The notes under the pieces were generated by a model, which had not been told where the DNA came from, ran no database searches, and saw nothing but the letters and a program-made list of their open reading frames with translations. The translations under genes were made by a program, and so were the position numbers. Shown here one piece after another: positions 1-64,000 of a stretch of 64,000 nucleotides of DNA. Numbering within the stretch: the first letter of the stretch is position 1; each line of letters begins with the position of its first letter. The DNA comes from Halorubrum sp. DM2 (lineage in GTDB: Archaea > Halobacteriota > Halobacteria > Halobacteriales > Haloferacaceae), in assembly GCF_901686465.1 (NCBI RefSeq), contig NZ_LR594487.1:2325020-2389019 (forward strand), given 5' to 3'.

Positions 1-558
1 ACACTCTTCGGTGTCGGCTTGGTGGTCCTCGCAGAGCCATTCCTAACTGCTTATTTCGGCCCGGAATACACGGATGCGACTACAACGCTCCAGGTACTTG
101 TCTTCGGGACGTTCTTTTTCGGTATTACTAGAGTCATCGTTCCTGTGTTCCAAGCAGCAGGCTGGGTACGACATACGGAACTCATTACGTTTGGTGCGCT
201 CATTCTTAACGTCCTCTTGAACGTTACCCTCATCCCTCGATACGGTATTATCGGGGCCGGAATCGCGACTGGACTGTCTTACGTCGCCATATTCGTCGGG
301 AATGTCACGCTCTGGAAGTACTCTCCATTCGACATCGTTCCGCTGAGGTGGGCCGGCAAGCTCGCAATGACGCAAGGGATCTTCGCTGTTCTCTTTCTCG
401 GTCTCGTCAGATTTATTGATCTCTCACCGTGGCCTTCGCTGCTCGTGTTCCCCCTGTTGGGATTGGTACTGTTCCTCGGTATCAATATCACGGCCGGGTA
501 CGTACCGACTCAGCCGGCACAGCCCTACCTAAAGCGTGCGAAGAGGTTCCTGTCCTAG
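1..558 (+). CDS. Polysaccharide flippase (Wzx/MATE-like), C-terminal part
   Basis: This is the 3' part of a multi-pass membrane protein. The open frame runs in from base 1 (first residues TLFGVGLVVL), so the gene starts outside the window and the internal ATG/GTG near base 19 is not its start. About 185 residues are visible with roughly five hydrophobic segments and a short basic tail (LKRAKRFLS). The segment PRYGIIGAGIATGLSY is typical of the C-terminal half of Wzx-type exporters, which move lipid-linked sugars across the membrane. It lies at the edge of a glycosyltransferase cluster, which fits export of glycan precursors. Its TAG stop shares a CTAG with the stop of the convergent glycosyltransferase, so the two genes overlap tail to tail by four bases. 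The specific substrate cannot be told. Confidence 0.8.
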   Translation, partial: TLFGVGLVVLAEPFLTAYFGPEYTDATTTLQVLVFGTFFFGITRVIVPVFQAAGWVRHTELITFGALILNVLLNVTLIPRYGIIGAGIATGLSYVAIFVGNVTLWKYSPFDIVPLRWAGKLAMTQGIFAVLFLGLVRFIDLSPWPSLLVFPLLGLVLFLGINITAGYVPTQPAQPYLKRAKRFLS

Positions 559-1775
559 TCGCCGTCGACGACTCTCGTCCCGTGACCATTGTGGGACTGT
601 ATACATGACTGGAAGACACTCACGAGTTCGTCGACCGCCTGTGAGATGTCGAATTTGGACTCCACAGTTTTACGACCGTTGGCTGCGATCTCCTTCCGGC
701 GATTCTGGTCGTCGAGTAGAGAGGATAACGCGTCGACGAGAGCTTCCGAGTCATTCGGCTCAACCAGAATCCCGTCGTGTCCGTCCGTGATCAACTCCGG
801 AATGGCCGAGATCGACGTGGAGACACACGCGGTTTGGGTGGCCATCGCCTCTTTCAACGCGACGGGTGCGACATCTCGATCGCCGTCCGAAGCGATGACG
901 CATGGAAGCACGAACAGTTCCGCCTCATGTAGTTCGGTCTCCAGCCGCTCGTCTGAGACGTGCCCCAAGAACTTGACATAGTCTTCGATTCCGTGTTCAC
1001 GAACCCGGCTGCGGAGAGTCTCCTCGCGTTCGCCAGTACCGACGATGTGGTACTCTACGTCGTAACCTCGGTCGATGAGCTCGGTGACTGCGTCGATTGC
1101 GTACTCGTACCCTTTCTTCTCGACGAGTCGCGCAACCGTGAGGAGGCGTCCGGAGACGCAGCCATCGGACGGCTCGAATTTGTCGACACTCGTAGTGGCC
1201 GGTACCACGGTCATGTCTGTTTCGACGCCGATTTCCTCGGAGAGATATCGTTTGTTGTACTCCGACGGGACGATTACATGGTCAAAGCGGGAACAGACGC
1301 GTTGTAATCGTTTGAGACTCGGGGGAGAGAAGATCTCGTAAGCGTGTGCGGTAACTGTACAAGGTATTTCGTAATATACAGCGGCGTAAGTACATGCGAG
1401 TCGATTCGGTGCTGCAAAGTGCGCGTGAATCAAATCTATCTCTTCTTCTTTGTTTATCACCTCTATTATCTGCTTTCCAAAGTGCAAGTAATATGCATGA
1501 TGGAGAGGTCCCTCAAAGAAGGCTGCGTGGCGAAGAACCTTGGGATTTAAAACCGACTTAGAGAATAGCTCTGGTAGCGAAGTAAGAGATGGCTGCTTTG
1601 CATAATATACCGAAATATCCATTCCTGATATCTCTTCGTGTGTAACTTCTTCGTCTGGGCGAGTAAACGAGAAAACCACGATGTCGTGTCCTCGTTGTTT
1701 GAGCTCGTACAATTCGTTAATAACGAAGCTCTCAGAGAGTTTTGGGAACTCATTAACAGTATACAGAATTCGCAT
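555..1775 (-). CDS. Glycosyltransferase family 4 (GT-B fold)
   Basis: A 406-residue cytosolic glycosyltransferase of the GT4 type. The N-terminal domain begins MRILYTVNEFPKLSESFV, typical of GT4 enzymes acting on lipid-linked acceptors. The donor-binding half contains LLTVARLVEKKGYEYAIDA and the stretch DRDVAPVALKEAMATQ, which corresponds to the family E-x7-E motif in the variant with DxD-P-V-x-L-x-E-A seen in colanic-acid-type transferases. The length is normal for the family. It converges on the flippase with overlapping stops and is transcribed away from the A+T-rich block. Base composition is intermediate between that block and the rest of the window. It probably adds one sugar to a surface glycan; donor and acceptor are unknown. 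Confidence 0.85.
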   Translation of the reverse strand: MRILYTVNEFPKLSESFVINELYELKQRGHDIVVFSFTRPDEEVTHEEISGMDISVYYAKQPSLTSLPELFSKSVLNPKVLRHAAFFEGPLHHAYYLHFGKQIIEVINKEEEIDLIHAHFAAPNRLACTYAAVYYEIPCTVTAHAYEIFSPPSLKRLQRVCSRFDHVIVPSEYNKRYLSEEIGVETDMTVVPATTSVDKFEPSDGCVSGRLLTVARLVEKKGYEYAIDAVTELIDRGYDVEYHIVGTGEREETLRSRVREHGIEDYVKFLGHVSDERLETELHEAELFVLPCVIASDGDRDVAPVALKEAMATQTACVSTSISAIPELITDGHDGILVEPNDSEALVDALSSLLDDQNRRKEIAANGRKTVESKFDISQAVDELVSVFQSCIQSHNGHGTRVVDGD

Positions 1776-2006
1776 AATTGAACCTAGTCTATTTATCTAT
1801 TTGATGTGACTTATACGCTGCTATCGAGGATATACATGTGTCTGTACCGCATTTACCTTGGAGTTATACTGGTTGATAATATTTCAACATCTAACCTGTG
1901 GATATAATATTGGCATTTATATATAATATACACTCCACACTCTCCTCTTTCTCCTCTCCCTCAGAACCAAATTGCTTAATAGCGCCGAGAATGTAAGAGT
2001 ACCAAT
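1776..2006. other. A+T-rich divergent intergenic region
   Basis: This 231-base spacer separates the minus-strand GT4 gene from the plus-strand membrane protein. It is strongly A+T-rich, with several TATA-like stretches (tatatataatataca around 1918-1931). An A+T-rich box about 28 bases before 2007 (gcttaatag, near 1974-1982) could serve the downstream gene. No short ORF with coding character or hairpin terminator was seen. It marks the left edge of the low-G+C block. Confidence 0.5.
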
Positions 2007-3827
2007 ATGATGAACCGGTTTTCGAAACGTTTCATCTATTTCCCAGTCATCATATCGGTTTTGACATTAATGGGCTCAAGATTTGTAACAAGCCCCTTTA
2101 TTAAATATCCGATATATACTGTAGCGATAGCTTCCATTATGTTTTCTATTTTCTACACTTTTCGTTCAGGGACGAATATAACATCAAGGAAGAGACTTAG
2201 CAAATTCGTTGATGTGTTGGCATTTTTATCAATATCTCTAACAGTATTTGTGGGTCACGCTAAACCCACTGGAATATACGACATCTACTATCCAATCGCT
2301 GTTTGTACTGCAATTCTATTGGCGTATCGGCTAACATCATTTTCTGTTAATACACCCATCGCTCTTTCCCAAATAATTCTATTGGCGATCACTCTCCGTT
2401 CAACTATTTGGTTTGCTTATCCCTATTTTGGGGCAGATAAGTTTCATATTGCCGCAGTTGGATGGATTGTTGCCAATGGCGAGATAGTTCCACCTTCTGT
2501 TACGTACTATCATAATTTTCCTCCTGCCCACGTACTTTCTGCCTCGTCAACATTAATCAGTAATCTCCCCTTATCAACTGGGTACTTTGTCCTCGGGGTA
2601 TCACAGGCTATATCAATAATTGGGGTATTCATATTCTGTAGGAGTATACTTAATTCTAACCGTGGGGCCCTTCTAGGAAGCCTCTATACCGCAGTAGCAG
2701 GGTTCCATTTAAAATCTGGAGGTGAGCCCTTTGCACAGGCGCTCTTGATCGCACTTATTCCCATTATATTCTATCTGGTTTTCGAAACTAGATCGGTGAC
2801 CTCAAAAAGACGATCCGGGATCCTTCTTGGACTAACTCTAGTAGCAGTGGTAACACAAAATATCGCCCCACTTGTTCTGGTATCTGCTGGTTTTATAATT
2901 ATTGGATCTACCATATTCGTACGAATAATCAGAATTAGATTTAGTCACGCTGTTAAATATAAAATAAAACCTACACTCTTATCATTCTTCATCATCTCTG
3001 GGATCTACTGGCATATTTTGGCCAACTATTTCCACTACGACGTTGGGAGGGTTTTGAACATCTTGCTCTTTACAGAAAGTGGGAGTAATACGCAGACTGA
3101 CACTGCCTCTGGAGTCCCGACTGTTGAGTTATTTAATTTAGAATTGCCAAGTATCCTAATGTGGGGTGCGCCTATACTAGCTAACGCACTAATATTGATC
3201 ATCTTTGGGTATGTAATTTTATCTGAATTGATTACTGATGATCAGGCGAAGCCTCCTCTACAGTATGCGTTCTTTGCTAGCTTTATGTTTGCAGGTTTAG
3301 CAGGCGTATTTGCAGCTGGTAGTGAAAATGCCGTAAGAGCTCTCCCCGCTATTGTAATCTTTCTATCGCCTGTTCTGGGATATGTTGGTATAAAGTCAAG
3401 ATGGAAAGGAAAGTTTGGCCGTCCTATATTAGCAATTATTCTGATAGCTCTTGTTGTCACCTCTGGTGTCCTCACACCGCTTGTAGCCAAAGCAGAATGG
3501 TCTGACGATGATTTTCATAAGTATCTGAATGATGATCAAGTAGCTGCTGCCGATTTCGCTATATTATATACAAAATCTACCGCTTCAGGTCCCTATGTTG
3601 CTGATTATAACTACTACACAGATGCCATGTCTGGTAAGGATCCTGACCCCGTGATTCATCGAGGTTTTAACCAAAATTCGCAGAGTTCAATTAATGAATT
3701 TCAGGAAGGACTCGATTCTGGGAAAATGTCATTATATCTGGACTACTATTCTACAGCTTTTGGTTTAGACAGCCCAGAAAGCAGGCACCAGATATACTCC
3801 TCTGGGAACACTACTGTTTACACCTGA
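2007..3827 (+). CDS. Multi-pass membrane protein, GT-C/polymerase-like, unassigned
   Basis: A 606-residue integral membrane protein with about a dozen hydrophobic segments through residue ~500, then a hydrophilic C-terminal part of ~100 residues (from AEWSDDDFHKYLNDDQ) likely on the outside. Multi-pass core plus extracytoplasmic tail resembles GT-C glycosyltransferases and oligosaccharide polymerases of archaeal glycosylation loci, but no family motif is certain. A loop after the first third (YYHNFPPAHVLSASS) may hold functional His/Asp residues. It is very A+T-rich for a haloarchaeon and less acidic than neighbouring proteins, pointing to horizontal acquisition with the glycosyltransferases that follow. 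Two adjacent ATGs (2007, 2010) are possible starts. The role in glycan assembly is inferred from context only. Confidence 0.75.
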   Translation: MMNRFSKRFIYFPVIISVLTLMGSRFVTSPFIKYPIYTVAIASIMFSIFYTFRSGTNITSRKRLSKFVDVLAFLSISLTVFVGHAKPTGIYDIYYPIAVCTAILLAYRLTSFSVNTPIALSQIILLAITLRSTIWFAYPYFGADKFHIAAVGWIVANGEIVPPSVTYYHNFPPAHVLSASSTLISNLPLSTGYFVLGVSQAISIIGVFIFCRSILNSNRGALLGSLYTAVAGFHLKSGGEPFAQALLIALIPIIFYLVFETRSVTSKRRSGILLGLTLVAVVTQNIAPLVLVSAGFIIIGSTIFVRIIRIRFSHAVKYKIKPTLLSFFIISGIYWHILANYFHYDVGRVLNILLFTESGSNTQTDTASGVPTVELFNLELPSILMWGAPILANALILIIFGYVILSELITDDQAKPPLQYAFFASFMFAGLAGVFAAGSENAVRALPAIVIFLSPVLGYVGIKSRWKGKFGRPILAIILIALVVTSGVLTPLVAKAEWSDDDFHKYLNDDQVAAADFAILYTKSTASGPYVADYNYYTDAMSGKDPDPVIHRGFNQNSQSSINEFQEGLDSGKMSLYLDYYSTAFGLDSPESRHQIYSSGNTTVYT

Positions 3828-3858
3828 TATTAACACTCTTTATTATCACATCTAACAA

Positions 3859-4959
3859 TCAAGCCCGGTTATATATGTCTTCTAAATCTGACAGAACACT
3901 ACTTGGCGAGTACTTTTGGACAACTCGATTATGTTGTTGTCTCCCAATTCTTTTTCTGTTTTCAATCGCGTAATCGATCGCATTAGCAATGTTTTTTGGC
4001 TCTCCTGGCTCAGCAAGTAATCTGCTATCCTCTATAACTTCAGAAGGACCGCCGATATTTGTTGAAACTACTGTTAGTCCATATTGCATAGCTTCTAAGA
4101 TTGTCCGACCAAAAGGTTCTGGCCACTTGCCGGGGTGAACAAATATATCTGACTCCGAATAATATTGAGCAACTTGACTATATTCAACATGACCAACTAT
4201 ACGTGTATCAATATCATTCATGCTTGAAGCCTCTTTTCTGACTTCATTGAGTTTGTTTCCGCCACCTACAATGATCAGCTCGACTTCTCGGTCAACATAT
4301 TCAACCGCATTCAAAAGAGATCCGACACCTTTATGATTATTTACCGAGCCTACATAGAGAATTTTAGGTGTCTCTGACATCTTGGTATCTATTTTATCAG
4401 GGGTGAAAGAAGGATCAACCATATTGCTGACTGTTGATATATTAGTTCCCACATGGGGAGAGTAGATCTGGTTTATAGTATCACTAATTGCAACCAGTTC
4501 ATCAATATATGAGATAAATTTAAAGATAATTGGTGATGAAACCGGCCGAAGTATGTTATTATATGCTTTTTCTTTCCCATGAAGGTCCATCCCAATATCT
4601 CGTTTATCAATATATGTATATGAGTTTAAGTGGGCGACAGTTGGTTTCGATGTCATCTTAGATAGAAAACCAACCAGAGGATGTAATTCCATATTATACC
4701 CATGGAGGATGTCATGATCCTCTATATCTGATATTTTCATAACTGACAAGATAGACGCTAGTTCCGGGATCTGAGGAAGATTCCCGTGACGTATCACATT
4801 TACGCCATTCACTGTCTCCCTGCTATTCCCATCAAATGAGTGTACTGTAGTCGTATAATCTAATTCTTCTAATAACTGTTCAGCAAGAAGTTTAGCACTC
4901 ACTTCTCCACCTCCTCTGGTATTAGGCGGATATCTTGGGGTTATGATACCTACATCCAT
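3859..4959 (-). CDS. Glycosyltransferase family 4
   Basis: A 366-residue GT4 enzyme. The N-terminus MDVGIITPRYPPNTRGGGEV carries the glycine-rich loop of the acceptor domain. The C-terminal domain shows ILYVGSVNNHKGVGSLLNA and the E-x7-E signature in EPFGRTILEAMQYG, followed by the usual SEVIED segment. It is A+T-rich like its neighbours and is the last of three minus-strand glycosyltransferase genes, separated from the next by 123 bases. It should transfer an activated sugar to a growing surface or N-linked glycan at the cytosolic membrane face. Donor sugar is unknown. Confidence 0.85.
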   Translation of the reverse strand: MDVGIITPRYPPNTRGGGEVSAKLLAEQLLEELDYTTTVHSFDGNSRETVNGVNVIRHGNLPQIPELASILSVMKISDIEDHDILHGYNMELHPLVGFLSKMTSKPTVAHLNSYTYIDKRDIGMDLHGKEKAYNNILRPVSSPIIFKFISYIDELVAISDTINQIYSPHVGTNISTVSNMVDPSFTPDKIDTKMSETPKILYVGSVNNHKGVGSLLNAVEYVDREVELIIVGGGNKLNEVRKEASSMNDIDTRIVGHVEYSQVAQYYSESDIFVHPGKWPEPFGRTILEAMQYGLTVVSTNIGGPSEVIEDSRLLAEPGEPKNIANAIDYAIENRKRIGRQQHNRVVQKYSPSSVLSDLEDIYNRA

Positions 4960-5082
4960 AGTACATATGTAGTGCGGGGTGCTAATGAAAGATCCGTTGT
5001 AAAGAATTTAAGAATATCTTAGGGAACTACTTTGAAGTACTTAGTGGAAACGTGTGAATAAGGATACCTACTCTCTACGAAG

Positions 5083-6228
5083 CTATTGATTAGTCTCATG
5101 GATGGCACCAACTAGTCTATCAGCTACATGACCCCAAGTAAACTTATTCTTACACCTCTCTAATCCTGCTTTACCCATTGATATAGCTTTTCTTTTGTTG
5201 GATAATAGCTCAACTACATTCCCTGCCAACTCGTCTTCATCTTCTGGCTCGACTAAGAGACCTGATTCGCCATTTTGAATCGCGTCTGTGATACCACCAT
5301 GTCTTCCTCCAATGACTGGCTTTTCTGCTGCATTTGCTTCTAAGAAGACGATTCCAAAGCCTTCGACACTGTCCCCATCGCGCCGAGCTGGCATCACAAA
5401 AACATCAGATGAGTTATATAATTTGGGGAGGTCTTCTTGAGGGACGTATCCTAAGAAGAAAATATGATCATATACACCGATCTCTTTTGCTAGTTCCCTT
5501 AGGCTCTCTTTTTCACTACCGGTTCCAGCGATTAAATATGTCGTGTCCGGTTGATCTTTTAATATATTTGGCAATGCCCTAATTACGGTGTCATGCCCTT
5601 TTCTCGATTCCAGTCGGGAGACTGTTAGCAAGATATTGTCTGAACTAAGACCTTCTCTCTCAATAACTGGGTGAATCTCATCCGTTTCGAAGTCAGATGG
5701 CTTGACTCCATTATAAATGATATGTATTTTCTCTGCTGGAACTCCAATTTCTACTAACTTGTTCTTCGTATACGAGCTCACCGTAACTACTATTGAGGCT
5801 GATCGAAGTATTAATGATTGAACTGAATTCAAACGCTGGATCAACTTTTTTCGAAGATTTTCATCTGAATAAACTACTTCTCGACCATGAACTGCAATTA
5901 TACTTTCTGCCACAGTAATTTTGGATATCATAATTGAATATAATCCGGTAGGGAACCATGTTGGACAATATATGTAATCTATTTTTTGTTTTCGGGACAG
6001 CCAGAGAGGAAACAAGAGAAGCGATAAGTGAAGGATGAGTGGATAGTTGGGCATTCGGTATATCGTAAAAGGACGGTTGGTATCTATATCTTCATCCCCT
6101 ACCATGCTTGGAGCAATCAGGGTTACTGTGTGCCCCTTGGCATACAGCTCTCTTGCTATTTGGTCAGTATGTTCTGATATTCCACCGGTGTTTGGTTTAT
6201 AATCAGTTGAGTAAAATAGAAAGTTCAC
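5083..6228 (-). CDS. Glycosyltransferase family 4
   Basis: A 381-residue GT4 enzyme of normal length. The N-terminal loop reads STDYKPNTGGISEHTDQIA, the central part has ILLTVSRLESRKGHDTVIRAL, and the donor site has the E-x7-E motif in EGFGIVFLEANAAEKP followed by GGITDAI and GLLVEP. The architecture matches PimB/mannosyltransferase-like members, although donor specificity cannot be read from it. It is A+T-rich, with 87 bases to the upstream GT2 gene and 123 to the downstream GT4 gene, so the three probably form one transcription unit read leftward. Confidence 0.87.
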   Translation of the reverse strand: MNFLFYSTDYKPNTGGISEHTDQIARELYAKGHTVTLIAPSMVGDEDIDTNRPFTIYRMPNYPLILHLSLLLFPLWLSRKQKIDYIYCPTWFPTGLYSIMISKITVAESIIAVHGREVVYSDENLRKKLIQRLNSVQSLILRSASIVVTVSSYTKNKLVEIGVPAEKIHIIYNGVKPSDFETDEIHPVIEREGLSSDNILLTVSRLESRKGHDTVIRALPNILKDQPDTTYLIAGTGSEKESLRELAKEIGVYDHIFFLGYVPQEDLPKLYNSSDVFVMPARRDGDSVEGFGIVFLEANAAEKPVIGGRHGGITDAIQNGESGLLVEPEDEDELAGNVVELLSNKRKAISMGKAGLERCKNKFTWGHVADRLVGAIHETNQ

Positions 6229-6315
6229 TGTAGTGTTGTATTACGGATGTTTTGATAAATCTTTCTCCATCTATCCAACTGACGTATCCAAGATTAACGA
6301 AGCCAAATCACTTGG

Positions 6316-7266
6316 TCATAATTTCATGTATATATCCCTTATAAATGAAAATAGGCGCCCCTCTCTGTCAAGGCCAATTATATTGATCGTGAACAAGGCC
6401 CAAGGGAGTGGGTGAATAGGATATCTAAGTATAGCACGTAATAAGTGATTTAATGACTTCGTCCGATTACCTTTTAAACCATAATCTCGCCCAATCACAT
6501 AATGATGATGTGAAAGAATCCGATTACGGGTTAGAAAGCCCAGATTATTTGTCCGTTTCAAGACTTTCCTATATACACCCAAATCCCCTTTAATCCGACT
6601 TTCAAAGTTTTTAGATATGCTATCCTCTTGTTCTCTTTTTTCAACTAGAATTTCATCAACGTAGTCTACTTCAAATCTTTCTGTTATGCGGATCCAAAGG
6701 TCATAGTCCTGCCTACTCGGAAGGGACGAATCAAATCCACCAACCTGTTCTAAGCACTCCCGTTTCAGCATAACTGTTGAGGTAGGGTGGAGTTGATCCC
6801 GCTCTAATTGACTAATATAGATTTCACCAGAAGCTTCTGGAAGTACTCTCTTATTTGTTTCATCTATATTTTGTTGGACATAGCCCGTATAGACTAGTCC
6901 AAGTTTTTCACTCCCTCTCTGAAAAACCGAAAGTTGTTTTGCTAGCTTTGTTGGTCGCCATAGATCATCAGCATCTAGGAAAGCGAGGAAATCTGACTTT
7001 GCAGCGTCAATACCCGTATTTCGCGCTTCTGCTGCCCCCTTATTTTCATCATGTACAACCAGAGTTACCCGACTATCGTATGAGTCAATTATGGGTCCAT
7101 AATCTACATCCGAATTATCATCAATAACAATGACTTCATAATTGTCTATTGTCTGTCTGTATATACTATCTAACGCGTCAGCGAGTAAGTCTGGCTGATT
7201 GTACACTGGAATAATAATACTCACCTGTATGTTTTCTTGATTTCTGCTCTGATTTTCTTTTTCCAT
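6316..7266 (-). CDS. Glycosyltransferase family 2 (GT-A fold)
   Basis: A 316-residue GT2 enzyme. After a short polar leader it has VSIIIPVYNQPDLLADALDS, then VIVIDDNSDVD, the GAAEARNTGI loop, and the metal-binding DxD in FLAFLDADDLW, followed by the acceptor-side SRQDYDLWIRI. All are classical GT2 marks. It lacks C-terminal membrane helices, so it is probably a peripheral enzyme. It is the first gene of the A+T-rich minus-strand trio, and the 116 bases to the divergent GT4 gene at 7383 must hold both promoters. Composition suggests it arrived with the same cassette. Confidence 0.87.
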   Translation of the reverse strand: MEKENQSRNQENIQVSIIIPVYNQPDLLADALDSIYRQTIDNYEVIVIDDNSDVDYGPIIDSYDSRVTLVVHDENKGAAEARNTGIDAAKSDFLAFLDADDLWRPTKLAKQLSVFQRGSEKLGLVYTGYVQQNIDETNKRVLPEASGEIYISQLERDQLHPTSTVMLKRECLEQVGGFDSSLPSRQDYDLWIRITERFEVDYVDEILVEKREQEDSISKNFESRIKGDLGVYRKVLKRTNNLGFLTRNRILSHHHYVIGRDYGLKGNRTKSLNHLLRAILRYPIHPLPWALFTINIIGLDREGRLFSFIRDIYMKL

Positions 7267-7382
7267 ATTTATGATATTAGTGGTGGATCCTCTTTCTGAA
7301 GTACTCTAACAGACCCGGAATGTTGCCTTACTGGTCATATCATCCGAAACGGTATTATTCTTACCCGTTAAGTCATGAGCAA

Positions 7383-8522
7383 ATGCGCGTGGCCTTCGTG
7401 ACCAACGTTGTGTACCCGTTTATTACCGGCGGTGCCGAAAAGCGCATCCACGAGATCGGCACCCGCCTCGCCGAGCGCGGCCACGAGGTCACCGTGTACG
7501 GCCGGCATTTCTGGGACGGTCCTGAAGAGATCACCCACGAGGGAATCACCCTCCGCGCGGTCGCGCCCGAGGCGGACCTGTACGCAGACGACCGCCGCTC
7601 GATCACGGAGGCGCTCGACTTCGCGGCGCGCGCGCTGCCGCCCCTCCGTCGCCGCCTCAGCAACGACGAACACGACGTGGTCGTCGCGAGCGTCTTTCCC
7701 TATTTCCCTGTCCTCAGCACCAAACTCGCAAGCCTCGGCACGGACACGCCGCTCGTCACGACTTGGCACGAGGTGTGGGGCGACTACTGGGAGGAGTATC
7801 TCGGGCGGCTCGCCCCGTTCGGGAAAGTCACCGAACACGTCACCGCCCGGACGCCCCAGCATCCCACCGCGATCTCCGGGGTCACCGCGGACCGCCTCGC
7901 CGCCATCGGCCCCGATCGCGGTCGAATCGAGATCGTCCCGAACGGGATCGATGTCAAGCAGATCCATAACGCCCCACTCCCCGAACAGGGCTACGACGTA
8001 CTCTTCGCCGGCCGACTGATCGAACACAAGAACGTCGACCTCCTCTTAGAAGCATTTGACCGAGTGGCCGTCGACACCGACGCCACCCTCGGGATCGTCG
8101 GCGACGGGCCGGAACGCGACGCACTGGAAGCGCAAGCAAACGAGCTGATCCACGCCGACCGCGTCGAGTTCCTCGGCTTCCTCGACGACTACGAAGACGT
8201 CCTCGGCCACATGCGCGCCGCCGACATGTTCTGCTCGCCGAGCACCCGCGAGGGGTTCGGCCTCACCTTCGCGGAGGCGATGGCCGCCGACTGTACGGTG
8301 ATCGCCGCCGACCACCCGGATTCGGCCGCAGACGAAGTCATCGGCGACGCGGGCTTTCTCGTCGACCCGACTGTCGACGCCGTGACGGACACACTCCACG
8401 GCACACTCCGTGGCGACCGACCCGCCACGAATCCTGTCGAACGCGCCCAGCGATACGATTGGGACGCCGTCGCCGACCAAGCCGAACGGGCGTACCGGCG
8501 CGCCGTCAACGGCGAGTGGTGA
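7383..8522 (+). CDS. Glycosyltransferase family 4, high-G+C
   Basis: A 379-residue GT4 enzyme starting at ATG 7383 (MRVAFVTNVVYPFITGGAEK); the frame is open further upstream, but that leader (LPYWSYHPKRYYSYP) is unlike a GT4 N-terminus and covers the promoter. Donor-site motifs are VLFAGRLIEHKNVDLLLEA and STREGFGLTFAEAMAAD (E-x7-E). Unlike the genes to its left it is G+C-rich and acidic, so it belongs to the resident genome or was ameliorated long ago. A degraded copy of its last ~35 codons lies about 1 kb downstream (9398-9520), showing past duplication of this locus. The sugar specificity is unknown. Confidence 0.88.
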   Translation: MRVAFVTNVVYPFITGGAEKRIHEIGTRLAERGHEVTVYGRHFWDGPEEITHEGITLRAVAPEADLYADDRRSITEALDFAARALPPLRRRLSNDEHDVVVASVFPYFPVLSTKLASLGTDTPLVTTWHEVWGDYWEEYLGRLAPFGKVTEHVTARTPQHPTAISGVTADRLAAIGPDRGRIEIVPNGIDVKQIHNAPLPEQGYDVLFAGRLIEHKNVDLLLEAFDRVAVDTDATLGIVGDGPERDALEAQANELIHADRVEFLGFLDDYEDVLGHMRAADMFCSPSTREGFGLTFAEAMAADCTVIAADHPDSAADEVIGDAGFLVDPTVDAVTDTLHGTLRGDRPATNPVERAQRYDWDAVADQAERAYRRAVNGEW

Positions 8523-8998
8523 ACGGGAGCTGTTCGCCGACCTTCACTGGAAGCCACACACGCCCCGTCCGCAGCCCGAGACCCCACCATGTCCGGATAA
8601 TTCGCTACGCAGTACTGCGGTCCCTCACAGCACTCAGCCGCTCGTTCTCCCGAAGACGTCGATGGTCGTCCCGAGATCCGGGGTTCAAACAGGGAGTGCT
8701 GTCCGCCCTGATGCCCGTGTTGCGTTCCATCGCGTTCACGACACCTGCTGAGGACTCTCCCCACCTATCGTGTTCTCCAGCAAAGCGAGTTGTATACGTC
8801 GCCACGTACCCACCACCATGACCACCGGCGATCCCCGGGAGAACCTCTGGGGGGGCGACGTGAGAACGGTGCTGGCGGTCGTTCGTCAGGTGAGAGACGC
8901 TCTGGTAGTTTTCGGAGTAGACGAACAGCTCGAAGTAATGAGTGCCTACCCGCGTAATTCGGACGGTTACAATGAAGATAGAGATAGTCGGCTCTCGC
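8523..8998. other. Gene-poor stretch, no convincing gene
   Basis: No convincing gene was found in these 476 bases. A minus-strand frame across 8605-9066 is open, but its composition (many Arg, Ser, His and few acidic residues) is unlike haloarchaeal proteins and it overlaps the microprotein gene, so it is more likely decayed sequence. The last ~45 bases hold a promoter for the downstream microprotein (TAATTCGGAC at 8955-8964, then a TTACAATG TATA-like box). Transposon debris is possible but no insertion-sequence end was recognised. Confidence 0.4.
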
Positions 8999-9148
8999 AT
9001 GGCGATCCCCTCAGTGTGTCCCGAGTGCGAGAACCCGGTCGATGTCGTTTCGATCCCACCGAACAAAAACGACTCTCAGGGATGGCAGACGGCGATCGAG
9101 TGCGACACGTGCGACGACCGCATGTTCGTCCGGGAACTCGATGAGTAG
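8999..9148 (+). CDS. Cys4 zinc-ribbon microprotein, copy A
   Basis: A 49-residue protein with two CPxC-like knuckles: CPEC near residue 7 and CDTC near residue 36, separated by a GWQT-containing linker, ending FVRELDE. This is a small haloarchaeal zinc-finger type; the four cysteines should bind one Zn. ATG 8999 is chosen because it gives the same length and N-terminus as the paralogue at 12176. The frame is open further upstream but those residues do not match. Upstream sequence TAATTCGGAC is shared with the paralogue at similar spacing (44 and 42 bases before the ATG). The function of these microproteins is largely unknown; regulatory or protein-binding roles are possible. Confidence 0.8.
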   Translation: MAIPSVCPECENPVDVVSIPPNKNDSQGWQTAIECDTCDDRMFVRELDE

Positions 9149-9397
9149 ACGCCGAGTCTGTGGGCAAGCGATCTTCCATTGTTACTGACAACAGCTATTT
9201 GTCCGGACCTGACACGGACTCCGCTATCGTGCCGAACGGCTGATAAAGCGACAGAGATGGCTGATCTCAGCTCTGCGGATCCGCGATGAACTCGGACGGT
9301 TCTCTCTCGTTCAGTCGGTCGATCCGGCCGGCGACCGGAGGTGGAGACAGCGAGTCATCGATATCCGAATGGCGTGAACCGAGGACGGCTCTCGAAA
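9149..9397. other. Non-coding or decayed spacer
   Basis: Nothing recognisable as a gene, repeat or promoter was found between microprotein A and the glycosyltransferase remnant. Frames are short and lack the acidic bias of the host. Its position between duplicated fragments suggests leftover rearranged sequence. Confidence 0.35.
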
Positions 9398-9520
9398 AAC
9401 GCCGTGTTCAAGATCCTCCTTGAGGACCGACCAGCAACGATCCCGTCGAACGCGCCCAGCGATACGACTGGGGCGCTTCGCCGTACAGAGCCGACGGAAC
9501 GTCAACGAGACGGGGGGTGA
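9398..9520 (+). pseudogene. Remnant of a duplicated GT4 gene 3' end
   Basis: This stretch is a degraded copy of the last part of the GT4 gene at 7383-8522. The best block, TCGAACGCGCCCAGCGATAC at about 9446-9465, is identical to bases near 8437-8456 and encodes the same residues (PVERAQRYDW). Similarity extends upstream (GACCGACC-GC-ACG) and, with deletions, downstream to GTCAACG and a terminal GGTGA. After the conserved block the frame is lost, and no start or catalytic part remains. It is a broken fragment left by tandem duplication and deletion, and its end overlaps the stop region of the minus-strand gene at 9502. Confidence 0.75.
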
Positions 9521-9705
9521 AAGACAAGCGCATCAACCATCATCAAGAGACACACAACCGATGCGATCCCGATTGCCAGCAGCTGCGTATTAAGCACGAC
9601 AACACCAACGCCGTACGTGGTGGCAAACGCCAGTGGAAGCCCACCTAAGACGAGATCGGCACGGGTGACGGTGTCGCCAGGTGGAAACTGGACTCTATCG
9701 CTCAT
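9502..9705 (-). CDS. Small two-TM membrane protein
   Basis: A 67-residue protein starting at ATG 9705 (MSDRVQFPPGDTVTRADLVL). Two hydrophobic helices are visible: LVLGGLPLAFATTYGVGVVV and LLAIGIASVVCLLMMVDALV, followed by the short tail FHPPSR. Small proteins with a TRADL-type start and two helices recur in haloarchaea, but no function is known to me. A longer in-frame start upstream has a non-acidic leader and is less likely. It follows a possible small gene (9695-9910) with an 11-base overlap, so both may be read from the promoter near 9935. Its 3' end overlaps the glycosyltransferase remnant on the other strand. Confidence 0.6.
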   Translation of the reverse strand: MSDRVQFPPGDTVTRADLVLGGLPLAFATTYGVGVVVLNTQLLAIGIASVVCLLMMVDALVFHPPSR

Positions 9706-9910
9706 TGCTGGGTCCCCGTCGAGTCGAGTGCGGTGAGTTGGAGACCGCTCTGATGCGCCCAGCCCCCAGACGCGTGTCGACCACACCCGGTGTGTTTACC
9801 TTCATATGCTCGGGTGGGTCTGTGAGTGCGGGACGCAGATCGATTGTGGAGATCACCCCGGTCCCCCCAGCAAACGTGGACTGGAGAATGTACACAGCGG
9901 TATCGATCAT
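9695..9910 (-). CDS. Possible small hypothetical protein
   Basis: A 71-residue frame beginning MIDTAVYILQSTFAGGTG. No family is recognised and the C-terminal third is Arg/Ser-rich and looks poorly conserved, so it could be a decayed gene. Three things favour expression: a TATA-like box (plus-strand ccaaataaag, 9933-9942) about 28 bases before the ATG, which would give a leaderless transcript; a perfect 16-base palindrome just upstream of it; and an 11-base overlap with the following membrane-protein gene. Confidence that this exact frame is a protein is low. Confidence 0.35.
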   Translation of the reverse strand: MIDTAVYILQSTFAGGTGVISTIDLRPALTDPPEHMKVNTPGVVDTRLGAGRIRAVSNSPHSTRRGPSNER

Positions 9911-9943
9911 TGGGATGACACGATGTCGCCAGCCAAATAAAGC

Positions 9944-9959
9944 TAATTACATGTAATTA
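9944..9959. promoter_or_regulatory. 16-base perfect palindrome, candidate operator
   Basis: TAATTACATGTAATTA is a perfect dyad. It sits immediately upstream of a TATA-like box for the minus-strand unit 9502-9910, the position where archaeal activators or repressors bind. The sequence is A+T-rich inside a G+C-rich genome. No cognate regulator is identified. Confidence 0.5.
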
Positions 9960-10030
9960 TGATACTATCCCGCACGGCTCCGGTCTCCAGTGACCACTCG
10001 CCAACTGACGTGTGAGATGCGTATGTGCGA

Positions 10031-11446
10031 CTAGCTCGTCGTCGTCGAGGGCTCTGCTGAGTCGGTGCCGTCGGACGCGTCGATGAGGCGACGAATCACG
10101 TCCTGTTCGTCGGGTGCGGTGCTCCCCCCGGTGATACGTCCCGTGACGAGGTCGATCAGCCCACAGCGTTTCAGCAGCGTCCGCGTCTCCCGGTCGTCGA
10201 GCCCGAGGTGTTTCCGCACTTCGTACACCGTTCGCGAGCCGGCGACGGCAGCGACGAGCTGGTCGGGTTCGACGTCGGCCGGAAGGTTGAGCGGCCCTGT
10301 CCGGTCGCGAACGGCCGCGACCGTGAGCGGCTCGGCCGACTCGTTGCCGACCGATGCGGCAGGCTCCGCGCGGCTGTGATCCGGTGACGCGTCAGCCGCC
10401 GAGCTGTTGGCAGCTGTCGCCTCGGTGGCCGTCCCTTCCTGCTCGTCGGGAGACGCGTCCTCTGTGGCGGTGGCTGCCGACGCCGCCCCGGCCGGCGTGT
10501 CGGCGCTGTCGGCCGTCGAAGCGCCCGCCGCCTCGGATTCCGGATCGGACTCGGTGTCGGCATCCCTCGCGCGGGCCGCAGTAGCGATGCCGCTCGCTGC
10601 TGTGTCGTCGCCGTCATCGTGCGTGGAGTCGGCGATCCCGCGTGGTGACGGTTCGTGGAGCCCGTACTCGATCATGTAGTTCCGGACCGTCTGCGGGGTC
10701 ACGTCAGCGCCGAGCGCCTCGGTCATCTCCGTGAACGTCGCGTCCGGGTCGTACACCGCTGCGAGCTGATCGGGGTCACGATGGACGGGACCGTCGGCCG
10801 TGACCTCGGCGTCACCACCGTCACTCACAGCGGTCGCGTCTGTCCCGGTCGCCTCGCCGACGGAATCGGCTGTCTCGCCCGGTGTCGGCTCGTTCGGTGC
10901 TCCCGACGCAGTCTCGGTCCCGCGCTCGGCCTCGCCGCTGGCCGGCGGGGCGGTATCAGGCCCCGATCCGGATGGTGACGGGGCGTCCTCGGCGGTGGCT
11001 CGATCGCTGGCCTGGGCTCCGGCACCGTCCGTCTCCGTCGCTGGCGTGTCGACGGCGGCCGCGTGATCGGGCGATGGTGCGTCAGTGCTGTCGCGTGACG
11101 GAGCGGGGTCGTCGCTGGCGTCTGCGTTGTCGTCGGTGGGCCGGCCGGCCGTAACACTCTCCGTGGGTTCGGTCTCCGCGTCGCGATCGGTCTCGGACGC
11201 GTCCGTGGTAGCATCCCCAACCGCAGCGGTGAGCTCTAAGGTGTCTCCGACGAGCCGTGCGTCGTCGATGCGGAGTGCCGTCTCATCGAGTGCTGCCGTG
11301 CCACCGAGCGCAATCTCGACGGTGACTGTGCTCTCGGTCGCCGGTGCCACCGACACGTCAAGATCTGTAACAGCGTGGCCAGCAGCCTCGAGGCCACTGA
11401 CGAGCGTGGTCACCCGCTCAAGTTCACCGCGAGCACTTTCGGTCAT
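10031..11446 (-). CDS. Putative DNA-binding protein, two HTH-like modules and long low-complexity linker
   Basis: A 471-residue protein from ATG 11446 (MTESARGELERVTTLVSGLE); an ATG at 11464 adds six residues. The N-terminal ~70 residues form a conserved-looking alpha/beta segment. A Thr/Ser/Asp/Ala/Pro-rich disordered linker follows. Midway lies a helix-turn-helix-like module (DPDQLAAVYDPDATFTEM then ADVTPQTVRNYMIEYGLHEP), then a second disordered linker. A C-terminal module (DQLVAAVAGSRTVYEVRKHL then LLKRCGLIDLVTGRI) also looks like HTH. Two DNA-binding-type modules joined by acidic linkers suggest a transcription or nucleoid-associated factor, but targets and family name are unknown. The linkers are typical halophile low-complexity sequence and vary fast. 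Confidence 0.7.
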   Translation of the reverse strand: MTESARGELERVTTLVSGLEAAGHAVTDLDVSVAPATESTVTVEIALGGTAALDETALRIDDARLVGDTLELTAAVGDATTDASETDRDAETEPTESVTAGRPTDDNADASDDPAPSRDSTDAPSPDHAAAVDTPATETDGAGAQASDRATAEDAPSPSGSGPDTAPPASGEAERGTETASGAPNEPTPGETADSVGEATGTDATAVSDGGDAEVTADGPVHRDPDQLAAVYDPDATFTEMTEALGADVTPQTVRNYMIEYGLHEPSPRGIADSTHDDGDDTAASGIATAARARDADTESDPESEAAGASTADSADTPAGAASAATATEDASPDEQEGTATEATAANSSAADASPDHSRAEPAASVGNESAEPLTVAAVRDRTGPLNLPADVEPDQLVAAVAGSRTVYEVRKHLGLDDRETRTLLKRCGLIDLVTGRITGGSTAPDEQDVIRRLIDASDGTDSAEPSTTTS

Positions 11447-11685
11447 ATGATGGCTTGTCAACAACTCCCATGATATAACTCTGTCTCACACGATTGTTCA
11501 TGGATATAGGATCCGCGAGCGGTCTCCCTCGCTGTCGAGAGGTACGTTCCTACTCTCCTACAACCGCCGCTCTACCTCCTCCACTCCTCGAGATATTCCA
11601 CGTCGAACCGCCAGCACTCTACCCCTATCGCGTCGATCGTTGCCCACTGTACTTGGACCAGTTCACTAGCAGAGTTTTGCTATTG

Positions 11686-11700
11686 TTTCCTAATCGGAAA
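11686..11700. promoter_or_regulatory. TTTCC-N5-GGAAA inverted repeat, candidate operator
   Basis: TTTCCTAATCGGAAA is a perfect 5-base inverted repeat with a 5-base spacer. It ends at the base before the GTG start of the wHTH protein at 11701. Such placement suggests autorepression by the encoded winged-helix protein. The core TAAT-CGGA also occurs upstream of both zinc microproteins. Confidence 0.5.
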
Positions 11701-11949
11701 GTGTCGGTCTCGATAGAGTTGTGGGACCCGTTTCCGGAGGAGCGGGTATTCCGATACCAAGCGATACAGGACGTTCTTGCTGTTCTCATCGACCGGCCGT
11801 ATGCGAAATATACGATGAGGGAACTCGTAAGCCTCACCGGGGCGAATAAGGGAACGATCTCAAAGGCGGTCAAACTGCTTTCCGAGCTTGATCTCGTAGA
11901 GACCGCACCGGACGGGCGGACCCAGCAGATCCAGATCAACCGTCAGTGA
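11701..11949 (+). pseudogene. Truncated wHTH part of an HTH-nucleotidyltransferase protein
   Basis: GTG 11701 opens an 82-residue winged-helix protein (VSVSIELWDPFPEERVFRYQ, then YTMRELVSLTGANKGTISKA, LLSELDLVETAPDGRTQQIQ). In haloarchaea this N-terminus normally belongs to longer proteins that continue after the IN-R segment (often as KPDDP...AIPQ.EFH) into a MNT-like nucleotidyltransferase with a GS-DxD motif. Here the frame stops right after INRQ, and the following bases form an IS200/IS605-type hairpin, so the nucleotidyltransferase half is gone. The remaining DNA-binding half might still be made. A frame start at 11494 exists, but the added residues do not look like this family. Confidence 0.65.
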
Positions 11950-11985
11950 CCTACGACTGAAGTCGTGGGCTTCCGGGCTTGTACC
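11950..11985. mobile_element. IS200/IS605 (IS1341-type) end remnant, hairpin scar
   Basis: CCTACGACTGAAGTCGTGGG (11950-11969) folds into a 9-bp hairpin with a GA loop and is followed by cttccgggcttgtaccgc. Subterminal hairpins with ACGACT-AGTCGT arms next to GGGCTTC are characteristic of the right ends of haloarchaeal tnpB-bearing IS200/IS605-type elements. No tnpA or tnpB coding sequence remains nearby. Its place exactly at the truncation point of the wHTH gene suggests that insertion, or later loss of the element, removed the gene's second half. Identification rests on remembered element ends, not on a search. Confidence 0.55.
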
Positions 11986-12143
11986 GCTGTGAATTAACCA
12001 CCAGCACCACGCTATTGGTCCGACATGTTAGTACTTACTGCCACTGAATTCGGTGACGACGCGTGCCTGCGTCCCGGGTCCAACGACCGGACCGGCGACA
12101 CACATAGTATCAAACTGAAACCACTTGGATTCCTAATACGGAC

Positions 12144-12153
12144 CATTAATATG
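12144..12153 (+). promoter_or_regulatory. TATA box of microprotein B
   Basis: CATTAATATG lies about 25 bases before ATG 12176. The adjacent TAATACGGAC (12134-12143) matches the sequence upstream of the paralogue at 8999, so the duplication included the promoter. Confidence 0.5.
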
Positions 12154-12175
12154 TGATGACGTGACAGGGCGGCGT

Positions 12176-12328
12176 ATGCCCCTCCCCGCCGAGTGCCCCG
12201 AGTGTGGCGACACGGACATCGATGTCGTCAGCGTGCCGCCAAGCGACCACGCCTACGAGGGGTGGCAGACCGCGCTTGAATGCGACACGTGCGACGAGCG
12301 CGTGTTCGCCCGCGAGCTCGACGGGTAG
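12176..12328 (+). CDS. Cys4 zinc-ribbon microprotein, copy B
   Basis: A 50-residue protein, MPLPAECPECGDTDIDVVSV at the start, with CPEC and CDTC knuckles and the ending FARELDG. It is a clear paralogue of the protein at 8999-9148: both share the CPEC knuckle, DVVS-PP, GWQTA-ECDTCD and RELD at the same spacing. It should bind one zinc ion through its four cysteines. Promoter elements are also shared. It is too short for ordinary ORF calling yet has acidic composition, G+C-rich third positions and a clean leaderless-type promoter. The cellular role is unknown. Confidence 0.82.
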   Translation: MPLPAECPECGDTDIDVVSVPPSDHAYEGWQTALECDTCDERVFARELDG

Positions 12329-12422
12329 TTTCGACCTGTCGCTCGCAGTCTCGGCGAGTCGTCTGGGCTGTTCGCTCTTCGTCGATTTCTCTCGCGCTCG
12401 TCAACTACTACGTTCCATCGGC

Positions 12423-12995
12423 TCACGGTTCGCGTCTCGGCCACTGGCCGCGTCGAGCCGCCCACAGCCGCAGCCCGACGAACGTGACGAGCGCGGCCGC
12501 GACGATCTCGATCTGGACCGCCGCGGCCGGGTCGCGGTAGATCTCGAGGACGCGAACCCACGGGGCGATGTCGTCGCTCGGGCTTCGGGGGACGCTGACC
12601 AACGGGTACGCGAGGAACCGCATCGACGCGAGGTCGCCGGCGAGCAGTCCACCCCAGGCGTCGCCGAGCAGGTGCGCGACGTACCCGACCGCGAACGCGG
12701 CCGGCGCGACTTCACGCAGCCGGTCGGGAATCCGATCGCCGACCGGGGTCGACTCGGACCGCATGACCCACCAGAGACCGCCGCACACGCCGAACAGCAC
12801 GAACACCGAATGCGCGAGCGAGCGACCGTAGACTAACACGCCCCAGTAGGCGAGCGGTTTGTCGATCAGGTCCGGGAACTGGCTGCCGACCGCCAGCGGC
12901 ACGAGCGCCCAGCGGACCGGCAGCCGGCGGGTGGTTGCCGCCGCGTACGCGACGTACAGCAGATACGCGACCGCGCCGTGTGTCACCGGATCCAT
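12423..12995 (-). CDS. Membrane-bound metal-dependent hydrolase, YdjM-like
   Basis: A 190-residue integral membrane protein of the YdjM / LexA-binding-associated family. The N-terminus MDPVTHGAVAYLLY carries the conserved T-H, then GSQFPDLIDKPLAYW and GRSLAHSVFVLF carry the P-D-x-D and H-S motifs thought to bind metal, and GYVAHLLGDAWGG the later H-x2-D motif. About four to five membrane segments are visible. The family is called a hydrolase from its metal-ligand pattern; its substrate is unknown. It stands alone, divergent from the histidine kinase gene, with 133 bases between them. Confidence 0.8.
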   Translation of the reverse strand: MDPVTHGAVAYLLYVAYAAATTRRLPVRWALVPLAVGSQFPDLIDKPLAYWGVLVYGRSLAHSVFVLFGVCGGLWWVMRSESTPVGDRIPDRLREVAPAAFAVGYVAHLLGDAWGGLLAGDLASMRFLAYPLVSVPRSPSDDIAPWVRVLEIYRDPAAAVQIEIVAAALVTFVGLRLWAARRGQWPRREP

Positions 12996-13096
12996 ATCGT
13001 CTCCGTCGCTCGGACGCGGCTAACCGTTGACGATCGCAAGCGGGCGGATCACCGGCTGCCGCGTACTCACCCGGCGACCACCGCTTATCTGTAACA

Positions 13097-13104
13097 TTTA
13101 TATT
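13097..13104 (+). promoter_or_regulatory. TATA box of histidine kinase gene
   Basis: TTTATATT stands about 25-30 bases before ATG 13129, giving an expected leaderless transcript. Confidence 0.55.
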
Positions 13105-13128
13105 GTCTGGTTGATGTGTTGGTGACGA

Positions 13129-14919
13129 ATGGCGGCGTCTGCGATCACGCGTTCGGAGACGATTCACGTGCTCTACGTGGACGACGACCCGGAGCTCGTC
13201 GAGACGGCGGCGGCCCTGCTCGAAGCCGAGAGCGGACGCCTGACGGTCGAGACGGCGACGGATGCGGACACGGGGCTCGATCGTCTCGCTGCCACCGCTA
13301 TCGACTGTGTGGTCTCCGACTACGAGCTGCCGGGCCGAGACGGGGTCGCGTTCCTCGAAGCCATCCGCGACGAGTATCCCGACCTCCCCGTGATCCTGTT
13401 CACGGGAAGCGGGTCCGAGGCCGTCGCCAGCGACGCGATCGCGGCCGGCGTCACGGACTATCTCCAGAAGGGAGGCGATTCGAGCCAGTACGCCGTGCTC
13501 GCGAACCGGATCCACAACGCCGTCGACAGCGTCGTCGCTCAGCGCGAACGACGACGCCACATCGACGCGATCCAAACCGCACAGGAGGGGATCGCCATCT
13601 TGGACGACGAGCGATTCGCCTTCGTGAACGAGGCGTACGCCGCGCTGTACGGCTACGACGCCGAGGACCTGATCGGCGACCACTGGGAGCGTGTCTTTCC
13701 CGACGAGGTGAGCCCCGACCTCCGCACCGAGATCCGATCGACCGTACGGGAAGCCGGGAGCTGGCACGGTCAGACGGTCGGTCGCCGGGCGGACGGCAGC
13801 ACGTTCACCGCGGATCGGGCCGTCTCGCTGACCGACGGCGGCGAACTCGTCTGTACCGTTCGGGACGTCACCGACCGCGAGGATCAGGCGTCGCGGCTCG
13901 AACGCACGACGACTCGCCTCGAACTCGCCATCGAGGGAGCCAACCTCGGCGTCTGGGACTGGGACATGCGGACCGACGCCGTGCGGTTCAACGACAAGTG
14001 GGCCGAGATGCTCGGCTACTCGCTGTCAGCGCTTGAGCCGCGGCTCGAAACGTGGGAGAATCGCGTCCACCCGGACGACCTCGCCGCCGTCGAGGCGGCG
14101 TTGGCGGAGCACGTCGACGGCGAGACCGAGTACTACGACACGGAACACCGGATGCGCACCGCGGACGGCGACTGGAAGTGGATCCGCGATATCGGAACGA
14201 TCGTCGAGCGCGACGACGGCGAGCCGGTCCGGGCGGTGGGGATCCACCTCGATGTCGACGACCAGAAGCGACGCGAGCGGGAGCTCGAACGGGAGAAACG
14301 CCGGCTTGAGGAGTTCACCAGTATCGTCTCACACGACCTCCGGAACCCGCTTCAGGTCGCGGCGGGGAACGTGGAGCTGGCGTCCGACGAGCGTGACAGC
14401 GCGTACCTCGACGACACGATGAACGCGCTCGACCGGATGGAGGAACTGATCGACGACCTCCTGCGGCTCGCGCGGCTCGGCGACCAGGTCACCGAGACGG
14501 AGGTGCTCGACCTCGCGCCGCTCGTCGACGACTGTTGGGGGACCGTCGAGACCGCCGATGCCGCGCTCGTGAACGAGACCGACCTGACGCTCCGCGCTGA
14601 CCCGAGTCGACTCCGGCAGCTGTTCGAGAACTGCTTCCGGAACAGCGTTGAACACGCCGGAACGGGCGTCACCGTCACCGTCGGGGACCTGCCCGACGGC
14701 TTCTACGTCGCGGACGACGGACCGGGGATCCCCGCGGACGACCGGGGCGACGTGTTCACGGCCGGATACTCGACCGCCGCGGCGGGAACCGGCTTCGGAC
14801 TGTCGATCGTGAACCGAGTCGTCCAGGCGCACGGCTGGACGATCCGCGTGACCGACGGGACCGCGGGCGGCGCACGGTTCGAACTCACCAACGTCGATTC
14901 CGATCCGTCGGCCGACTGA
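13129..14919 (+). CDS. Hybrid sensor histidine kinase (REC-PAS-PAS-HisKA-HATPase)
   Basis: A 596-residue soluble signalling protein. The order is an N-terminal receiver domain (residues ~12-125: acidic pocket YVDDD, phospho-acceptor Asp64 in VVSDYELPG, Lys114 in YLQKGG); two PAS domains (~140-255 and ~265-380, the second ending in a PAC-like motif); a HisKA helix with His402 in SIVSHDLRNPLQ; and a HATPase domain with N box (NCFRNSVEHA), G1 (VADDGPGIP) and G2 (GTGFGLSIV). There are no membrane helices, so it senses something internal. The receiver-first arrangement is common in haloarchaeal kinases, which often lack a linked response regulator, and none is adjacent here. The signal is unknown. 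Confidence 0.93.
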   Translation: MAASAITRSETIHVLYVDDDPELVETAAALLEAESGRLTVETATDADTGLDRLAATAIDCVVSDYELPGRDGVAFLEAIRDEYPDLPVILFTGSGSEAVASDAIAAGVTDYLQKGGDSSQYAVLANRIHNAVDSVVAQRERRRHIDAIQTAQEGIAILDDERFAFVNEAYAALYGYDAEDLIGDHWERVFPDEVSPDLRTEIRSTVREAGSWHGQTVGRRADGSTFTADRAVSLTDGGELVCTVRDVTDREDQASRLERTTTRLELAIEGANLGVWDWDMRTDAVRFNDKWAEMLGYSLSALEPRLETWENRVHPDDLAAVEAALAEHVDGETEYYDTEHRMRTADGDWKWIRDIGTIVERDDGEPVRAVGIHLDVDDQKRRERELEREKRRLEEFTSIVSHDLRNPLQVAAGNVELASDERDSAYLDDTMNALDRMEELIDDLLRLARLGDQVTETEVLDLAPLVDDCWGTVETADAALVNETDLTLRADPSRLRQLFENCFRNSVEHAGTGVTVTVGDLPDGFYVADDGPGIPADDRGDVFTAGYSTAAAGTGFGLSIVNRVVQAHGWTIRVTDGTAGGARFELTNVDSDPSAD

Positions 14920-14972
14920 TCGTCACGGAGACGGACTCTTCCGTCTTCGGAGCCCGCTCCGAGCGGGCTGCC

Positions 14973-16187
14973 CTAGTTCACGGCGCTGAAGAAGAACGAC
15001 GAGAACACGAGCTGGACGCCGACCACGATCGCGGTGAACGCCACGAGCCCGCTCGTCGTGAACGGGACGGCGGCGAAGCCGTTCAGCGCCCAGTCGACGA
15101 TCAGCCAGGTCGCGTAGCTGCCCCCGGCGGCGAACACGATCAGGCCGGCCGTCGCGCCGCGTTCGAGCGTTCCGTACGTCGACACCCACGAGGTCACCGC
15201 GTCGCCGGGTTTCTGGATCGGGTCGCTGGCGACGGTCGCGAACACGCCGAGGGTCCCGACCTGAATCCCGAGGATCGTGAAGAGACTCCCGGCGATCATC
15301 GAGTTCACGCCGAGCGTCACCTCGCCGAGCGCGACGCCCGTGTGCGCGACCGCCATCACGGCCGCGCCGAACAGCGCCAGCAACACCCCGGGCACGGAGA
15401 ACAGGTAGCCGGGCGCGTTCACGAGCATGAACCGGACGTGTCGCCAGCCGTCACGGAAGCTGTCGAGCGTCTCCTCGCCCTCCCGCTCGTGATACACGAT
15501 CGGTACCTCGGCGATCCGGAGGTCCTTCGCGCCGGCGTCCATGATCATCTCCGAGGCGAACTCCATGCCGTCGGTCTCTAACTCCATCCGCTCGTACGCC
15601 TCGCGGGTGAAGATCCGGAAGCCGCTGTGGGCGTCGCTCACGCCGGCCTCGTAGAACGCGTTCAGGAACTGGGTCAGGAGTGGGTTTCCGACGTACTGGT
15701 GGAGCGTAGGCATCGACCCGTCTTTGATCTCTCCGTCGAGACGGCTCCCCATCACCATGTCAGCGCCCGTCTTCTCGAGATGGTCGAGCAGCCGCGGGAT
15801 CTGCGTGAAGTCGTACGTGGTGTCGGCGTCGCCCATGACGATGTACTGGCCACGCGTCCGCTCGAAGGCGTACCGATAGGCGTAGCCGTACCCTTTCCCG
15901 TCGGGTTCGACGACGATCGCGCCCATCTCTCGGGCGATCTCCGGCGTGCGGTCCGTCGAGCTGTCACTGATGATGATCTCCGTCGGGAGCTGGAGCTCCT
16001 CGACGGCACTCTTGATCCAGTTGAGACACGTCTCGATTCCTTCTTCCTCGTTCAGCGTCGGCATGACGACCGACAGCTCCGGTGTCGTCGCCGACTCTCG
16101 GTCGACGAGGAGTTCGTCGGCGCTAAGCGGGTCGTCACGGGCAAGTTCTGACTCCGACTCCGATGGAGCGGTAGTAGTGGACGCCAT
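14973..16187 (-). CDS. GT2 dolichyl-phosphate-type glycosyltransferase, membrane-anchored
   Basis: A 404-residue protein. After a ~35-residue acidic leader comes a DPM1-like GT2 domain: ELSVVMPTLNEEEGIETCLN, IIISDSSTDRTPEIA, GKGYGYAYRYAF, and the catalytic DxD in VMGDADTTYDF, then MVMGSRLDGEI. The last ~140 residues contain four membrane helices. This layout fits polyprenol/dolichol-phosphate hexose synthases such as those that load sugar on dolichol phosphate in Haloferax N-glycosylation (AglJ/AglD type). The exact orthologue cannot be fixed from sequence alone. It lies 118 bases downstream of the epimerase, same strand, suggesting joint work in glycan precursor supply. Confidence 0.85.
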   Translation of the reverse strand: MASTTTAPSESESELARDDPLSADELLVDRESATTPELSVVMPTLNEEEGIETCLNWIKSAVEELQLPTEIIISDSSTDRTPEIAREMGAIVVEPDGKGYGYAYRYAFERTRGQYIVMGDADTTYDFTQIPRLLDHLEKTGADMVMGSRLDGEIKDGSMPTLHQYVGNPLLTQFLNAFYEAGVSDAHSGFRIFTREAYERMELETDGMEFASEMIMDAGAKDLRIAEVPIVYHEREGEETLDSFRDGWRHVRFMLVNAPGYLFSVPGVLLALFGAAVMAVAHTGVALGEVTLGVNSMIAGSLFTILGIQVGTLGVFATVASDPIQKPGDAVTSWVSTYGTLERGATAGLIVFAAGGSYATWLIVDWALNGFAAVPFTTSGLVAFTAIVVGVQLVFSSFFFSAVN

Positions 16188-16305
16188 GAGCTACAAAGAT
16201 CGTATACGTGTCGTACATCAGTACAACTATATGAAATTTTCTTTCTGAGTGAATAATCTTACAGACATCCACTCGCTGTCGTGAGACCTTCGACGCGTTC
16301 GATCG

Positions 16306-17229
16306 CTACGCGTCTAGATACGGCTCACACACCCGTGCGACGCCGTCCTCGAAGTCGATCTCCGGTTCCCACCCGGTGGCCTCGCGGATCCTCGAGATGT
16401 CCGCGCACGTGTCGTGGACGTAGTTCTCCAAGGGAATCGGCTCGTACTCGGGTTCGACGTCCGTCCCCAGCGCGTCGTTGATCAGGTCGATCATCTCGTT
16501 GAACGAGTACGGATCGCCGGTGCCGAGGTTGTACACGCCGGTCAGTCCGTGGTCGGCCGTCGCGATCAGCCCGCGGACGATGTCGTCGACGTGCGTGAAA
16601 TCGCGCGTCTGGCTCCCGTCGCCCCAGAGGACGGGCGACTCGCCGTTCGCGATCTTGTCGGCGAACTGCGAGACGGTGTTGGCGTACTCGCCTTTGTGCG
16701 CCTCGTTGCCGGCGTAGCCCTGATACACCGAGAAGAAGCGCATCCCCGCACACGTCAGGTCGTCGTAGAAGTTGTTGTAGTACTCGGCGTAGCGCTCCCG
16801 CCCGAGCATCGACGCGTCGTATCCCGTCGCGGCCTCCAAGTCCATGTCCTCGGGGCTCGGCTCGGTTCGACTGCCGTACGCCGACGAGGTCGAGGCGTAC
16901 ACGACCGTGTCACAGCCGTCCGCGTACGCCTGCTCGACGACGTTCACGAACCCTTCGATGTTCACGCGCGCGCCCTCTCGCGGGTTCTCTTCGAGCATCT
17001 GCCGGCTCGACAGCGCGGCGAGGTGGAACACGACGTCGACGTCCGTCGGGAGATCCTCGTCGAGGACGTCCGCGTCGACGTACTCGACCGCCTCGTCGAG
17101 GTTCCCCTCGGTGCCGAGGTAGCCGTTGTCCAGCGCCAACACGTCGTTGCCGGCGTCGGCGAGGTGGTTCGCGAGGTTCGACCCGATGAAGCCCGCGCCG
17201 CCGGTCACCAGAATTCGAGCGTCCTGCAT
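16306..17229 (-). CDS. NAD-dependent sugar-nucleotide epimerase/dehydratase (extended SDR)
   Basis: A 307-residue extended short-chain dehydrogenase. Start ATG 17229 is chosen because a TATA box (17252-17258) lies ~26 bases upstream, placing transcription start at this codon. NAD-binding motif TGGAGFIGSNL is at residues ~9-19, HLAALSSRQ follows, and the substrate half has FFSVYQGYAGNEAHKGEYAN and WGDGSQTRDFTHVDDIV. The active-site region reads GYDASMLGRERYAEY, so the usual Tyr-x3-Lys has Tyr137 but Met141 in place of Lys. That is either a subfamily trait or altered chemistry. It probably makes a nucleotide sugar for the adjacent GT2. Confidence 0.85.
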   Translation of the reverse strand: MQDARILVTGGAGFIGSNLANHLADAGNDVLALDNGYLGTEGNLDEAVEYVDADVLDEDLPTDVDVVFHLAALSSRQMLEENPREGARVNIEGFVNVVEQAYADGCDTVVYASTSSAYGSRTEPSPEDMDLEAATGYDASMLGRERYAEYYNNFYDDLTCAGMRFFSVYQGYAGNEAHKGEYANTVSQFADKIANGESPVLWGDGSQTRDFTHVDDIVRGLIATADHGLTGVYNLGTGDPYSFNEMIDLINDALGTDVEPEYEPIPLENYVHDTCADISRIREATGWEPEIDFEDGVARVCEPYLDA

Positions 17230-17528
17230 GTCTACTCCCCGTACTGTCATCAATATAACCGTACTGGAATCGCTGTCGGTCTGGTCCGGGTGAGGTACCC
17301 GATCGATCACCGGAACTCCAGTGAAGTGGGAACGATCCACAATCTCGACCGCTCTTTGATCCACGACCGTCCGGATGGCACTGGGCTTCTGCGCGCGGCC
17401 GACGACCACGGCGCGGCCCGACGACCACGGACCCGCCCCCGGCATGAACCCGTTCGCCGGACAATGGTTTAGGAATTAATATGTTTCACCAGACGATGTT
17501 TATATACGCGCGGTAGCGACGGTGACGC
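17230..17528. promoter_or_regulatory. Divergent intergenic region with two TATA boxes
   Basis: No gene is supported between the epimerase and the 42-residue protein. It holds AATATAA at 17252-17258 (TTATATT on the minus strand) for the epimerase and TTTATATA at 17499-17506 for the plus-strand microprotein. Upstream extensions of the epimerase frame are not coding-like. Confidence 0.5.
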
Positions 17529-17657
17529 ATGGGTGGATCGTCATCTCGACCGCGGTGTGACTGCGGCCGACCGATCGTGCGCGGGCTCTCCGCGGCCGCG
17601 CGCTGTGCGAAGTGTCGCCGCCGCCGGGAGCGGTCGTCTCGGTCGGGCTCTCCGTAG
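17529..17657 (+). CDS. 42-residue basic Cys4 zinc-finger microprotein
   Basis: A short frame starting MGGSSSRPRCDCGRPIV, with cysteines at positions 10 and 12 (CDCG) and 26 and 29 (CAKC), then an Arg-rich tail (CRRRRERSSRSGSP). Two close-spaced Cys pairs 13 residues apart suggest a one-zinc finger. The gene has a textbook promoter: TTTATATA at 17499-17506 places transcription start at the ATG. Unlike most halophilic proteins it is strongly basic, so it may bind nucleic acid or the ribosome. It is too small for routine calling. It converges on the DUF4129-protein gene, 40 bases away. Confidence 0.65.
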   Translation: MGGSSSRPRCDCGRPIVRGLSAAARCAKCRRRRERSSRSGSP

Positions 17658-17697
17658 AACCGAAAGAGCGCGGAGGCTGCCCGCGAGACGGCCTCGT

Positions 17698-19842
17698 TCA
17701 GTCGTCGCTTCGGCTCACTGACGACCGAGTATCGGCGACGTCGTCGCTCGCGTCGACGGCGCTGTCGGCCGTCTCCGAAGGAACGCTGTGCGGGGCGAAC
17801 GCCGCCTGCTCGTACGCCTCCGTGACCGCCTTGAGCCCGTCCGAATCCACTCCGTCGTCGTCGCGCCGCCGCCGGTAGAACTCCCAGTGGGTCGCCGCGG
17901 TGTCGTCCGTCGACCGACTGAGTCGAGCCCGGACCGCCGCGTAGGCGATCCGGGCGGCCTCGTCCGGCCGGCCGGCGGCCAGTTCGGCTCGTGCGCGCTC
18001 GACCAGCGATGTGACGGGGTCAGTCGCGGCGGTCTGCGTTTTCGTCTCGTCGCCTGCGGTCGCCGTGCCGGCTCTCGTCGCGTCCGTGCCCGGTCTCGCG
18101 CCTTCGAGCGCATCTCCCGTCCGTCGCCGGAGAAGAACGACGGCCCCCAGCGCGACGAGTGCTGCTCCGAATCCGGCGACGACGAGGGGGTCGATCTCCG
18201 GCCAATCCGTCTCGCTGCCGGTCGCCGGCACGGTGACTTGGCCCTCCGCGACGCTCTCGGCGAGGTTCGTTCCGGTCCCGTCGAAGCTCGCGGTGAGCGA
18301 CACCTGATCGCCGCCGGTGACCGTCTCCGGCACCGCGACCGTGGTCCGGTACGTCCCGTCCGTGTCCGTCTCGACGGAACCGATGTCGGTCCCGTCGACC
18401 GCGAGCGCGACGCTCCGGCCCGCGAGTCCGCGCCCGGGGTCGTCCCCGCCGTCGGTGGTCAGACGCCCGGACACGGTCAGGGTGTCCGCCTCTCCGTCGT
18501 CGGGGCCGTCACTTCCTTCCTCACTCCCACCGTCAGCCGCGTCGATCGACGCGTCGACCGAGAGCGCCGTCGCCGTCTCTCGGACAGAAAGCGTTGTCAC
18601 GGCCGTGGATCGAGCGATCGCCGCGTTTCGCCGGTCGATCGCCACCCGGAACTCGTTTTCCCCCGTCGGGATGGTTGCCGAAACCGTCCCCTGGAGGTCG
18701 ACGCGTCCGTTCGGACCGGTCTCACCGGTCGCAAGTCGCCGCCCGTCGAGACTGAGCGTCACCGGGATCCCGCCGGTTGCGCCCGGATCGACGCCGGCGA
18801 CATCGACGGCCCCGGTCGCGCGAACGGTGTCGTCGAACCCGGCCGTCGCGCTCGCGTTCTCCAGTTCGATCGACGTTTCCGCCTGTTCGGTGATCGAGAC
18901 GGCGACCGTGTCGGTCGCAGGCAGGTACGGGTCGCTCGGCTCGGGAGCGTACCCAACGGTGACCGCCGACGCGTTCAACGGTGCCAAGATCGGTCGGTAC
19001 GTCGCGGTGTACGTCCCGTTTGGTCCGGTCTCGGTCGTCACGGTGTCATTGCCGAGTCGCACGCGCACGGTGCCGTTTTCGATGGGCGTTCCGTTCGCCG
19101 TCGTCAGTCGGCCCGAGATCCTCGCCGGTTCGTCGGCCGCGATCCGGGTCCGGTTCGTCTCGGCGACGAGGCGCGTCTCGGTGAACTCTCGGGCTTGGAT
19201 CGCCGCCACCGCCTCGCCGGTCATTTGACGAACCTCCTCGATCGCGGTCTGTGCTCCGTCGAGTTCGACGCCGGTCCCGTTTTCGAGGACGCCGTATCGG
19301 TCTTCGAGTCCGGCTGTCGTCTGATTGATCTCCTCGGCTTGCGCTACCAGCTCCCGCGCCAGTTCCCGAGCGCGCTCGTCGTCGTTCCCGGCCGCGCGCT
19401 GGTACTCCGTGGCGAGCTCCTCCGACTCCCGGAGCGATTCCGCCAGCGACGCCTGCTCCTCGCGGGTCAGGTTGAACTGCGTCGCGAGCTCTTCCTCGTC
19501 GATGTCGCTGGCGACGGTCGCGTACTTCGCGAGGTCCTCGTCGTACCCCTCGTCGAGGAGCGCTTGCGCCTGCTCGAACTCCCTGTCGCTGATCGCGACC
19601 GCACTCTCGTTCAACCGCGCGCCGAGCCGCGCCGAGAGGTAGTCCGCGACGCGTCCCGGATCGCCGTCTTCCCGGACCTCATCGGGGTCCTGGTGCGGGG
19701 CGAGCGTCCCGTTGTCGGCCGTCTCGTTGCCGGAGTCCGCCCCCGGACCGGGCGTGGGAGCGGCACCGACTCCCCCGACGACGGCGACGACGATGACGAT
19801 CGCCGCGGCGAACACTGCGAGCCCCTGATAGCGTGCCGACAC
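17698..19842 (-). CDS. Membrane-anchored Ig-like/DUF4129 surface protein
   Basis: A 714-residue protein. GTG 19842 (VSARYQGLAVFAAAIVIV) is the start because a CTTTATATC box at 19864-19872 lies 26 bases upstream; longer frames run into the divergent DUF58 gene. It has an N-terminal signal/membrane helix (~8-28), an acidic linker, a helical segment rich in Glu/Ala (~100-240), three or more carboxypeptidase-regulatory/Ig-like repeats marked by TGPNGTYTATYRP, TGPNGRVDLQG and TDTDGTYRTTV, a membrane helix (PLVVAGFGAALVALGAVVLL, ~550-572) with an Arg-rich stop, and a cytosolic DUF4129 domain (ARAELAAGRPDEAARIAYAA). Such proteins accompany MoxR/DUF58 systems and may link outside structure to the AAA+ machine. 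NGT sequons suggest glycosylation. Confidence 0.82.
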   Translation of the reverse strand: MSARYQGLAVFAAAIVIVVAVVGGVGAAPTPGPGADSGNETADNGTLAPHQDPDEVREDGDPGRVADYLSARLGARLNESAVAISDREFEQAQALLDEGYDEDLAKYATVASDIDEEELATQFNLTREEQASLAESLRESEELATEYQRAAGNDDERARELARELVAQAEEINQTTAGLEDRYGVLENGTGVELDGAQTAIEEVRQMTGEAVAAIQAREFTETRLVAETNRTRIAADEPARISGRLTTANGTPIENGTVRVRLGNDTVTTETGPNGTYTATYRPILAPLNASAVTVGYAPEPSDPYLPATDTVAVSITEQAETSIELENASATAGFDDTVRATGAVDVAGVDPGATGGIPVTLSLDGRRLATGETGPNGRVDLQGTVSATIPTGENEFRVAIDRRNAAIARSTAVTTLSVRETATALSVDASIDAADGGSEEGSDGPDDGEADTLTVSGRLTTDGGDDPGRGLAGRSVALAVDGTDIGSVETDTDGTYRTTVAVPETVTGGDQVSLTASFDGTGTNLAESVAEGQVTVPATGSETDWPEIDPLVVAGFGAALVALGAVVLLRRRTGDALEGARPGTDATRAGTATAGDETKTQTAATDPVTSLVERARAELAAGRPDEAARIAYAAVRARLSRSTDDTAATHWEFYRRRRDDDGVDSDGLKAVTEAYEQAAFAPHSVPSETADSAVDASDDVADTRSSVSRSDD

Positions 19843-19863
19843 ATTCGCATTCCGACCCCGACC

Positions 19864-19872
19864 GATATAAAG
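19864..19872 (-). promoter_or_regulatory. TATA box deciding a GTG start
   Basis: Minus-strand CTTTATATC, centred 26 bases before GTG 19842. It supports a leaderless GTG start for the DUF4129 protein over any upstream frame extension. Confidence 0.6.
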
Positions 19873-19990
19873 CGTACGAGACCCCGGATCGGACGACTCG
19901 CCGGCACGTCGAACCCGACGCGGCGATCGGCGGCGTCTCGTCGCCGTCCGGAAGCCAACTTTCAAGAGATCACGCCCTGAGTCACAGCCA

Positions 19991-21418
19991 ATGGAGGTCA
20001 CGAGCCGCTGGTGGGCGTCCGTCGGGGCCGGACTCGTGCTCGCCGCGCTCGGCGTCGTCGCCGAGCGGCCGATCTTTCTGGTCGCGGCGGCGGGGGTCGG
20101 CGCGTGGCTCGTCGGCGTCGCCGCCGCGTCGAGCCGCGCCTTTGCCCGCCTCGGCGACCGAATCACGGTCGAGTACACCATCTCCGCCGCGGACGCGTTC
20201 GTCGACGCCCCCGTGTCCGTCGCCCTCGCGGCTCGTCGCCCGCCCGAAACGGCGACGGTTCCGCTGTCGGTTCGCGCCGACGCTCCGGTGGGAGTCGAAC
20301 GCAGCGCCGGGGAGCAAACGGTCGCACTCGATCCGGATGAGGTGGCGGGCGAGGCCGCGTTCGACGTGTCGTTTCCCGTCGCCGGTCGGTTCGCGTTTCC
20401 CGTGCCGAGGATACACATGCGCGATCCGACGGGGCTGTATCGCACGACGGTCGATCGCGGGCCGACGCCGACCGTAACGGTGCGACCGCAGCCGCTCGAT
20501 GTCCACGTCGGCCAAGGCGGGGAAGCAATCCGCAACGCGTACGGGGAACACCAGTCCGAACGGCCCGGCCCGGGGGTGACGACACAGGAGATCAGACAGT
20601 ACGTCCCCGGCGACAGCGTTCGGCGGATCGACTGGAAGGCGACCGCCCGGCTGGCCGACGTCTACGTCCGTGAGACGCAGGGAGAGACGGACCGTCGCAC
20701 CGCGCTCGTCGTGGACCACCGCGGCCGGATGGCGGTCGGACCGCCCGGCGAGACGATGCTGGACTACGCTCGCGAGGTCGCGGTCGGCATCGTCCGAACC
20801 GCTGCGGACCGGAACGATCCGATCGACTTCGACGCGGTCGGCCGCGAGGGGGTCACCGAGTCCGTTCGCTCGAACACGACCACGGAGCCGCACGCGCAGA
20901 CAGAGGCGGCGCTGTACGACCTCGTTCCGACGGCCGACGAGGCGGCGTACGGCGCGCAATCTGCGTCCCGTGTCCGAGCGATCGCCGACCGGATCGAGGG
21001 TGACGACAGCGCCTTCGCCCGCGTGCTCGGCGCGTACGTCGGCGATCCGACCCGGTACGTCAGGCGCGCCCGCGCTGACCCGCTCGTCGGGAGCGTCCGG
21101 CGGATCCGCAACCGGATCGAGACGGGCGGACTGGTCGTGATCGCCACGAGCGACGACGAGCCCGCCGCGCTCCGAGAGGCGGTCAAGACGGCGATCGCCG
21201 GCGGCGGGCGGGCGATGGTCTTTTTGACGCCGCGCTGTCTGTTCGAGTCGACCGACGTGACCGACCTCGACGGCGCGTACGACCGGTACCTCGCGTTCGA
21301 ACAACTGCGTCGCGACCTGGACGCACACCCCCGCGTCACCGCGCTCGAAGTCGCTCCCGAAACGCGCGTCGACGCGGTCCTCGCACACCGTCGGGAACGA
21401 CCGGCGGCGGTCCGCTGA
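19991..21418 (+). CDS. DUF58 domain protein
   Basis: A 475-residue membrane protein. Two N-terminal helices (WWASVGAGLVLAALGVVA and IFLVAAAGVGAWLVGVAA) are followed by an extracytoplasmic-type beta domain and then the DUF58 core with the hallmark GDSVRRIDWKATARLADVYV and the following ALVVDHRGRM. DUF58 proteins resemble von Willebrand A domains and work with MoxR AAA+ ATPases, probably as targets or adaptors in assembly of membrane or surface complexes. The gene diverges from the DUF4129-protein gene and overlaps the next gene by one base (TGATG), so 19991-22907 is likely one operon. Confidence 0.88.
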   Translation: MEVTSRWWASVGAGLVLAALGVVAERPIFLVAAAGVGAWLVGVAAASSRAFARLGDRITVEYTISAADAFVDAPVSVALAARRPPETATVPLSVRADAPVGVERSAGEQTVALDPDEVAGEAAFDVSFPVAGRFAFPVPRIHMRDPTGLYRTTVDRGPTPTVTVRPQPLDVHVGQGGEAIRNAYGEHQSERPGPGVTTQEIRQYVPGDSVRRIDWKATARLADVYVRETQGETDRRTALVVDHRGRMAVGPPGETMLDYAREVAVGIVRTAADRNDPIDFDAVGREGVTESVRSNTTTEPHAQTEAALYDLVPTADEAAYGAQSASRVRAIADRIEGDDSAFARVLGAYVGDPTRYVRRARADPLVGSVRRIRNRIETGGLVVIATSDDEPAALREAVKTAIAGGGRAMVFLTPRCLFESTDVTDLDGAYDRYLAFEQLRRDLDAHPRVTALEVAPETRVDAVLAHRRERPAAVR

Positions 21419-21915
21419 TGGCGTCCTCGCCGAGCGACGCGCCGGGAGATCTGACGGGATCGGTCGGATCTCGCGTCGCCCGCGATCCGCTCGGCGTCGC
21501 CGGACTCCTCGTCGTTTTCGGCGCGGTGCTGGCGACCGGGACGGTCCGCGACGCCGTCCTCGCCGGCGTCCTGCTCTGTGTGGCGCTCCTGCTCCCGGCT
21601 TCGCTCGCATTCGTCGTCGGCCAGCTCGCGCTGTCGGTGGCGGTGACGGTCGAGGACCGGATCGCCGTCGGCGTTGCGCAGCTCGCGCTCCTCGTCGTCC
21701 TCACCCAGCCCGCGCGAGACCGATCGCTTCCGAACGCGGTCGTCGGGACGCTCGCCGCGTACGCCGTTCTGCTGGGCGTCGTCGCGGTCGGTCTGCGAGA
21801 GAGTCACTTCGCGGCGGCCGGGCTCCTCTGTCTGGCGGTCGCGCTCGGGACCTACCTCGCCCGCCGGCTGACGCTGGTCAGGCTCGGACTGGTCGGTGCG
21901 GAGCCAAAAGAGTAA
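21418..21915 (+). CDS. Small membrane protein of the DUF58 operon
   Basis: A 165-residue protein with about five hydrophobic segments after a ~25-residue polar N-terminus, and a short tail ending VGAEPKE. No catalytic motif is visible. Its start overlaps the stop of the DUF58 gene (TGATG at 21416-21420), so translation is probably coupled. Such small membrane proteins regularly follow DUF58 genes in haloarchaea (I recall a DUF7519-type label). It is probably a membrane partner in the MoxR-linked complex; the function is otherwise unknown. Confidence 0.75.
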   Translation: MASSPSDAPGDLTGSVGSRVARDPLGVAGLLVVFGAVLATGTVRDAVLAGVLLCVALLLPASLAFVVGQLALSVAVTVEDRIAVGVAQLALLVVLTQPARDRSLPNAVVGTLAAYAVLLGVVAVGLRESHFAAAGLLCLAVALGTYLARRLTLVRLGLVGAEPKE

Positions 21916-21947
21916 ACCCGCGACCCCCGAAATCCAGAGCAGACAGT

Positions 21948-22907
21948 ATGGACGTTCCTGGAGGCGCGGCGACGGCAGAAGAATCCGACTCCGGGGAGTC
22001 GGACGCGCCGGACCCGAGAGAGTTCCCCGACCGACAGGTCCGCCTCGCCGCGCTCGAAGCGGAGAACCGGCAGCTCCGCGAGGAGTACGCCCGAGCGCGA
22101 CAGGCGGCCTACCGCCGGACCGCCCTCGGGCTGTTCGCCGTCGGACTCGTCGGCCTCGTCGGCGGGCTCGCGTTACCCGACGCCCGGACGGTGCTGTTCG
22201 CGCTCGGCGGGACCGGCGTCTTCGCCGGCGTGCTCACGTACGTCCTCACCCCCGAGCGGTTCGTCTCGGCCCGGGTCGGCGCTCGCGTGGTTCAGGCGCT
22301 GCGCGCCGACCGAGACGCCGCGATCGACGAGCTCGGACTCCGCGGGGACCCGGCCTACGTGCCTACCGACGGGTCCGACCGATCGGACGGCGTCCGGCTG
22401 TTCGTCCCGCGACGCGCGGACGAGCCTCTTCCCGATCCGACCGACCTGACGGACCTGTTCGTCGTTCCGGAGGCGGACGAGCGGGGCGGCGTGGCGTTTC
22501 ACCCCACCGGGGAACCGCTGTTCGAGGATCTGGACGCGGCTCACGACCGGTCGGTCGACGCGACGCCCGAGACGACCGCCGCGGTGGCGGCCGACGCGCT
22601 CGTCGAGCTCTTCGAACTCGCCGACAGCGTCGCTCACGACGTCGACCTTGAGACGAACCGCGTCACGTTCGAGATCGAGGGGGCCGGCCTCGGCGACCCC
22701 ACCGGTTTCGATCACCCGATCCCGTCCGTACTCGCCGTGGCGCTGGTCCGCACCGTCGATGCGCCCGTCCGGGTCGACGTGACCGACGACGACCCGTTGA
22801 CGGTCACCTGTCGGTACGAGCCACACGCGGACGCGGCGGACGAGCGTTCGACGGCGACGGCGGAGCAGGAAGAAACGCAGCGGCGGACGGAGTCGACGGC
22901 GTCGTAG
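21948..22907 (+). CDS. Two-TM protein with coiled coil, unassigned
   Basis: A 319-residue protein. An acidic leader is followed by a short coiled-coil-like segment (VRLAALEAENRQLREEYARA), two membrane helices (ALGLFAVGLVGLVGGLAL and VLFALGGTGVFAGVLTYVL) and a soluble acidic domain of ~220 residues. No enzyme motif is seen. It starts 32 bases after the previous stop and probably belongs to the DUF58 operon. The domain recurs with haloarchaeal MoxR clusters (I recall a DUF7982-type label), which is the only functional hint. Confidence 0.7.
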   Translation: MDVPGGAATAEESDSGESDAPDPREFPDRQVRLAALEAENRQLREEYARARQAAYRRTALGLFAVGLVGLVGGLALPDARTVLFALGGTGVFAGVLTYVLTPERFVSARVGARVVQALRADRDAAIDELGLRGDPAYVPTDGSDRSDGVRLFVPRRADEPLPDPTDLTDLFVVPEADERGGVAFHPTGEPLFEDLDAAHDRSVDATPETTAAVAADALVELFELADSVAHDVDLETNRVTFEIEGAGLGDPTGFDHPIPSVLAVALVRTVDAPVRVDVTDDDPLTVTCRYEPHADAADERSTATAEQEETQRRTESTAS

Positions 22908-23027
22908 TTCAGGTTCGCACCCGGATCCGACTCGGCGTGATCGGTGGGGAAACCGAATCGCGTTGCTCCTCGATCATGTCATTTGCGGAGACATCCCCGA
23001 CGCTTCGCCCGGATGTCTGGTGTCTGT

Positions 23028-24110
23028 TCAGTCCGTCTCGGATTCCGCTTCGTCCGTTTCCACTTCCGCACCGTCGGTCAACGGCTTCGGGTCCTGTTTC
23101 CCCTCGTCGCTCTCCTTGATCGGTTCCGTTCCGTCGTTCGCTGTCTCCGTCTCGGCGAACGACGCGTCAGCGCCCGGCGGCGCGACGCTTTCGACGACCT
23201 CCTCGACGATCGCGGCCACCGAGCGCTCGGCCAGTTCCGCGTCGGTCGTCCGGATCACGCGGTGGACGAGCACCGGCGGCGCGAGCGCCTTGACGTCGTC
23301 GGGGATGACGTACGACCGGCCGCGGATCGCCGCCCGCGCCTTCGCGCCGGCGAGGAACGCGAGCGTCGCGCGCGGCGAGCCGCCGTACCGCAGCGCGGGC
23401 GACTCGCGGGTCGCGGCGACGATGTCGAGGATGTACTCCTTGACGGGATCCGCGACGAACACGTCGGTGACGGCCTCGCTTGCGGTCCGCACGTCCTCCG
23501 GCTCGATCACCTGCGGGACCGCGTCGGCGTCGAGGCCCGGCGCGTCGTCGAACCGATCCAGCACCTCCCGCTCGTCGGCGCGACCGGGCACCTCGACGGT
23601 GTACTTGAGCTGGAAGCGGTCCCGCTGGGCCTCGGGTAGCTCGAAGACCCCCTCCATCTCGATCGGGTTCTGCGTGGCGACGACCATGAACGGCTGCGGC
23701 AGCCGGAGCGTCTCCCCCTCGATGGTGACCGTCGACTCCTCCATCGCCTCCAAGAGCGCGCTCTGGGTCTTCGGCGTGGCGCGGTTGATCTCGTCGGCGA
23801 CCACCACGTTCGAGAACACCGGCCCCTTGCGGAGCTGGAACTCCCCCGTCGCCTGCTGGTAGACGTTTGTCCCCGAGACGTCGGCGGGGACCATGTCCGG
23901 GGTCATCTGGATCCGACCGTACGAGAGGCCGAGCGCCCGGGCGAACGCGTTCGCGATCGTCGTCTTCGCGACGCCGGGGACCCCTTCCAAGAGCACGTGG
24001 CCGTCCGTGAGCAGCGCGATCGTGAGTCCCTCGAGTACGTCGTCGTTGCCGACGACGACGTCGCTCGTCGCCTCCCGGATCGCGTCGTACACCGCCTCGG
24101 GGCTACTCAT
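23028..24110 (-). CDS. MoxR-family AAA+ ATPase
   Basis: A 360-residue AAA+ ATPase. Walker A GVPGVAKTT is at residues ~38-46, Walker B VVVADEINRA at ~105-114 with the sensor-type segment KTQSALLEAMEE after it, and VVATQNPIEMEGVFELPEAQ is the diagnostic MoxR stretch. A lid domain with ALRYGGSPRATLAFL follows, then an acidic C-terminal tail of ~60 residues. MoxR proteins act as chaperone-like motors with DUF58/VWA partners. Here the start overlaps the DUF4350 gene by 8 bases, while the DUF58 gene is on the opposite strand and converges on it, so expression of the two halves is separate. Confidence 0.92.
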   Translation of the reverse strand: MSSPEAVYDAIREATSDVVVGNDDVLEGLTIALLTDGHVLLEGVPGVAKTTIANAFARALGLSYGRIQMTPDMVPADVSGTNVYQQATGEFQLRKGPVFSNVVVADEINRATPKTQSALLEAMEESTVTIEGETLRLPQPFMVVATQNPIEMEGVFELPEAQRDRFQLKYTVEVPGRADEREVLDRFDDAPGLDADAVPQVIEPEDVRTASEAVTDVFVADPVKEYILDIVAATRESPALRYGGSPRATLAFLAGAKARAAIRGRSYVIPDDVKALAPPVLVHRVIRTTDAELAERSVAAIVEEVVESVAPPGADASFAETETANDGTEPIKESDEGKQDPKPLTDGAEVETDEAESETD

Positions 24111-25317
24111 CTTCTCTCCCTGCGTCCCGCTCGGACAAAACGTCTGTCATCGCGTTGCGAAGTCGCGTCTCGTCCCACTCTGGGTAGCGATTCCGGAGCG
24201 CGTCGAGGACGGCCGCCTCGTCGACCGCGGGCCCTCCCCGCTCTCCCGAGCCGAGGAGCCACGGCGGAAGCCGTGCCTGAAAGCGTCGCGACAGCAGGGC
24301 GTCGAGCCGCTGGCCGACCGCGCGGCCGAGGCCGCCGCCACGGTGTCCGTATCCCCACACGACGCCGACGCCGAGCAGACCGACCAGCACCTGGAGGAGC
24401 GACGACGACCGGAACGCCAAGAGGGCGACGGCCACCGGCGGCTGGTCGCCCGCGTGCGAGTAGTCGAGCAGGACGCGGTCGCCGGCGGTCACGAGCCCGC
24501 TCGCGAACGCCTCGTTGTCCGGCTGGTCGAGCATGGCGTTGATGAAGAGGCTCGGGTCGCCGGCGGCGATCACCCGCCCGTCGCCGACCGACTCGACGGT
24601 GACGACCGGGTACGCCCCCAGTTCGTCGTCGGCCGACAGGTTCCCGGTCGCGTTGCGGTCGAGGTAGCCGAACGGCGACGTGGTGACGATCGCTGTCGCG
24701 TTCGCGGGTCCGGTCGCGTTTCCGGTTCTCGTCGCGTTCGCGGGTCCGGTCGCGTTCCTCGTCGTTCCGTTCGCGGGCCCGGTCCCGTTTCCGGTCGTCG
24801 CGGTCCCGATCGCCACCGCGGTCGCCCCGTTTAGCGTCAACTGGTCGACGCCCGCGGTGTACCGCGTCTCGGTGACGTTCGTCGCGATCGGCAGCGACGG
24901 CGCTCGGTAGTAGCTGCGCTCGTCGCGCAGCTGCGCCCCGTCGAACCGCGCGGTCGCGCCGACGTCGCCGAGGAGCCGGTTGCCGTGCGGGCCGACGTCG
25001 TCCGCGACGACCAGCGTGCCGCCGGCCGCGACGAACTCGCGGACGCGCCGCGAGTCGTTTTCGCCGTACTCCCTCGCGGGTGCGAGCGCGACCGCGACGG
25101 TTCCGTTCGGGTCGGCCGTCTCGTACGCACCCGTCCCGAGCGCGACACGGCTCTCTGACTCCTGATCGGCGAGTTCGCGGAAGTCGCTCGTCCCGTCCCA
25201 CTCGACGTTGTACGCGCCGAAGGCGGCCGTGGTCGTGCTCGCGGCGACGACCAGCGCGACGGCGAGGACGAGCGCCAGCGCGTACAGGACCAGCCGCGGG
25301 ATCGGTGGTGTGTCCAT
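24103..25317 (-). CDS. DUF4350 domain membrane protein
   Basis: A 404-residue protein with an N-terminal membrane helix (LVLYALALVLAVALVVAAS), an extracytoplasmic domain of the DUF4350 type (GTSDFRELADQ..., FVAAGGTLVVADDVGPHGNR, DGRVIAAGDPSLFINAMLD), a second helix (LAFRSSSLLQVLVGLLGVGVVW region), and a basic then acidic tail with a small helical domain near the end (DEAAVLDALRNRYPEW). A Asn-Gly-Thr/Asn-Ala-Thr-rich stretch around residues 175-215 is full of N-glycosylation sequons. It lies directly after the 91-residue gene with no spacing and overlaps MoxR by 8 bases, indicating a translationally coupled operon. DUF4350 proteins often accompany MoxR/DUF58 and are thought to be membrane partners. 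Confidence 0.85.
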   Translation of the reverse strand: MDTPPIPRLVLYALALVLAVALVVAASTTTAAFGAYNVEWDGTSDFRELADQESESRVALGTGAYETADPNGTVAVALAPAREYGENDSRRVREFVAAGGTLVVADDVGPHGNRLLGDVGATARFDGAQLRDERSYYRAPSLPIATNVTETRYTAGVDQLTLNGATAVAIGTATTGNGTGPANGTTRNATGPANATRTGNATGPANATAIVTTSPFGYLDRNATGNLSADDELGAYPVVTVESVGDGRVIAAGDPSLFINAMLDQPDNEAFASGLVTAGDRVLLDYSHAGDQPPVAVALLAFRSSSLLQVLVGLLGVGVVWGYGHRGGGLGRAVGQRLDALLSRRFQARLPPWLLGSGERGGPAVDEAAVLDALRNRYPEWDETRLRNAMTDVLSERDAGREDE

Positions 25318-25593
25318 CTACACGAGCCCCTCCGGGAGAATCTCGAGGATCCGGCGCACGACGATGTAGCCGAACCCGGCGAGCCCGACCGCGATCACCG
25401 GGAGCAGCCGACGCCGCCAGCGCGGCGTCACGTTGAACGGCGCAGTCAGCTCGACGACGACGAGCAGGCCGATGAGCGACACCACGAAGAACAGCTCCAG
25501 CGACAGCGATCCCAGCGCGGCCAGCAGGAGGATCGCCGCGAGCATCCAGGCGACGACCCCGTACACGAACCGCTGCCGCCTCCCGAGTGCCAT
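25318..25593 (-). CDS. Small membrane protein of MoxR operon
   Basis: A 91-residue protein starting MALGRRQRFVYGVVAWMLAA with two N-terminal helices, an Arg-rich cytosolic loop (VTPRWRRRLLPV) and a third helix. It is the first gene of the minus-strand MoxR unit; its stop codon is immediately adjacent to the DUF4350 start. Small three-helix proteins at this place are common in haloarchaeal MoxR clusters (I recall a DUF7269-type label). It may be a membrane scaffold; no catalytic residues are evident. Confidence 0.75.
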   Translation of the reverse strand: MALGRRQRFVYGVVAWMLAAILLLAALGSLSLELFFVVSLIGLLVVVELTAPFNVTPRWRRRLLPVIAVGLAGFGYIVVRRILEILPEGLV

Positions 25594-25721
25594 TGTGTCC
25601 CGACTTCGCGCGAGAAGATATCAATCCTGTGGTACGATACCCCGTTTCCTCCCGGCGGTGACCGGACTCGATCGCCGCGGTGACCGAGTCGCTTTTGTCC
25701 GCCGTGTCGTTTGCGTGATGT

Positions 25722-26888
25722 ATGGTCGACCGACGCGACGCGTGGCTGCTGCTCCCCGGGCCGGTCCGCCGGCTCCCGGCCGACCTCGCCGCGACGGTCG
25801 TGTTCACGCTGGCAACGCTCGCGACGGTGTTCGTCCCCGTCGTCAACGAGACCCCGCTCCGCGCGGCCTTCGGGCTCGCGTTCGTGTTGTTCCTCCCCGG
25901 CTACGCCTTCATCGCCGCGCTCTTCCCCGAGGCCGGGACGGGGGCGTCCGACGGGGAGTCGTCGACTTCCGAGAACGCGTTGGACGCGGAGGCGTCGACC
26001 GCGGACGCGTCTGACGCGGCGGGATCGACCGTGGAGGCCGGTGACGAGCCCAGTCCCGTACCCGGCACCGCGGCGGCCGAACGCGCGTCGGAGGCCGACT
26101 CGACGAGTGCGACGGCCGGCCTCAGGTCGTCCGACCGGTCGGGGATCGACGGGATCGAACGCGTTGCGCTGTCGTTCGGGCTCTCAATCGCGGTCGTCCC
26201 GCTGATCGGGCTCGTGTTGAACTTCACCCCGTGGGGAATTCGGCTCGTTCCCGTCGCGACCGCGGTCGCCGGCTTCACGCTCGGCTGCGTCGCCGTCGCC
26301 GCGCGGCGTCGGTGGGACCTCCCCGAGGCCGAGCGGTTCGCGGTCCCGTACCGCGAGTGGCTCGCCGCCGGCCGGCGGGAGCTGTTCGAGCCCGACGACC
26401 GGACGGACGCGGCGCTCAACGCCCTCCTCGCCGTCTCCGTGCTCCTCGCGGTCGGTAGCGTCGGCTACGCGGTCGCGGTCCCGCCGCAGGGCGAGCAGTT
26501 TACGGAGTTTTATCTCCTCACCGAGAACTCGGACGGCGAGCTCGTCGCAGACGGCTATCCGGAGACGATGGAGCGGGGGGAGGCCGCCGAACTGACCGTC
26601 GGCATCGGGAACAACGAGTACGAGGCAACGAGCTACACCGTCGTCGTCCAGCTTCAGGACGCCGAGACGGCGAACAACTCGACGACGGTGCTCGACCGGA
26701 CCGAACTCGACCGGTTCTCGGCGACCGTCGCGCACAACGAGACCCACCACGAGCGGCACGCGCTCCGCCCGACGCGGACCGGCGAGGACCTCCGCGTCCA
26801 GTACCTCCTCTATCGGGGGGAGCCACCGGCCGAGCCGACCGGCGACAACGCGTACCGCGAGCTTCACCTCTGGGTCGACGTCGAGTGA
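25722..26888 (+). CDS. DUF1616 family membrane protein
   Basis: A 388-residue protein. Two helices at residues ~22-70 (including AAFGLAFVLFLPGYAFIAAL) are separated by a Ser/Ala/Asp-rich linker from two more (GLSIAVVPLIGLVLNFT, LVPVATAVAGFTLGCVAVAA), then a fifth (LLAVSVLLAVGSVGYAVAV) leads to an extracytoplasmic beta-sandwich-like domain (FTEFYLLTENSDGELVADGY...). The FLPGYAF motif and overall order define DUF1616. Members are often near glycan or surface-protein loci in archaea, with no known activity. It precedes the ABC transporter by 82 bases but has a separate promoter between. Confidence 0.82.
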   Translation: MVDRRDAWLLLPGPVRRLPADLAATVVFTLATLATVFVPVVNETPLRAAFGLAFVLFLPGYAFIAALFPEAGTGASDGESSTSENALDAEASTADASDAAGSTVEAGDEPSPVPGTAAAERASEADSTSATAGLRSSDRSGIDGIERVALSFGLSIAVVPLIGLVLNFTPWGIRLVPVATAVAGFTLGCVAVAARRRWDLPEAERFAVPYREWLAAGRRELFEPDDRTDAALNALLAVSVLLAVGSVGYAVAVPPQGEQFTEFYLLTENSDGELVADGYPETMERGEAAELTVGIGNNEYEATSYTVVVQLQDAETANNSTTVLDRTELDRFSATVAHNETHHERHALRPTRTGEDLRVQYLLYRGEPPAEPTGDNAYRELHLWVDVE

Positions 26889-26934
26889 GTCCGTTGCCGA
26901 CGAACCGCACGCACCGACCCACTGAGACCGCGGG

Positions 26935-26943
26935 TTTTTATTC
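26935..26943 (+). promoter_or_regulatory. TATA box of ABC operon
   Basis: TTTTTATTC lies about 28-36 bases before ATG 26971 and is the only A+T-rich box in the spacer, so the ABC operon likely starts with a short leader or none. Confidence 0.45.
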
Positions 26944-26970
26944 GATCGCTCCGAGGTCACCACCGTCCGA

Positions 26971-27699
26971 ATGAGCGAGCCTTCCACGCCGACGTCGTCG
27001 GATTCCGCGGCCTCCCGGGCGATCGTCTGTACCGACGTCACCCAGCGATACGACGGCGACAGTGGGCTTTTCGCGTCCGGCGGCCGGACGGTCACGGCCC
27101 TCGACGGCGTCTCGCTCGCCGTCGACGACGGCGAGGTGGTGGGGATCGCGGGCCCGAGCGGGAGCGGCAAGTCGACGCTGTTGCACGTGCTGGCGGGGCT
27201 CGCGACGCCGACGGAGGGATCCGTCGAGATACGCGGGACGGATCTGGCGACGCTGTCGCGACGCCGACGGACCGCGTTCCGGAGCGCGAACCTCGGCATG
27301 GTGTTCCAGCGGTTCCACCTCCTCCCGGCGCTGACGGCGCGCGAGAACGTCGCCCTGCCGCTCGTCCAGCGGGGCGTTCCACGCGGTCGCCGCCGGGATC
27401 GAGCAAGCGAGCTGCTCGACGCGGTCGGACTCGCCGACAGGGAAGCCCATCGACCGGGGACGCTCAGCGGCGGCGAACAGCAGCGCGTCGCCATCGCCCG
27501 CGCGCTGGCGGCGGACCCGGCGGTCGTGATCGCCGACGAGCCGACGGGCGAACTCGATCACGACACCGGCGAACGGGTGCTCGACCTGCTCACGGAGATC
27601 AGCGACGACCGTGCGGTCGTGATCGCCTCTCACGACGCGCACGCGCTCGACCGCACGGACCGCGTCGTCCGACTACTGGACGGGAGCCGGGAGTCATGA
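26971..27699 (+). CDS. ABC transporter ATP-binding protein, MacB/LolD type
   Basis: A 242-residue ATPase. Walker A GPSGSGKST (~residue 57), Q-loop VFQRFHLLPALTARENV, signature LSGGEQQRVAIARAL, Walker B VVIADEPTGELD and H-loop IASHD are all present. Short loops and the FQRFHLLP Q-loop place it in the MacB/LolD/FtsE class that powers mechanotransmission rather than transmembrane transport. It overlaps the first permease by ATGA, so it is coupled to the two following FtsX-type proteins. The complex probably extrudes or releases lipoproteins or other envelope substrates; the substrate is unknown. Confidence 0.92.
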   Translation: MSEPSTPTSSDSAASRAIVCTDVTQRYDGDSGLFASGGRTVTALDGVSLAVDDGEVVGIAGPSGSGKSTLLHVLAGLATPTEGSVEIRGTDLATLSRRRRTAFRSANLGMVFQRFHLLPALTARENVALPLVQRGVPRGRRRDRASELLDAVGLADREAHRPGTLSGGEQQRVAIARALAADPAVVIADEPTGELDHDTGERVLDLLTEISDDRAVVIASHDAHALDRTDRVVRLLDGSRES

Positions 27700-28928
27700 C
27701 CGCGAGACTCCGTCGCCTCCTCGCGGCCTGCGGGCTCGGCGTCCGCCGCGTGATCGGGCGACTGCGCGGGGCGGCTCCCGGCCGCACGGCCGTGTGTATC
27801 GCCGGCGTCGCCGTCGCGGTCGGCCTGCTGTTCGTCGTCACGGGGATCTCGCTCGGGCTCGCCGCGGGCGCGACCGTCGAGAGCGAGGACATCGACTACT
27901 GGATCGTCCCGGACGAGAGCGGGTCCGGGAGCGTCCCGCTCGAAGCGGAGGGCGCTCGGCTGAGCGAAGTCCACACCGTCACCGAGCGCCTCCGTAACGA
28001 CGACCGGATCGACTACGCCTCGCCGGTGGCGCTACGTCCCCTGCGGCTGGAGAACCCCGAGACGGGGAACCGGACCTACGTGATCGCGGTCGGGGTGATC
28101 CCGCCCGACCGTCCCCGTCGCGTCGCCGACCTGAACGTGAGCGCGCTCGACGCCGCGTACGCTCACTACGCCAACGGGACGTACGGCGGCGAGCGGTCGG
28201 ACGAGTTCGTGGTCTCGCCGGGCGTCGCCGCGGATCTGGGGCTCGAACGCGGCGACACCGCTCGCGTCGCTCGCTCGGACCGGTCGCTCACGGTCGCGGC
28301 GGTCAACGACCGCGAGATGGCGGCCGGATTCGGCGAGGTCCCCGCTATCGCCGTACCGCTGGCCGAGCTTCAGTCGATGACGGGCCTCGCCGAGAGCGAC
28401 GAGGCGGACCAGATCCTCGTCGGCACGACCAATCCGTCGGTGGAGTCCGACCTCGCGGACATCTACCCGGGCACCGAAGTCGTCTCGCGGACCGGTATCG
28501 CCGGTGCCGAGGCGACGCCGACGAATCTCCCGCTGGCGATGGCGCTGGCCGCGGCGCTGGTCGCCGGCGGGATCGGGGTCGCGTTCGTCGCGACGATGAT
28601 GGGGCTCGAACTGACAGCCGGTCGCCGCGAACTCGCTGTCCTCGACGCGGTCGGGTTCTCCGGTCGCATGCGCGCCGCGGTCGTCGTCTCCGAGACGATC
28701 ACCGTCGCCGTCCTCGGCGGGATCGCGGGCGTCGCGCTCGGACTGGTCGCGACCGCCGGCGTGAACGCGGGCGTCGCCTCCGCGATCGGCGTCGGATCGC
28801 TCGCCGAGAGACCGCCGTGGTTGGCCGCGTACACCCTCGCCGCGGCGGTCGTCGTCGGTCTCTGTGCGGCCCCGTACCCGCTGTATCTGGCCGCGAGCAC
28901 CGACACGCTGGAGGAGTTGACGGGATGA
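27696..28928 (+). CDS. FtsX-like ABC permease 1
   Basis: A 410-residue permease with the MacB/FtsX layout: one N-terminal helix (GRTAVCIAGVAVAVGLLFVVTG region), a large extracytoplasmic domain (~60-260), and three C-terminal helices with the FtsX pattern (LAAALVAGGIGVAFVATMMG, RELAVLDAVGFSGRMRAAVV, then two more). The RELAVLDAVG coupling-helix segment is typical. ATGA overlaps link it to the ATPase before and the second permease after. It probably forms a heterodimer with permease 2. Confidence 0.88.
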   Translation: MTARLRRLLAACGLGVRRVIGRLRGAAPGRTAVCIAGVAVAVGLLFVVTGISLGLAAGATVESEDIDYWIVPDESGSGSVPLEAEGARLSEVHTVTERLRNDDRIDYASPVALRPLRLENPETGNRTYVIAVGVIPPDRPRRVADLNVSALDAAYAHYANGTYGGERSDEFVVSPGVAADLGLERGDTARVARSDRSLTVAAVNDREMAAGFGEVPAIAVPLAELQSMTGLAESDEADQILVGTTNPSVESDLADIYPGTEVVSRTGIAGAEATPTNLPLAMALAAALVAGGIGVAFVATMMGLELTAGRRELAVLDAVGFSGRMRAAVVVSETITVAVLGGIAGVALGLVATAGVNAGVASAIGVGSLAERPPWLAAYTLAAAVVVGLCAAPYPLYLAASTDTLEELTG

Positions 28929-30157
28929 AACGGCTCCGTCGCCTCTGGGGGACCGGCTGGATCGCGCTCCGCCAACTCCGCTCGGATCGAGCCCGCACGC
29001 TGCTGGCCGTCCTCGGCGTGACCCTCGCCGTGCTTTCGGTCACGCTGCTCGTCGGCGTCGGTGCCGGCGTCGTCGAGACGGGCAGCGAGACCTTCGACCA
29101 GTCCGGCCGCGACCTGTGGGTCTCCGGCGGGCCGATCGATATCGCGCCGGGAACGGTCGGCGGCTTCCAGAACCCGATCCCGAACGCCCACCCGCTCGCC
29201 GACGAGATCGCCGCCCACGAGGACGTTCGCACGGCCACCCCGCTGGCGTTTCAGGTCGTGTACGTCAGCCCCGACGGCGAGGCGTTCGACACCACGATGG
29301 GCAGCGGCACCCCCGGGGCGGGCGGCTCCGTGTCGATCGCCGAGGGGGAGGGGTTCACCGGACCGGACACCCACTACGCCGGCGGGAACTACACCGGCAA
29401 GATGACGTATCAGGCGCTCATCTCGCCCGCGTTAGCGGAGAAGTACAACCTCAGCGTCGGCGACACGATCCACGTCGGCGGGACGGTCCAGACCGCGCGC
29501 GAAAACGAGTTCGAGGTCGTCGGGATCTCGCCCACGTTCGCGAACTTCCTCGGCACCGGCACCGTCACGCTCCGCCTGAGCGAGCTCCAGACGCTCACCG
29601 GCAACGCCTACGACGACCGGGCCACGATCGTCACCATCGAGACGGTCGACGGCGCGGACCCGGCGGCCGTCCGCGAGGAGCTCGCGGCGCAACATCCTGC
29701 GTACACGTTCCGGACGAATCAGGAACAGCTCGTTGAGGTCCTCGAACGGCAGGCGGTGGTGTTGGCGGCCGGCGCGAGCCTCGCGGTACTCGGCGTTGTC
29801 GCCGGCGGAGCGCTCGCGTTGAACCTCCTCCTGTCCATCGTCTACGTCCAACGCGAGACGCTGTCGGTGTTGCGCGCGGTCGGCGCGACGCGGCTCGGCG
29901 TCGTCGGCGTGGCCGTCGCACAGGCGCTCGCGATCGCGATCGTCGGGTTCCTCCTCGGTGCCGTCACGACGCCCCCGCTCGCCGCGGGGCTCAACCGCGT
30001 CGCATTCGAAGTCACCGGGTTCGAGGGTCTCGTTCGCGTCCCCGCGTACGCCTACGGCACCGGTGCGGCCGTCGCCGTCGGGTTCGCGCTCGTCGGCGGC
30101 GTCGTCGGTGCGGTGCGCGTCACGCGGCTGGCCTCCGCGAACGAGCTGCTTCAGTGA
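28925..30157 (+). CDS. FtsX-like ABC permease 2
   Basis: A 410-residue permease starting at ATG 28925 (MKRLRRLWGTGWIALRQL), which overlaps the previous stop (ATGA); the upstream extension of the frame is only a shadow of permease 1. It has an N-terminal helix (RTLLAVLGVTLAVLSVTLLV), a MacB_PCD-like extracytoplasmic domain (~50-270), and FtsX helices with ETLSVLRAVGATRLGVVGVA. It pairs with permease 1 and the ATPase to form a MacB-like complex. No accessory membrane-fusion protein or lipoprotein is linked. Confidence 0.88.
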   Translation: MKRLRRLWGTGWIALRQLRSDRARTLLAVLGVTLAVLSVTLLVGVGAGVVETGSETFDQSGRDLWVSGGPIDIAPGTVGGFQNPIPNAHPLADEIAAHEDVRTATPLAFQVVYVSPDGEAFDTTMGSGTPGAGGSVSIAEGEGFTGPDTHYAGGNYTGKMTYQALISPALAEKYNLSVGDTIHVGGTVQTARENEFEVVGISPTFANFLGTGTVTLRLSELQTLTGNAYDDRATIVTIETVDGADPAAVREELAAQHPAYTFRTNQEQLVEVLERQAVVLAAGASLAVLGVVAGGALALNLLLSIVYVQRETLSVLRAVGATRLGVVGVAVAQALAIAIVGFLLGAVTTPPLAAGLNRVAFEVTGFEGLVRVPAYAYGTGAAVAVGFALVGGVVGAVRVTRLASANELLQ

Positions 30158-30268
30158 GAGACCCTGCGAACACTCTCCCGGCGATGTCTCCTGTCGCGCC
30201 CAATAAGCGAGATCGCCTTCCGCTCGAATGGAACAACCCAGCGAGGAGTTCGTCAGTCGGCGAACCGG

Positions 30269-31465
30269 TCACCGGCCCCGGCGCAGTCGTCGCAGTGTTC
30301 CCCCGGCTATCAGTGCCAGAAGGACGCCCTGAATCGCGTACAGCGGCGTACTGTCTGCCGTTTCGTCCGACGAATCGGTCTCATTGTTCGGTTCGATCGG
30401 TCCGTCGTCGTCGTTCGTCGAGTCGGTGGAGTCGCTGGTATCTGTCGTCGACCCGTCGGAATCCGTACCACCACCGGACGAGTCGTCCGCTGAATCATCG
30501 GTCGCCCCCGACGCCGTGTCCGTGCCGTTCGTGGTATCGGTCCCGTTTGCGGAGTCAGTGCCGTTCATGGTATCGGTCCCGTTCGCGGAGTCAGTGCCGT
30601 TCGTGGTATCGGTCCCGTTCGCGGAATCCGTAGTGTCTGTCCCCGTGTCAGGCGCTGAACCACCGTCGGTTCCGTCTTCTCCCCCTGTCGATCCACCGGT
30701 GTTTCCGGTTCCCCCGGTCCCGCCGTCCGACGCGGACACAGTGACATCCCGATTCTCACTTAGCCCGATCAGTTCCTTCTCCCCTTCGGCGGACTCCTCA
30801 CCGCGGACCCTGACGTGTGCTCGGTACTCTCCTTCCTCTGGGGGGTCTATCGAAGTCTCGTAGGTGTGATCGTCGACCCGTTCAAGCTCGTGTACCTCGT
30901 CTGAGTCGTCGGTCCACAGAACTAGCTCGACACCGCTGATCGAGGTGTCAGAAAGCTCCGTGAGTTCGACGCGTACGTCGACCTCCTCGTCAGCAGCAAT
31001 ATCGCTGCCGTCGGCGGGGTCTCCATTGAGAGTGAAACTGTCAACTTGATGAGCTTCGATAACTACAGGGAGGAATGCGTCAACGATCGACTGGTCGTTG
31101 ATGATGACGGCGTAACTCCCCGGCGGTTCACTCGCCGCCGAGAACTCCACCTCGGCGTCTCCCTGTACGGAGTCATTATTACCGATCTCGTCCTGTTGCG
31201 CGTTGAGAAATATCACGTTGTACGAGTTCTCTCGCGGACTGGTGGTCTCGACGACGAGATCCTCGTCAGGTCCGATAACAGCGATTTTGGCGCTCTCGAC
31301 GGTTACGCTGAATCCTCCCTGACTGATCGTTTCACTCTCTTCAGGAACGGCGATGGTTGACTCGGTCTCGATATCATACCCCGAATCGGCGGCTGTTACC
31401 AGTCCCACCGTCGTGACTATCCCTAACAGCAGTAAAAAAATGAACAGCACTGATCGTGTTCTCAT
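30269..31465 (-). CDS. Secreted surface protein with tandem N-glycosylation sequons
   Basis: A 398-residue protein with an N-terminal signal/membrane helix (SVLFIFLLLLGIVTTVGLV), an all-beta ectodomain of ~240 residues with repeated EVDVRVELTELSD-type strands, a Gly/Thr/Asp/Ser-rich stalk, and a C-terminal helix (LYAIQGVLLALIAGGTL) with an RRLRRGR stop. The stalk contains six NGT sequons spaced every six residues (DNA repeats at 30522-30629). It is probably held at the surface by the C-terminal helix and heavily glycosylated. It diverges from a second surface protein at 31644. The ectodomain family is not recognised. Confidence 0.8.
   Translation of the reverse strand: MRTRSVLFIFLLLLGIVTTVGLVTAADSGYDIETESTIAVPEESETISQGGFSVTVESAKIAVIGPDEDLVVETTSPRENSYNVIFLNAQQDEIGNNDSVQGDAEVEFSAASEPPGSYAVIINDQSIVDAFLPVVIEAHQVDSFTLNGDPADGSDIAADEEVDVRVELTELSDTSISGVELVLWTDDSDEVHELERVDDHTYETSIDPPEEGEYRAHVRVRGEESAEGEKELIGLSENRDVTVSASDGGTGGTGNTGGSTGGEDGTDGGSAPDTGTDTTDSANGTDTTNGTDSANGTDTMNGTDSANGTDTTNGTDTASGATDDSADDSSGGGTDSDGSTTDTSDSTDSTNDDDGPIEPNNETDSSDETADSTPLYAIQGVLLALIAGGTLRRLRRGR
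30522..30629. repeat. Three 36-bp tandem repeats encoding NGT sequons
   Basis: Units 30522-30557, 30558-30593 and 30594-30629 differ at a few bases and keep frame. Each encodes twelve residues with two Asn-Gly-Thr sequons (SANGTD and TT/TMNGTD). The repeat lies in the stalk of the secreted protein on the minus strand. Confidence 0.9.
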
Positions 31466-31497
31466 ATGTCACTCAATACTTAGTGTCGTAATGGGCC

Positions 31498-31510
31498 TTT
31501 TGGTCCAAAA
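31498..31510. promoter_or_regulatory. TTTTGGTCCAAAA palindrome, candidate shared operator
   Basis: A perfect 6-base inverted repeat around a single T, in the 178-base region between two divergent surface-protein genes. It is close upstream of the minus-strand start (31465), so a bound regulator could affect both. The cognate regulator is unknown. Confidence 0.4.
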
Positions 31511-31643
31511 TGTAAGATCCACACGGACAAACGTCGTACTGTCTGATATCGCAAAAACGGACGTCCAGTGATCCGAAACCCAACCGCGCTTGGTAATCAT
31601 ACCGGAGCAAAAAATCTTTGTATGCGGAATAGAATTAGGAAAT

Positions 31644-34130
31644 ATGACACGTCGGGCCCCACAGCGGACTTTAGCAGTAATTCTCAGCGTCTTGATGGTG
31701 ATCTCGATGATCGGGCCGGCCGCGGGAGCGGCTCTCGCGAGTGGGAGCCAGCACCATGACGCGTTGTCCGACGCTTCCGTCTCAAACGGACACTCAAACA
31801 CCGACGCCGTGATCAACATCACGGATAACTTGGAAATTTGGGAGGGTGTAGCACTGCGTCCCGCCGTGATCGATCGGTCCGCCGCGAGTACAACCGTGGG
31901 GAGTCCGACTGTGAGGGTGCGTTCGGAAGTAGCTCCCTTTGAGCCTTCAATAAACACGGAACAGGAGGGAGTGTTTACTGTGGATGATTCAGAGACTGTT
32001 GAGTTCTCTTTCAGCGGTCGCAACGGCGCAGCGACCTCTGACTTTGATGGCGATAATCTCCGGGTTCTCGTCGCACACATCGACCCGGATGCTGACGAAA
32101 CGAGAGCGTTCTTAGACGCGGAAAACGTCACCGTCGACGAGGTTCGAGAGACGTTCAGCGAGGTCGACGGATTTGAAGCCTTCGAGGATGAGGTCAACAA
32201 CCGCGAGGAGGTGAGCTTCGGGCTGGTACGCGAGTACTTCGAAGGAACCGACCAGTTCGAGCAGTTCGGCGAAAAAGTAGCCGAGGACCGAGAGATCAGC
32301 GTCGACAATACGATCGAGACGTTGACCTCCGATGAGGTCAAGGAGTTCGTGACGTTCGAGACGGTGTCTCCTACTTCCATTGAAGGCGGCAGTGCCACGG
32401 CCGATGTCACGTTCGACGAACCGGGCTCGTACGTGGTCATCGGACACGTCGGCGGAGCAGTCCTCGACGACGGTGCGGACCAACCGGACTTCAACGACAC
32501 GACGGTCGTCGGGGTCGACACCGCCGTGGCACAGGCGGCCGAATCGGAGATCTTCGTCGACGACGAGGTCGTCCGCGGTGAGAACGTGACGGTCGACGCG
32601 ACGGCGAATCTCGACGCGGAACAGGTCTCTCACGCCGCTTTCGTGTTCGACGAGGGCGCGGTGAACGCCACGACGCACACCATTTCCGTTTCGGGCGATC
32701 TCTCGACGGATCTCCGTACCGAAGACGTGACGCTCGAAACAGACGTTGAATCGGTTCAGGGCGTCGCAAACGTTCAGCCCAACGCCGAGATCAGAGGGAA
32801 CACACTCAGTGACGAACGCTTCAACGGAACGGTCGACATCCAGTCTGGCGCGGACACGTTCTTCAGCTTCCGTAACGCGTTCGTCAGTGGTCTCGACTTC
32901 CGTGAGCAGGCTGGCGACGCAGCCAGTCTTGATGTTACCGGTAACACGGTTATCCAGTCATCGATGACTGCGGTCGGAGACCAGTCGGATCAGGCAGTAT
33001 TTGATGTCGAGACGCTCGAAGAGTGGGACACCGGCAACTACACCGTCGTCCACGTAGCCACTGATCAGGAGACGGGCGAGATCAGCACGACCCGCGAGGA
33101 CATCACACTCGTTGATTCGGACGGCGGTGGCGGTGACGGAGATGGTGATGGTGACGGAGATGGTGATGGTGACGGAGATGGTGATGGTGACGGAGACGGT
33201 GACGGCGATGACGGTGGCGATGGCGGCGGTGGTGTCGGTGGCGACGGTGGCGGCGGTGCGACGCCGCCGGACGATGTCCAACCGCCGGAGCCACCGGCCG
33301 ATGTCGACGTCGAGTTCGAGGAGACGGCGTCGCTCCAGTTCGATGAGGAGACTGGACAGACGACGGCTACGTTCGGCGAGCAAAGCAATATCGAGTCGAT
33401 CCGGTTCAACTTCCAGACCTCCGGCTCGGTCAATGTCCGGTCGCTGAGCGGGACGTCCGACGAGACCGGTCCCACGCCCGGCGCGTCCGTGACCGTCTCG
33501 CAGATTACCGTCGACGAGGCGCTCGAAGACAGTTCCGCGACGATTCGCAAGCGGGTCTCACAGAGCCGACTCGACCAGACCAGTGCCGACGCCGAGGACC
33601 TCAGCGTCTTCCGGTTCTCGGACAGCGAGTGGCAGCCCCTCGACACCGAAATCGTGTCGGAGACGGGCTCCGGCGTCGTCATCGAGACGGAGACGCCCGG
33701 ATTCTCGTACTTCGCCGTGAGCGCCACGAGCGCGCCTGAGGCAAGTGCCACGGTCACGCCGGACACCCTGGCCGCGGGCGACGAGATCGAACTCGACGGC
33801 AGTGAGTCGATGACCGAGTACGGCGAGATCACCGCGTACGACTGGACGCTGAACGGCGGGTCGCTCTCCGGCGAGACCGTCAGTGCGACGCTCGACGAGC
33901 CGGGCGAGTACACGGCGGAGCTGACCGTCACGAACGACGCCGGCGAGACCGACACCGCGACCGCGACCGTCACCGTCGAGGAGGCGGGTGATGGCACCGA
34001 CGGAACGGGCGACGGCACCGACGGGCCCGCGGAGGAGCCCGCCGGACTCAACCCCGGCGTGATCGCGCTCCTTCTGGTGTTGGCGCTGCTCGCGGCCGCG
34101 GCCGTCGTCTGGATCCGCAGAGAGAACTAG
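31644..34130 (+). CDS. Large surface protein with PGF-pre-PGF and PKD domains
   Basis: An 828-residue secreted protein. ATG 31644 (MTRRAPQRTLAVILSVLMVI) is the start: AGGA lies six bases upstream and a typical signal peptide follows, ending near AAGAALA. The long N-terminal ectodomain is acidic, with two internal similar helical motifs (VDEVRETFSEVDGFEAFEDE and GLVREYFEGTDQFEQFGEKV). A Gly-Asp linker (~residues 492-535) is followed by a PGF-pre-PGF domain (~540-695: SIRFNFQTSGSVNVRSL, SQSRLDQTSADAEDLSVFRF), one PKD domain (~697-790: YDWTLNGGSLSG) and a C-terminal helix (GVIALLLVLALLAAAAVVW) with a short RREN tail. No PGF tripeptide precedes the helix, so an ordinary membrane anchor is more likely than archaeosortase processing. 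Confidence 0.85.
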   Translation: MTRRAPQRTLAVILSVLMVISMIGPAAGAALASGSQHHDALSDASVSNGHSNTDAVINITDNLEIWEGVALRPAVIDRSAASTTVGSPTVRVRSEVAPFEPSINTEQEGVFTVDDSETVEFSFSGRNGAATSDFDGDNLRVLVAHIDPDADETRAFLDAENVTVDEVRETFSEVDGFEAFEDEVNNREEVSFGLVREYFEGTDQFEQFGEKVAEDREISVDNTIETLTSDEVKEFVTFETVSPTSIEGGSATADVTFDEPGSYVVIGHVGGAVLDDGADQPDFNDTTVVGVDTAVAQAAESEIFVDDEVVRGENVTVDATANLDAEQVSHAAFVFDEGAVNATTHTISVSGDLSTDLRTEDVTLETDVESVQGVANVQPNAEIRGNTLSDERFNGTVDIQSGADTFFSFRNAFVSGLDFREQAGDAASLDVTGNTVIQSSMTAVGDQSDQAVFDVETLEEWDTGNYTVVHVATDQETGEISTTREDITLVDSDGGGGDGDGDGDGDGDGDGDGDGDGDGDGDDGGDGGGGVGGDGGGGATPPDDVQPPEPPADVDVEFEETASLQFDEETGQTTATFGEQSNIESIRFNFQTSGSVNVRSLSGTSDETGPTPGASVTVSQITVDEALEDSSATIRKRVSQSRLDQTSADAEDLSVFRFSDSEWQPLDTEIVSETGSGVVIETETPGFSYFAVSATSAPEASATVTPDTLAAGDEIELDGSESMTEYGEITAYDWTLNGGSLSGETVSATLDEPGEYTAELTVTNDAGETDTATATVTVEEAGDGTDGTGDGTDGPAEEPAGLNPGVIALLLVLALLAAAAVVWIRREN
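33132..33203. repeat. Four 18-bp tandem repeats encoding (DG)n linker
   Basis: GGTGACGGAGATGGTGAT is repeated three times exactly (33132-33149, 33150-33167, 33168-33185) and once with two changes (33186-33203). It encodes alternating Gly and Asp in the hinge between the N-terminal ectodomain and the PGF-pre-PGF domain. The near identity suggests recent slippage expansion. Confidence 0.9.
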
Positions 34131-34516
34131 CGACCGAGGTCGGACCGTACCGGTCCGCGCCTCTCGTTCGCACCGCAGCCGTCGACGGACGACTCGGTCG
34201 GATTTTTCTGCGTCATACCACAGGGACCGCGCGGGCCCTCTGATCACAACGAGACATCTCCTGTGCGATCTCCGCTTCGGACACTCGACGGACGAATTGC
34301 CGAGTCGCGAACGATCGCGTGAGCCCCACTATCATTTCGTTCAAAACACAAAACTCCCCGCGCTCAAGATTAATAATTTTGATACTACAGGCTACTCTGA
34401 AACCCTCTAAAACTCATCTAAAGCATTTCCAAAGGCCATATACGATACTCACTCTGAATTTCATTTTCAATAATTTGTGACAAACTGATATACCGATCTC
34501 CCGATAATCGGGATTC
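34131..34516. other. Intergenic, second half A+T-rich, no gene
   Basis: No gene is supported here. The first 200 bases are ordinary G+C-rich spacer after the surface protein; from about 34330 the sequence becomes A+T-rich. GATATACC at 34488-34495 is a TATA-like box for the rhomboid gene. Confidence 0.5.
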
Positions 34517-35401
34517 GTGACCGTTCCGAACAGCGAAGTCGAGGCTCGCGAACTGCCCGCCAGCGGCCGGGCCCAATCTCGCTCTCGATTCGGTGGGATC
34601 GACGGATCACGGGTCGCTACCGATGCGCTCGCCTTGCTCGTCGTGCCGCTCGTCATGGTCGGGGTGTTCTCGCTGCCGACCGAGATAAAGCGGGCGTACG
34701 CCTTCTCGTACACGGAGCCGACGGTGCTGACGGCGTTTACCGCTCACTACGTCCACCTCACGTTGGACCACCTCGTGGGGAATCTCACCGGATTCTTCCT
34801 TTTGGCATCGCTGGCCTACGGACTCAGCCTCGTCGGCGGGCGTCGCCGCCTCTTTTTCGCCTCGATGGCGACGTTCCTGATCGCCTTCCCGTTCGTCTTG
34901 TCCGGTCTGAACCTCGCAATCCCACGGAACGCGATCGGCTTCGGATTCTCCGGAATCAACATGGCGCTGTTCGGGTACGTCGCCGTCGCCCTCGTGACGG
35001 TCGTCGGCGACCGGTTCGAGGCCGATACGTGTCGATACCTGCCGGCGCTGTTTCTCGCTTCCGCGGGGTACGTCGCAGTACACGCGCTCCCCGTGTCTGC
35101 CGCCTCGGTCGGGCTCGCCTCGGTCGCTCTGGCCGTTGCAATCCCCTACGGACGCTTCGCGGAGCGCCACTCGACGCAATCGCTTCGACGGACGGTCGCG
35201 CAAGCCCTCGACACCCCCGTGTACGGGGAACTCTTCGCCGTCTCCGTCGTCGTACTGCTGGGATACCCCTTCGTGGGCTTCCCGACGCCGACGCCCGGGG
35301 GCCCACGAGTCAACATCTACATCCACTTTCTGGGCTACGCGCTGGCATACACCGTCGTCTACGTCTCGCTGCTCGCGGACCGATCTGACCGCCTCCTGTA
35401 A
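34517..35401 (+). CDS. Divergent rhomboid-family intramembrane serine protease
   Basis: A 294-residue membrane protein with about seven helices. Rhomboid marks are the His/Asn-bearing loop HYVHLTLDHLVGN, the catalytic serine in GFGFSGIN (Ser145), and the catalytic histidine in a late helix IHFLGYALAY (His270). The early ~35-residue polar leader has no signal peptide character. GTG 34517 is used because the TATA-like GATATACC at 34488-34495 is ~25 bases upstream and no ATG is suitably placed. Rhomboids cut single-pass membrane proteins; the two anchored surface proteins just upstream are possible substrates, which is inference. The GxSx motif is GFSG rather than the common GASG. Confidence 0.78.
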   Translation: MTVPNSEVEARELPASGRAQSRSRFGGIDGSRVATDALALLVVPLVMVGVFSLPTEIKRAYAFSYTEPTVLTAFTAHYVHLTLDHLVGNLTGFFLLASLAYGLSLVGGRRRLFFASMATFLIAFPFVLSGLNLAIPRNAIGFGFSGINMALFGYVAVALVTVVGDRFEADTCRYLPALFLASAGYVAVHALPVSAASVGLASVALAVAIPYGRFAERHSTQSLRRTVAQALDTPVYGELFAVSVVVLLGYPFVGFPTPTPGGPRVNIYIHFLGYALAYTVVYVSLLADRSDRLL

Positions 35402-35566
35402 CCGGCCGGTGGTCCGTGGGAGCGCCCTGTGGCGCTGAACCGCGATGGCTTACCAGCGACGCAGCGTGTGTCCTTACGCAAGGTGTTCGTTTCAGAACGC
35501 AAAAACAATCCTGTTCACCGAGAAATTATTAGTGGCTTATTTGTCAATAGGTGAGAACTATCGAGT

Positions 35567-35833
35567 ATGGGCGACCCGTCGGGCGGAGATCCGGATGTAA
35601 CGACGTGGCCGCCGAACGCGCTCTACCGGCCGCCGATCGAGCGGATCGGTGCCGCCCTCTGGGTGCTCGCGCTTGTCTCCGTTCTCGTCGTCGGGGCGTT
35701 TCTCGATCCGGCCGAGATCGGTTTCTCGTGGCGGACCGTTATTCTGACCGGTCTCCGCGTGTTTGCCGGCGTGTTCGCGTTCTTTGCGGTCTTTCCCGTC
35801 GTTCGGAACGTCCGGTTCCTCCCGACCGGGTGA
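35567..35833 (+). CDS. Small two-TM membrane protein
   Basis: An 88-residue protein, MGDPSGGDPDVTTWPPNALY at the start, with two helices (IGAALWVLALVSVLVVGAFL and LTGLRVFAGVFAFFAVFPVV) and a short basic tail. A TATA-like gcttattt lies ~28 bases before the ATG. No family is recognised. It is followed by two other small membrane protein genes, each with its own promoter. Confidence 0.6.
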   Translation: MGDPSGGDPDVTTWPPNALYRPPIERIGAALWVLALVSVLVVGAFLDPAEIGFSWRTVILTGLRVFAGVFAFFAVFPVVRNVRFLPTG

Positions 35834-35972
35834 CGAACGGTCGGAACATCGCCGTCATCGGTCGGCGACCTTCGCCGAGGAACTGCGGACTCACGATTCG
35901 CACGCGCTTTTATGTCACCTCCCATTGTTTAACGGTGGATTTATTACAGATTAATTGAATAATTAGACTCAC

Positions 35973-36443
35973 ATGAGACAACTCGTGACACAGCTGTTCC
36001 GCACGTACGGCGTATTGGCGGTCATCGTCGCGGGATTCACCGCGCTGTGGGCACTCGGCGTCATCGACGTGGCCGTTCCGATCGTCGGATACGCCTGGTT
36101 CGCTGTCGCCGCGGTCGGAACGGTCGTCGCCGCGGGGATGGTCACACGGAAGCCGGAAGTCGTTGAGGAGGACGCGGACACGGAACGCGTCGAGGAGTTC
36201 GAGGAGAGCGCTCTCTCCGGGGGGCCGCTGAACCTCTACGTCGCGTCGCTGGGCGCGTGGGCAGCCGTCTCCTTCGGCTGGGTTCTCGGCGGGATGAGTG
36301 CGGCCGGACTTGAAGTGGTCGGCTACGGTTGGGTCGCGATCGCCGTCTACGGCGTCGTCGTCGGCGTCGGTCTCGCGCGGAACCACAGCGACGACATCGC
36401 CGTCGCCGTCGATCCCTCCGAAACGCTCGACGCGGACTCGTAA
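35973..36443 (+). CDS. Membrane protein, duplicated two-helix unit
   Basis: A 156-residue protein with four helices arranged as two similar halves (YGVLAVIVAGFTALWALGVI... and NLYVASLGAWAAVSFGWVLG...) separated by an acidic loop (VVEEDADTERVEEFEES). Each half has a G-Y-x-W-F/V-A-I/V-A pattern, so it may be an internal duplication. The promoter is in the A+T-rich gap at 35930-35965. The function is unknown. Confidence 0.6.
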   Translation: MRQLVTQLFRTYGVLAVIVAGFTALWALGVIDVAVPIVGYAWFAVAAVGTVVAAGMVTRKPEVVEEDADTERVEEFEESALSGGPLNLYVASLGAWAAVSFGWVLGGMSAAGLEVVGYGWVAIAVYGVVVGVGLARNHSDDIAVAVDPSETLDADS

Positions 36444-36572
36444 CCGCCGGTCGCCGTCTCGCGTGCCGGCGTCGACTCTCACGATCCTCGGGTCCGTCTC
36501 GCTGACGTTCCAATTCTCGGCGTGAATAACTCGTGAGACGCGTTTATCCGTTCTAACGATACAGTGATGCGT

Positions 36573-36812
36573 ATGAGCTATCAGACCGGAACGGCCGAAA
36601 CGAGCGTCGGGTTCGGCGTCGTCGTCCTTCTTATCGGCGCTGCGCTCTGGGGACTCCAGTTCGCGTTCGGTGTCTTTGCCGGATGGGGATGGGCGCTCGC
36701 GGTGGGCAGCGCTTGGATGATACTCGGGGTGCTACTGCTCTTCCCCGACGTTCGACTGTACACGGGCACTCGGTCGCCCGCCGAGACGTATCACGAGTCC
36801 GTCGACGACTGA
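36573..36812 (+). CDS. Small two-TM membrane protein
   Basis: A 79-residue protein from ATG 36573 (MSYQTGTAETSVGFGVVVLL); ATG 36567 would add two residues. Two helices are followed by the polar tail TRSPAETYHESVDD. A TATA-like gtttatcc at 36542-36549 is 25-30 bases upstream, giving a leaderless or near-leaderless transcript. Unassigned; its acidic tail suggests a cytosolic C-terminus. Confidence 0.55.
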   Translation: MSYQTGTAETSVGFGVVVLLIGAALWGLQFAFGVFAGWGWALAVGSAWMILGVLLLFPDVRLYTGTRSPAETYHESVDD

Positions 36813-36886
36813 CGGAGACGGGTTGAGCCTCGCTTCCCGTCGAGGCGATCTGGCTTCGACAGACACCACGCCCCCATCAGCCGAAC

Positions 36887-37789
36887 TCAGTCATCCGTCG
36901 AGAGCCGTGTCTCATCGCTACAGACATCGTCGCGCCACGAGTGCTCCGGCGTCCAGCCGAGCAGTCGCTCCGCCTTCGCGCAGTCGAAGACGGACTCGTC
37001 GCCGTCGAGGTCACACTCCGCGGGCAGTTCGCCGCGGACCGCCTCGATCGTCGCCGCGGTGTCGCGGCCGAGGAAGTTCTCCGCGGCGACGATCAGCACC
37101 GCCTCGTGTCCCTCGATCGGCGTTTCGGGATCGATCGCGGTCTCGACCGCCGAGACGACGTCGCGAACGTCGACGTACGACCAGCAGTTCCCGCTCGGGT
37201 CGGCGGTCGCGGGGTCGAACGTCTCCCGCGCCTCGCGGCGTCGCTCGTCGCCGGGGAACGTGACCCACGAGAGGCGAAGCGAGACGGCGGGGACACCGTG
37301 TCGACGGGCGGCGGCCGCGGCGACCTCCTCGCCGACGACCTTCGAGAGCCCGTAGGGATCCTCCGGTCGCGTCGGCGTCTCCTCGTCGATCGGGAGCCGG
37401 TCTGGCAGCCAGTCCTCCGCGGCGAAGACGGTCCCGTAGAGGCTCTCGCTCGACGCCCAGACGATCCGCGCACCCGCGGTTCCGGCCGCGTCGAAGACGT
37501 TGTACGCGCTCTCGACGTTGTTCGCGAACACTCGCGAGCCGGCGTGGTCCTCGGGGTTCGGGATCGCGGCGAGGTGAACGACCGCGTCGGGCGCGGCCGC
37601 GTCCACCAGCTGTCGCGTCTCGCCGTAGTCGGTCAGATCCGCGGCCTTGTAGTCGACGCCGTCACGGCGCTCGCGCTCCGGGGGCGTTCGGCGGTCGACG
37701 GCGACCACCTCGTGACCCGCGTCCGCGAGCGCGTCGACGGTCCACCCGCCGACGCCGCCGTCGCTGCCGGTCACCAGTACGGTGTCCAT
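36887..37789 (-). CDS. NAD-dependent epimerase/dehydratase
   Basis: A 300-residue extended SDR. The NAD-binding site reads VLVTGSDGGVGGWTV (residues ~4-18) with Asp in VVAVDRR; the active site has Ser in WASSESLYG and the standard Tyr-x3-Lys in DPYGLSKVVGEE. The short length and the HLAAIPNPEDH stretch resemble uronate dehydrogenase-like and generic sugar epimerase members. No sugar genes are adjacent, so the substrate is open. Its active site is intact, unlike that of the epimerase at 16306. Confidence 0.82.
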   Translation of the reverse strand: MDTVLVTGSDGGVGGWTVDALADAGHEVVAVDRRTPPERERRDGVDYKAADLTDYGETRQLVDAAAPDAVVHLAAIPNPEDHAGSRVFANNVESAYNVFDAAGTAGARIVWASSESLYGTVFAAEDWLPDRLPIDEETPTRPEDPYGLSKVVGEEVAAAAARRHGVPAVSLRLSWVTFPGDERRREARETFDPATADPSGNCWSYVDVRDVVSAVETAIDPETPIEGHEAVLIVAAENFLGRDTAATIEAVRGELPAECDLDGDESVFDCAKAERLLGWTPEHSWRDDVCSDETRLSTDD

Positions 37790-37855
37790 GTCTCCGCGAA
37801 CGCGATCGAAGTGAAAAGGGACGCGATCCGGGCGCGTGTGTTGTCTCGTCGCCGT

Positions 37856-38050
37856 CTACGCCGTCGCCTCGTAGCCGGCCTCCTCGATGGCGGCCACGAC
37901 GGCGTCGACGTCCACGTCGCCCTCGACGGTCGCGGTGCCCGCCTCGTGGTCGGCGCTCGCCGACTCGACGCCCGGCAGTTCGCCGAGCGCGTCGGTCACG
38001 TTGTCCTCACAGCCCGTACACGACATGCCGTCGACGTCTACTGTCGTCAT
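37856..38050 (-). CDS. Heavy-metal-associated (HMA) protein, copper chaperone-like
   Basis: A 64-residue single HMA domain from ATG 38050 (MTTVDVDGMSCTGCEDNVTD). The metal site is Cys11 and Cys14 in GMSCTGC, and the fold's later elements SADHEAGTATVEGDV and EEAGYEATA are in place. It should carry Cu(I) to a copper ATPase or buffer it. It diverges from a TRASH-domain Lrp regulator 144 bases away, matching the pairing of copper chaperone and TRASH regulator in the Halobacterium copper response. No copper ATPase gene lies in the window. Confidence 0.88.
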   Translation of the reverse strand: MTTVDVDGMSCTGCEDNVTDALGELPGVESASADHEAGTATVEGDVDVDAVVAAIEEAGYEATA

Positions 38051-38194
38051 ACCGCACCGTTGGCAGCGCGGACACAACTGCCTTTTCGTCGCCCCCGCGG
38101 GCGACCGGTTCCTCGGATCCGCCCCGGTCGGTCGTCCGCGGCTCGGACGCCCCCGCCCGGACGCCTTTTTGCCGCGCCGGCCGAACGGTCGGCC

Positions 38195-38785
38195 ATGCGC
38201 ACCCTCGACGAGACGGACCGGGAGATACTTCGGCTGCTGTTGGCCGACGCGAGGCGTCCGTACAGCGACATCGCCGAGCGCGTGGACCTGTCAGCGCCCG
38301 CGGTGTCGGACCGGGTGGACCGCCTCCGCGAGGTGGGCGTGATCGAGGGGTTCACGCTCCGGATCGACGGCGACGCGCTCTCGGACGGGCTGTCCGTCCT
38401 CGCGACGCTGTCCGTCGCGCCCGCGGACGCCGAACGGGTCCACGAGGCGGTCGCGGACCACGAGCGTGTCGAACACGCGTTCCTCACCGCCGACGGCGAG
38501 GTGACGGTCGCGGCGCGGATCGAGGAGGGGACCGCCCGCGACCTCGTCGACGACGCGGTCGGGTTGGACGCGGTCCGCGAGCTGTCGGTGCGACCGGTCG
38601 ACGCCCACGAGTGGTCGCCGGCCGTCGGCGACGCGGATCTGGCGGTCGAGTGCGTCGAGTGCGGGAACACCGTCACCGCCGAGGGGGAGTCCGCCCGGAT
38701 CGACGGGACGCTGTACCACTTCTGTTGCGGCTCCTGCCGGGAGAACTTCGAACAGCGGTTCGACCGGATCGAGGAAGGGGCGTAG
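38195..38785 (+). CDS. Lrp/AsnC-type regulator with TRASH metal-sensing domain
   Basis: A 196-residue regulator. Residues 4-50 form an AsnC-type winged helix (LDETDREILRLLLADARRPY, then LSAPAVSDRVDRLREVGVI); 51-135 are a degenerate Lrp ligand domain; 150-190 are a TRASH domain with Cys153, Cys156, Cys177, Cys178 and Cys181. TRASH domains bind copper or other soft metals. In Halobacterium a protein of the same build (VNG1179C) activates copper efflux genes. The divergent HMA gene is the likely local target. An A+T-rich ctttttg box ~28 bases upstream suggests a leaderless ATG. Confidence 0.88.
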   Translation: MRTLDETDREILRLLLADARRPYSDIAERVDLSAPAVSDRVDRLREVGVIEGFTLRIDGDALSDGLSVLATLSVAPADAERVHEAVADHERVEHAFLTADGEVTVAARIEEGTARDLVDDAVGLDAVRELSVRPVDAHEWSPAVGDADLAVECVECGNTVTAEGESARIDGTLYHFCCGSCRENFEQRFDRIEEGA

Positions 38786-38856
38786 TTGGCGAGCGACCGC
38801 GCTCAGCCGCCGGAGAGAGTAACCTACTTGAGTGCCCGCCGGTTAGCCGGAATTGT

Positions 38857-38969
38857 AGTCCCGTGGTGTAGTGGCCAATCATAATGGCCTTTGGAGGGAG
38901 TTCGACCGCGCCACGCGGTCGGATGCCCGAAGTCAGCCATTGACGGCGGTTCGAATCCGCCCGGGACTA
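38857..38969 (+). tRNA. tRNA-Gln (UUG anticodon) with 40-nt intron
   Basis: The acceptor arms AGTCCCG (38857-38863) and CGGGACT (38962-38968) pair, with discriminator A38969. The anticodon arm ATGGC-CTTTGGA-GCCAT is interrupted; the anticodon TTG is 38891-38893. Bases 38895-38934 interrupt between positions 37 and 38, the canonical archaeal intron site, and can fold back (GACCGCG/CGCGGTC). The T arm is GGCGG-TTCGAAT-CCGCC. No CCA is encoded. Introns in tRNA-Gln(UUG) are known in Haloferax; the tRNA splicing endonuclease would remove it. Confidence 0.93.
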
Positions 38970-39038
38970 TTCTACGAACTCAGCTCTGTGAGCCGCGCCT
39001 CTCGGCCGCCGAACGCGGCCGGCGAGCAGCTGTTCCTC

Positions 39039-39668
39039 TCACTCCAACACGACGGAGAACCCCCACTCGGCCGACGATTGTGGCTCGGCGTCGTCGGAAA
39101 CGATCGAGACGGTCGTCTCGAACCGGTACTCGCCGACCGGGAGGCAGGCGTCGGTGTCGGCGGGGGTCGCGTACAGGTCGATCGAGCGGCTCCGCGACTC
39201 GCCGGCTCCGAGTTCGAACGTTCGGTACTCCTCGGTCACGGCGATACTGTCGGTGAGCCGCCAGCAGTCCGGCTCGGCCGGTGCCTCCATGTCGACGGGG
39301 AGGAACGTGAGCGCCCCGGAGCCGTCGCTGACGTACTCGAAGTGGACCGCCCGCCCCTCGCCGACCCTGACGCGCCGGTCGCTCGCGTTCGTGAGCGTCG
39401 TCCGGAGCCGAGGCGGGTGGTCCGCCGTCGCCGCCTCCCTGACGACCTCCACGCCGAGGTCGACCGGGAGCCCGACGTCGCCGTCCGTCGAGACGATACT
39501 GACCCCCGGCCCGCCGGTGCCTTCCGGTCGAGTGCCGCCGGCGTCGCCCCCGCTGTCGTCGCTCTCGCCGTCACCGTCTCCGGGGCCGTCGGACGCACAG
39601 CCGGCGAGACAGGCGACTCCGCCGATCCCGCACACACCGCGAAGATAGCGTCGTCGCGTCGGATTCAT
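39039..39668 (-). CDS. Tat-exported lipoprotein, unassigned
   Basis: A 209-residue protein from ATG 39668. The N-terminus has a twin-arginine motif (NPTRRRYLRG), a short hydrophobic segment and a lipobox LAGC with Cys24, so it is likely exported folded and lipid-anchored, as most haloarchaeal lipoproteins are. An acidic Gly/Asp/Ser spacer follows, then a beta-rich domain of ~150 residues (LRTTLTNASDRRVRVGEGR, FELGAGESRSRSIDLYA, GEYRFETTVSIV) resembling an Ig-like fold. No enzyme motif is seen. Longer in-frame starts upstream are not signal-like. Confidence 0.8.
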   Translation of the reverse strand: MNPTRRRYLRGVCGIGGVACLAGCASDGPGDGDGESDDSGGDAGGTRPEGTGGPGVSIVSTDGDVGLPVDLGVEVVREAATADHPPRLRTTLTNASDRRVRVGEGRAVHFEYVSDGSGALTFLPVDMEAPAEPDCWRLTDSIAVTEEYRTFELGAGESRSRSIDLYATPADTDACLPVGEYRFETTVSIVSDDAEPQSSAEWGFSVVLE

Positions 39669-39774
39669 GGGTCGTACAGGATTCGACGGGAGATATCCCT
39701 GTCGGGTAGTGGCACGACTCGCGGTCGGTCGTCCATGTGTGTCATTTTTTACCACCCGGGTCGTTAGGACGCTC

Positions 39775-40263
39775 ATGGATCTGACCCAGTACGGGGACGC
39801 GGTCGCCGCGAACCGGCGTAAACACGGTTTCGACGCGATCGACGAGCCGACGGCGGGGTTCGACCGCCTGTGGGCGACCCGCGAGACGGACGACACCCTC
39901 GGCGCGGTCGCGGTGGTGGCGACCGCCGTCGCGGCCCCGGACATCGACGCCGAGACGCTCGTCGAGACCGCGGAGTCGTTCCGGGACGCGCTCGCCGAGC
40001 AGACGGGCCCGCGGCCGGAGCGCGCCGACGGCGGCGAGTCGCCGACGCCTATCGGCTACGTGACGTTCGCGGTCCCGGACCCGGACGCGTCGCTTCTGGA
40101 CGCCATGTCCGGGTTCACGGTTGCGAAGCGGCGGACGAACGTGTTCCCGCTCGTGTACGACACGGAGGGGGAGCGACTTCACCGCCACGAGGTGCCGCGG
40201 CTGAAGGGACGGGGGATCTACCGGCGGCAGGCCGAAGACGCGGAGCGGCTATTCGAGGTGTAA
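39775..40263 (+). CDS. Conserved hypothetical protein
   Basis: A 162-residue soluble acidic protein starting MDLTQYGDAVAANRRKHGFD. No catalytic motif or named domain is recognised; the C-terminal part (FTVAKRRTNVFPLVYDTEGE then HEVPRLKGRGIYRRQAED) is more basic and could contact nucleic acid or membrane. A T-rich box (attttttacc, 39743-39752) ~25-30 bases before ATG 39775 fits a leaderless start. The first dispersed structured element begins about 20 bases after its stop. Confidence 0.65.
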   Translation: MDLTQYGDAVAANRRKHGFDAIDEPTAGFDRLWATRETDDTLGAVAVVATAVAAPDIDAETLVETAESFRDALAEQTGPRPERADGGESPTPIGYVTFAVPDPDASLLDAMSGFTVAKRRTNVFPLVYDTEGERLHRHEVPRLKGRGIYRRQAEDAERLFEV

Positions 40264-40280
40264 GTTCGTACACCGCTACC

Positions 40281-40576
40281 GTTGAAAGCCCAGACCTTCG
40301 ATATGACGTTGTAGGCCCACTACCGAGACCGCCGAAGCCCCAGCCGTGAAGCGGCCAGACGCTTGCTGCGCTCCTCGTCACTCGCGCTGCTCGTTCCTGC
40401 GGTGCTTGGTGTCGCCTCTGACCGCTTCACGGCTGCCCCTTCGAGTCCCACCCACACAGCACAGCCTCACGCCTCCCCAGCCTCGTCGCTGACGGCCTCC
40501 GCTTCGCTCCGGCCGCCAGCGACTCCCTCGCGCGGTGCTGCTCGGCCGCGAGGCGGCCTCGCAGGCACGCGCCACC
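40281..40576 (+). repeat. Dispersed structured element, copy A
   Basis: This copy begins with a degenerate lead unit (GTTGAAAGCCCAG) and then the main CCGAAGCCCCAG block at ~40331-40342. Hairpin 1 has arms CAGCCGTGAAGCGG (40341-40354) and CCGCTTCACGGCTG (40422-40435), perfect over 14 bp. Conserved CCCCTTCGAGTCCCACCC follows, then GCCTCCCCAGCCTC, then hairpin 2 with arms at 40485-40497 and 40511-40523 (12 of 13 Watson-Crick, one G-T). An imperfect third hairpin ends at GCACGCGCCACCG. The stems differ from those of copies B and C but are self-complementary. It fills the gap between 40263 and 40655; no protein is supported. Confidence 0.8.
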
Positions 40577-40654
40577 GCACCGCTATTCGTAACTGATTGT
40601 CGCGACCGTTCACGCTGTCTACCGGTCGAAAAAGCCGAAACGCTCGTTCGCCGC

Positions 40655-41707
40655 TCAGACCAGTCGCGCCGCGATCCGCGCCGCGCCCTCCGCGGCCGCG
40701 GTCGCGGGGTCGTCGGGCGAGACGACCTCGACGTCGCGGTCGAGCTCCGCCGAGAGCCGCTTTTCGAACTCCTCGGTCAGCCCGGGGATGCACGCCATGC
40801 CGCCGGTTGCGGCGATGGGGCGACCGAGCGCGAGCTGGTAGGGCTTCATGTGGTCGTTCGCGAGTTCGGGGAGGAACTCGTTGGCGACGACGTCGACCGC
40901 CTCGTCGATGTACCGGTCGACGGGCTCGCGCACGCCGCGGTCGACGGTGAACTCGTGGCTCCCGCCGCCGGGCTGCTGGATCACGTCCGTGAACGGCTCG
41001 AAGTCGTACACGTCGGCGTGTTGCTCCTTGTACTCGCGGGCGGTCGTCCGGTCGATGTGGACCCGACCCTGGCTCTCCTCCTCGACGGCGGCGACGATCC
41101 GGCGGTCGACCTCGTTGCCCGTCACCGAGCCGGTCGAGAACGGCGAGAGCTGCTCGCCGCGTCGGTAGGCGCACGCCTCCATCGTCGTCGAACCGAGGTT
41201 GATGGAGACGAACACCTCGTCTATCGCGTCGAGGTCGTCGCCGTAGGCGGGGATCGCCCCGCACAGCGACTCGGGGTAGCTCCGCGTCTCGACCTGCCCG
41301 ATGGAGGAGCCCTCGATCACCGACTTGAGGTTCTCGACGCCCGCCTCGTTGTCGATGGTGGGCACCGCGTAGACGACCGCGCTGTCTTCGGGCACGTCGT
41401 GGGCGTCCACGACCGCCTCGAAGAAGCGCTCGGCGTCCGCGACGCTGTCGTCGTCCTCGGGGAGTCCGGATCGGAGCATGAAGCGCACCCGGTCCGGGTA
41501 CTCGACCGCGGCCTCCTCGCCGAACAGCACCTTCTCCTCGCCGGTGATGGCGTCCTCGTAGGTCGCCAGACAGGTCAGCACCGAGTGGCGCTCGCGGCCG
41601 CCCCGCCCGTCGGGGATGTCGAGCACCGTTCGGGTGCTGCCCAGTTTCACGCCGACCGCTGCCGATTCGTCCGTTTCGTTGATGTCCGTGGATTCGTCGT
41701 CGCTCAT
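40655..41707 (-). CDS. Actin-like ATPase, haloarchaeal salactin/volactin-like
   Basis: A 350-residue protein with the actin/Hsp70 ATPase layout. Phosphate-1-like segment GVKLGSTRTVLDI is at residues ~19-31, connect-1-like VVYAVPTIDNEAG at ~110-122, phosphate-2-like VFVSINLGSTTMEACAY at ~165-181, and the adenosine motif ATGGMACIPGLTEEF at ~302-316. The canonical Asp of phosphate 1 (D-x-G) is Lys-Leu-Gly here, so nucleotide contacts differ from MreB. Halobacterium salactin and Haloferax volactin are polymer-forming actin homologues involved in cell growth or shape, and this protein is of the same general kind; orthology to either is not proven. Its start overlaps the preceding FlaD/E-domain gene by ATGA. 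Confidence 0.75.
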   Translation of the reverse strand: MSDDESTDINETDESAAVGVKLGSTRTVLDIPDGRGGRERHSVLTCLATYEDAITGEEKVLFGEEAAVEYPDRVRFMLRSGLPEDDDSVADAERFFEAVVDAHDVPEDSAVVYAVPTIDNEAGVENLKSVIEGSSIGQVETRSYPESLCGAIPAYGDDLDAIDEVFVSINLGSTTMEACAYRRGEQLSPFSTGSVTGNEVDRRIVAAVEEESQGRVHIDRTTAREYKEQHADVYDFEPFTDVIQQPGGGSHEFTVDRGVREPVDRYIDEAVDVVANEFLPELANDHMKPYQLALGRPIAATGGMACIPGLTEEFEKRLSAELDRDVEVVSPDDPATAAAEGAARIAARLV

Positions 41708-42189
41708 TGGTCACTCGCACACGAAGCGATCCGGACGATGGAGACGAGACTGATCCGGTGGTCCGCGGGGGTGAACGGTCGGTCCCGCCGAGGGGCGTCG
41801 AACCCCTCCAGCCGCCGCCGCAGCGCCGCGACCGCGTCGTCGCCGACCCAGTCGAGTTCGCCGTAGTAGGACAGCGCGTCCCGGGCCCGCAGGTGGCCGC
41901 CGACGTCGACGAGGTAGCCGAGCCACTCGCCGATCTCGCGTTCCGCCGCGGGCGACGCCGGGATCGCCGTCAGATACGGTCGGTCCGCGGAATCGCCGCC
42001 GTTCAGCCGCTTCCCACGCTGACGCTGAAGCAGCTCCGTGAACGCGGCCGAGCGCGCCGCCTGCTCGGCCCGGTTCCGGTTCGGCTGCCGGAGCGCCCGC
42101 TCCCGAGGCGCTCCCTCTCCGTCGGTTCGCGGCGCGTCCGCGATCCGGCGCAGTTCTCGTACGTCGTATCGTCGTGGATTCAGACTCAT
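41704..42189 (-). CDS. FlaD/E (ArlCE)-like domain protein
   Basis: A 161-residue protein. The N-terminal half is basic and probably disordered (PNRNRAEQAARSAAFTELLQ). The second half matches the FlaD/E archaellum domain: YLTAIPASPAAEREIGEWLG, YLVDVGGHLRARDALSYYGE, LDWVGDDAVAALRRRLEGF. In archaella this domain helps couple the motor to the sensory system, but no fla/arl genes are present, so it has been reused here. Its stop overlaps the start of the actin-like gene, so the two proteins are made together and may interact. That pairing is the main clue to a role in cytoskeleton positioning or motility control. Confidence 0.78.
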   Translation of the reverse strand: MSLNPRRYDVRELRRIADAPRTDGEGAPRERALRQPNRNRAEQAARSAAFTELLQRQRGKRLNGGDSADRPYLTAIPASPAAEREIGEWLGYLVDVGGHLRARDALSYYGELDWVGDDAVAALRRRLEGFDAPRRDRPFTPADHRISLVSIVRIASCASDQ

Positions 42190-42308
42190 GTTCCGTCCGT
42201 CGTTCGCGTCCGTACTCGGAACCTCACGGCGAGATCATATGATAGTTGGCCCTCAGTTATCAGCGGTGAGAAACTACGGGGCGGTCGCTTCGCCGCCCAC
42301 GGGGGGAC

Positions 42309-43127
42309 TCACTCGACGATCCGGTTCGCGACCGCGACGCTGCCGGCGGCGAGGAGGACGCCGGCGACGACGTCGGTCGCCCAGTGGATGCCGAGGAACA
42401 CCGTCGCGACGACGATACTCGCCGCCAGGAACGCGGCCACGGGGGTCCACCGCGGGAACTCGTCGCGCGTCGAGACGGCCGCGAGCAGGACCGTCACCGA
42501 CAGCGCGGCGTGAAGCGAGGGGAAGACGTTCGTCGCGGCGTTCACCTGCGAGGTGAGCGCCGTCACGCCGCCGAACCAGTCGAGGAGCAGCGGCTCGACG
42601 GTCGCCGCGCTCGGGTCCGCGCCCGCGACCCGCGGGTAGTTCCGCGGCCCGTAGGCGACGATCCCGCCGTAACAGACGATCGCGACCGCGTAGTTGACCG
42701 CGTACGCCGCGACCAGCCGCTTCAGCGGCCGGAGGTCGTCGGCGAACGCGTACACCGCGACCGGCGCGGTCAACAGCACGACGTAGCCGACGACGTACGC
42801 CGGCCCGAAGTAGTACACCGCCCAGCGCGGGATCGCGTCCTGAACCGCGGCCACGAAGTCGCCCTCGACCGCGTAGATCGCCGTCGTCGCGCGGTAGCCG
42901 TACTCGAAGGAGAACGCCTCCAGCCGTCGCAGGAGGCCCTTATTGATCAGGAGGACGAGCGCGAGCGCGCCGACGTACGGCGCGATGCCGACCGCGCGGT
43001 CCCGGAGCAGTCCGCGGTCCCCGAGGACGGTCTCGATCCGGTCGCGGCCGGCGCAGCCCGGCACGAGGAGCGCGACCGCGACCAGCGCGGGACCGCCGAC
43101 CGTCCCGGCGAGCGAGACGAATCCCAT
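42309..43127 (-). CDS. PAP2-family phosphatase, inositol-phosphoceramide/phospholipid type
   Basis: A 272-residue membrane protein with about six helices. The PAP2 signature is complete: NVFPSLHAALSVT (P-S-x-H) and LGIHWATDVVAG (H-x3-D), with an upstream YGPRNYPRVAG near the first conserved motif. The arrangement resembles Aur1/InsP-type PAP2 proteins that dephosphorylate or transfer head groups of membrane lipids at the outer membrane face. It lies 3 bases after the zinc-ribbon membrane gene, same strand, so both form an operon. The substrate is unknown; dolichol or isoprenoid phosphates are plausible. Confidence 0.85.
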   Translation of the reverse strand: MGFVSLAGTVGGPALVAVALLVPGCAGRDRIETVLGDRGLLRDRAVGIAPYVGALALVLLINKGLLRRLEAFSFEYGYRATTAIYAVEGDFVAAVQDAIPRWAVYYFGPAYVVGYVVLLTAPVAVYAFADDLRPLKRLVAAYAVNYAVAIVCYGGIVAYGPRNYPRVAGADPSAATVEPLLLDWFGGVTALTSQVNAATNVFPSLHAALSVTVLLAAVSTRDEFPRWTPVAAFLAASIVVATVFLGIHWATDVVAGVLLAAGSVAVANRIVE

Positions 43128-43130
43128 CGT

Positions 43131-43649
43131 TCAGCGGGTCTCTGACTCGGCCCACGGGAGCGGCTCGGTACACCAGTGACAGAAGTCGATGTCGGCGTCG
43201 GTCTCCTTGCCGCAGTTGGGACACGTCACTTCGAGCGTCTCGCCGTCCTCGCCGGTGACGGCCGCGCTCGGCGGGACCTGCCCGTCGCCGGGAGCGTCGT
43301 CGCCGTCCGCGCTCGCGGTGCGGCGTCGCATCGCCTCGGCCGCGGCGTCGGCCCGCTCGCGCTCCGCGACGTCGGCCCGTCCGACGAGGTACGCGTCGAC
43401 GGCCGACAGCGCGAACAAAAGCGCGACGGGTAGCGCCACGTCGGTCGGGATCGCGGCCGACACCGCCGCGGGGTCGGCGAACGGATCGATCGGCTCGACG
43501 TCGTACAGCGCGAATAGCGCCACCCCGCCGCCGACGATGGTGAGGTGCCACAGCAGCGCCCGCCCCCACCGGCGCAGCGAGAGGTGGCCGAGTCCCGGGA
43601 GGACCAGCGCGAGCACGGCGGCGAGGACGGGACGCAACTGGCTTCGCAT
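43131..43649 (-). CDS. Membrane protein with C-terminal zinc ribbon
   Basis: A 172-residue protein. Three hydrophobic segments (PVLAAVLALVLPGLGHLSL, LLWHLTIVGGGVALFALYD, VALPVALLFALSAVDAYLV) are followed by a charged helix, a Ser/Asp linker and a C-terminal zinc ribbon (CPNCGK...FCHWCTE). The N-terminal LPGLGHLSLRRWGRAL resembles TM2-domain-like small membrane proteins. Zinc-ribbon tails of this type are common in haloarchaeal membrane proteins (I recall a DUF7575-type label). It is translated just before the PAP2 gene; role unknown. Confidence 0.75.
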   Translation of the reverse strand: MRSQLRPVLAAVLALVLPGLGHLSLRRWGRALLWHLTIVGGGVALFALYDVEPIDPFADPAAVSAAIPTDVALPVALLFALSAVDAYLVGRADVAERERADAAAEAMRRRTASADGDDAPGDGQVPPSAAVTGEDGETLEVTCPNCGKETDADIDFCHWCTEPLPWAESETR

Positions 43650-43788
43650 ACGGTTCGAGTTCGCCCGGGCGGTATTTAGGCCTGCGGTGTCGGCCCGAAC
43701 GAAATCGTCTCACCGCGCACGCATCGGGTCCTCGTCCGCTCCGTCCCGGATAACAACCGTTAATCGCGGCCCGCTCGTCCGCCGCCAC

Positions 43789-44655
43789 ATGAGCAGCCAG
43801 CGGGCGACCGCGTTCGTCCCGGGTCACGTCACCGCCTTCTTCAGCGCGCACCCCGACGACGACCCCGCCGTCGCCGGGTCGCGCGGTGCCGGGGTGACGC
43901 TCACCGACGGCGTGACGGTCCGGGTGTCGGCGGTGGACGGCGCGGTCGACGGCACCGGCTCCCGCACGATCGACGGCGAGCCCGGATCGATCGGCGCGGT
44001 CGAGGACGTCCTCACCGACCTGGATGCCGCGAGGGCTGACGTCGCGGTCGAGACCGACCTCCCGATCGGTGCCGGGTTCGGGGTCTCCGGTGCCGCGGCG
44101 CTCGGGGCCGCCCTCGCGGCGAACGCCGCGTTCGACCGCGGCCGCTCCGAGAACGACCTCGTTCGGACCGCTCACGCGGCGGAGGTTGGGCGCGGGACCG
44201 GGCTCGGCGACGTGGTCGCGCAGGCGCGCGGCGGGGTCCCGGTCCGGCTGGAGCCGGGCGCGCCGGGGGTCGGCGAACTCGACGGCGTCCCGGCGACCGC
44301 GCGCGTGGAGTACGTCACCTTCGGCGAGCTGTCGACGGAAGGCGTGTTGGGGGGCGACACGACGGTGCTCTCCGCGGCCGGCGAGGACGCGCTCGACCGG
44401 CTCCGGGCCGACCCGCGGCTCCCGACGCTGATGGCCGCCGCCCGCGAGTTCGCACGCGAGGCGGACCTCCTCGTCCCCGAGGTCGCCGAGGCGGTGGACG
44501 CGGTCGACGCGGCGGGGGGCGAAGCGGCGATGGCGATGCTCGGGCGCACCGCCTTCGCGCTCGGGACCGGCCTCTCCGACGCGGGGTACGAGCCGGAGGC
44601 GTGCCGGGTCGACGCCGCGGGCGCGCGGCTCGTCGGCGGGCGTGGCCGCGAGTAA
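43789..44655 (+). CDS. Pantoate kinase (GHMP family)
   Basis: A 288-residue GHMP kinase from ATG 43789 (MSSQRATAFVPGHVTAFFSA). The N-terminal AFVPGHVTAFF is characteristic of archaeal pantoate kinases; the phosphate loop is LPIGAGFGVSGAAALGAALA. With phosphopantothenate synthetase, pantoate kinase makes 4'-phosphopantothenate in the archaeal CoA pathway, replacing the bacterial synthetase/kinase pair. The frame is open far upstream, but those residues are a shadow of the divergent zinc-ribbon gene. The partner synthetase gene is not in the window. Confidence 0.9.
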   Translation: MSSQRATAFVPGHVTAFFSAHPDDDPAVAGSRGAGVTLTDGVTVRVSAVDGAVDGTGSRTIDGEPGSIGAVEDVLTDLDAARADVAVETDLPIGAGFGVSGAAALGAALAANAAFDRGRSENDLVRTAHAAEVGRGTGLGDVVAQARGGVPVRLEPGAPGVGELDGVPATARVEYVTFGELSTEGVLGGDTTVLSAAGEDALDRLRADPRLPTLMAAAREFAREADLLVPEVAEAVDAVDAAGGEAAMAMLGRTAFALGTGLSDAGYEPEACRVDAAGARLVGGRGRE

Positions 44656-44714
44656 GGTCCCGACGGGCGCGGCCGTGAGTAAGCTCTTTGTCGCGTTCGG
44701 CCGGAGTTGTTCGC

Positions 44715-45479
44715 ATGGCTGAATCGCTTCGCTCGTTCTTCGACGAGCTCGAGTCGCCCGACCGGCACCTCGTTCTCCTGAACCGATCGTCTCCCGACCC
44801 GGTTCTCGGGCTGCTCGACTCGCTGCTCGACGGGCAGTCCGTCTCCATCGGCGAGGCGGCTTCCGACGGCGCGGGCGACGACGTGGTCGCGCTGATCGAG
44901 GACGGGACGGTGATCGCGCGGTCGTCGCTCGACGAACTGCTCGAATCGGTCCTGCTCATCAACTCCGACCTGTACAAGACCGGCGCGATCGAGCTCGACG
45001 ACGTCGCGCTCCCGGACGTGTTCCGAGGGCTGGACGAGGTCCCGTTTCGGGTCCGCAGCTACCCCGCCTCGAACAAGGAGAAGCTCCTGTTGATCATCAT
45101 CTCGCGGGTGATAGAGCGAATCGCGGCCGAACACGGCGACGGAACGCTGCGAGCCTCCTTCCAGCGGCTCTCGCGGATCGACGACGAGCGCGGCACCCGG
45201 TCGGTGTACGAGCGCGTCGCCGGAACCGACGTCGACGTCCACGTCTACGGCGTCGGCGACGTGGAGTCGCTGTCGACGCTTCCGGTGACCGTTCACTCCG
45301 GGACCTCCTACCCGTACCGACGCTCGTGGTTCGTCGTGTTCACGCCTCCCGACGGCGGCGACGGAGACCACGTCGCGCTGCTCGCGCTCGAAGACGAGCC
45401 GAACGTCTGGGACGGCTTCTGGACGTTTCGCCCGGAGCTCGTGGCCCGCATCGAGCGGTACATCGCCGAAGAGATCTGA
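44715..45479 (+). CDS. DICT sensory-domain protein
   Basis: A 254-residue soluble protein from ATG 44715 (MAESLRSFFDELESPDRHLV). Haloarchaeal DICT-domain marks are VVALIEDGTVIARSSLDELL, LLINSDLYKTGAIELDDVAL, the highly conserved YPASNKEKLLLIIISRVIER, and FQRLSRIDDERGTRSVYERV. The C-terminal domain has SWFVVFTPP and WDGFWTFRPELVARIE. DICT domains occur with two-component and diguanylate-cyclase proteins and are thought to sense, but their ligand is unknown. It follows the pantoate kinase by 59 bases with its own start. Its 3' side faces structured element B. Confidence 0.8.
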   Translation: MAESLRSFFDELESPDRHLVLLNRSSPDPVLGLLDSLLDGQSVSIGEAASDGAGDDVVALIEDGTVIARSSLDELLESVLLINSDLYKTGAIELDDVALPDVFRGLDEVPFRVRSYPASNKEKLLLIIISRVIERIAAEHGDGTLRASFQRLSRIDDERGTRSVYERVAGTDVDVHVYGVGDVESLSTLPVTVHSGTSYPYRRSWFVVFTPPDGGDGDHVALLALEDEPNVWDGFWTFRPELVARIERYIAEEI

Positions 45480-45546
45480 GGCCAACGGGTCGCGGTCAGT
45501 CGTCCAGTCGGGACACGAGCGCGACTCGTAGAGGATGACTCCCCCA

Positions 45547-45850
45547 GCAGTGGCGCGTGCCGACGAGCACCCGAAGGGTGTGAGTCGCACGCGCGAGGGA
45601 GTCGCGAGCGACTGGGCGACCGAAGGGAGCCCGGAGCGAGCGACGAGGCTGGGGAGGTGTGAGGTGCGGGGTGGGACTCAAAGGGGCAGCCGGGAAGACG
45701 ACTTAGGCGACACCGCGCGGAGCGAGTGAAACGAGCGACTGAGGAGCGTGGTTCGAGAGAGCGAAGCTCTCTCGTCATCACGAAAGGCGCGAAGCGCCTT
45801 TCGAACGACAGCGAGCGTAAGTCGTCTTCCCGGCTGGGGCTTTGTCGGTG
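45547..45850 (-). repeat. Dispersed structured element, copy B (inverted)
   Basis: Read on the minus strand it has the same blocks as copies A and C: ACAAAGCCCCAG, then hairpin 1, CCCCTTTGAGTCCCACCCC, CCTCCCCAGCCTCGTCG, and a last hairpin. Hairpin 1 arms are 45818-45836 and 45687-45705, perfect over 19 bp with a sequence unlike the other copies. The loop region holds two extra perfect hairpins with 3-base loops (45781-45803, 10-bp arms; 45755-45773, 8-bp arms). The last hairpin has 8-bp arms at 45553-45560 and 45587-45594. It lies between the DICT gene and srp54; no protein is supported in 45480-45934. Confidence 0.8.
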
Positions 45851-45901
45851 TTCGCCGTCGGCCCGCGAGCAGTGACGTATTCCGCGCCCGCCGACGAACA
45901 A

Positions 45902-45909
45902 AGCTTTAC
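45902..45909 (+). promoter_or_regulatory. TATA-like box of srp54
   Basis: AGCTTTAC stands about 26-33 bases before ATG 45935, outside the edge of structured element B. Confidence 0.4.
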
Positions 45910-45934
45910 CGCGTCGCCCGCCTATCTCCGGCAA

Positions 45935-47329
45935 ATGGTACTCGACGACCTCGGTACGTCCCTGCGGAGCAGCCTCGACAAGCTCCAAGGGAAGTCCCGA
46001 CTCTCCGAGAGCGACGTCGAGGAGATCGTCAAGGAGATCCAGCGCTCGTTGCTGTCCGCCGACGTCGACGTCTCCCTCGTGATGGAGCTGTCGGACTCGA
46101 TCAAGTCCCGCGCGCTCGAAGAGGAGCCGCCGGGCGGCACGACCGCGAAAGACCACGTCCTCCGGATCGTCTACGAGGAGATGGTCGAGCTGGTCGGCGA
46201 CTCCACCGAACTCCCCTTAAAAAACCAGACGATCCTGCTGGCCGGGCTTCAGGGGTCCGGGAAGACCACCTCCGCCGCGAAGATGGCGTGGTGGTTCTCG
46301 AAGAAGGGGCTCCGCCCCGCGGTCATCCAGACCGACACGTTCCGGCCGGGCGCGTACGATCAGGCGAAACAGATGTGCGAGCGCGCCGAGGTCGAGTTCT
46401 ACGGGGACCCCGACAACGACGACCCGGTCGACATCGCGCGGACCGGACTGGAGGAGACCGCGGACGCCGACGTCCACATCGTCGACACGGCGGGTCGCCA
46501 CGCGCTCGAAGACGACCTCATCGACGAGATCGAAGAGATCGAGGGCGTCGTCGACCCCGACCGCTCGCTGCTCGTCTTGGACGCCGCGATCGGGCAGGGC
46601 GCGAAAGAGCAGGCCCGCCAGTTCGAGGCGTCGATCGGCATCGAGGGCGTGATGATCACCAAACTCGACGGGACCGCGAAGGGTGGGGGCGCGCTGACCG
46701 CGGTCAACGAGACCGACTCCTCTATCGCCTTCCTCGGTACCGGCGAGACGGTTCAGGACATCGAGCGCTTCGAGCCGTCCGGGTTCATCTCCCGGCTGCT
46801 CGGGATGGGCGACCTGAAGCAGCTCTCCGAGCGCGTCGAGCGCGCGATGCAGGAGACCCAAGAGGAGGACGACGACTGGGACCCCGAGGACATGCTTCAG
46901 GGAGAGTTCACCCTGAAGGACATGAAACGCCAGATGGACGCGATGAACAAGATGGGGCCGCTCGATCAGGTGATGGACATGATCCCCGGACTCGGCGGCG
47001 GGATGATGGACGAGCTACCCGACGACGCGATGGACGTGACCCAAGACCGGATGCGCCGGTTCGAGCGCATCATGGACTCGATGACCGAGGAAGAGCTTGA
47101 GAACCCCCGCGTCATCGGCCAGTCCCGCGTCGAACGCATCGCCCGCGGCTCCGGCACCGACGAGGAGACGATCCAGCAGCTCTTAGAGCAGCACTCGATG
47201 ATGGAGGAGACGATCGGCCAGTTCCAGGGGATGGGCGAGGGCGACATGCAGCGCATGATGAAGAAGATGGGCGGCGAGGGCGGCGGCGGTCTCGGCGACA
47301 TGATGGGCGGCGGGAAAGGGCCGTTTTAA
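45935..47329 (+). CDS. srp54: Signal recognition particle GTPase SRP54
   Basis: A 464-residue SRP54 from ATG 45935 ([20 protein letters not shown]); upstream in-frame codons belong to the repeat flank. N domain ~1-90; G domain with G1 [10 protein letters not shown]2 [11 protein letters not shown]3 DTAGR and G4 TKLDG; then the [11 protein letters not shown] linker and a Met-rich M domain (~300-440) ending in a Gly/Met tail ([14 protein letters not shown]). It binds 7S RNA and signal sequences and brings ribosomes to the membrane via FtsY. It is essential. Structured elements B and C flank it on opposite strands; no ftsY or other SRP gene is adjacent. Confidence 0.96.
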
Positions 47330-47390
47330 ATAATCTGTTGTCCGAGGGCCGATCGTTCGTTTCTAATCTGTCGCAGTCGGGCGACGGTGA

Positions 47391-47770
47391 ACTCTCTCAA
47401 AGCTCCAGCCGTTTGCGTATAAACGGTTGCTGGCAGATCGGTAGATAGCACCGCCGAAATTCCAGCCGCTCGGCGATACGTAGCTGTCTCTGATAAATCG
47501 CCGATCGACACGAACACCACCGAAGCCCCAGTCGCGAGGGGGCCGCACGCTCGCTGCGGTCCTCAGTCGCTCGCGTTGCTTGCTCCCTCCGGTCCTTACA
47601 TCGCCTGCGGCCCCCTCGCGACTGCCCCTTCGATTCCCACCCCGCACCGCACAGCACCTCACGCCTCCCCAGCCTCGTCGGCGGTCCTCCGCTTCGCTTC
47701 GGACCGCCGACTCCCTCGCGCGGCGCTCCTCGCGGTCGCCGAGGGCGACCGCTCGGAGGCGCGCGCCACC
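47391..47770 (+). repeat. Dispersed structured element, copy C
   Basis: It starts with two degenerate lead units, each an AA-CCAG block plus hairpin: AAAGCTCCAG with CCGTTT/AAACGG, and GAAATTCCAG with CGGCGAT/ATCGCCG. The main block CCGAAGCCCCAG follows with hairpin 1 arms at 47529-47547 and 47606-47624 (19 bp perfect), then CCCCTTCGATTCCCACCCC, CCTCCCCAGCCTC, hairpin 2 arms GTCGGCGGTCC (47677-47687) and GGACCGCCGAC (47701-47711), and a long third hairpin ending GCGCGCCACCG near 47770. It fills the gap 47330-47860, apart from the promoter of the next gene. Confidence 0.82.
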
Positions 47771-47829
47771 GTGGAACACCGAGATGTCCAGACCGACCCC
47801 TACCGGCAGCCACCGAGCGCTTCAGGCCC

Positions 47830-47836
47830 TTTATAC
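47830..47836 (+). promoter_or_regulatory. TATA box of MFS gene
   Basis: TTTATAC is centred about 28 bases before ATG 47861, which favours that ATG over the TTG six bases upstream as a leaderless start. Confidence 0.55.
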
Positions 47837-47860
47837 GGATGACCGGGCTACGGCTTGGCG

Positions 47861-49090
47861 ATGAACCGCGACCGGATCGGCGAGTACGACGCCTTGGTCC
47901 TCGTCTCGCTCGTCTGGTTCCTCGGGAAGTTCGTCCGCTACCTCTTCCCGCCGCTGTTCGAGTCCATTCAGGGCGCGTACGGCGTGAGCAACGCCACCGT
48001 CGGGACCGCGTTCACCGGCTTCATGGTCGTGTACGCCCTGCTCCAGTTCCCGAGCGGCGCGGTGGCGGACCGGCTCGGTCCGGTGCGGGTGATCGTCGCC
48101 GGCGCGGTCGTCGCGGGCGCGGGATCGCTCGCCGTCGTCTTCGACGCCCCCTTCGCCGCGCTTGTCGCCGCGATGCTCGTCATCGGCGCAGGAACCGGCG
48201 TCCACAAGACCGTCTCGGTGCGGCTGATCGCCCGCGTCTACCCCGTCCGTACCGGGCGGATGCTCGGCGCGCACGACACGCTGGGCGCGATGGGCGGCGT
48301 CGCCGCGCCCGCGGTCGTCGTCGCGGTCCTCTCGGCACCCCCCGCGGTCGCGGCCGTCCTCGCGCGGCTTCCCGGAGCCGACTGGCGCGCCCCCTTCCTC
48401 CTCACCGGCGTCCTCGCCGTCTCGCTCGCGGTCGCGACGGGGCTCCGGCTCCGGGGCGACGAGCGTCTGGGGGCCGAGAACGACGCCGACGGCGACGACT
48501 CGCCCGGCGCGGGCGAGTACTTCCGACTGTTCCGCAATCCGCGGTTCTCGGCGTTCGTGCTGGTGACCGTCGGGTTCTCGTTCGCCCACAACGGGCTGGT
48601 CGCGTTCCTCCCGCTGTACCTCTCGCGGGCCGCCGAGCTCCCCTCGTCGACCGCGAACCTCCTGTATTCGCTGGTGTTCGCGGTGACGTTCGTCCAGCTC
48701 GCCACCGGCGACCTCTCCGACCGTGTCGGCCGCTTCCCGGTGATGGTTGCGACGCTCGGGCTGGCCGCGACGGCGCTCGTCGCGCTCGTCGCGCTCCCCG
48801 GATTCGGCGGCGGCGCGGTCGCGGCCGCGGTCGTCGTCGCCGCGTTCGGACTCGGTTCGCACGGCTTCCAGCCCGTCCGCAGCGCCTACCTGATGGAACT
48901 GCTCCCGGAGCGGCTCGCCGGCGGCGGGCTGGGCGTCGTTCGGACGCTGCTCATGGGTGCCGGCGCGCTCGCGCCCGGCGCGGTCGGCGTCGTCGCCGAC
49001 GCGGTCGGGTTCCGGCCCGCGTTCGCGCTGCTCGCCGGGTCGATGGGGGTCGCGGCGGTCGTCGCCGCCGGGCTCTGGCTGACGGAGTGA
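47861..49090 (+). CDS. Major facilitator superfamily transporter
   Basis: A 409-residue carrier from ATG 47861 (MNRDRIGEYDALVLVSLVWF) with twelve helices. The MFS motif between helices 2 and 3 reads FPSGAVADRLGPVRVIV, and the matching one in the second half is LATGDLSDRVGRFPVMV. The central cytosolic loop is acidic (GDDSPGAGEYFRLF). It is probably a proton- or sodium-coupled transporter or drug exporter; the substrate cannot be told. It lies just after structured element C. Confidence 0.85.
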   Translation: MNRDRIGEYDALVLVSLVWFLGKFVRYLFPPLFESIQGAYGVSNATVGTAFTGFMVVYALLQFPSGAVADRLGPVRVIVAGAVVAGAGSLAVVFDAPFAALVAAMLVIGAGTGVHKTVSVRLIARVYPVRTGRMLGAHDTLGAMGGVAAPAVVVAVLSAPPAVAAVLARLPGADWRAPFLLTGVLAVSLAVATGLRLRGDERLGAENDADGDDSPGAGEYFRLFRNPRFSAFVLVTVGFSFAHNGLVAFLPLYLSRAAELPSSTANLLYSLVFAVTFVQLATGDLSDRVGRFPVMVATLGLAATALVALVALPGFGGGAVAAAVVVAAFGLGSHGFQPVRSAYLMELLPERLAGGGLGVVRTLLMGAGALAPGAVGVVADAVGFRPAFALLAGSMGVAAVVAAGLWLTE

Positions 49091-49133
49091 ACGCGTCGGC
49101 CGGCCCGGATCCGGCGGCGGTCGCGCGGGCCGA

Positions 49134-50177
49134 TCAGCTGTCTCCCTCGCCCGATCCGGGCTCCGCGTCCGTCTCTCGGAGGATGAACGGTCCGATCGAG
49201 AGGGTCCGCTTCGTCACGGTCGCGATCCGGAGGATATACGCCAAGAGGATCGCGAACGGGACGAGCGAGACCGCGGTCGCGACGGCGACGGCGACGACCA
49301 CGGTCTGCGCGCCGCCGACCGACCCGCCGTACGCGGTGGGGTCGAAGAACGCGACCATCGCGGCGGCCGCGAGGAGCGCCGGGACCGCCGACGCGAGCAT
49401 CTGTCGCGAGAGGTCGATCAGCTCCCACTGGAAGTACAGCGTCTTGAAGTGTTCGCGGGCGGGGCCGAACAGCCGGAGCGCCTCGATCAGGTCGTCGAGC
49501 GCGGCGTCCGCGGTCTCGCCGAGGCCGTCCGCGTGCCGCTCGCGGATCCGCCGCGCGGCGACGAGCTTCCACGAGTAGTTGAATCCGAGCGCCGCGGAGA
49601 TCACCTCGAACGAGCCGAACCGCGCGCCCTCCAGATCGGCCGTCGTCCGGTCCGCGTTCTCGGTGACGGCGTCGGTCAGCTCCGCGGTCGCCGCCGCCAG
49701 CTCGGACCCGCTCCGGTCGTCGACGGCGTCGCGGAACGCCTCGGCGCGCTCGCCCGTCGCCGCGACGAGTTCGCGGAGGAACGCCGCCGGCTCCGCGGGG
49801 CTTACGCCCGTCCCGAGGACGTCCGCCGCGTCCGCCCGGAACTCCGTCGCGCCGGCCATCCGCTCCCGCTGGTCGCCGACCGCCCCCAGCTCCTGTGACA
49901 GCACGAGCTGGTTCAGCGTGAGCACGAGCGTGACGCCGGTTATCGTCGCCGTGAGCAGCCCCTGAAACAGCGTGTCGACCGAGTCGCCGCCCCGCAGGCT
50001 CTCCGCAGCGCCGGGGAGCAGGTGGCCGACCGCGACGAGCCCCGAGACCACCGCCGCGAGGATGAGCCCCGCCACGAGCCGGCGGTCGGCGTCGAGCAGG
50101 AGCCACATGGTCGCTCGGCTGCGCCCGGCGCGCTCGCGGACGCTGTCGTCCGGCGTCTCGCCCGATCCGTTCGCCAT
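49134..50177 (-). CDS. Membrane protein, haloarchaeal, unassigned
   Basis: A 347-residue protein with a basic cytosolic start (RERAGRSRATMWLLLDADRR), two close helices (LVAGLILAAVVSGLVAVGHL, LLTATITGVTLVLTLNQLVL), a large acidic helical domain of ~190 residues, and two more helices (AVPALLAAAAMVAFFDP, VAVATAVSLVPFAILLAYIL). The TGVTLVLTLNQLVLSQELG stretch is conserved-looking and resembles DUF4239/bestrophin-like helices, but the relation is uncertain. It converges on the MFS gene. The function is unknown. Confidence 0.68.
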   Translation of the reverse strand: MANGSGETPDDSVRERAGRSRATMWLLLDADRRLVAGLILAAVVSGLVAVGHLLPGAAESLRGGDSVDTLFQGLLTATITGVTLVLTLNQLVLSQELGAVGDQRERMAGATEFRADAADVLGTGVSPAEPAAFLRELVAATGERAEAFRDAVDDRSGSELAAATAELTDAVTENADRTTADLEGARFGSFEVISAALGFNYSWKLVAARRIRERHADGLGETADAALDDLIEALRLFGPAREHFKTLYFQWELIDLSRQMLASAVPALLAAAAMVAFFDPTAYGGSVGGAQTVVVAVAVATAVSLVPFAILLAYILRIATVTKRTLSIGPFILRETDAEPGSGEGDS

Positions 50178-50244
50178 GCCCGCACCTCCCGTTCCGGGGC
50201 GAAAAAGCCTCTGGGGCGGCGGGCCGTCCCGCCGCTCGCGCCGC

Positions 50245-50673
50245 TCACCCGAGCGCGCCCGGATCGAACGCCTCCGGGTCGAACTCGTGTTCTCGGAGCC
50301 GGTCGGCGTCGATCGCCCGCAGCACGGACTCGTCCGTCGCTTCGAGGACGACCGGTGGGGCGACGCCCGCCTCGGCCGCCTCGGCCCAGCGCCCGACGCA
50401 GAGACACCAGCGGTCGCCCGGTTCGAGACCGGGGAAGTCGAACTCGGGGCGCGGCGTGATCAGGTCGTTCCCCCGGTCTCGGCTGTACCGCAGGAAATCG
50501 GCCGTGACGACCGCACAGAGGGTGTGTTCGCCGACGTCGCCCTCGACGTCGCGGCAGTGCCCGTCCCGGAGGTAGCCGGTCGTCGGGTCGCCGCCGCACG
50601 GTTCGAGGTCGCCGCCGAGGACGTTGCGATCGGAGCGGTCGTCGGAACCGGAGTTCGGATCGTCGGTGGACAC
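50245..50673 (-). CDS. DUF2237 family protein
   Basis: A 142-residue soluble protein. GTG 50673 (VSTDDPNSGSDDRSDRNVLG) is the likely start; the open frame continues upstream but runs antisense to the DNA polymerase X gene. DUF2237 hallmarks are NVLGGDLEPCGGDPTTGYLR, DVGEHTLCAVVTADFLRYS, RGNDLITPRPEFDFPGLEPG and DRWCLCVGRW. Two conserved cysteines (PCGG and WCLC) suggest metal or redox chemistry, but no activity is known to me. It diverges from polX, with 105 bases between starts. Confidence 0.8.
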   Translation of the reverse strand: MSTDDPNSGSDDRSDRNVLGGDLEPCGGDPTTGYLRDGHCRDVEGDVGEHTLCAVVTADFLRYSRDRGNDLITPRPEFDFPGLEPGDRWCLCVGRWAEAAEAGVAPPVVLEATDESVLRAIDADRLREHEFDPEAFDPGALG

Positions 50674-50778
50674 GTCGACCCCTCGGGTCGCGCGCGACTT
50701 GTCGCTGGCGGCGGGGTCCGTTCGCCCCCCGGGACGCCGCCGGACGATATAAGCGGCGGGCGGCCGAACTCCGCACAG

Positions 50779-52635
50779 ATGAGCCGGAACGACGAGGTCG
50801 CGACCCGGTTGGAGGAGTTCGCCGACCTCCTGGAGGCGACGGGCGTCGAGTACAAGCCGACCGCCTACCGACGGGCGGCCGAGAACGTCCGCGACCACCC
50901 CGCGCCGATCGAGGGGCTCGCGGCCGAGGGCGAGGACGCGGTCGCGGAGATAGACCGCGTTGGCGACGCCATCGCCGCGAAGATCGTCGAGTACGTCGAG
51001 ACCGGCGCGATCGAGGAGCTGACCGACCTCCGCGAGGAGCTCCCCGTCGACATGGCGGGTCTGACCGCGGTCGAGGGCGTCGGGCCGAAGACGGTCGGAA
51101 CGCTGTACGACGCGCTCGGAATCTCCGATCTCGACGAGTTGGAGGCCGCCGCGGAGGCGGGCGAGATCCGGGAGGTCTCCGGGTTCGGCGCGAAGACGGA
51201 ACAGAACATCCTCGACAACGTCCCGTTCGCCCGGGAGTCCCGCGAGCGCACCCGCCTCGGCGACGCGCGCCCCCTCGCGGACGACGCGCTCGCGCACCTC
51301 GCCCACCGCGACGACGTCGCCGCCGCCGAGGTGTGCGGCTCGATCCGTCGCTGGAAGCCGACCATCGGCGACGTCGACCTGCTCGTCGCGAGCGACGAGC
51401 GCGACCCGATCGTCGAGGCGTTCACCGACTGGCCGGCCGCGGACGCGACGATAGAGGCGGGCACCGGGAAGGCGAGCGTCCGCGCGGACGGCACCCGCGT
51501 CGACCTCCGGATCGTCGATCCCGACGAGTTCGGCGCGGCGCTCCAGTACTTCACCGGCTCGCGGGCGCACAACGTCGCCGTCCGCAACCGCGCGATCGAC
51601 CGCGACCTGAAGCTGAACGAGTACGGCCTGTTCGACGTGAGCGACGTCGACGGCGAGGGGACCGATGTTGACGCCGATGCCGACACGGACGACGCCGATG
51701 CCGACACGGACGACGCCGACGCCGACACGCACGACGCCGACGCCGACGACGGAGCCGCCGAGGAGGCGGACGCGACGCGCGTCGGAGACCGCGTCGCGGG
51801 CGAGACGGAGGAGGGGGTCTACCGCGCGCTCGACATGGACCCGGTGCCGCCCGAACTTCGCGAGGACCGCGGAGAGGTCGCCGCCGCCGCCGAGGGGCGG
51901 CTCCCCCTCCTCGTCGACGAGGGCGACCTCCGCGGCGACCTCCACACCCACACCGACTGGTCCGACGGCGGCTTCTCGATCGTCGAGATGGCCGCGGCCG
52001 CCGCGGAGCGCGGCTACGACTACCACGTCGTCACCGACCACGCGACGGGTCCGGGGATGGTCGGCGGCGTCGGCCTCGACGAGTCCGACATCGAGGAGCA
52101 GGCGGCGGCGATCGAGGCGGCCCGCGAGGAGGTCGACATCCCGATCTTCCACGGGATCGAGGCGAATATCGACGATGAGGGCGGTCTCTCGACCGACGAC
52201 GAGGTCCTCGACGCCCTCGATCTGGTCGTCGCGTCGCCCCACGCCGCGCTCGGACAGGACGCGGACGCGGCCACCGAGCGGCTAGTGACGGCCGTCGAAC
52301 ACCCGCACGTCGACGTTCTCGGTCACCCGACCGGCCGCCTCATCAACGAGCGTCCCGGCCTCGACCCCGACATCGAGGCGGTCGCCGAGGCGGCCGCGGC
52401 CAACGGCACCGCGATCGAGGTGAACGCGAACCCCGCCCGGCTCGACGCCGACGGCGAGTTCGTCCGGGCCGCGATCGAGGCGGGCGCGGCGATCGCCGTC
52501 GACACCGACGCGCACGCCCCCCGCGAACTCGACAACGCGCGGTACGGTGTCCACACCGCGCGGCGGGGGTGGGCCGAGACCTCGCAGGTACTCAACGCCC
52601 GGTCGCTCAACGGGCTTCGGACGTTCCTGCTGTAG
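50779..52635 (+). CDS. polX: DNA polymerase X family protein with PHP domain
   Basis: A 618-residue PolX from ATG 50779 (MSRNDEVATRLEEFADLLEA). Residues 1-80 are the helical 8-kDa-like domain; helix-hairpin-helix motifs follow (LTAVEGVGPKTVGTLYDALG, VSGFGAKTEQNIL). The nucleotidyltransferase site is CGSIRRWKPTIGDVDLLVAS with the Asp pair, plus VDLRIVD as third Asp. An acidic insert (~residues 296-325, tandem repeats) is followed by a PHP phosphoesterase domain with DLHTHTDWSDG, VTDHATG, FHGIEANI, DVLGHPTG and DTDAHAP, all metal-ligand motifs. Such enzymes fill short gaps in base-excision repair, and the PHP part can act as 3' exonuclease. It is followed without spacing by the Mut7-C gene. Confidence 0.92.
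   Translation: MSRNDEVATRLEEFADLLEATGVEYKPTAYRRAAENVRDHPAPIEGLAAEGEDAVAEIDRVGDAIAAKIVEYVETGAIEELTDLREELPVDMAGLTAVEGVGPKTVGTLYDALGISDLDELEAAAEAGEIREVSGFGAKTEQNILDNVPFARESRERTRLGDARPLADDALAHLAHRDDVAAAEVCGSIRRWKPTIGDVDLLVASDERDPIVEAFTDWPAADATIEAGTGKASVRADGTRVDLRIVDPDEFGAALQYFTGSRAHNVAVRNRAIDRDLKLNEYGLFDVSDVDGEGTDVDADADTDDADADTDDADADTHDADADDGAAEEADATRVGDRVAGETEEGVYRALDMDPVPPELREDRGEVAAAAEGRLPLLVDEGDLRGDLHTHTDWSDGGFSIVEMAAAAAERGYDYHVVTDHATGPGMVGGVGLDESDIEEQAAAIEAAREEVDIPIFHGIEANIDDEGGLSTDDEVLDALDLVVASPHAALGQDADAATERLVTAVEHPHVDVLGHPTGRLINERPGLDPDIEAVAEAAAANGTAIEVNANPARLDADGEFVRAAIEAGAAIAVDTDAHAPRELDNARYGVHTARRGWAETSQVLNARSLNGLRTFLL
51670..51750. repeat. 21-bp tandem repeats inside polX
   Basis: Three full units (51670-51690, 51691-51711, 51712-51732) of GACGCCGATGCCGACACGGAC type and a partial fourth encode repeats of the form DADADTD. 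They form an acidic linker between the polymerase and PHP domains. The first two units are identical and the third differs by two bases, so expansion is recent. Confidence 0.88.
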
Positions 52636-53193
52636 ATGGCAGGCCAGCCGAGCGATCCCGGAGACGCGGACGGCGGGGGCGTCGACCGCCCGCCCGTCCT
52701 CCTCGACGTGATGTGCGGGAAGCTCGCCACTTACCTCCGGATCTGCGGGTACGACGCCGCTTACGCGCTCGACCGCGGGATCGAGGCCGACGACCGGCTC
52801 CTGTCGCTCGCGGCCGCCGAGGACCGGGTCCTGATCACCCGCGACCGCGACCTCGCGGACCGAGCCCCCGACGCCGACCCCGCGGTCGACGCCGTTCTCC
52901 TCACCGAACGCGACGTGCTCGATCAGCTCCGCGAGCTCGCCGCCGTCGGCTTCCGGATCGAACTCGCCGCGGAGCCGAGCCGCTGCGGGTCGTGTAACGG
53001 TCCGGTCGAACGGGTCGCGTTGACCGAGGAGGAGACCGATGCCGGCGACGCCGTCGCCCCCGCCGACCGCCCCGACTACGTCCCGGACGACGTGGGGACG
53101 GACCGGCCGGGGTGGCGCTGTGCCGACTGCGGGCAGTGGTTCTGGAAGGGCGGCCACTGGGATGCCGTAGCGGCCCGGATCGACCGGATGTGA
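52636..53193 (+). CDS. Mut7-C RNase-domain protein with zinc ribbon
   Basis: A 185-residue protein. The Mut7-C (PIN-like) domain reads VLLDVMCGKLATYLRICGYD, EADDRLLSLAAAEDRVLITR, RDRDLADRA, with the acidic residues LLDVM, DDR and TRDRD expected to hold metal. The C-terminal zinc ribbon has CGSCNGPV and WRCADCGQWFWKGGHWD. Mut7-C proteins are predicted ribonucleases. It begins at the base after the polX stop, which suggests co-translation with a repair polymerase. Confidence 0.86.
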   Translation: MAGQPSDPGDADGGGVDRPPVLLDVMCGKLATYLRICGYDAAYALDRGIEADDRLLSLAAAEDRVLITRDRDLADRAPDADPAVDAVLLTERDVLDQLRELAAVGFRIELAAEPSRCGSCNGPVERVALTEEETDAGDAVAPADRPDYVPDDVGTDRPGWRCADCGQWFWKGGHWDAVAARIDRM

Positions 53194-53240
53194 CCGGCCG
53201 AGCGTAACCGGTTTGCCCGCCCGTCGCGTAGCAGTCGGCA

Positions 53241-53885
53241 ATGGAACGCGAACGGGCCGTCGACCGCTTGGAGACGCTCGTCGACCGCGTCGCGAGCGAG
53301 CCGATGCCGGTGCCCGTCCGCGAGGTATGGGCGTTCGGCGACGTCGCGCTCGGACTCGATCCGGTCGACCGGCTCGACGTCTACCTCACGAAGGACGTGA
53401 TCATGGGCGGCGACGCCGACGCGGCGGCCGAGTTCGAGGCCGAGTACGGCGTGAAAGGCGTCGGGACCACGGTCGACGCCGCGTGGGCCGAGGCGCACCC
53501 CGACCGCGTGCGGACGAGCGACAACGGGTACGCGGCCCCCGAGAAGTGCCTCGCGGCCGAACTCGTCGAGGATACGGAGCCGATTCACTTGGAGGTGTGT
53601 AACGCGGGCTTCGAGGACAACGTCCGCCAGCGGCTGAAGGGGGCGCTCGCCCGCGAAGCCTACGAGGAGGTGCTCGACCCCCGCGGGGTCTGCCTGTGGG
53701 TCGACGGCGAGCGCGACGGGGAGGCGTTCGAGCGGCTCCGGGAGGCCTCCCTCGCGATGCCGACGCTGCCCGCAGCGCTCGGGATGCTCGGTGCCGACGA
53801 GGAGGCCGCGAACGAGGCCGCCGACGTGTTGAAGCGGCGACGGGCCGAACAGGAGGGCGCGTCCGTCCGCGGCGACATGGTGTGA
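53241..53885 (+). CDS. Conserved haloarchaeal hypothetical protein
   Basis: A 214-residue acidic soluble protein (MERERAVDRLETLVDRVASE start). Segments such as REVWAFGDVALGLDPVDRLD, YLTKDVIMGGDADAAAEFE and TSDNGYAAPEKCLAAELVED look strongly conserved-type, and the early part (WAFGDVALG, LDVYLTKD) faintly resembles a nucleotidyltransferase GS-DxD pattern with GD in place of GS. I recall a DUF7095-type label. It may be a member of that fold without activity. It follows the Mut7-C gene by 47 bases, same strand. Confidence 0.7.
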   Translation: MERERAVDRLETLVDRVASEPMPVPVREVWAFGDVALGLDPVDRLDVYLTKDVIMGGDADAAAEFEAEYGVKGVGTTVDAAWAEAHPDRVRTSDNGYAAPEKCLAAELVEDTEPIHLEVCNAGFEDNVRQRLKGALAREAYEEVLDPRGVCLWVDGERDGEAFERLREASLAMPTLPAALGMLGADEEAANEAADVLKRRRAEQEGASVRGDMV

Positions 53886-53921
53886 CCGCCGCGTTCGACT
53901 CACCCGTCGTTCACCCGCCGT

Positions 53922-55001
53922 TCACTCGCCAATCAGGAATGACCCGTTCCGGTAGACGGTCTCGCCGTCGAGTTCGATCCGCGCGTCCTCGCTCGCGTCG
54001 CGGACGAGGTCCGCGTGGACCGCGCTCTCGTTCGCCGTCCTGCCGTCCGGCACGCACTCCGCCACCGCGTCGCCGAGCGCGACGTGGACGGTGCCCGCCG
54101 CCTTCTCGTCGAACAGGACGTTCCCGGTGACCGCGTCGATCCCCTCGTTGGTGCCGATCCCGAGTTCGCCGACGCGACGCGCGCCCGCGTCGGTGTCGAG
54201 CAGGTCGGCGAGGACGGTCTCGCCCCGCTCGGCCGCGTAGTCGACCACCCGCCCGTCGGCGAAGTCGAGCCGGATCCCGTCGACCTCCCGTCCGCCGCGT
54301 CGGAGCGGGCGATCGAACCGGACCGTTCCCTCGACGCCGTCGACCGCCGGAACGGTGGCGACCTCGCCGCCCGGCATGTTCTCCCGGCCGGCGTCGTTGT
54401 ACGCGCCCATCCCCGCGACGTCGAACCGGAGATCGGTGTCGTCACCGACGACCAGTCGGAGGTCGTCGGCCGCCGCCAGTCGGTCCGCGACCCGCGCCTG
54501 CCGCTCCCGGACCGCGGCCCAGTCGCGGTCCACGGACTCGTACACGAGCGAGCGCCACGCCGGGGCGCTCAGGTCGGCGCGCTGCGCGTCGGCCGCGGTC
54601 GGGTGCTGCGTGATCACCCAGCGCGTCTCCAGTCGCTCGCGGAGCAGCGGTTCCTTCGCCCGGCTCGCGGCCGCGCCGGTCTCGCCGCCGACGTCGCTCG
54701 TCGCGGCGGCGTTGCGCGCGCCCTTGATCAGGATCACCGCGTCGGTCTCCGCGAGCGCGGCGACGCGGTGGCCCTTCGGCCGGAAGTCGTCCGGGTCCAT
54801 CTCTCGGGCGTACGCCCGGGTCGCTCGGGGGTTCCGCCACACCGTCGTCGGGCGCGCGCCGCGCCGGCCGAGCGCCGCGTACAGCGCGACGACGAGGTCC
54901 TCGGCGGCGGTCGGGGCCCGGACCTCCACGTCGTCGTCGGGTCCGGCGTCGATGCAGTGGTCGACCAGTACCTCGGCGTGGCGTCGGACTCGTTCGTCCA
55001 T
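53922..55001 (-). CDS. M29 family aminopeptidase (AmpS-like)
   Basis: A 359-residue protein from ATG 55001 (MDERVRRHAEVLVDHCIDAG). It has the thermophilic metalloprotease (M29) layout: an N-terminal domain binding substrate (VEVRAPTAAEDLVVALYAAL), and a C-terminal metal domain with NMPGGEVATVPAVDGVEGTV (Glu ligand), VGELGIGTNEGIDAVTGNVL (Glu) and late VHADLVRD (His, Asp). It releases N-terminal amino acids from peptides using two metal ions. The usual His in the central block appears replaced in the GTVHVALGDAV region, so not all ligands are certain. It converges on the preceding hypothetical gene. Confidence 0.85.
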   Translation of the reverse strand: MDERVRRHAEVLVDHCIDAGPDDDVEVRAPTAAEDLVVALYAALGRRGARPTTVWRNPRATRAYAREMDPDDFRPKGHRVAALAETDAVILIKGARNAAATSDVGGETGAAASRAKEPLLRERLETRWVITQHPTAADAQRADLSAPAWRSLVYESVDRDWAAVRERQARVADRLAAADDLRLVVGDDTDLRFDVAGMGAYNDAGRENMPGGEVATVPAVDGVEGTVRFDRPLRRGGREVDGIRLDFADGRVVDYAAERGETVLADLLDTDAGARRVGELGIGTNEGIDAVTGNVLFDEKAAGTVHVALGDAVAECVPDGRTANESAVHADLVRDASEDARIELDGETVYRNGSFLIGE

Positions 55002-55076
55002 GCGATCGGGAGGGGTGCCCGTCGGAAAACCGCGAGCCACGGACCCGGAGCGGAAGTGAACGTGGAGGGCCGGCCG

Positions 55077-55934
55077 TCAGTCCCCGTCCGGAACCCGCCC
55101 GACGGTCACGTCGAACGGGACGTACTCGACGCGCTCGTACTCCCCGTCGCGTATCGCCGCGACCACCTCGCGACCCATCTCGCGCCAGCGCCCGCGGAGG
55201 TCGTCGTAGGCCGCCTCGGAGGTCGCGGCCACCAGCTCCTCGCGGTTGTCCGCGAGTCCCGCGCCGGAGGCCTTCCGCGCCGCGGCGTTCAGCGCGGCCT
55301 CGGCGTAGGGCGGCTCGGTCCGCTTCTCGTGGACGTACCGGCGGGTCCGCACGTCCACCAGTCCGGCCTCGTCGAACGCGTCGCGCACGCGGTCGCCGAG
55401 GGCGACGTCGGTGTCGACGCCGGTGAGATACGCCTCGCGCGCCTCCCGCTCCAGTCGCTCCTCGGCGTCGACCGTCGACGCCACCCGGACGTCCGCGTTG
55501 TTCGGTTCCACCGCGGCGACGAGGTCGTCGGAGACGCGGGCGAGCTCCCGGACCGCGGCACTCGGGTCCGGAAGGTTGATCAGAAGGGCCTGACAGACGG
55601 CCAGATCGACCGCGTCGTCGCCCGCCGGGAGCCGCGTCGCGTCTCCTGCCACGTACTCGATCCGCCCGTCGCTCTCCTCGCGGGCGACCGACAGGAGGTC
55701 GCGGTCCGCGTCGACGCCGATCACGGTCGCACCGACGCCGTCCTCGGTCGCACCGACGCCGCTCCCGCTCTCGGTCGCCTCCGCGGCCAGCACGCGGGTC
55801 AGCTCGCCCGTCCCGCAGCCGGCGTCGAGGACGCGCTCGCGGCTCGACAGTTCGAGGTCGGTCAGCGCGTCGCGGCCGTCCTCCCACATCCCGCGACGGG
55901 TGTGTTCGAGGTACTCGGCGGAGAAACGTCGCAC
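55077..55934 (-). CDS. SAM-dependent methyltransferase
   Basis: A 285-residue class I methyltransferase. The SAM site reads RVLDAGCGTGELTRVLA (~residues 34-50), motif II-like VIGVDADRDLLSVAREE, then YVAGDATRLPAGDDAVDLAV. The C-terminal ~120 residues form a helical cap. It resembles UbiE/small-molecule methyltransferases, with no target motif. It lies upstream of the aminopeptidase on the same strand, 75 bases apart. The substrate is unknown. Confidence 0.88.
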   Translation of the reverse strand: MRRFSAEYLEHTRRGMWEDGRDALTDLELSSRERVLDAGCGTGELTRVLAAEATESGSGVGATEDGVGATVIGVDADRDLLSVAREESDGRIEYVAGDATRLPAGDDAVDLAVCQALLINLPDPSAAVRELARVSDDLVAAVEPNNADVRVASTVDAEERLEREAREAYLTGVDTDVALGDRVRDAFDEAGLVDVRTRRYVHEKRTEPPYAEAALNAAARKASGAGLADNREELVAATSEAAYDDLRGRWREMGREVVAAIRDGEYERVEYVPFDVTVGRVPDGD

Positions 55935-55998
55935 GGCCCCGCTTCGCGGCGGGCCGAAATAAACGTCAGGAGATCGTCGGCGTCTCGCTTCGCTCGTC

Positions 55999-56502
55999 TC
56001 ACTCGTCGCCAGCGGTCGCGTCGTCGGCGTCTTCGTCGCCGACGCCCCCGTCGCCGTCGTCGATCCCGAACCCGAGGAGGTCGGCGGCGAGGACGGCGGT
56101 GACGCCGGCGCAGTAGCCGACGAACGCGCTCGTCACCCCGACCGCGGCGAAGCTCACCGTCACGTCGCCGATAGCGGGGGTCCCGCCGTTGACGCCGGGG
56201 ACGCCGACGACCGTCCCGAGCAGGACGAACCCCCCGAGGACGGCCGCCGGCACGACGCCGACGGCCAGACAGGCGGGTCCACCGCAGCGCGCGTACGCCC
56301 CGGCGGCGGCCACCGGCCCCGGCGCGTAGAACACTAACAGCGGGAGGAGCCGGTCCGTGAGCGCGCTCGCCGCCGTCAGGTCGGTCGACCCAGCGACGAA
56401 CGCGGCGACGAGCGCCAGCGTCACGACGCCCGCGAACCCGACCACCAGCCCGACCGCGCGGTCGCGGCGGCGTCCGAACAGCAGCGCCTTCGTGGTGGGC
56501 AT
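55999..56502 (-). CDS. Membrane protein, unassigned
   Basis: A 167-residue protein from ATG 56502 (MPTTKALLFGRRRDRAVGLV). Four or five helices (VGFAGVVTLALVAAFVAG, LLPLLVFYAPGPVAAAGAYA, CLAVGVVPAAVLGGFVLLGT, FAAVGVTSAFVGYCAGVTAV) are followed by an acidic tail rich in Asp and Gly. Longer upstream frames overlap the endonuclease IV gene in another frame and are rejected. No family known. Confidence 0.62.
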   Translation of the reverse strand: MPTTKALLFGRRRDRAVGLVVGFAGVVTLALVAAFVAGSTDLTAASALTDRLLPLLVFYAPGPVAAAGAYARCGGPACLAVGVVPAAVLGGFVLLGTVVGVPGVNGGTPAIGDVTVSFAAVGVTSAFVGYCAGVTAVLAADLLGFGIDDGDGGVGDEDADDATAGDE

Positions 56503-56600
56503 GTCCGCCGATCCCGTTCGGGGAAACTTAAATCCGCGTCGGACGGACGGCGTCGCCCGGCGCGACGGACGGACGGCGTCGGTCGGCGCGACGGCCCGCC

Positions 56601-57437
56601 TCAGTCGCGGCGGAGTTCGCGCACTCGGTCGATGTTCCACGCGAAGCTCCTGCCGTCCTCGGTCGGCGTCTCCAGAGCGAGCGGCACGTCCGTCAGGTCG
56701 GGGTGGTTGAGGAACCGCTCCATCCCCGCCTCGCCGATGTGGCCCTCGCCGATGTGGGCGTGTTCGTCCTTGTTGGTGCCGCACTCGTGTTTCGAGTCGT
56801 TGAGGTGGACGTACTTCAGGTGCTCCAACCCGACCACGTCGTCGAACTCCGCGACCGTCTCGTCGACGGCCTCCGGCGTCGAGAGGTCGTAGCCCGCCGC
56901 GAACGCGTGGGCGGTGTCGACGCAGACGTCGATGTCGGTCTCCGTCCGGTCGATGACCCCCGCGAGGTGTTCGAACTCGCCGCCGAGCTTCGTGCCCGCG
57001 CCCGCGTCGCTCTCGATCAGGATCGTGACGCCGTCGGGGACGTCGAGGTCGTCGATCACCGAGGCGGCGTTGTCCAGCCCGCCCTCGACGCCCGCGCCGG
57101 TGTGCGCGCCGAGGTGGACATTCACGTACGGAATGTCCAGTTCGGCGGCCGCGTCGACCTCTTTTTGCATCGAGTCGAGCGACTTCTCGCGGAGCCCCTC
57201 CTTGGGCGTACAGAGGTTCACGAGGTAGGAAGTGTGGATCACCCACGGGCCCTCCAGGTCGCGTTCGGTCCCCTCGCGGAACCGCGCGGCCTCCTCGTCG
57301 CCGATGTCCGGGTCCTGCCACACCTGCGGCGAGTGGGTGAATATCTGTCCGCAGTTGCCGCCGACCTCCACCTGATTTTCCACGGCGTTGTCCACGCCGC
57401 CGGCGATGGAGACGTGCGCACCGACCTTGAGACTCAT
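56601..57437 (-). CDS. nfo: Endonuclease IV (AP endonuclease)
   Basis: A 278-residue TIM-barrel AP endonuclease from ATG 57437 ([20 protein letters not shown]). Metal and substrate motifs are [82 protein letters not shown] and LALETPTED, covering the expected His, Glu and Asp zinc ligands. It cuts the DNA backbone 5' of abasic sites in base-excision repair. PolX, a gap-filling polymerase of the same pathway, lies 4 kb away. Length is typical for the family. Confidence 0.95.
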
Positions 57438-57500
57438 ACCGGCCACACGGGACCGGTCGAAAAAGCCCCTTCGGAACCGGCCGCCCCCCGACTCGCGCCC

Positions 57501-57576
57501 CGAAGCCGCCTACCGCCCGCCGCTCCCGGGCCGCGTCCCGAAGTCGCCTACCGCCCGCCGCTCCCGGGTCGCGTCC
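57501..57576. repeat. 38-bp tandem duplication at lplA 3' end
   Basis: Units 57501-57538 and 57539-57576 differ at two positions. The right unit contains the stop and last codons of the lipoate-ligase gene (57548); the left unit is a non-coding copy downstream of the stop. It is a recent local duplication of the gene's end. Confidence 0.85.
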
Positions 57577-58399
57577 GGACCCACTCCTCGTCGCGGTACT
57601 TCTCCGCGACGAGCTCCTCCGCCCGCTCCAGCTCCGCGTCGGTCCACGAGCCGTCCGTCTCGACGGTCGCTCCCGGCGTCGCGCCCGCCCAGTCGGCCAG
57701 CGCCGCCTCGACGGTCGCCACGGCGTCCGCGCGGTCGACGTCGACCAGATCCTCCATCCCGACGACGCGCTCGCGGAACGCCTCGGGCGTCACCGGCGGG
57801 TCGGCGAAGACGCCGAGGTGTCTCGCGGCGTCGACCGAAAACGACAGCGACCCGTGCTGGATCACCGCCTCCCGCTTGCGGTACTGGGCGTTGCCGGCGA
57901 CCTTCCGGCGCTGCCCTCTGCCGGGTCCGGCGGCGACCACGTCGTGTGCCGGGTGAAGCTCCCGGAGGTAGCAGGCGGGGTGGTACAGCTCCGGGACCGC
58001 CTCGTCGACGTAGTCGGCGTCGATCCCGAGCCGGTCGAACGCGTCGAGGACGGGTTCACAGAGCAGGTGGTAACAGTCGAGCAGTTCGCCCGGGACCGTC
58101 TCCGCGGGGACCGCGATCGAGTACGCCACGTCGCCCCGCCCGTCGTGGTAGATCCCGCCGCCGCCGGTCTGTCGGCGCGTGGCGTCGATCCCCTCGCGCT
58201 CGCAGAACGCCCAGTCGACCGTCTCCGGGTCCTGATGGCGACCGAGGGTGAGACAGCTCGGCTCCCACCGGTAGGTGCGGAGCGTGGCGGGACCGCCCGC
58301 GGCGGCGGTCTCGGCGGCGACTTCGTCGAGCGCCATCTGGAGCGGGCCGGGGCGGGCCTCCTCGCGTATCAGCCGCCAGTCGACGGCGGGCGCGGTCAT
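57548..58399 (-). CDS. lplA: Lipoate-protein ligase A family protein
   Basis: A 283-residue BPL/LPL-fold ligase (MTAPAVDWRLIREEARPGPL). Family marks are QMALDEVAAE, CLTLGRHQDPETVDW, TRRQTGGGGIYHDGRGDVAY, and the catalytic Lys region KVAGNAQYRKREAVIQHGSL. A short C-terminal domain (~225-275: VDVDRADAVATVEAALADWA) follows, shorter than in E. coli LplA. It attaches lipoate to E2 or GcvH subunits, or acts as an octanoyl-type transferase; substrate choice is open. No lipoyl protein is linked in the window. Confidence 0.85.
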   Translation of the reverse strand: MTAPAVDWRLIREEARPGPLQMALDEVAAETAAAGGPATLRTYRWEPSCLTLGRHQDPETVDWAFCEREGIDATRRQTGGGGIYHDGRGDVAYSIAVPAETVPGELLDCYHLLCEPVLDAFDRLGIDADYVDEAVPELYHPACYLRELHPAHDVVAAGPGRGQRRKVAGNAQYRKREAVIQHGSLSFSVDAARHLGVFADPPVTPEAFRERVVGMEDLVDVDRADAVATVEAALADWAGATPGATVETDGSWTDAELERAEELVAEKYRDEEWVRTRPGSGGR

Positions 58400-58483
58400 A
58401 CCGTCACCCTCGGCCGCCGCTCCGAAAGCGGTTGCGCTCGCGGTTCACGGTCGTTCTGGGCGTTCACCGGTCGACACTGCGAC

Positions 58484-59440
58484 TCACCGGTCGATCCCGC
58501 CCTCGCCCTCGATGACGTCTCGGACCTCCGCGCGGGTCGTCACGGCGAGGTCGCCGTCGGTGGTGCGTTTCAGCGCCGCCGTCGCCGAGCCCCACCGGAG
58601 GGCCGCGGGGAGGTTGCCGCCGTCGAGGCGTTCCGCGATGAACCCGGCGACGAACGCGTCGCCGGTCCCGATCGCGTCGAACGTCTCCGCCTCGAACACG
58701 TCCTGCTCGTACACCGACCCGTCGTGGAGCGCGACCGACCCGTCGAGGCCGCGGGTGACGACCACCGTATCGAACCCGAACTCCGTGGCGAGCCCGTGCG
58801 CGATCTCGACGGCGTTCCCCTCGCGATCGAGCACCTCGCGCGCGTCGCGCCGGGGGACGAACAGGGTGTCTATGTGTTCGAACAGGTCCTCGTACGCCGC
58901 CCGCGCCGCCTCCGGCTCCCAGAGCTTCGACCGGTAGTTCAGGTCGAACGAGCGCGTGGCCCCCGCGTCGCCCGCGGTCCGCAACAGCGAGGTCGTCGTC
59001 CTCGCGGCGGCCTCCGAGAGGGCGGGCGTGATCCCCGTCGTGTGGAACCACTCGGCCTCCCTCACGGCGTCCGTCGGGAGTTCGTCCGGCTCGACGGTCG
59101 TGATCGCGGCGTCCGCGCGGTCGTAGATCACGTTCGTCCCCCGCGGCTCGCCGCCGTGTTCGAGGTAGTAGGTCCCCGCCCGGCTCGCCTCCGAATCGTC
59201 CCACGCGACGCCCGGCCGAACGCCGTGGCTCCGCAGCTCGTTCACGATCCGCCGTCCGAGCGGCGAGTCGGGCAGCTTCGAGAGCCAGCGCGCGTCGGCC
59301 CCGAGCCGCGCGGCTCCGACCGCGACGTTGCTCTCCGCGCCGCCGGCCTGAACGGTCAGGTCGCGGGTCGTCTCCAGCCGCTCGCCGCGCGGCGGCGACA
59401 GTCGGAGCATCGTCTCGCCGAACGTCACGAGGTCGGTCAT
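58484..59440 (-). CDS. kdgK: PfkB-family sugar kinase, KDG/KDGal kinase-like
   Basis: A 318-residue PfkB kinase from ATG 59440 ([20 protein letters not shown]). Motifs are the early [15 protein letters not shown], the ATP/catalytic signature [14 protein letters not shown] near residue 250, and [24 protein letters not shown]. In Haloferax a protein of this group phosphorylates 2-keto-3-deoxygluconate and -galactonate in the semi-phosphorylated Entner-Doudoroff pathway, and the adjacent alpha- and beta-galactosidase genes fit galactose use. Substrate assignment is inference from that context. Confidence 0.85.
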
Positions 59441-59562
59441 CGAGGCCACCCCACGGCGCGCGCCGCGAACGGATTCATACCTCGTGGTACGCTCGCCCGA
59501 TTATAAGAGGGGGTGATCGGCGTCGACCGCCGACCGCGCGCGGCGTCACTCGGGACCGCGCG

Positions 59563-61608
59563 TCACTGGGAATCGAGCGCGAACGTCACGTCCTCCCCGT
59601 CGACGGTCGCCGCCAGCGTCCCGTCCCGGACGGTCGCTTCCGCGGTGCGGTCGGACCCGCCCGTGAGCGTCGCGGCGTCGCCGAGGAGGTCGCCGGTCTC
59701 GGCGGCGACGACGGCGAACACCGCGGCCCCGTGCGGCGGCAGCTCCCGCTCGACGACCGGCCCCTCGACGACTTCTCCCGCGAGTCCGTCCCAGACGACC
59801 CGATCCGCCTCCGACCCGTCTTCCCGGCCGTACTCGCGCGCGTCGAACCGAACGGTCGACGGCTCGTCCGCCCAGTTGAACAGCGCGACGGTCGCGGCCC
59901 CGTCGCCCGGGCGGTCGCAGACGACCCGCGAGGGGAACCGCTCCCCGTCGAGTCCCGCGACCTCGCCGTCGGTCGCGGGGGGGATGGAGCGTTCGAGGAG
60001 CCGGCGACCGGCCGGACCGATCTCCGCGAGTCGGTCCGAGAACACGTTCACGCCGCCGGTCGCGGCGACGAGCGCCGCGAACGCCTCGCGCTCGGCCGCG
60101 GTGAGGTCGCTCGTGTCGCGGACGAGCTGGCAGTCGGGGTCGTTGAGCCACCACCGCCGGTGGAGGACGTTCCGCGCGAGCGTGTTGCGAACGGCGTTCT
60201 TCAGCCCCGGCTGGCTCCCCGACTCCCCCGGCGTCTCCCACGTCGGGTCGGTGTCCGGGCCGACCCGCATCGCGTCGAAGAGACCGACGCTCGGGGCCAT
60301 CGGCGCGCCGCAGCCGAGGAGGAACGTGTCGTCGCCGGCCGCCTCGGCGATCGCCTCGACGCCCCGGCGATACGCCTCGATACGCGTCGCCTCGGGGTCG
60401 TACCGCTCGCCGGGCAGCGCCGCCGCGAAGAGGAAGTCGAGCTTCAGGTAGGTGAACCCCCACTCGTCGACGACCGTCGACACGGTCTCCCGGAGCCACT
60501 CCAACACCGCCGGGTGGGTCGTGTCAAGTCCGTACAGCGCCGACCCCGCGCGGAAGCCGCCGTCGACGGGCGTCCCCGGCCCGTCGTCGTCGGCCGTTCC
60601 CGGCCCGTCGTCTCCCGCGTCGGTCGGTTCCGTCACGAACCACTCCGGGTGGTCGGCGTACAGGTCCGCGCCGGACTCCACGTAGAAGGGCGCGAGCCAC
60701 AGCCCCGGGCGATACCCCGCGGTCGCGATGTCGTCCGCGACGGCGCTCATGTCCTCGAACCCGTCAGCGATCGACCGCCAGTCGCCGAACGCCTCCATGT
60801 ACCCGTCGTCGATCTGGACGACGTCGACCGGAATCTCCCACTCGCGGAGCTCCGCGAGGTTCTCCCGCACGTCCGCCTCGGTGACGTCGGTGAAGTAGTG
60901 GTACCACGAACACCACCCGGTCGGCGCGGTCTCGGGCACCCGGGCGTCCATCCGCTCGCCGACGCGGTCGGCCAACGCGGCCACCCCCGCCCGGAGGTCG
61001 CGGTCGGCGTCGACCCACAGGGCCGGTAGCTCCAGTCGCTCCCCGGGCGTCAGGCGCGCCCCCTCCAGCGGGCACACCGCGCGGAGCGCCGCGACCCCGT
61101 CGGCGTCGTCGTCGACCTCGAACCGCGTGCAGTAGCGGTCGTGTTCGAGGAACCCGACCGTCAGGCTCCGGTCCCCCTCGACGAGTCCGGTCAGGTAGCT
61201 GCTCACCCGGTCGTCGGTCGACGCCGCGAGGTCGTTCATCATCGGGGCGTTGTCCGGGTCCTCGGCGGGGAACCGCTCCCCGACCGGGAGCGTCCCGGTC
61301 GACGACCACGACTGATAGCCGTGCCGGTAGATCCGCGCGTCAGCGCCGAAGGCGGTCTCGAACGCGAGCGTCACGTCGCCCGCCCGGACCGGCTCGTCGC
61401 CCGCGTTCTCGACGGTCGGGGTCACGGTCACGCCGCCCCCCTCGGTCGACAGCGACACCTCCGCGATCCGCACTCCGGCGTCGTTTCGATCTGTCGCCGT
61501 CGCGCGGACCGTCCCGGCGAGCACGTCGCCGGCGTCGTCCGCGACCGTGATCCCGTGCCCGTCGGGGTCGTACGCGACCGCGGTGGCACCCGCCCTGCGT
61601 TCGTTCAT
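59563..61608 (-). CDS. Alpha-galactosidase, GH36 family
   Basis: A 681-residue GH36 enzyme from ATG 61608 (MNERRAGATAVAYDPDGHGI); the much longer open frame overlaps bgaH and is rejected. An N-terminal beta domain (~1-220, with YRHGYQSWSSTGTL) precedes a TIM barrel (PTGWCSWYHYFTDVTEADVR, VVQIDDGYMEAFGDW, YRPGLWLAPF, TYLKLDFLFAAALPG with nucleophile Asp391, MRVGPDTDPTWE with the acid/base Asp) and a C-terminal beta domain. An acidic insert lies at about residues 325-345. It hydrolyses terminal alpha-galactosides such as raffinose or melibiose. It has no signal peptide, so it acts inside, on imported sugars. It diverges from bgaH with 114 bases between starts. Confidence 0.9.
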   Translation of the reverse strand: MNERRAGATAVAYDPDGHGITVADDAGDVLAGTVRATATDRNDAGVRIAEVSLSTEGGGVTVTPTVENAGDEPVRAGDVTLAFETAFGADARIYRHGYQSWSSTGTLPVGERFPAEDPDNAPMMNDLAASTDDRVSSYLTGLVEGDRSLTVGFLEHDRYCTRFEVDDDADGVAALRAVCPLEGARLTPGERLELPALWVDADRDLRAGVAALADRVGERMDARVPETAPTGWCSWYHYFTDVTEADVRENLAELREWEIPVDVVQIDDGYMEAFGDWRSIADGFEDMSAVADDIATAGYRPGLWLAPFYVESGADLYADHPEWFVTEPTDAGDDGPGTADDDGPGTPVDGGFRAGSALYGLDTTHPAVLEWLRETVSTVVDEWGFTYLKLDFLFAAALPGERYDPEATRIEAYRRGVEAIAEAAGDDTFLLGCGAPMAPSVGLFDAMRVGPDTDPTWETPGESGSQPGLKNAVRNTLARNVLHRRWWLNDPDCQLVRDTSDLTAAEREAFAALVAATGGVNVFSDRLAEIGPAGRRLLERSIPPATDGEVAGLDGERFPSRVVCDRPGDGAATVALFNWADEPSTVRFDAREYGREDGSEADRVVWDGLAGEVVEGPVVERELPPHGAAVFAVVAAETGDLLGDAATLTGGSDRTAEATVRDGTLAATVDGEDVTFALDSQ

Positions 61609-61722
61609 ACCACTCCCTCTTGTCGATCCCACAAATACCCTGTCACGCGGCGGGACCGCAAGACGGCGGCCGGCGGTCGCCACCATCCGAACCATTAGGT
61701 GGCGCGGTCGTGAGTGTGAGCC

Positions 61723-63828
61723 ATGCGTCTCGGAGTCTGCTACTTTCCCGAACACTGGCCGGACGAGGAGTGGGAGCGCGACGTCGCCGCGATGGCCGAC
61801 GCCGGTCTCGAATACGTGCGCATGGCGGAGTTCTCGTGGGGGGTCCTCGAACCGGAGCGCGGCGAGTTCGACTTCGAGTGGCTCGACGAGGCGGTCGAAC
61901 TCGTCGGCGAGTACGGCATGCAGGCGGTGTTGTGTACGCCGACGGCGACGCCGCCGAAGTGGCTGGTCGACGAGCGGCCGTCGATCCGGCAGGAGGACCC
62001 GGACGGCACCGTCCGGGAACACGGCAGCCGCCGGCACTACTGTTTCAACTCCGACGCCTACCGCGAGGAGACGGAGCGGATCGTCGAGCGGATCACCGAG
62101 CGGTACGCCGACTCGCCGCACGTCGCCGGCTGGCAGACGGACAACGAGTTCGGCTGTCACCGCACGGTCCGCTGTTACTGCGACGACTGCGCCGAGGCCT
62201 TCCGGTCGTGGCTGGCGGACCGGTACGGCGACGTCGACGGCCTCAACGAGGCGTGGGGGAACGCGTTCTGGAGCCAGCAGTACGGCTCCTTCGAGGAGGT
62301 CGACCCGCCCGGCCCGACCCCCGCGGAGCATCACCCCTCGCGGCTGTTGGCGTACGCGCGCTTCGCCAGCGACTCCGTCGTCGAGTACAACCGCCTCCAC
62401 GCGGACCTGATACGCGAGGCGGACGCCGACTGGTTCGTCACCCACAACTTCATGGGGCGGTTCCCGACGCTGAACGCCTACGACGTGAGCGCCGACCTCG
62501 ACCGCGTCGCGTGGGACTCGTACCCCACGGGGTTCGTTCAGGACCGCTTCGACGGGGAGGCGTCGCCGGACCAGCTTCGCGCCGGGGACCCGGATCAGGT
62601 CGGGATGGACCACGACCTCTACCGGAGCGCGCTCGACCGCCCGTTCTGGGTGATGGAACAGCAGCCCGGCGACGTCAACTGGCCGCCGCACTGCCCGCAG
62701 CCCGGCGAGGGCGCGATGCGGCTGTGGGCCCACCACGCCGCCGCCCACGGGGCCGACGCCGTCCTCTACTTCCGGTGGCGGCGCTGCCTCGAAGGCCAAG
62801 AGCAGTACCACGCCGGACTCCGGAAGGCGGACGGCTCGCCCGACCGCGGGTACGAGGACGCCCAGCGCGCGGCCGCGGAGTTCGCGGCGCTCGGCGGCGC
62901 GGGCCACGTCGACGCCCCGGTGGCGGTCGTGTTCGACTACGACTCGCTGTGGGCGCTCGACGCCCAGCCGCACGCCCCCGACTTCGACTACTGGGCGCTA
63001 CAGGAGGCGTTCTACGGTGCCGTCCGTCGCCGCGGCGTTCAGGTGGACGTGGTCCCGCCGAGCGCCGACCTCTCCGGGTACGCGGCCGTCGTCGCGCCCG
63101 CGCTCCACCTCGTCACCGACGGGACCGCCGACCGCCTGACCGACTACGTCGACGGCGGCGGACAGCTCCTCTTGGGCCCGCGAACCGGCGTGAAGGACGC
63201 GGAGAACAAGCTCCGACCGGCGGCCCAACCCGGCCCGCTGGCCGACCTCGTCGGCGCGACCGTCGACCAGCACGAATCGCTCCCGCGACGCCTCGACACG
63301 GCCGTCCGCCCCGTCGACGGCTCCGCCGCGGACGCCGCCGACGGCGAGACCCCCGCCTTCCCGTTCCGGACTTGGGCCGAGTGGCTCGCCCCCGACGCCG
63401 CCGAACCCCGGTACGCGTACGACGTGGACGGCCCGGGCGACGGCCGACCGGCGGTCGTCGCCAACGAGGTCGGCGACGGCGCGGTCACCTACTGCGGAGT
63501 GTGGCCCGAGTCGGACCTCGCGGACGCGCTCGCGTCGGACCTGCTCGCGCGCGCCGGCGTCCGGCGCGCCGACCCGCTCCCGGACGGCGTCCGCGTCGGA
63601 CACCGCGACGGCCGCACGTGGGTGACAAACTTCACGAGCGACCGGGTCCGGCTCCCCGACCTCGACCCGAACGCGCTCGCGGTCGACGACGCGGACCGAG
63701 ACGCCGTGGAGGCGGAGTCGGGCGGCTCCGGAGACGGAGCGGTCGCGGACGGCGTCGTCGTCGGCCCGTACGGCGTCGCCGTCGTCGAGGGCGACCGCGT
63801 CGACGGGTTGCGGGCGACTCGGTCGTAG
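61723..63828 (+). CDS. bgaH: Beta-galactosidase, GH42 family
   Basis: A 701-residue GH42 enzyme (MRLGVCYFPEHWPDEEWERD). The TIM barrel has RMAEFSWGVLEPERGEFDFE, WQTDNEFGCH with acid/base Glu142, and FWVMEQQPGDVNW with nucleophile Glu312; cysteines at CRCYCDDC-type positions after Glu142 (RCYCDDC) form the family's metal site. A trimerisation domain (~390-600) and a C-terminal beta domain follow. It resembles the halophilic BgaH of Haloferax, long used as a reporter. It is cytosolic. With the GH36 and the KDG-type kinase it forms a galactoside-degrading cluster, probably regulated from the shared 114-base divergent promoter region. Confidence 0.93.
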   Translation: MRLGVCYFPEHWPDEEWERDVAAMADAGLEYVRMAEFSWGVLEPERGEFDFEWLDEAVELVGEYGMQAVLCTPTATPPKWLVDERPSIRQEDPDGTVREHGSRRHYCFNSDAYREETERIVERITERYADSPHVAGWQTDNEFGCHRTVRCYCDDCAEAFRSWLADRYGDVDGLNEAWGNAFWSQQYGSFEEVDPPGPTPAEHHPSRLLAYARFASDSVVEYNRLHADLIREADADWFVTHNFMGRFPTLNAYDVSADLDRVAWDSYPTGFVQDRFDGEASPDQLRAGDPDQVGMDHDLYRSALDRPFWVMEQQPGDVNWPPHCPQPGEGAMRLWAHHAAAHGADAVLYFRWRRCLEGQEQYHAGLRKADGSPDRGYEDAQRAAAEFAALGGAGHVDAPVAVVFDYDSLWALDAQPHAPDFDYWALQEAFYGAVRRRGVQVDVVPPSADLSGYAAVVAPALHLVTDGTADRLTDYVDGGGQLLLGPRTGVKDAENKLRPAAQPGPLADLVGATVDQHESLPRRLDTAVRPVDGSAADAADGETPAFPFRTWAEWLAPDAAEPRYAYDVDGPGDGRPAVVANEVGDGAVTYCGVWPESDLADALASDLLARAGVRRADPLPDGVRVGHRDGRTWVTNFTSDRVRLPDLDPNALAVDDADRDAVEAESGGSGDGAVADGVVVGPYGVAVVEGDRVDGLRATRS

Positions 63829-63852
63829 GCTGAAAAGCCCCGGCAAAAACAC

Positions 63853-63920
63853 GGACAACTGCGTCCGGCGAAAGCGCCGACAGCTGCGCTAGCCGACAGC
63901 TGCGCCCGCTGACAGCTGCG
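63853..63920. repeat. Short imperfect repeats of GACAGCTGCG
   Basis: Four units of GACARCTGCG (starting near 63853, 63879, 63894 and 63911) lie between two convergent genes. Each contains the CAGCTG-type palindrome, the first with CAACTG. They could be a slippage tract or part of terminator structure. Confidence 0.5.
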
Positions 63921-63928
63921 CCCGCCGG

Positions 63929-64000
63929 CTACTCCGAGCGCTCTCGCGCCCGATAGTCGGGCAGGACGTCGTCTTGCATCACCGCGCCGCGGCCGCCGTC
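63929..64000 (-). CDS. C-terminal end of an unidentified protein
   Basis: The last 23 codons of a minus-strand gene that enters from beyond the window: residues run DGGRGAVMQDDVLPDYRARE and end RSE before a TAG stop. The frame is open to base 64000 and has acidic/Arg haloarchaeal composition. It converges on bgaH. Being next to galactoside genes it may be sugar-related, but nothing in the visible part identifies it. Confidence 0.55.
   Translation of the reverse strand, partial: DGGRGAVMQDDVLPDYRARERSE

Follow-up and report, generated by a model that had tools for sequence, protein, structure and literature searches.

We read the product of one gene in the window, the 64,000-nt stretch of the Halorubrum sp. 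DM2 genome analyzed here, as a membrane-anchored Ig-like protein whose stalk carries N-glycosylation sequons amplified by a DNA repeat and would, once glycosylated by AglB, act as a spacer; we put the probability of this reading as a whole at about 60%. Two Ig-like domains would be held off the membrane by a flexible, disordered and acidic stalk, and most of its sequons would have arisen by tandem duplication of a 36-bp unit with two NGT. AglB probably attaches glycans to at least some of the six NGT sites and perhaps to all, and the glycans would make the stalk stiffer, longer and more protease-resistant; in other genera, stalks rich in Thr would play this part, carrying either O-glycans or none. 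Among members of this protein family in the window's genus, N-glycosylation sequons are favored in the stalk. Coordinates are collected in Table 1.

Table 1. Features of the window around the stalk gene, with the basis for each assignment.
Feature	Position	Strand	Basis
Gene for predicted surface protein with sequon stalk, 398 aa	30269..31465	-	ORF, family profile, structure model
Hydrophobic N-terminus, candidate signal peptide, residues 1-25	31391..31465	-	Read by eye from sequence; model helix 5-17
Two predicted Ig-like domains, residues 27-244	30734..31387	-	Model beta strands, Foldseek
Low-complexity stalk, residues 245-372, predicted disordered	30350..30733	-	pLDDT, composition
Six NGT sequons, residues 283-315, six-residue period	30521..30619	-	Sequence
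36-bp tandem repeat, 3.0 copies, 94% match	30518..30625	-	Tandem Repeats Finder
Further stalk sequon NET 361, in conserved IEPN-type motif	30377..30385	-	Sequence, alignment
Predicted C-terminal membrane helix, residues 380-396, then Arg-rich tail	30278..30328	-	Model; sub-threshold GPS-CTERM
Divergent conserved neighbor, PGF-pre-PGF and PKD domains	31644..34130	+	Pfam/NCBIfam matches
LolCDE/MacB-like ABC transporter	26971..30157	+	ATPase 26971-27699; FtsX-type permeases 27696-28928, 28925-30157
DUF1616 protein	25722..26888	+	Domain match
DUF4350 protein with 11 sequons	24103..25317	-	Domain match, sequence
Second sequon array, NGT/NAT, residues 177-208	24694..24789	-	Tandem Repeats Finder, alignment
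GT2 glycosyltransferase, AglJ / dolichyl-phosphate hexose transferase-like	14973..16187	-	Below both curated cut-offs

The preliminary description of this DNA spoke of a secreted protein with a stalk, and structure prediction bears it out as a membrane-anchored, exported architecture with a disordered stalk. The model, computed from the window protein together with four homologues from Haloferax, has a mean pLDDT of 55.7; beta-sandwich domains extend as far as residue ~244, with pLDDT mostly 60–93 from residue 61, and pLDDT falls below 50 across residues 248–398, residue 322 excepted. Foldseek matched pairs of Ig/FN3/filamin domains with a best E of 8.5e-06 and low TM-scores, the Pfam Filamin match stayed below its cut-off, and a sequence search of the PDB gave no significant match. 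The modeled beta domains, the disordered stalk, the C-terminal helix and the Ig-type Foldseek matches point together to a surface protein, most likely one whose two Ig-like domains sit on a flexible stalk anchored in the membrane. Such a protein would be exported, and the predicted topology would put the sequons outside the membrane.

The array itself is as first described: six NGT in a row at residues 283, 289, 295, 301, 307 and 313, exactly six apart, made by three near-identical copies of a 36-bp unit (NGTDTTNGTDSA / NGTDTMNGTDSA / NGTDTTNGTDTA) with two NGT per unit. Elsewhere in the protein, sequons occur at NDS 97 and NET 361. The stalk thus holds seven sequons against 3.6 in shuffles of its residues (p ~0.02–0.03), a modest excess for a single protein.

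We followed the family through a comparison set of one genome per species. Of 170 genomes from the taxonomic family, 70 had a match to a profile HMM of eight ectodomains, spread over 18 of 28 genera, a count that takes in weak matches up to E 8e-4; Haloferax is among these genera, with four records found by using a homologue as the query, while the window protein as query gave no named relative. The closest homologues of the window protein are ~41% identical to it. Across 61 members, the ectodomain hardly varies in length (CV 0.03) compared with the stalk (CV 0.40); the members in L109 and L110 (3 ORFs), which lack a normal stalk, were left out of the stalk statistics. Within the window's genus, seven of nine analyzable stalks exceed their own shuffled versions in sequon number (p <0.03), the two others being those of L054 (the same locus as L004, in genome G008; 4 sequons vs 2.8 shuffled, p 0.3) and L057 (the same locus as L007; 2 vs 1.96, p 0.6).

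Enrichment is not family-wide: outside the genus, only 4 of 52 stalks reached p <0.05, and Asn in these 52 members was not biased over Asp toward sequon context (OR 1.32, p 0.15). The median Thr content of the stalk is 28% in the other genera vs 15% in the window's genus, and sequon density per 100 aa is 0.9 vs 5.5. In the stalk Asn/Asp statistics, L060 was placed with the other genera and L061 was excluded as too short. The unenriched stalks of L054 and L057 and the Thr-rich, sequon-poor stalks beyond the genus count against the reading as a glycosylated stalk.

These figures bear on an alternative that we consider possible but doubtful, namely that the stalk is mainly an O-glycosylated, Ser/Thr-rich spacer in which the sequons are secondary. 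Haloarchaeal S-layer glycoproteins have a Thr-rich, O-glycosylated, membrane-proximal stalk that is a proposed spacer. The window protein resembles them in placing a stalk, with a proposed spacer role, between its ectodomain and its membrane helix, but it is small and two-domain, its stalk is sequon-rich, and Pfam and NCBIfam searches gave no match to an S-layer family. An O-glycan spacer would be consistent with the Thr content of the window stalk (23%, 30 of 128 residues), with the high Thr and few sequons of the other genera, and with the likely O-glycoproteins, some of them N-glycosylated too, reported for Haloferax volcanii in the accessible text of PMC8241124. Against it stands the genus of the window, with less Thr and yet denser sequons.

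A further alternative, which we regard as rather unlikely, is that the array reflects neutral slippage in low-complexity sequence: acidic linkers of Gly/Thr/Ser/Asp lengthen through it, Asp and Asn codons are exchanged by a single transition, and sequons arise by chance. Hexad arrays are widespread in the genus. Of its 52 genomes, 30 had three NxT at six-residue spacing (109 matches, vs 4 for the reversed pattern), and 46 had hexad DxT arrays, which favor slippage. One homologue (L003, 41% identical) keeps the hexad array as NST/NGT, while the second-closest one (L004, in G008, 41% identical) shows DGS/DGT in its version of the hexad repeat, with no sequons inside. At L009, a run of NGTDEA hexads lies in an ORF without a hydrophobic segment, which we take, from its sequence type, to be a probably cytosolic YqeC-like protein; it cautions that a sequon array is not in itself a sign of glycosylation. 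Both the DGT/DGS homologue and the NGT array of the probably cytosolic L009 fit neutral slippage and count against a strict glycan brush, and the presence of a single sequon in the window stalk outside the array is likewise in favor of slippage.

What argues against neutral slippage is the identity of the residue that precedes x-S/T. In the stalks of the window's genus, 70 of 99 Asn stand in sequon context vs 100 of 272 Asp (OR 4.15, p 9e-9), and the bias persists when repeats are collapsed (58/88 vs 89/252, p 8e-7) and when the hexad-repeat members, i.e., the window protein, L053 and L054, are removed (48/66 vs 52/184). Individual stalks without hexad arrays show it as well, with Asn in sequon context at 8/8 in L055, 12/15 in L058, 8/10 in L059 and 8/9 in L090. 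The stalks of the genus also contain 55 NxT vs 15 NxS, despite similar numbers of Thr (208) and Ser (229), which agrees with the established preference of oligosaccharyltransferases for NxT over NxS.

Control ORFs, picked by composition from the same loci and assigned to classes by a crude hydrophobicity rule, point the same way. Cytosolic-type ORFs, those without a hydrophobic segment, had no Asn bias (OR 0.88 in 39 ORFs of the genus, 1.03 in 164 ORFs of the others), whereas exported-type ORFs from outside the family had one (OR 3.31 in 18 and 2.08 in 80 ORFs, respectively). These values depend on a filter set after the cytosolic-type class had given an OR of 2.0–2.7, mostly owing to cut-off proteins with dozens of sequons at the edges of the fetched stretches; it removed 45 ORFs at region edges and kept 404, and masked ORFs with runs of X were taken out too. 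The filtered own-genus set takes in L061, and also L060, which belongs to another genus. As a separate observation on 77 non-redundant exported-type ORFs from loci L053–L112 and the window, successive N-sequons lie at even spacings (4, 6, 8, 10) in 104 cases vs 61 at odd ones (3, 5, 7, 9), and Asp in sequon-like context has no even preference (89 vs 103); even spacing may place the sequons on the same face of beta strands.

The location of hexad arrays was dropped as evidence for sequon selection: 30 of 35 N arrays vs 10 of 14 D arrays lay in ORFs with a hydrophobic segment, a difference that was not significant (p 0.25). The N set came from 57 loci, of which 35 were in-frame, 20 lay outside any plausible coding frame and 2 could not be assigned; the D set came from the first 30 loci among the matches listed, with one array each and 16 not in frame. 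In our reading, slippage makes the hexad arrays, and selection, if any, acts on the residues retained.

A glycosylated, AglB-modified stalk requires an oligosaccharyltransferase, and the genome encodes an AglB-type enzyme (TIGR04154, 915.9 bits vs a cut-off of 450) ~0.8 Mb from the window. The preliminary description had also placed a dolichyl-phosphate glycosyltransferase and a glycan locus within the window itself. For the former, a GT2 protein of this or the AglJ type is present, but its scores fall below the curated cut-offs (AglJ, 167 bits vs 325; dolichyl-phosphate hexose transferase, 122 vs 375); a gene for a sugar epimerase/dehydratase-type protein adjoins it. For the latter, glycosyltransferase-like ORFs lie at 555–8522, and of two that were searched, 555–1775 has glycosyltransferase matches and 2007–3827 has none. 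On the sequence evidence, a glycosylated stalk is likely.

Mucin-type glycodomains multiply their glycan sites by tandem repeats in an extended stalk. The candidate glycan sites of the stalk protein are multiplied in the same manner, but they would be N-linked sequons, not O-sites, and the analogy implies no homology. Should glycans indeed be attached there, expansion of a repeat could be a way for archaeal surface proteins to evolve in their number of N-glycans, comparable in a prokaryote to mucin repeats except for the N-linkage. The genomic sign, an excess of N but not of D ahead of x-S/T that is confined to exported ORFs, could offer a simple way to look for selection on N-glycosylation in archaea that lack glycoproteomics.

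Published work on haloarchaea speaks for glycosylation of the stalk. Deletion of aglB in Halorubrum lacusprofundi strongly lowered glycosylation of the S-layer glycoprotein, according to the accessible text of PMC10384203. In Haloferax volcanii, 39 N-glycoproteins are reported, five of them from the cluster hvo_2160–hvo_2173, and they include the DUF1616 protein HVO_2173 and the macrolide-type permease HVO_2084 (PMC8241124, in the parts accessible). The window likewise has a DUF1616 protein and a permease beside the stalk gene, which we liken to HVO_2173 and HVO_2084 by protein kind alone. Both regions thus encode haloarchaeal secreted or membrane proteins with sequons, with a DUF1616 protein in each; the difference is that glycosites there were identified by mass spectrometry, whereas those of the stalk here are predicted from sequence, and that the accessible text of PMC8241124 describes no periodic array. 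In the archaeal literature as covered by titles and the openings of abstracts, with few subscription papers, no periodic sequon arrays made by DNA repeats were found.

The stalk gene and its neighbors form a conserved surface module. Among 60 family loci of at most 19 kb each, some of them incomplete, homologues of the divergent PGF-pre-PGF/PKD gene occur in 34, of the ABC ATPase in 33 (matches that need not be orthologues), of the FtsX permease and the MacB-like permease in 21 each, of the DUF4350 protein in 24, of MoxR in 23 and of the DUF1616 protein in 15. The ABC transporter module recurs in several family loci, and in genomes G025 and G008 one side of the stalk gene is taken up by the divergent PGF gene, the ATPase and two permeases, in this order, and the other side by DUF4350 and MoxR. 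The PGF-pre-PGF protein itself contains a long (DG)n tract encoded by an 18-bp repeat at 33132–33202 (3.9 copies, 98%), the third repeat-made linker in the cluster.

The DUF4350 protein of this module carries an array of its own, in which six sequons, spaced by 5 or 6, coincide with a 36-bp repeat (24695–24800). The 12 aligned homologues either lack the inserted segment or have a much reduced one, and six of them have a single GNAT there, so that the most plausible origin of the array is amplification, within this lineage, of one ancestral GNAT sequon. Two independent 36-bp sequon arrays in neighboring exported-type proteins are notable. They would fit a wider proposal, tentative and in our estimate unlikely, that the genus uses tandem repeats as dials of glycan number: arrays, often hexad-spaced, would expand in the disordered parts of many exported proteins, two of them in the window, and, in this family, replace the Thr-rich stalk of other haloarchaea, so that changes in repeat number would drive the evolution of surface glycan density and perhaps its variation. 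As for a contingency locus, in which 36-bp slippage alters glycan number between cells and varies the surface against viruses or mating partners, the near-identical copies, the between-species variation of the stalk but not the ectodomain in length and the lineage-specific expansion of the second array would agree with it, but the three copies carry substitutions with no direct sign of fast slippage and between-species differences do not show switching, which makes it very improbable. A phase-variable brush is unproven, and variation between cells, put forward in the preliminary description, is unsupported.

The C-terminus of the stalk protein is similar to the GPS-CTERM sorting signal (NF040681) at 17.6 bits, or 21.7 in the genome search, yet under the 28-bit cut-off; one of eight family members matches this model, and PGF-CTERM is absent among the NCBIfam matches of the protein up to E 0.1. 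A rhombosortase-like membrane protein is encoded at 34517–35401, 3 kb from the stalk gene (TIGR03902, 24.1 bits vs a cut-off of 84); only 2 of 60 loci have a counterpart of it close to their stalk gene. We rejected rhombosortase/GPS-CTERM sorting because both matches are sub-threshold and the linkage is seen in so few loci; a literature search on GPS-CTERM found no paper.

Repeat-encoded linkers also occur farther along the window, where a 21-bp tandem repeat at 51670–51761 gives rise to a linker rich in D/A/T. The long ORF that contains it, judged by its sequence, looks like a DNA polymerase X type protein.
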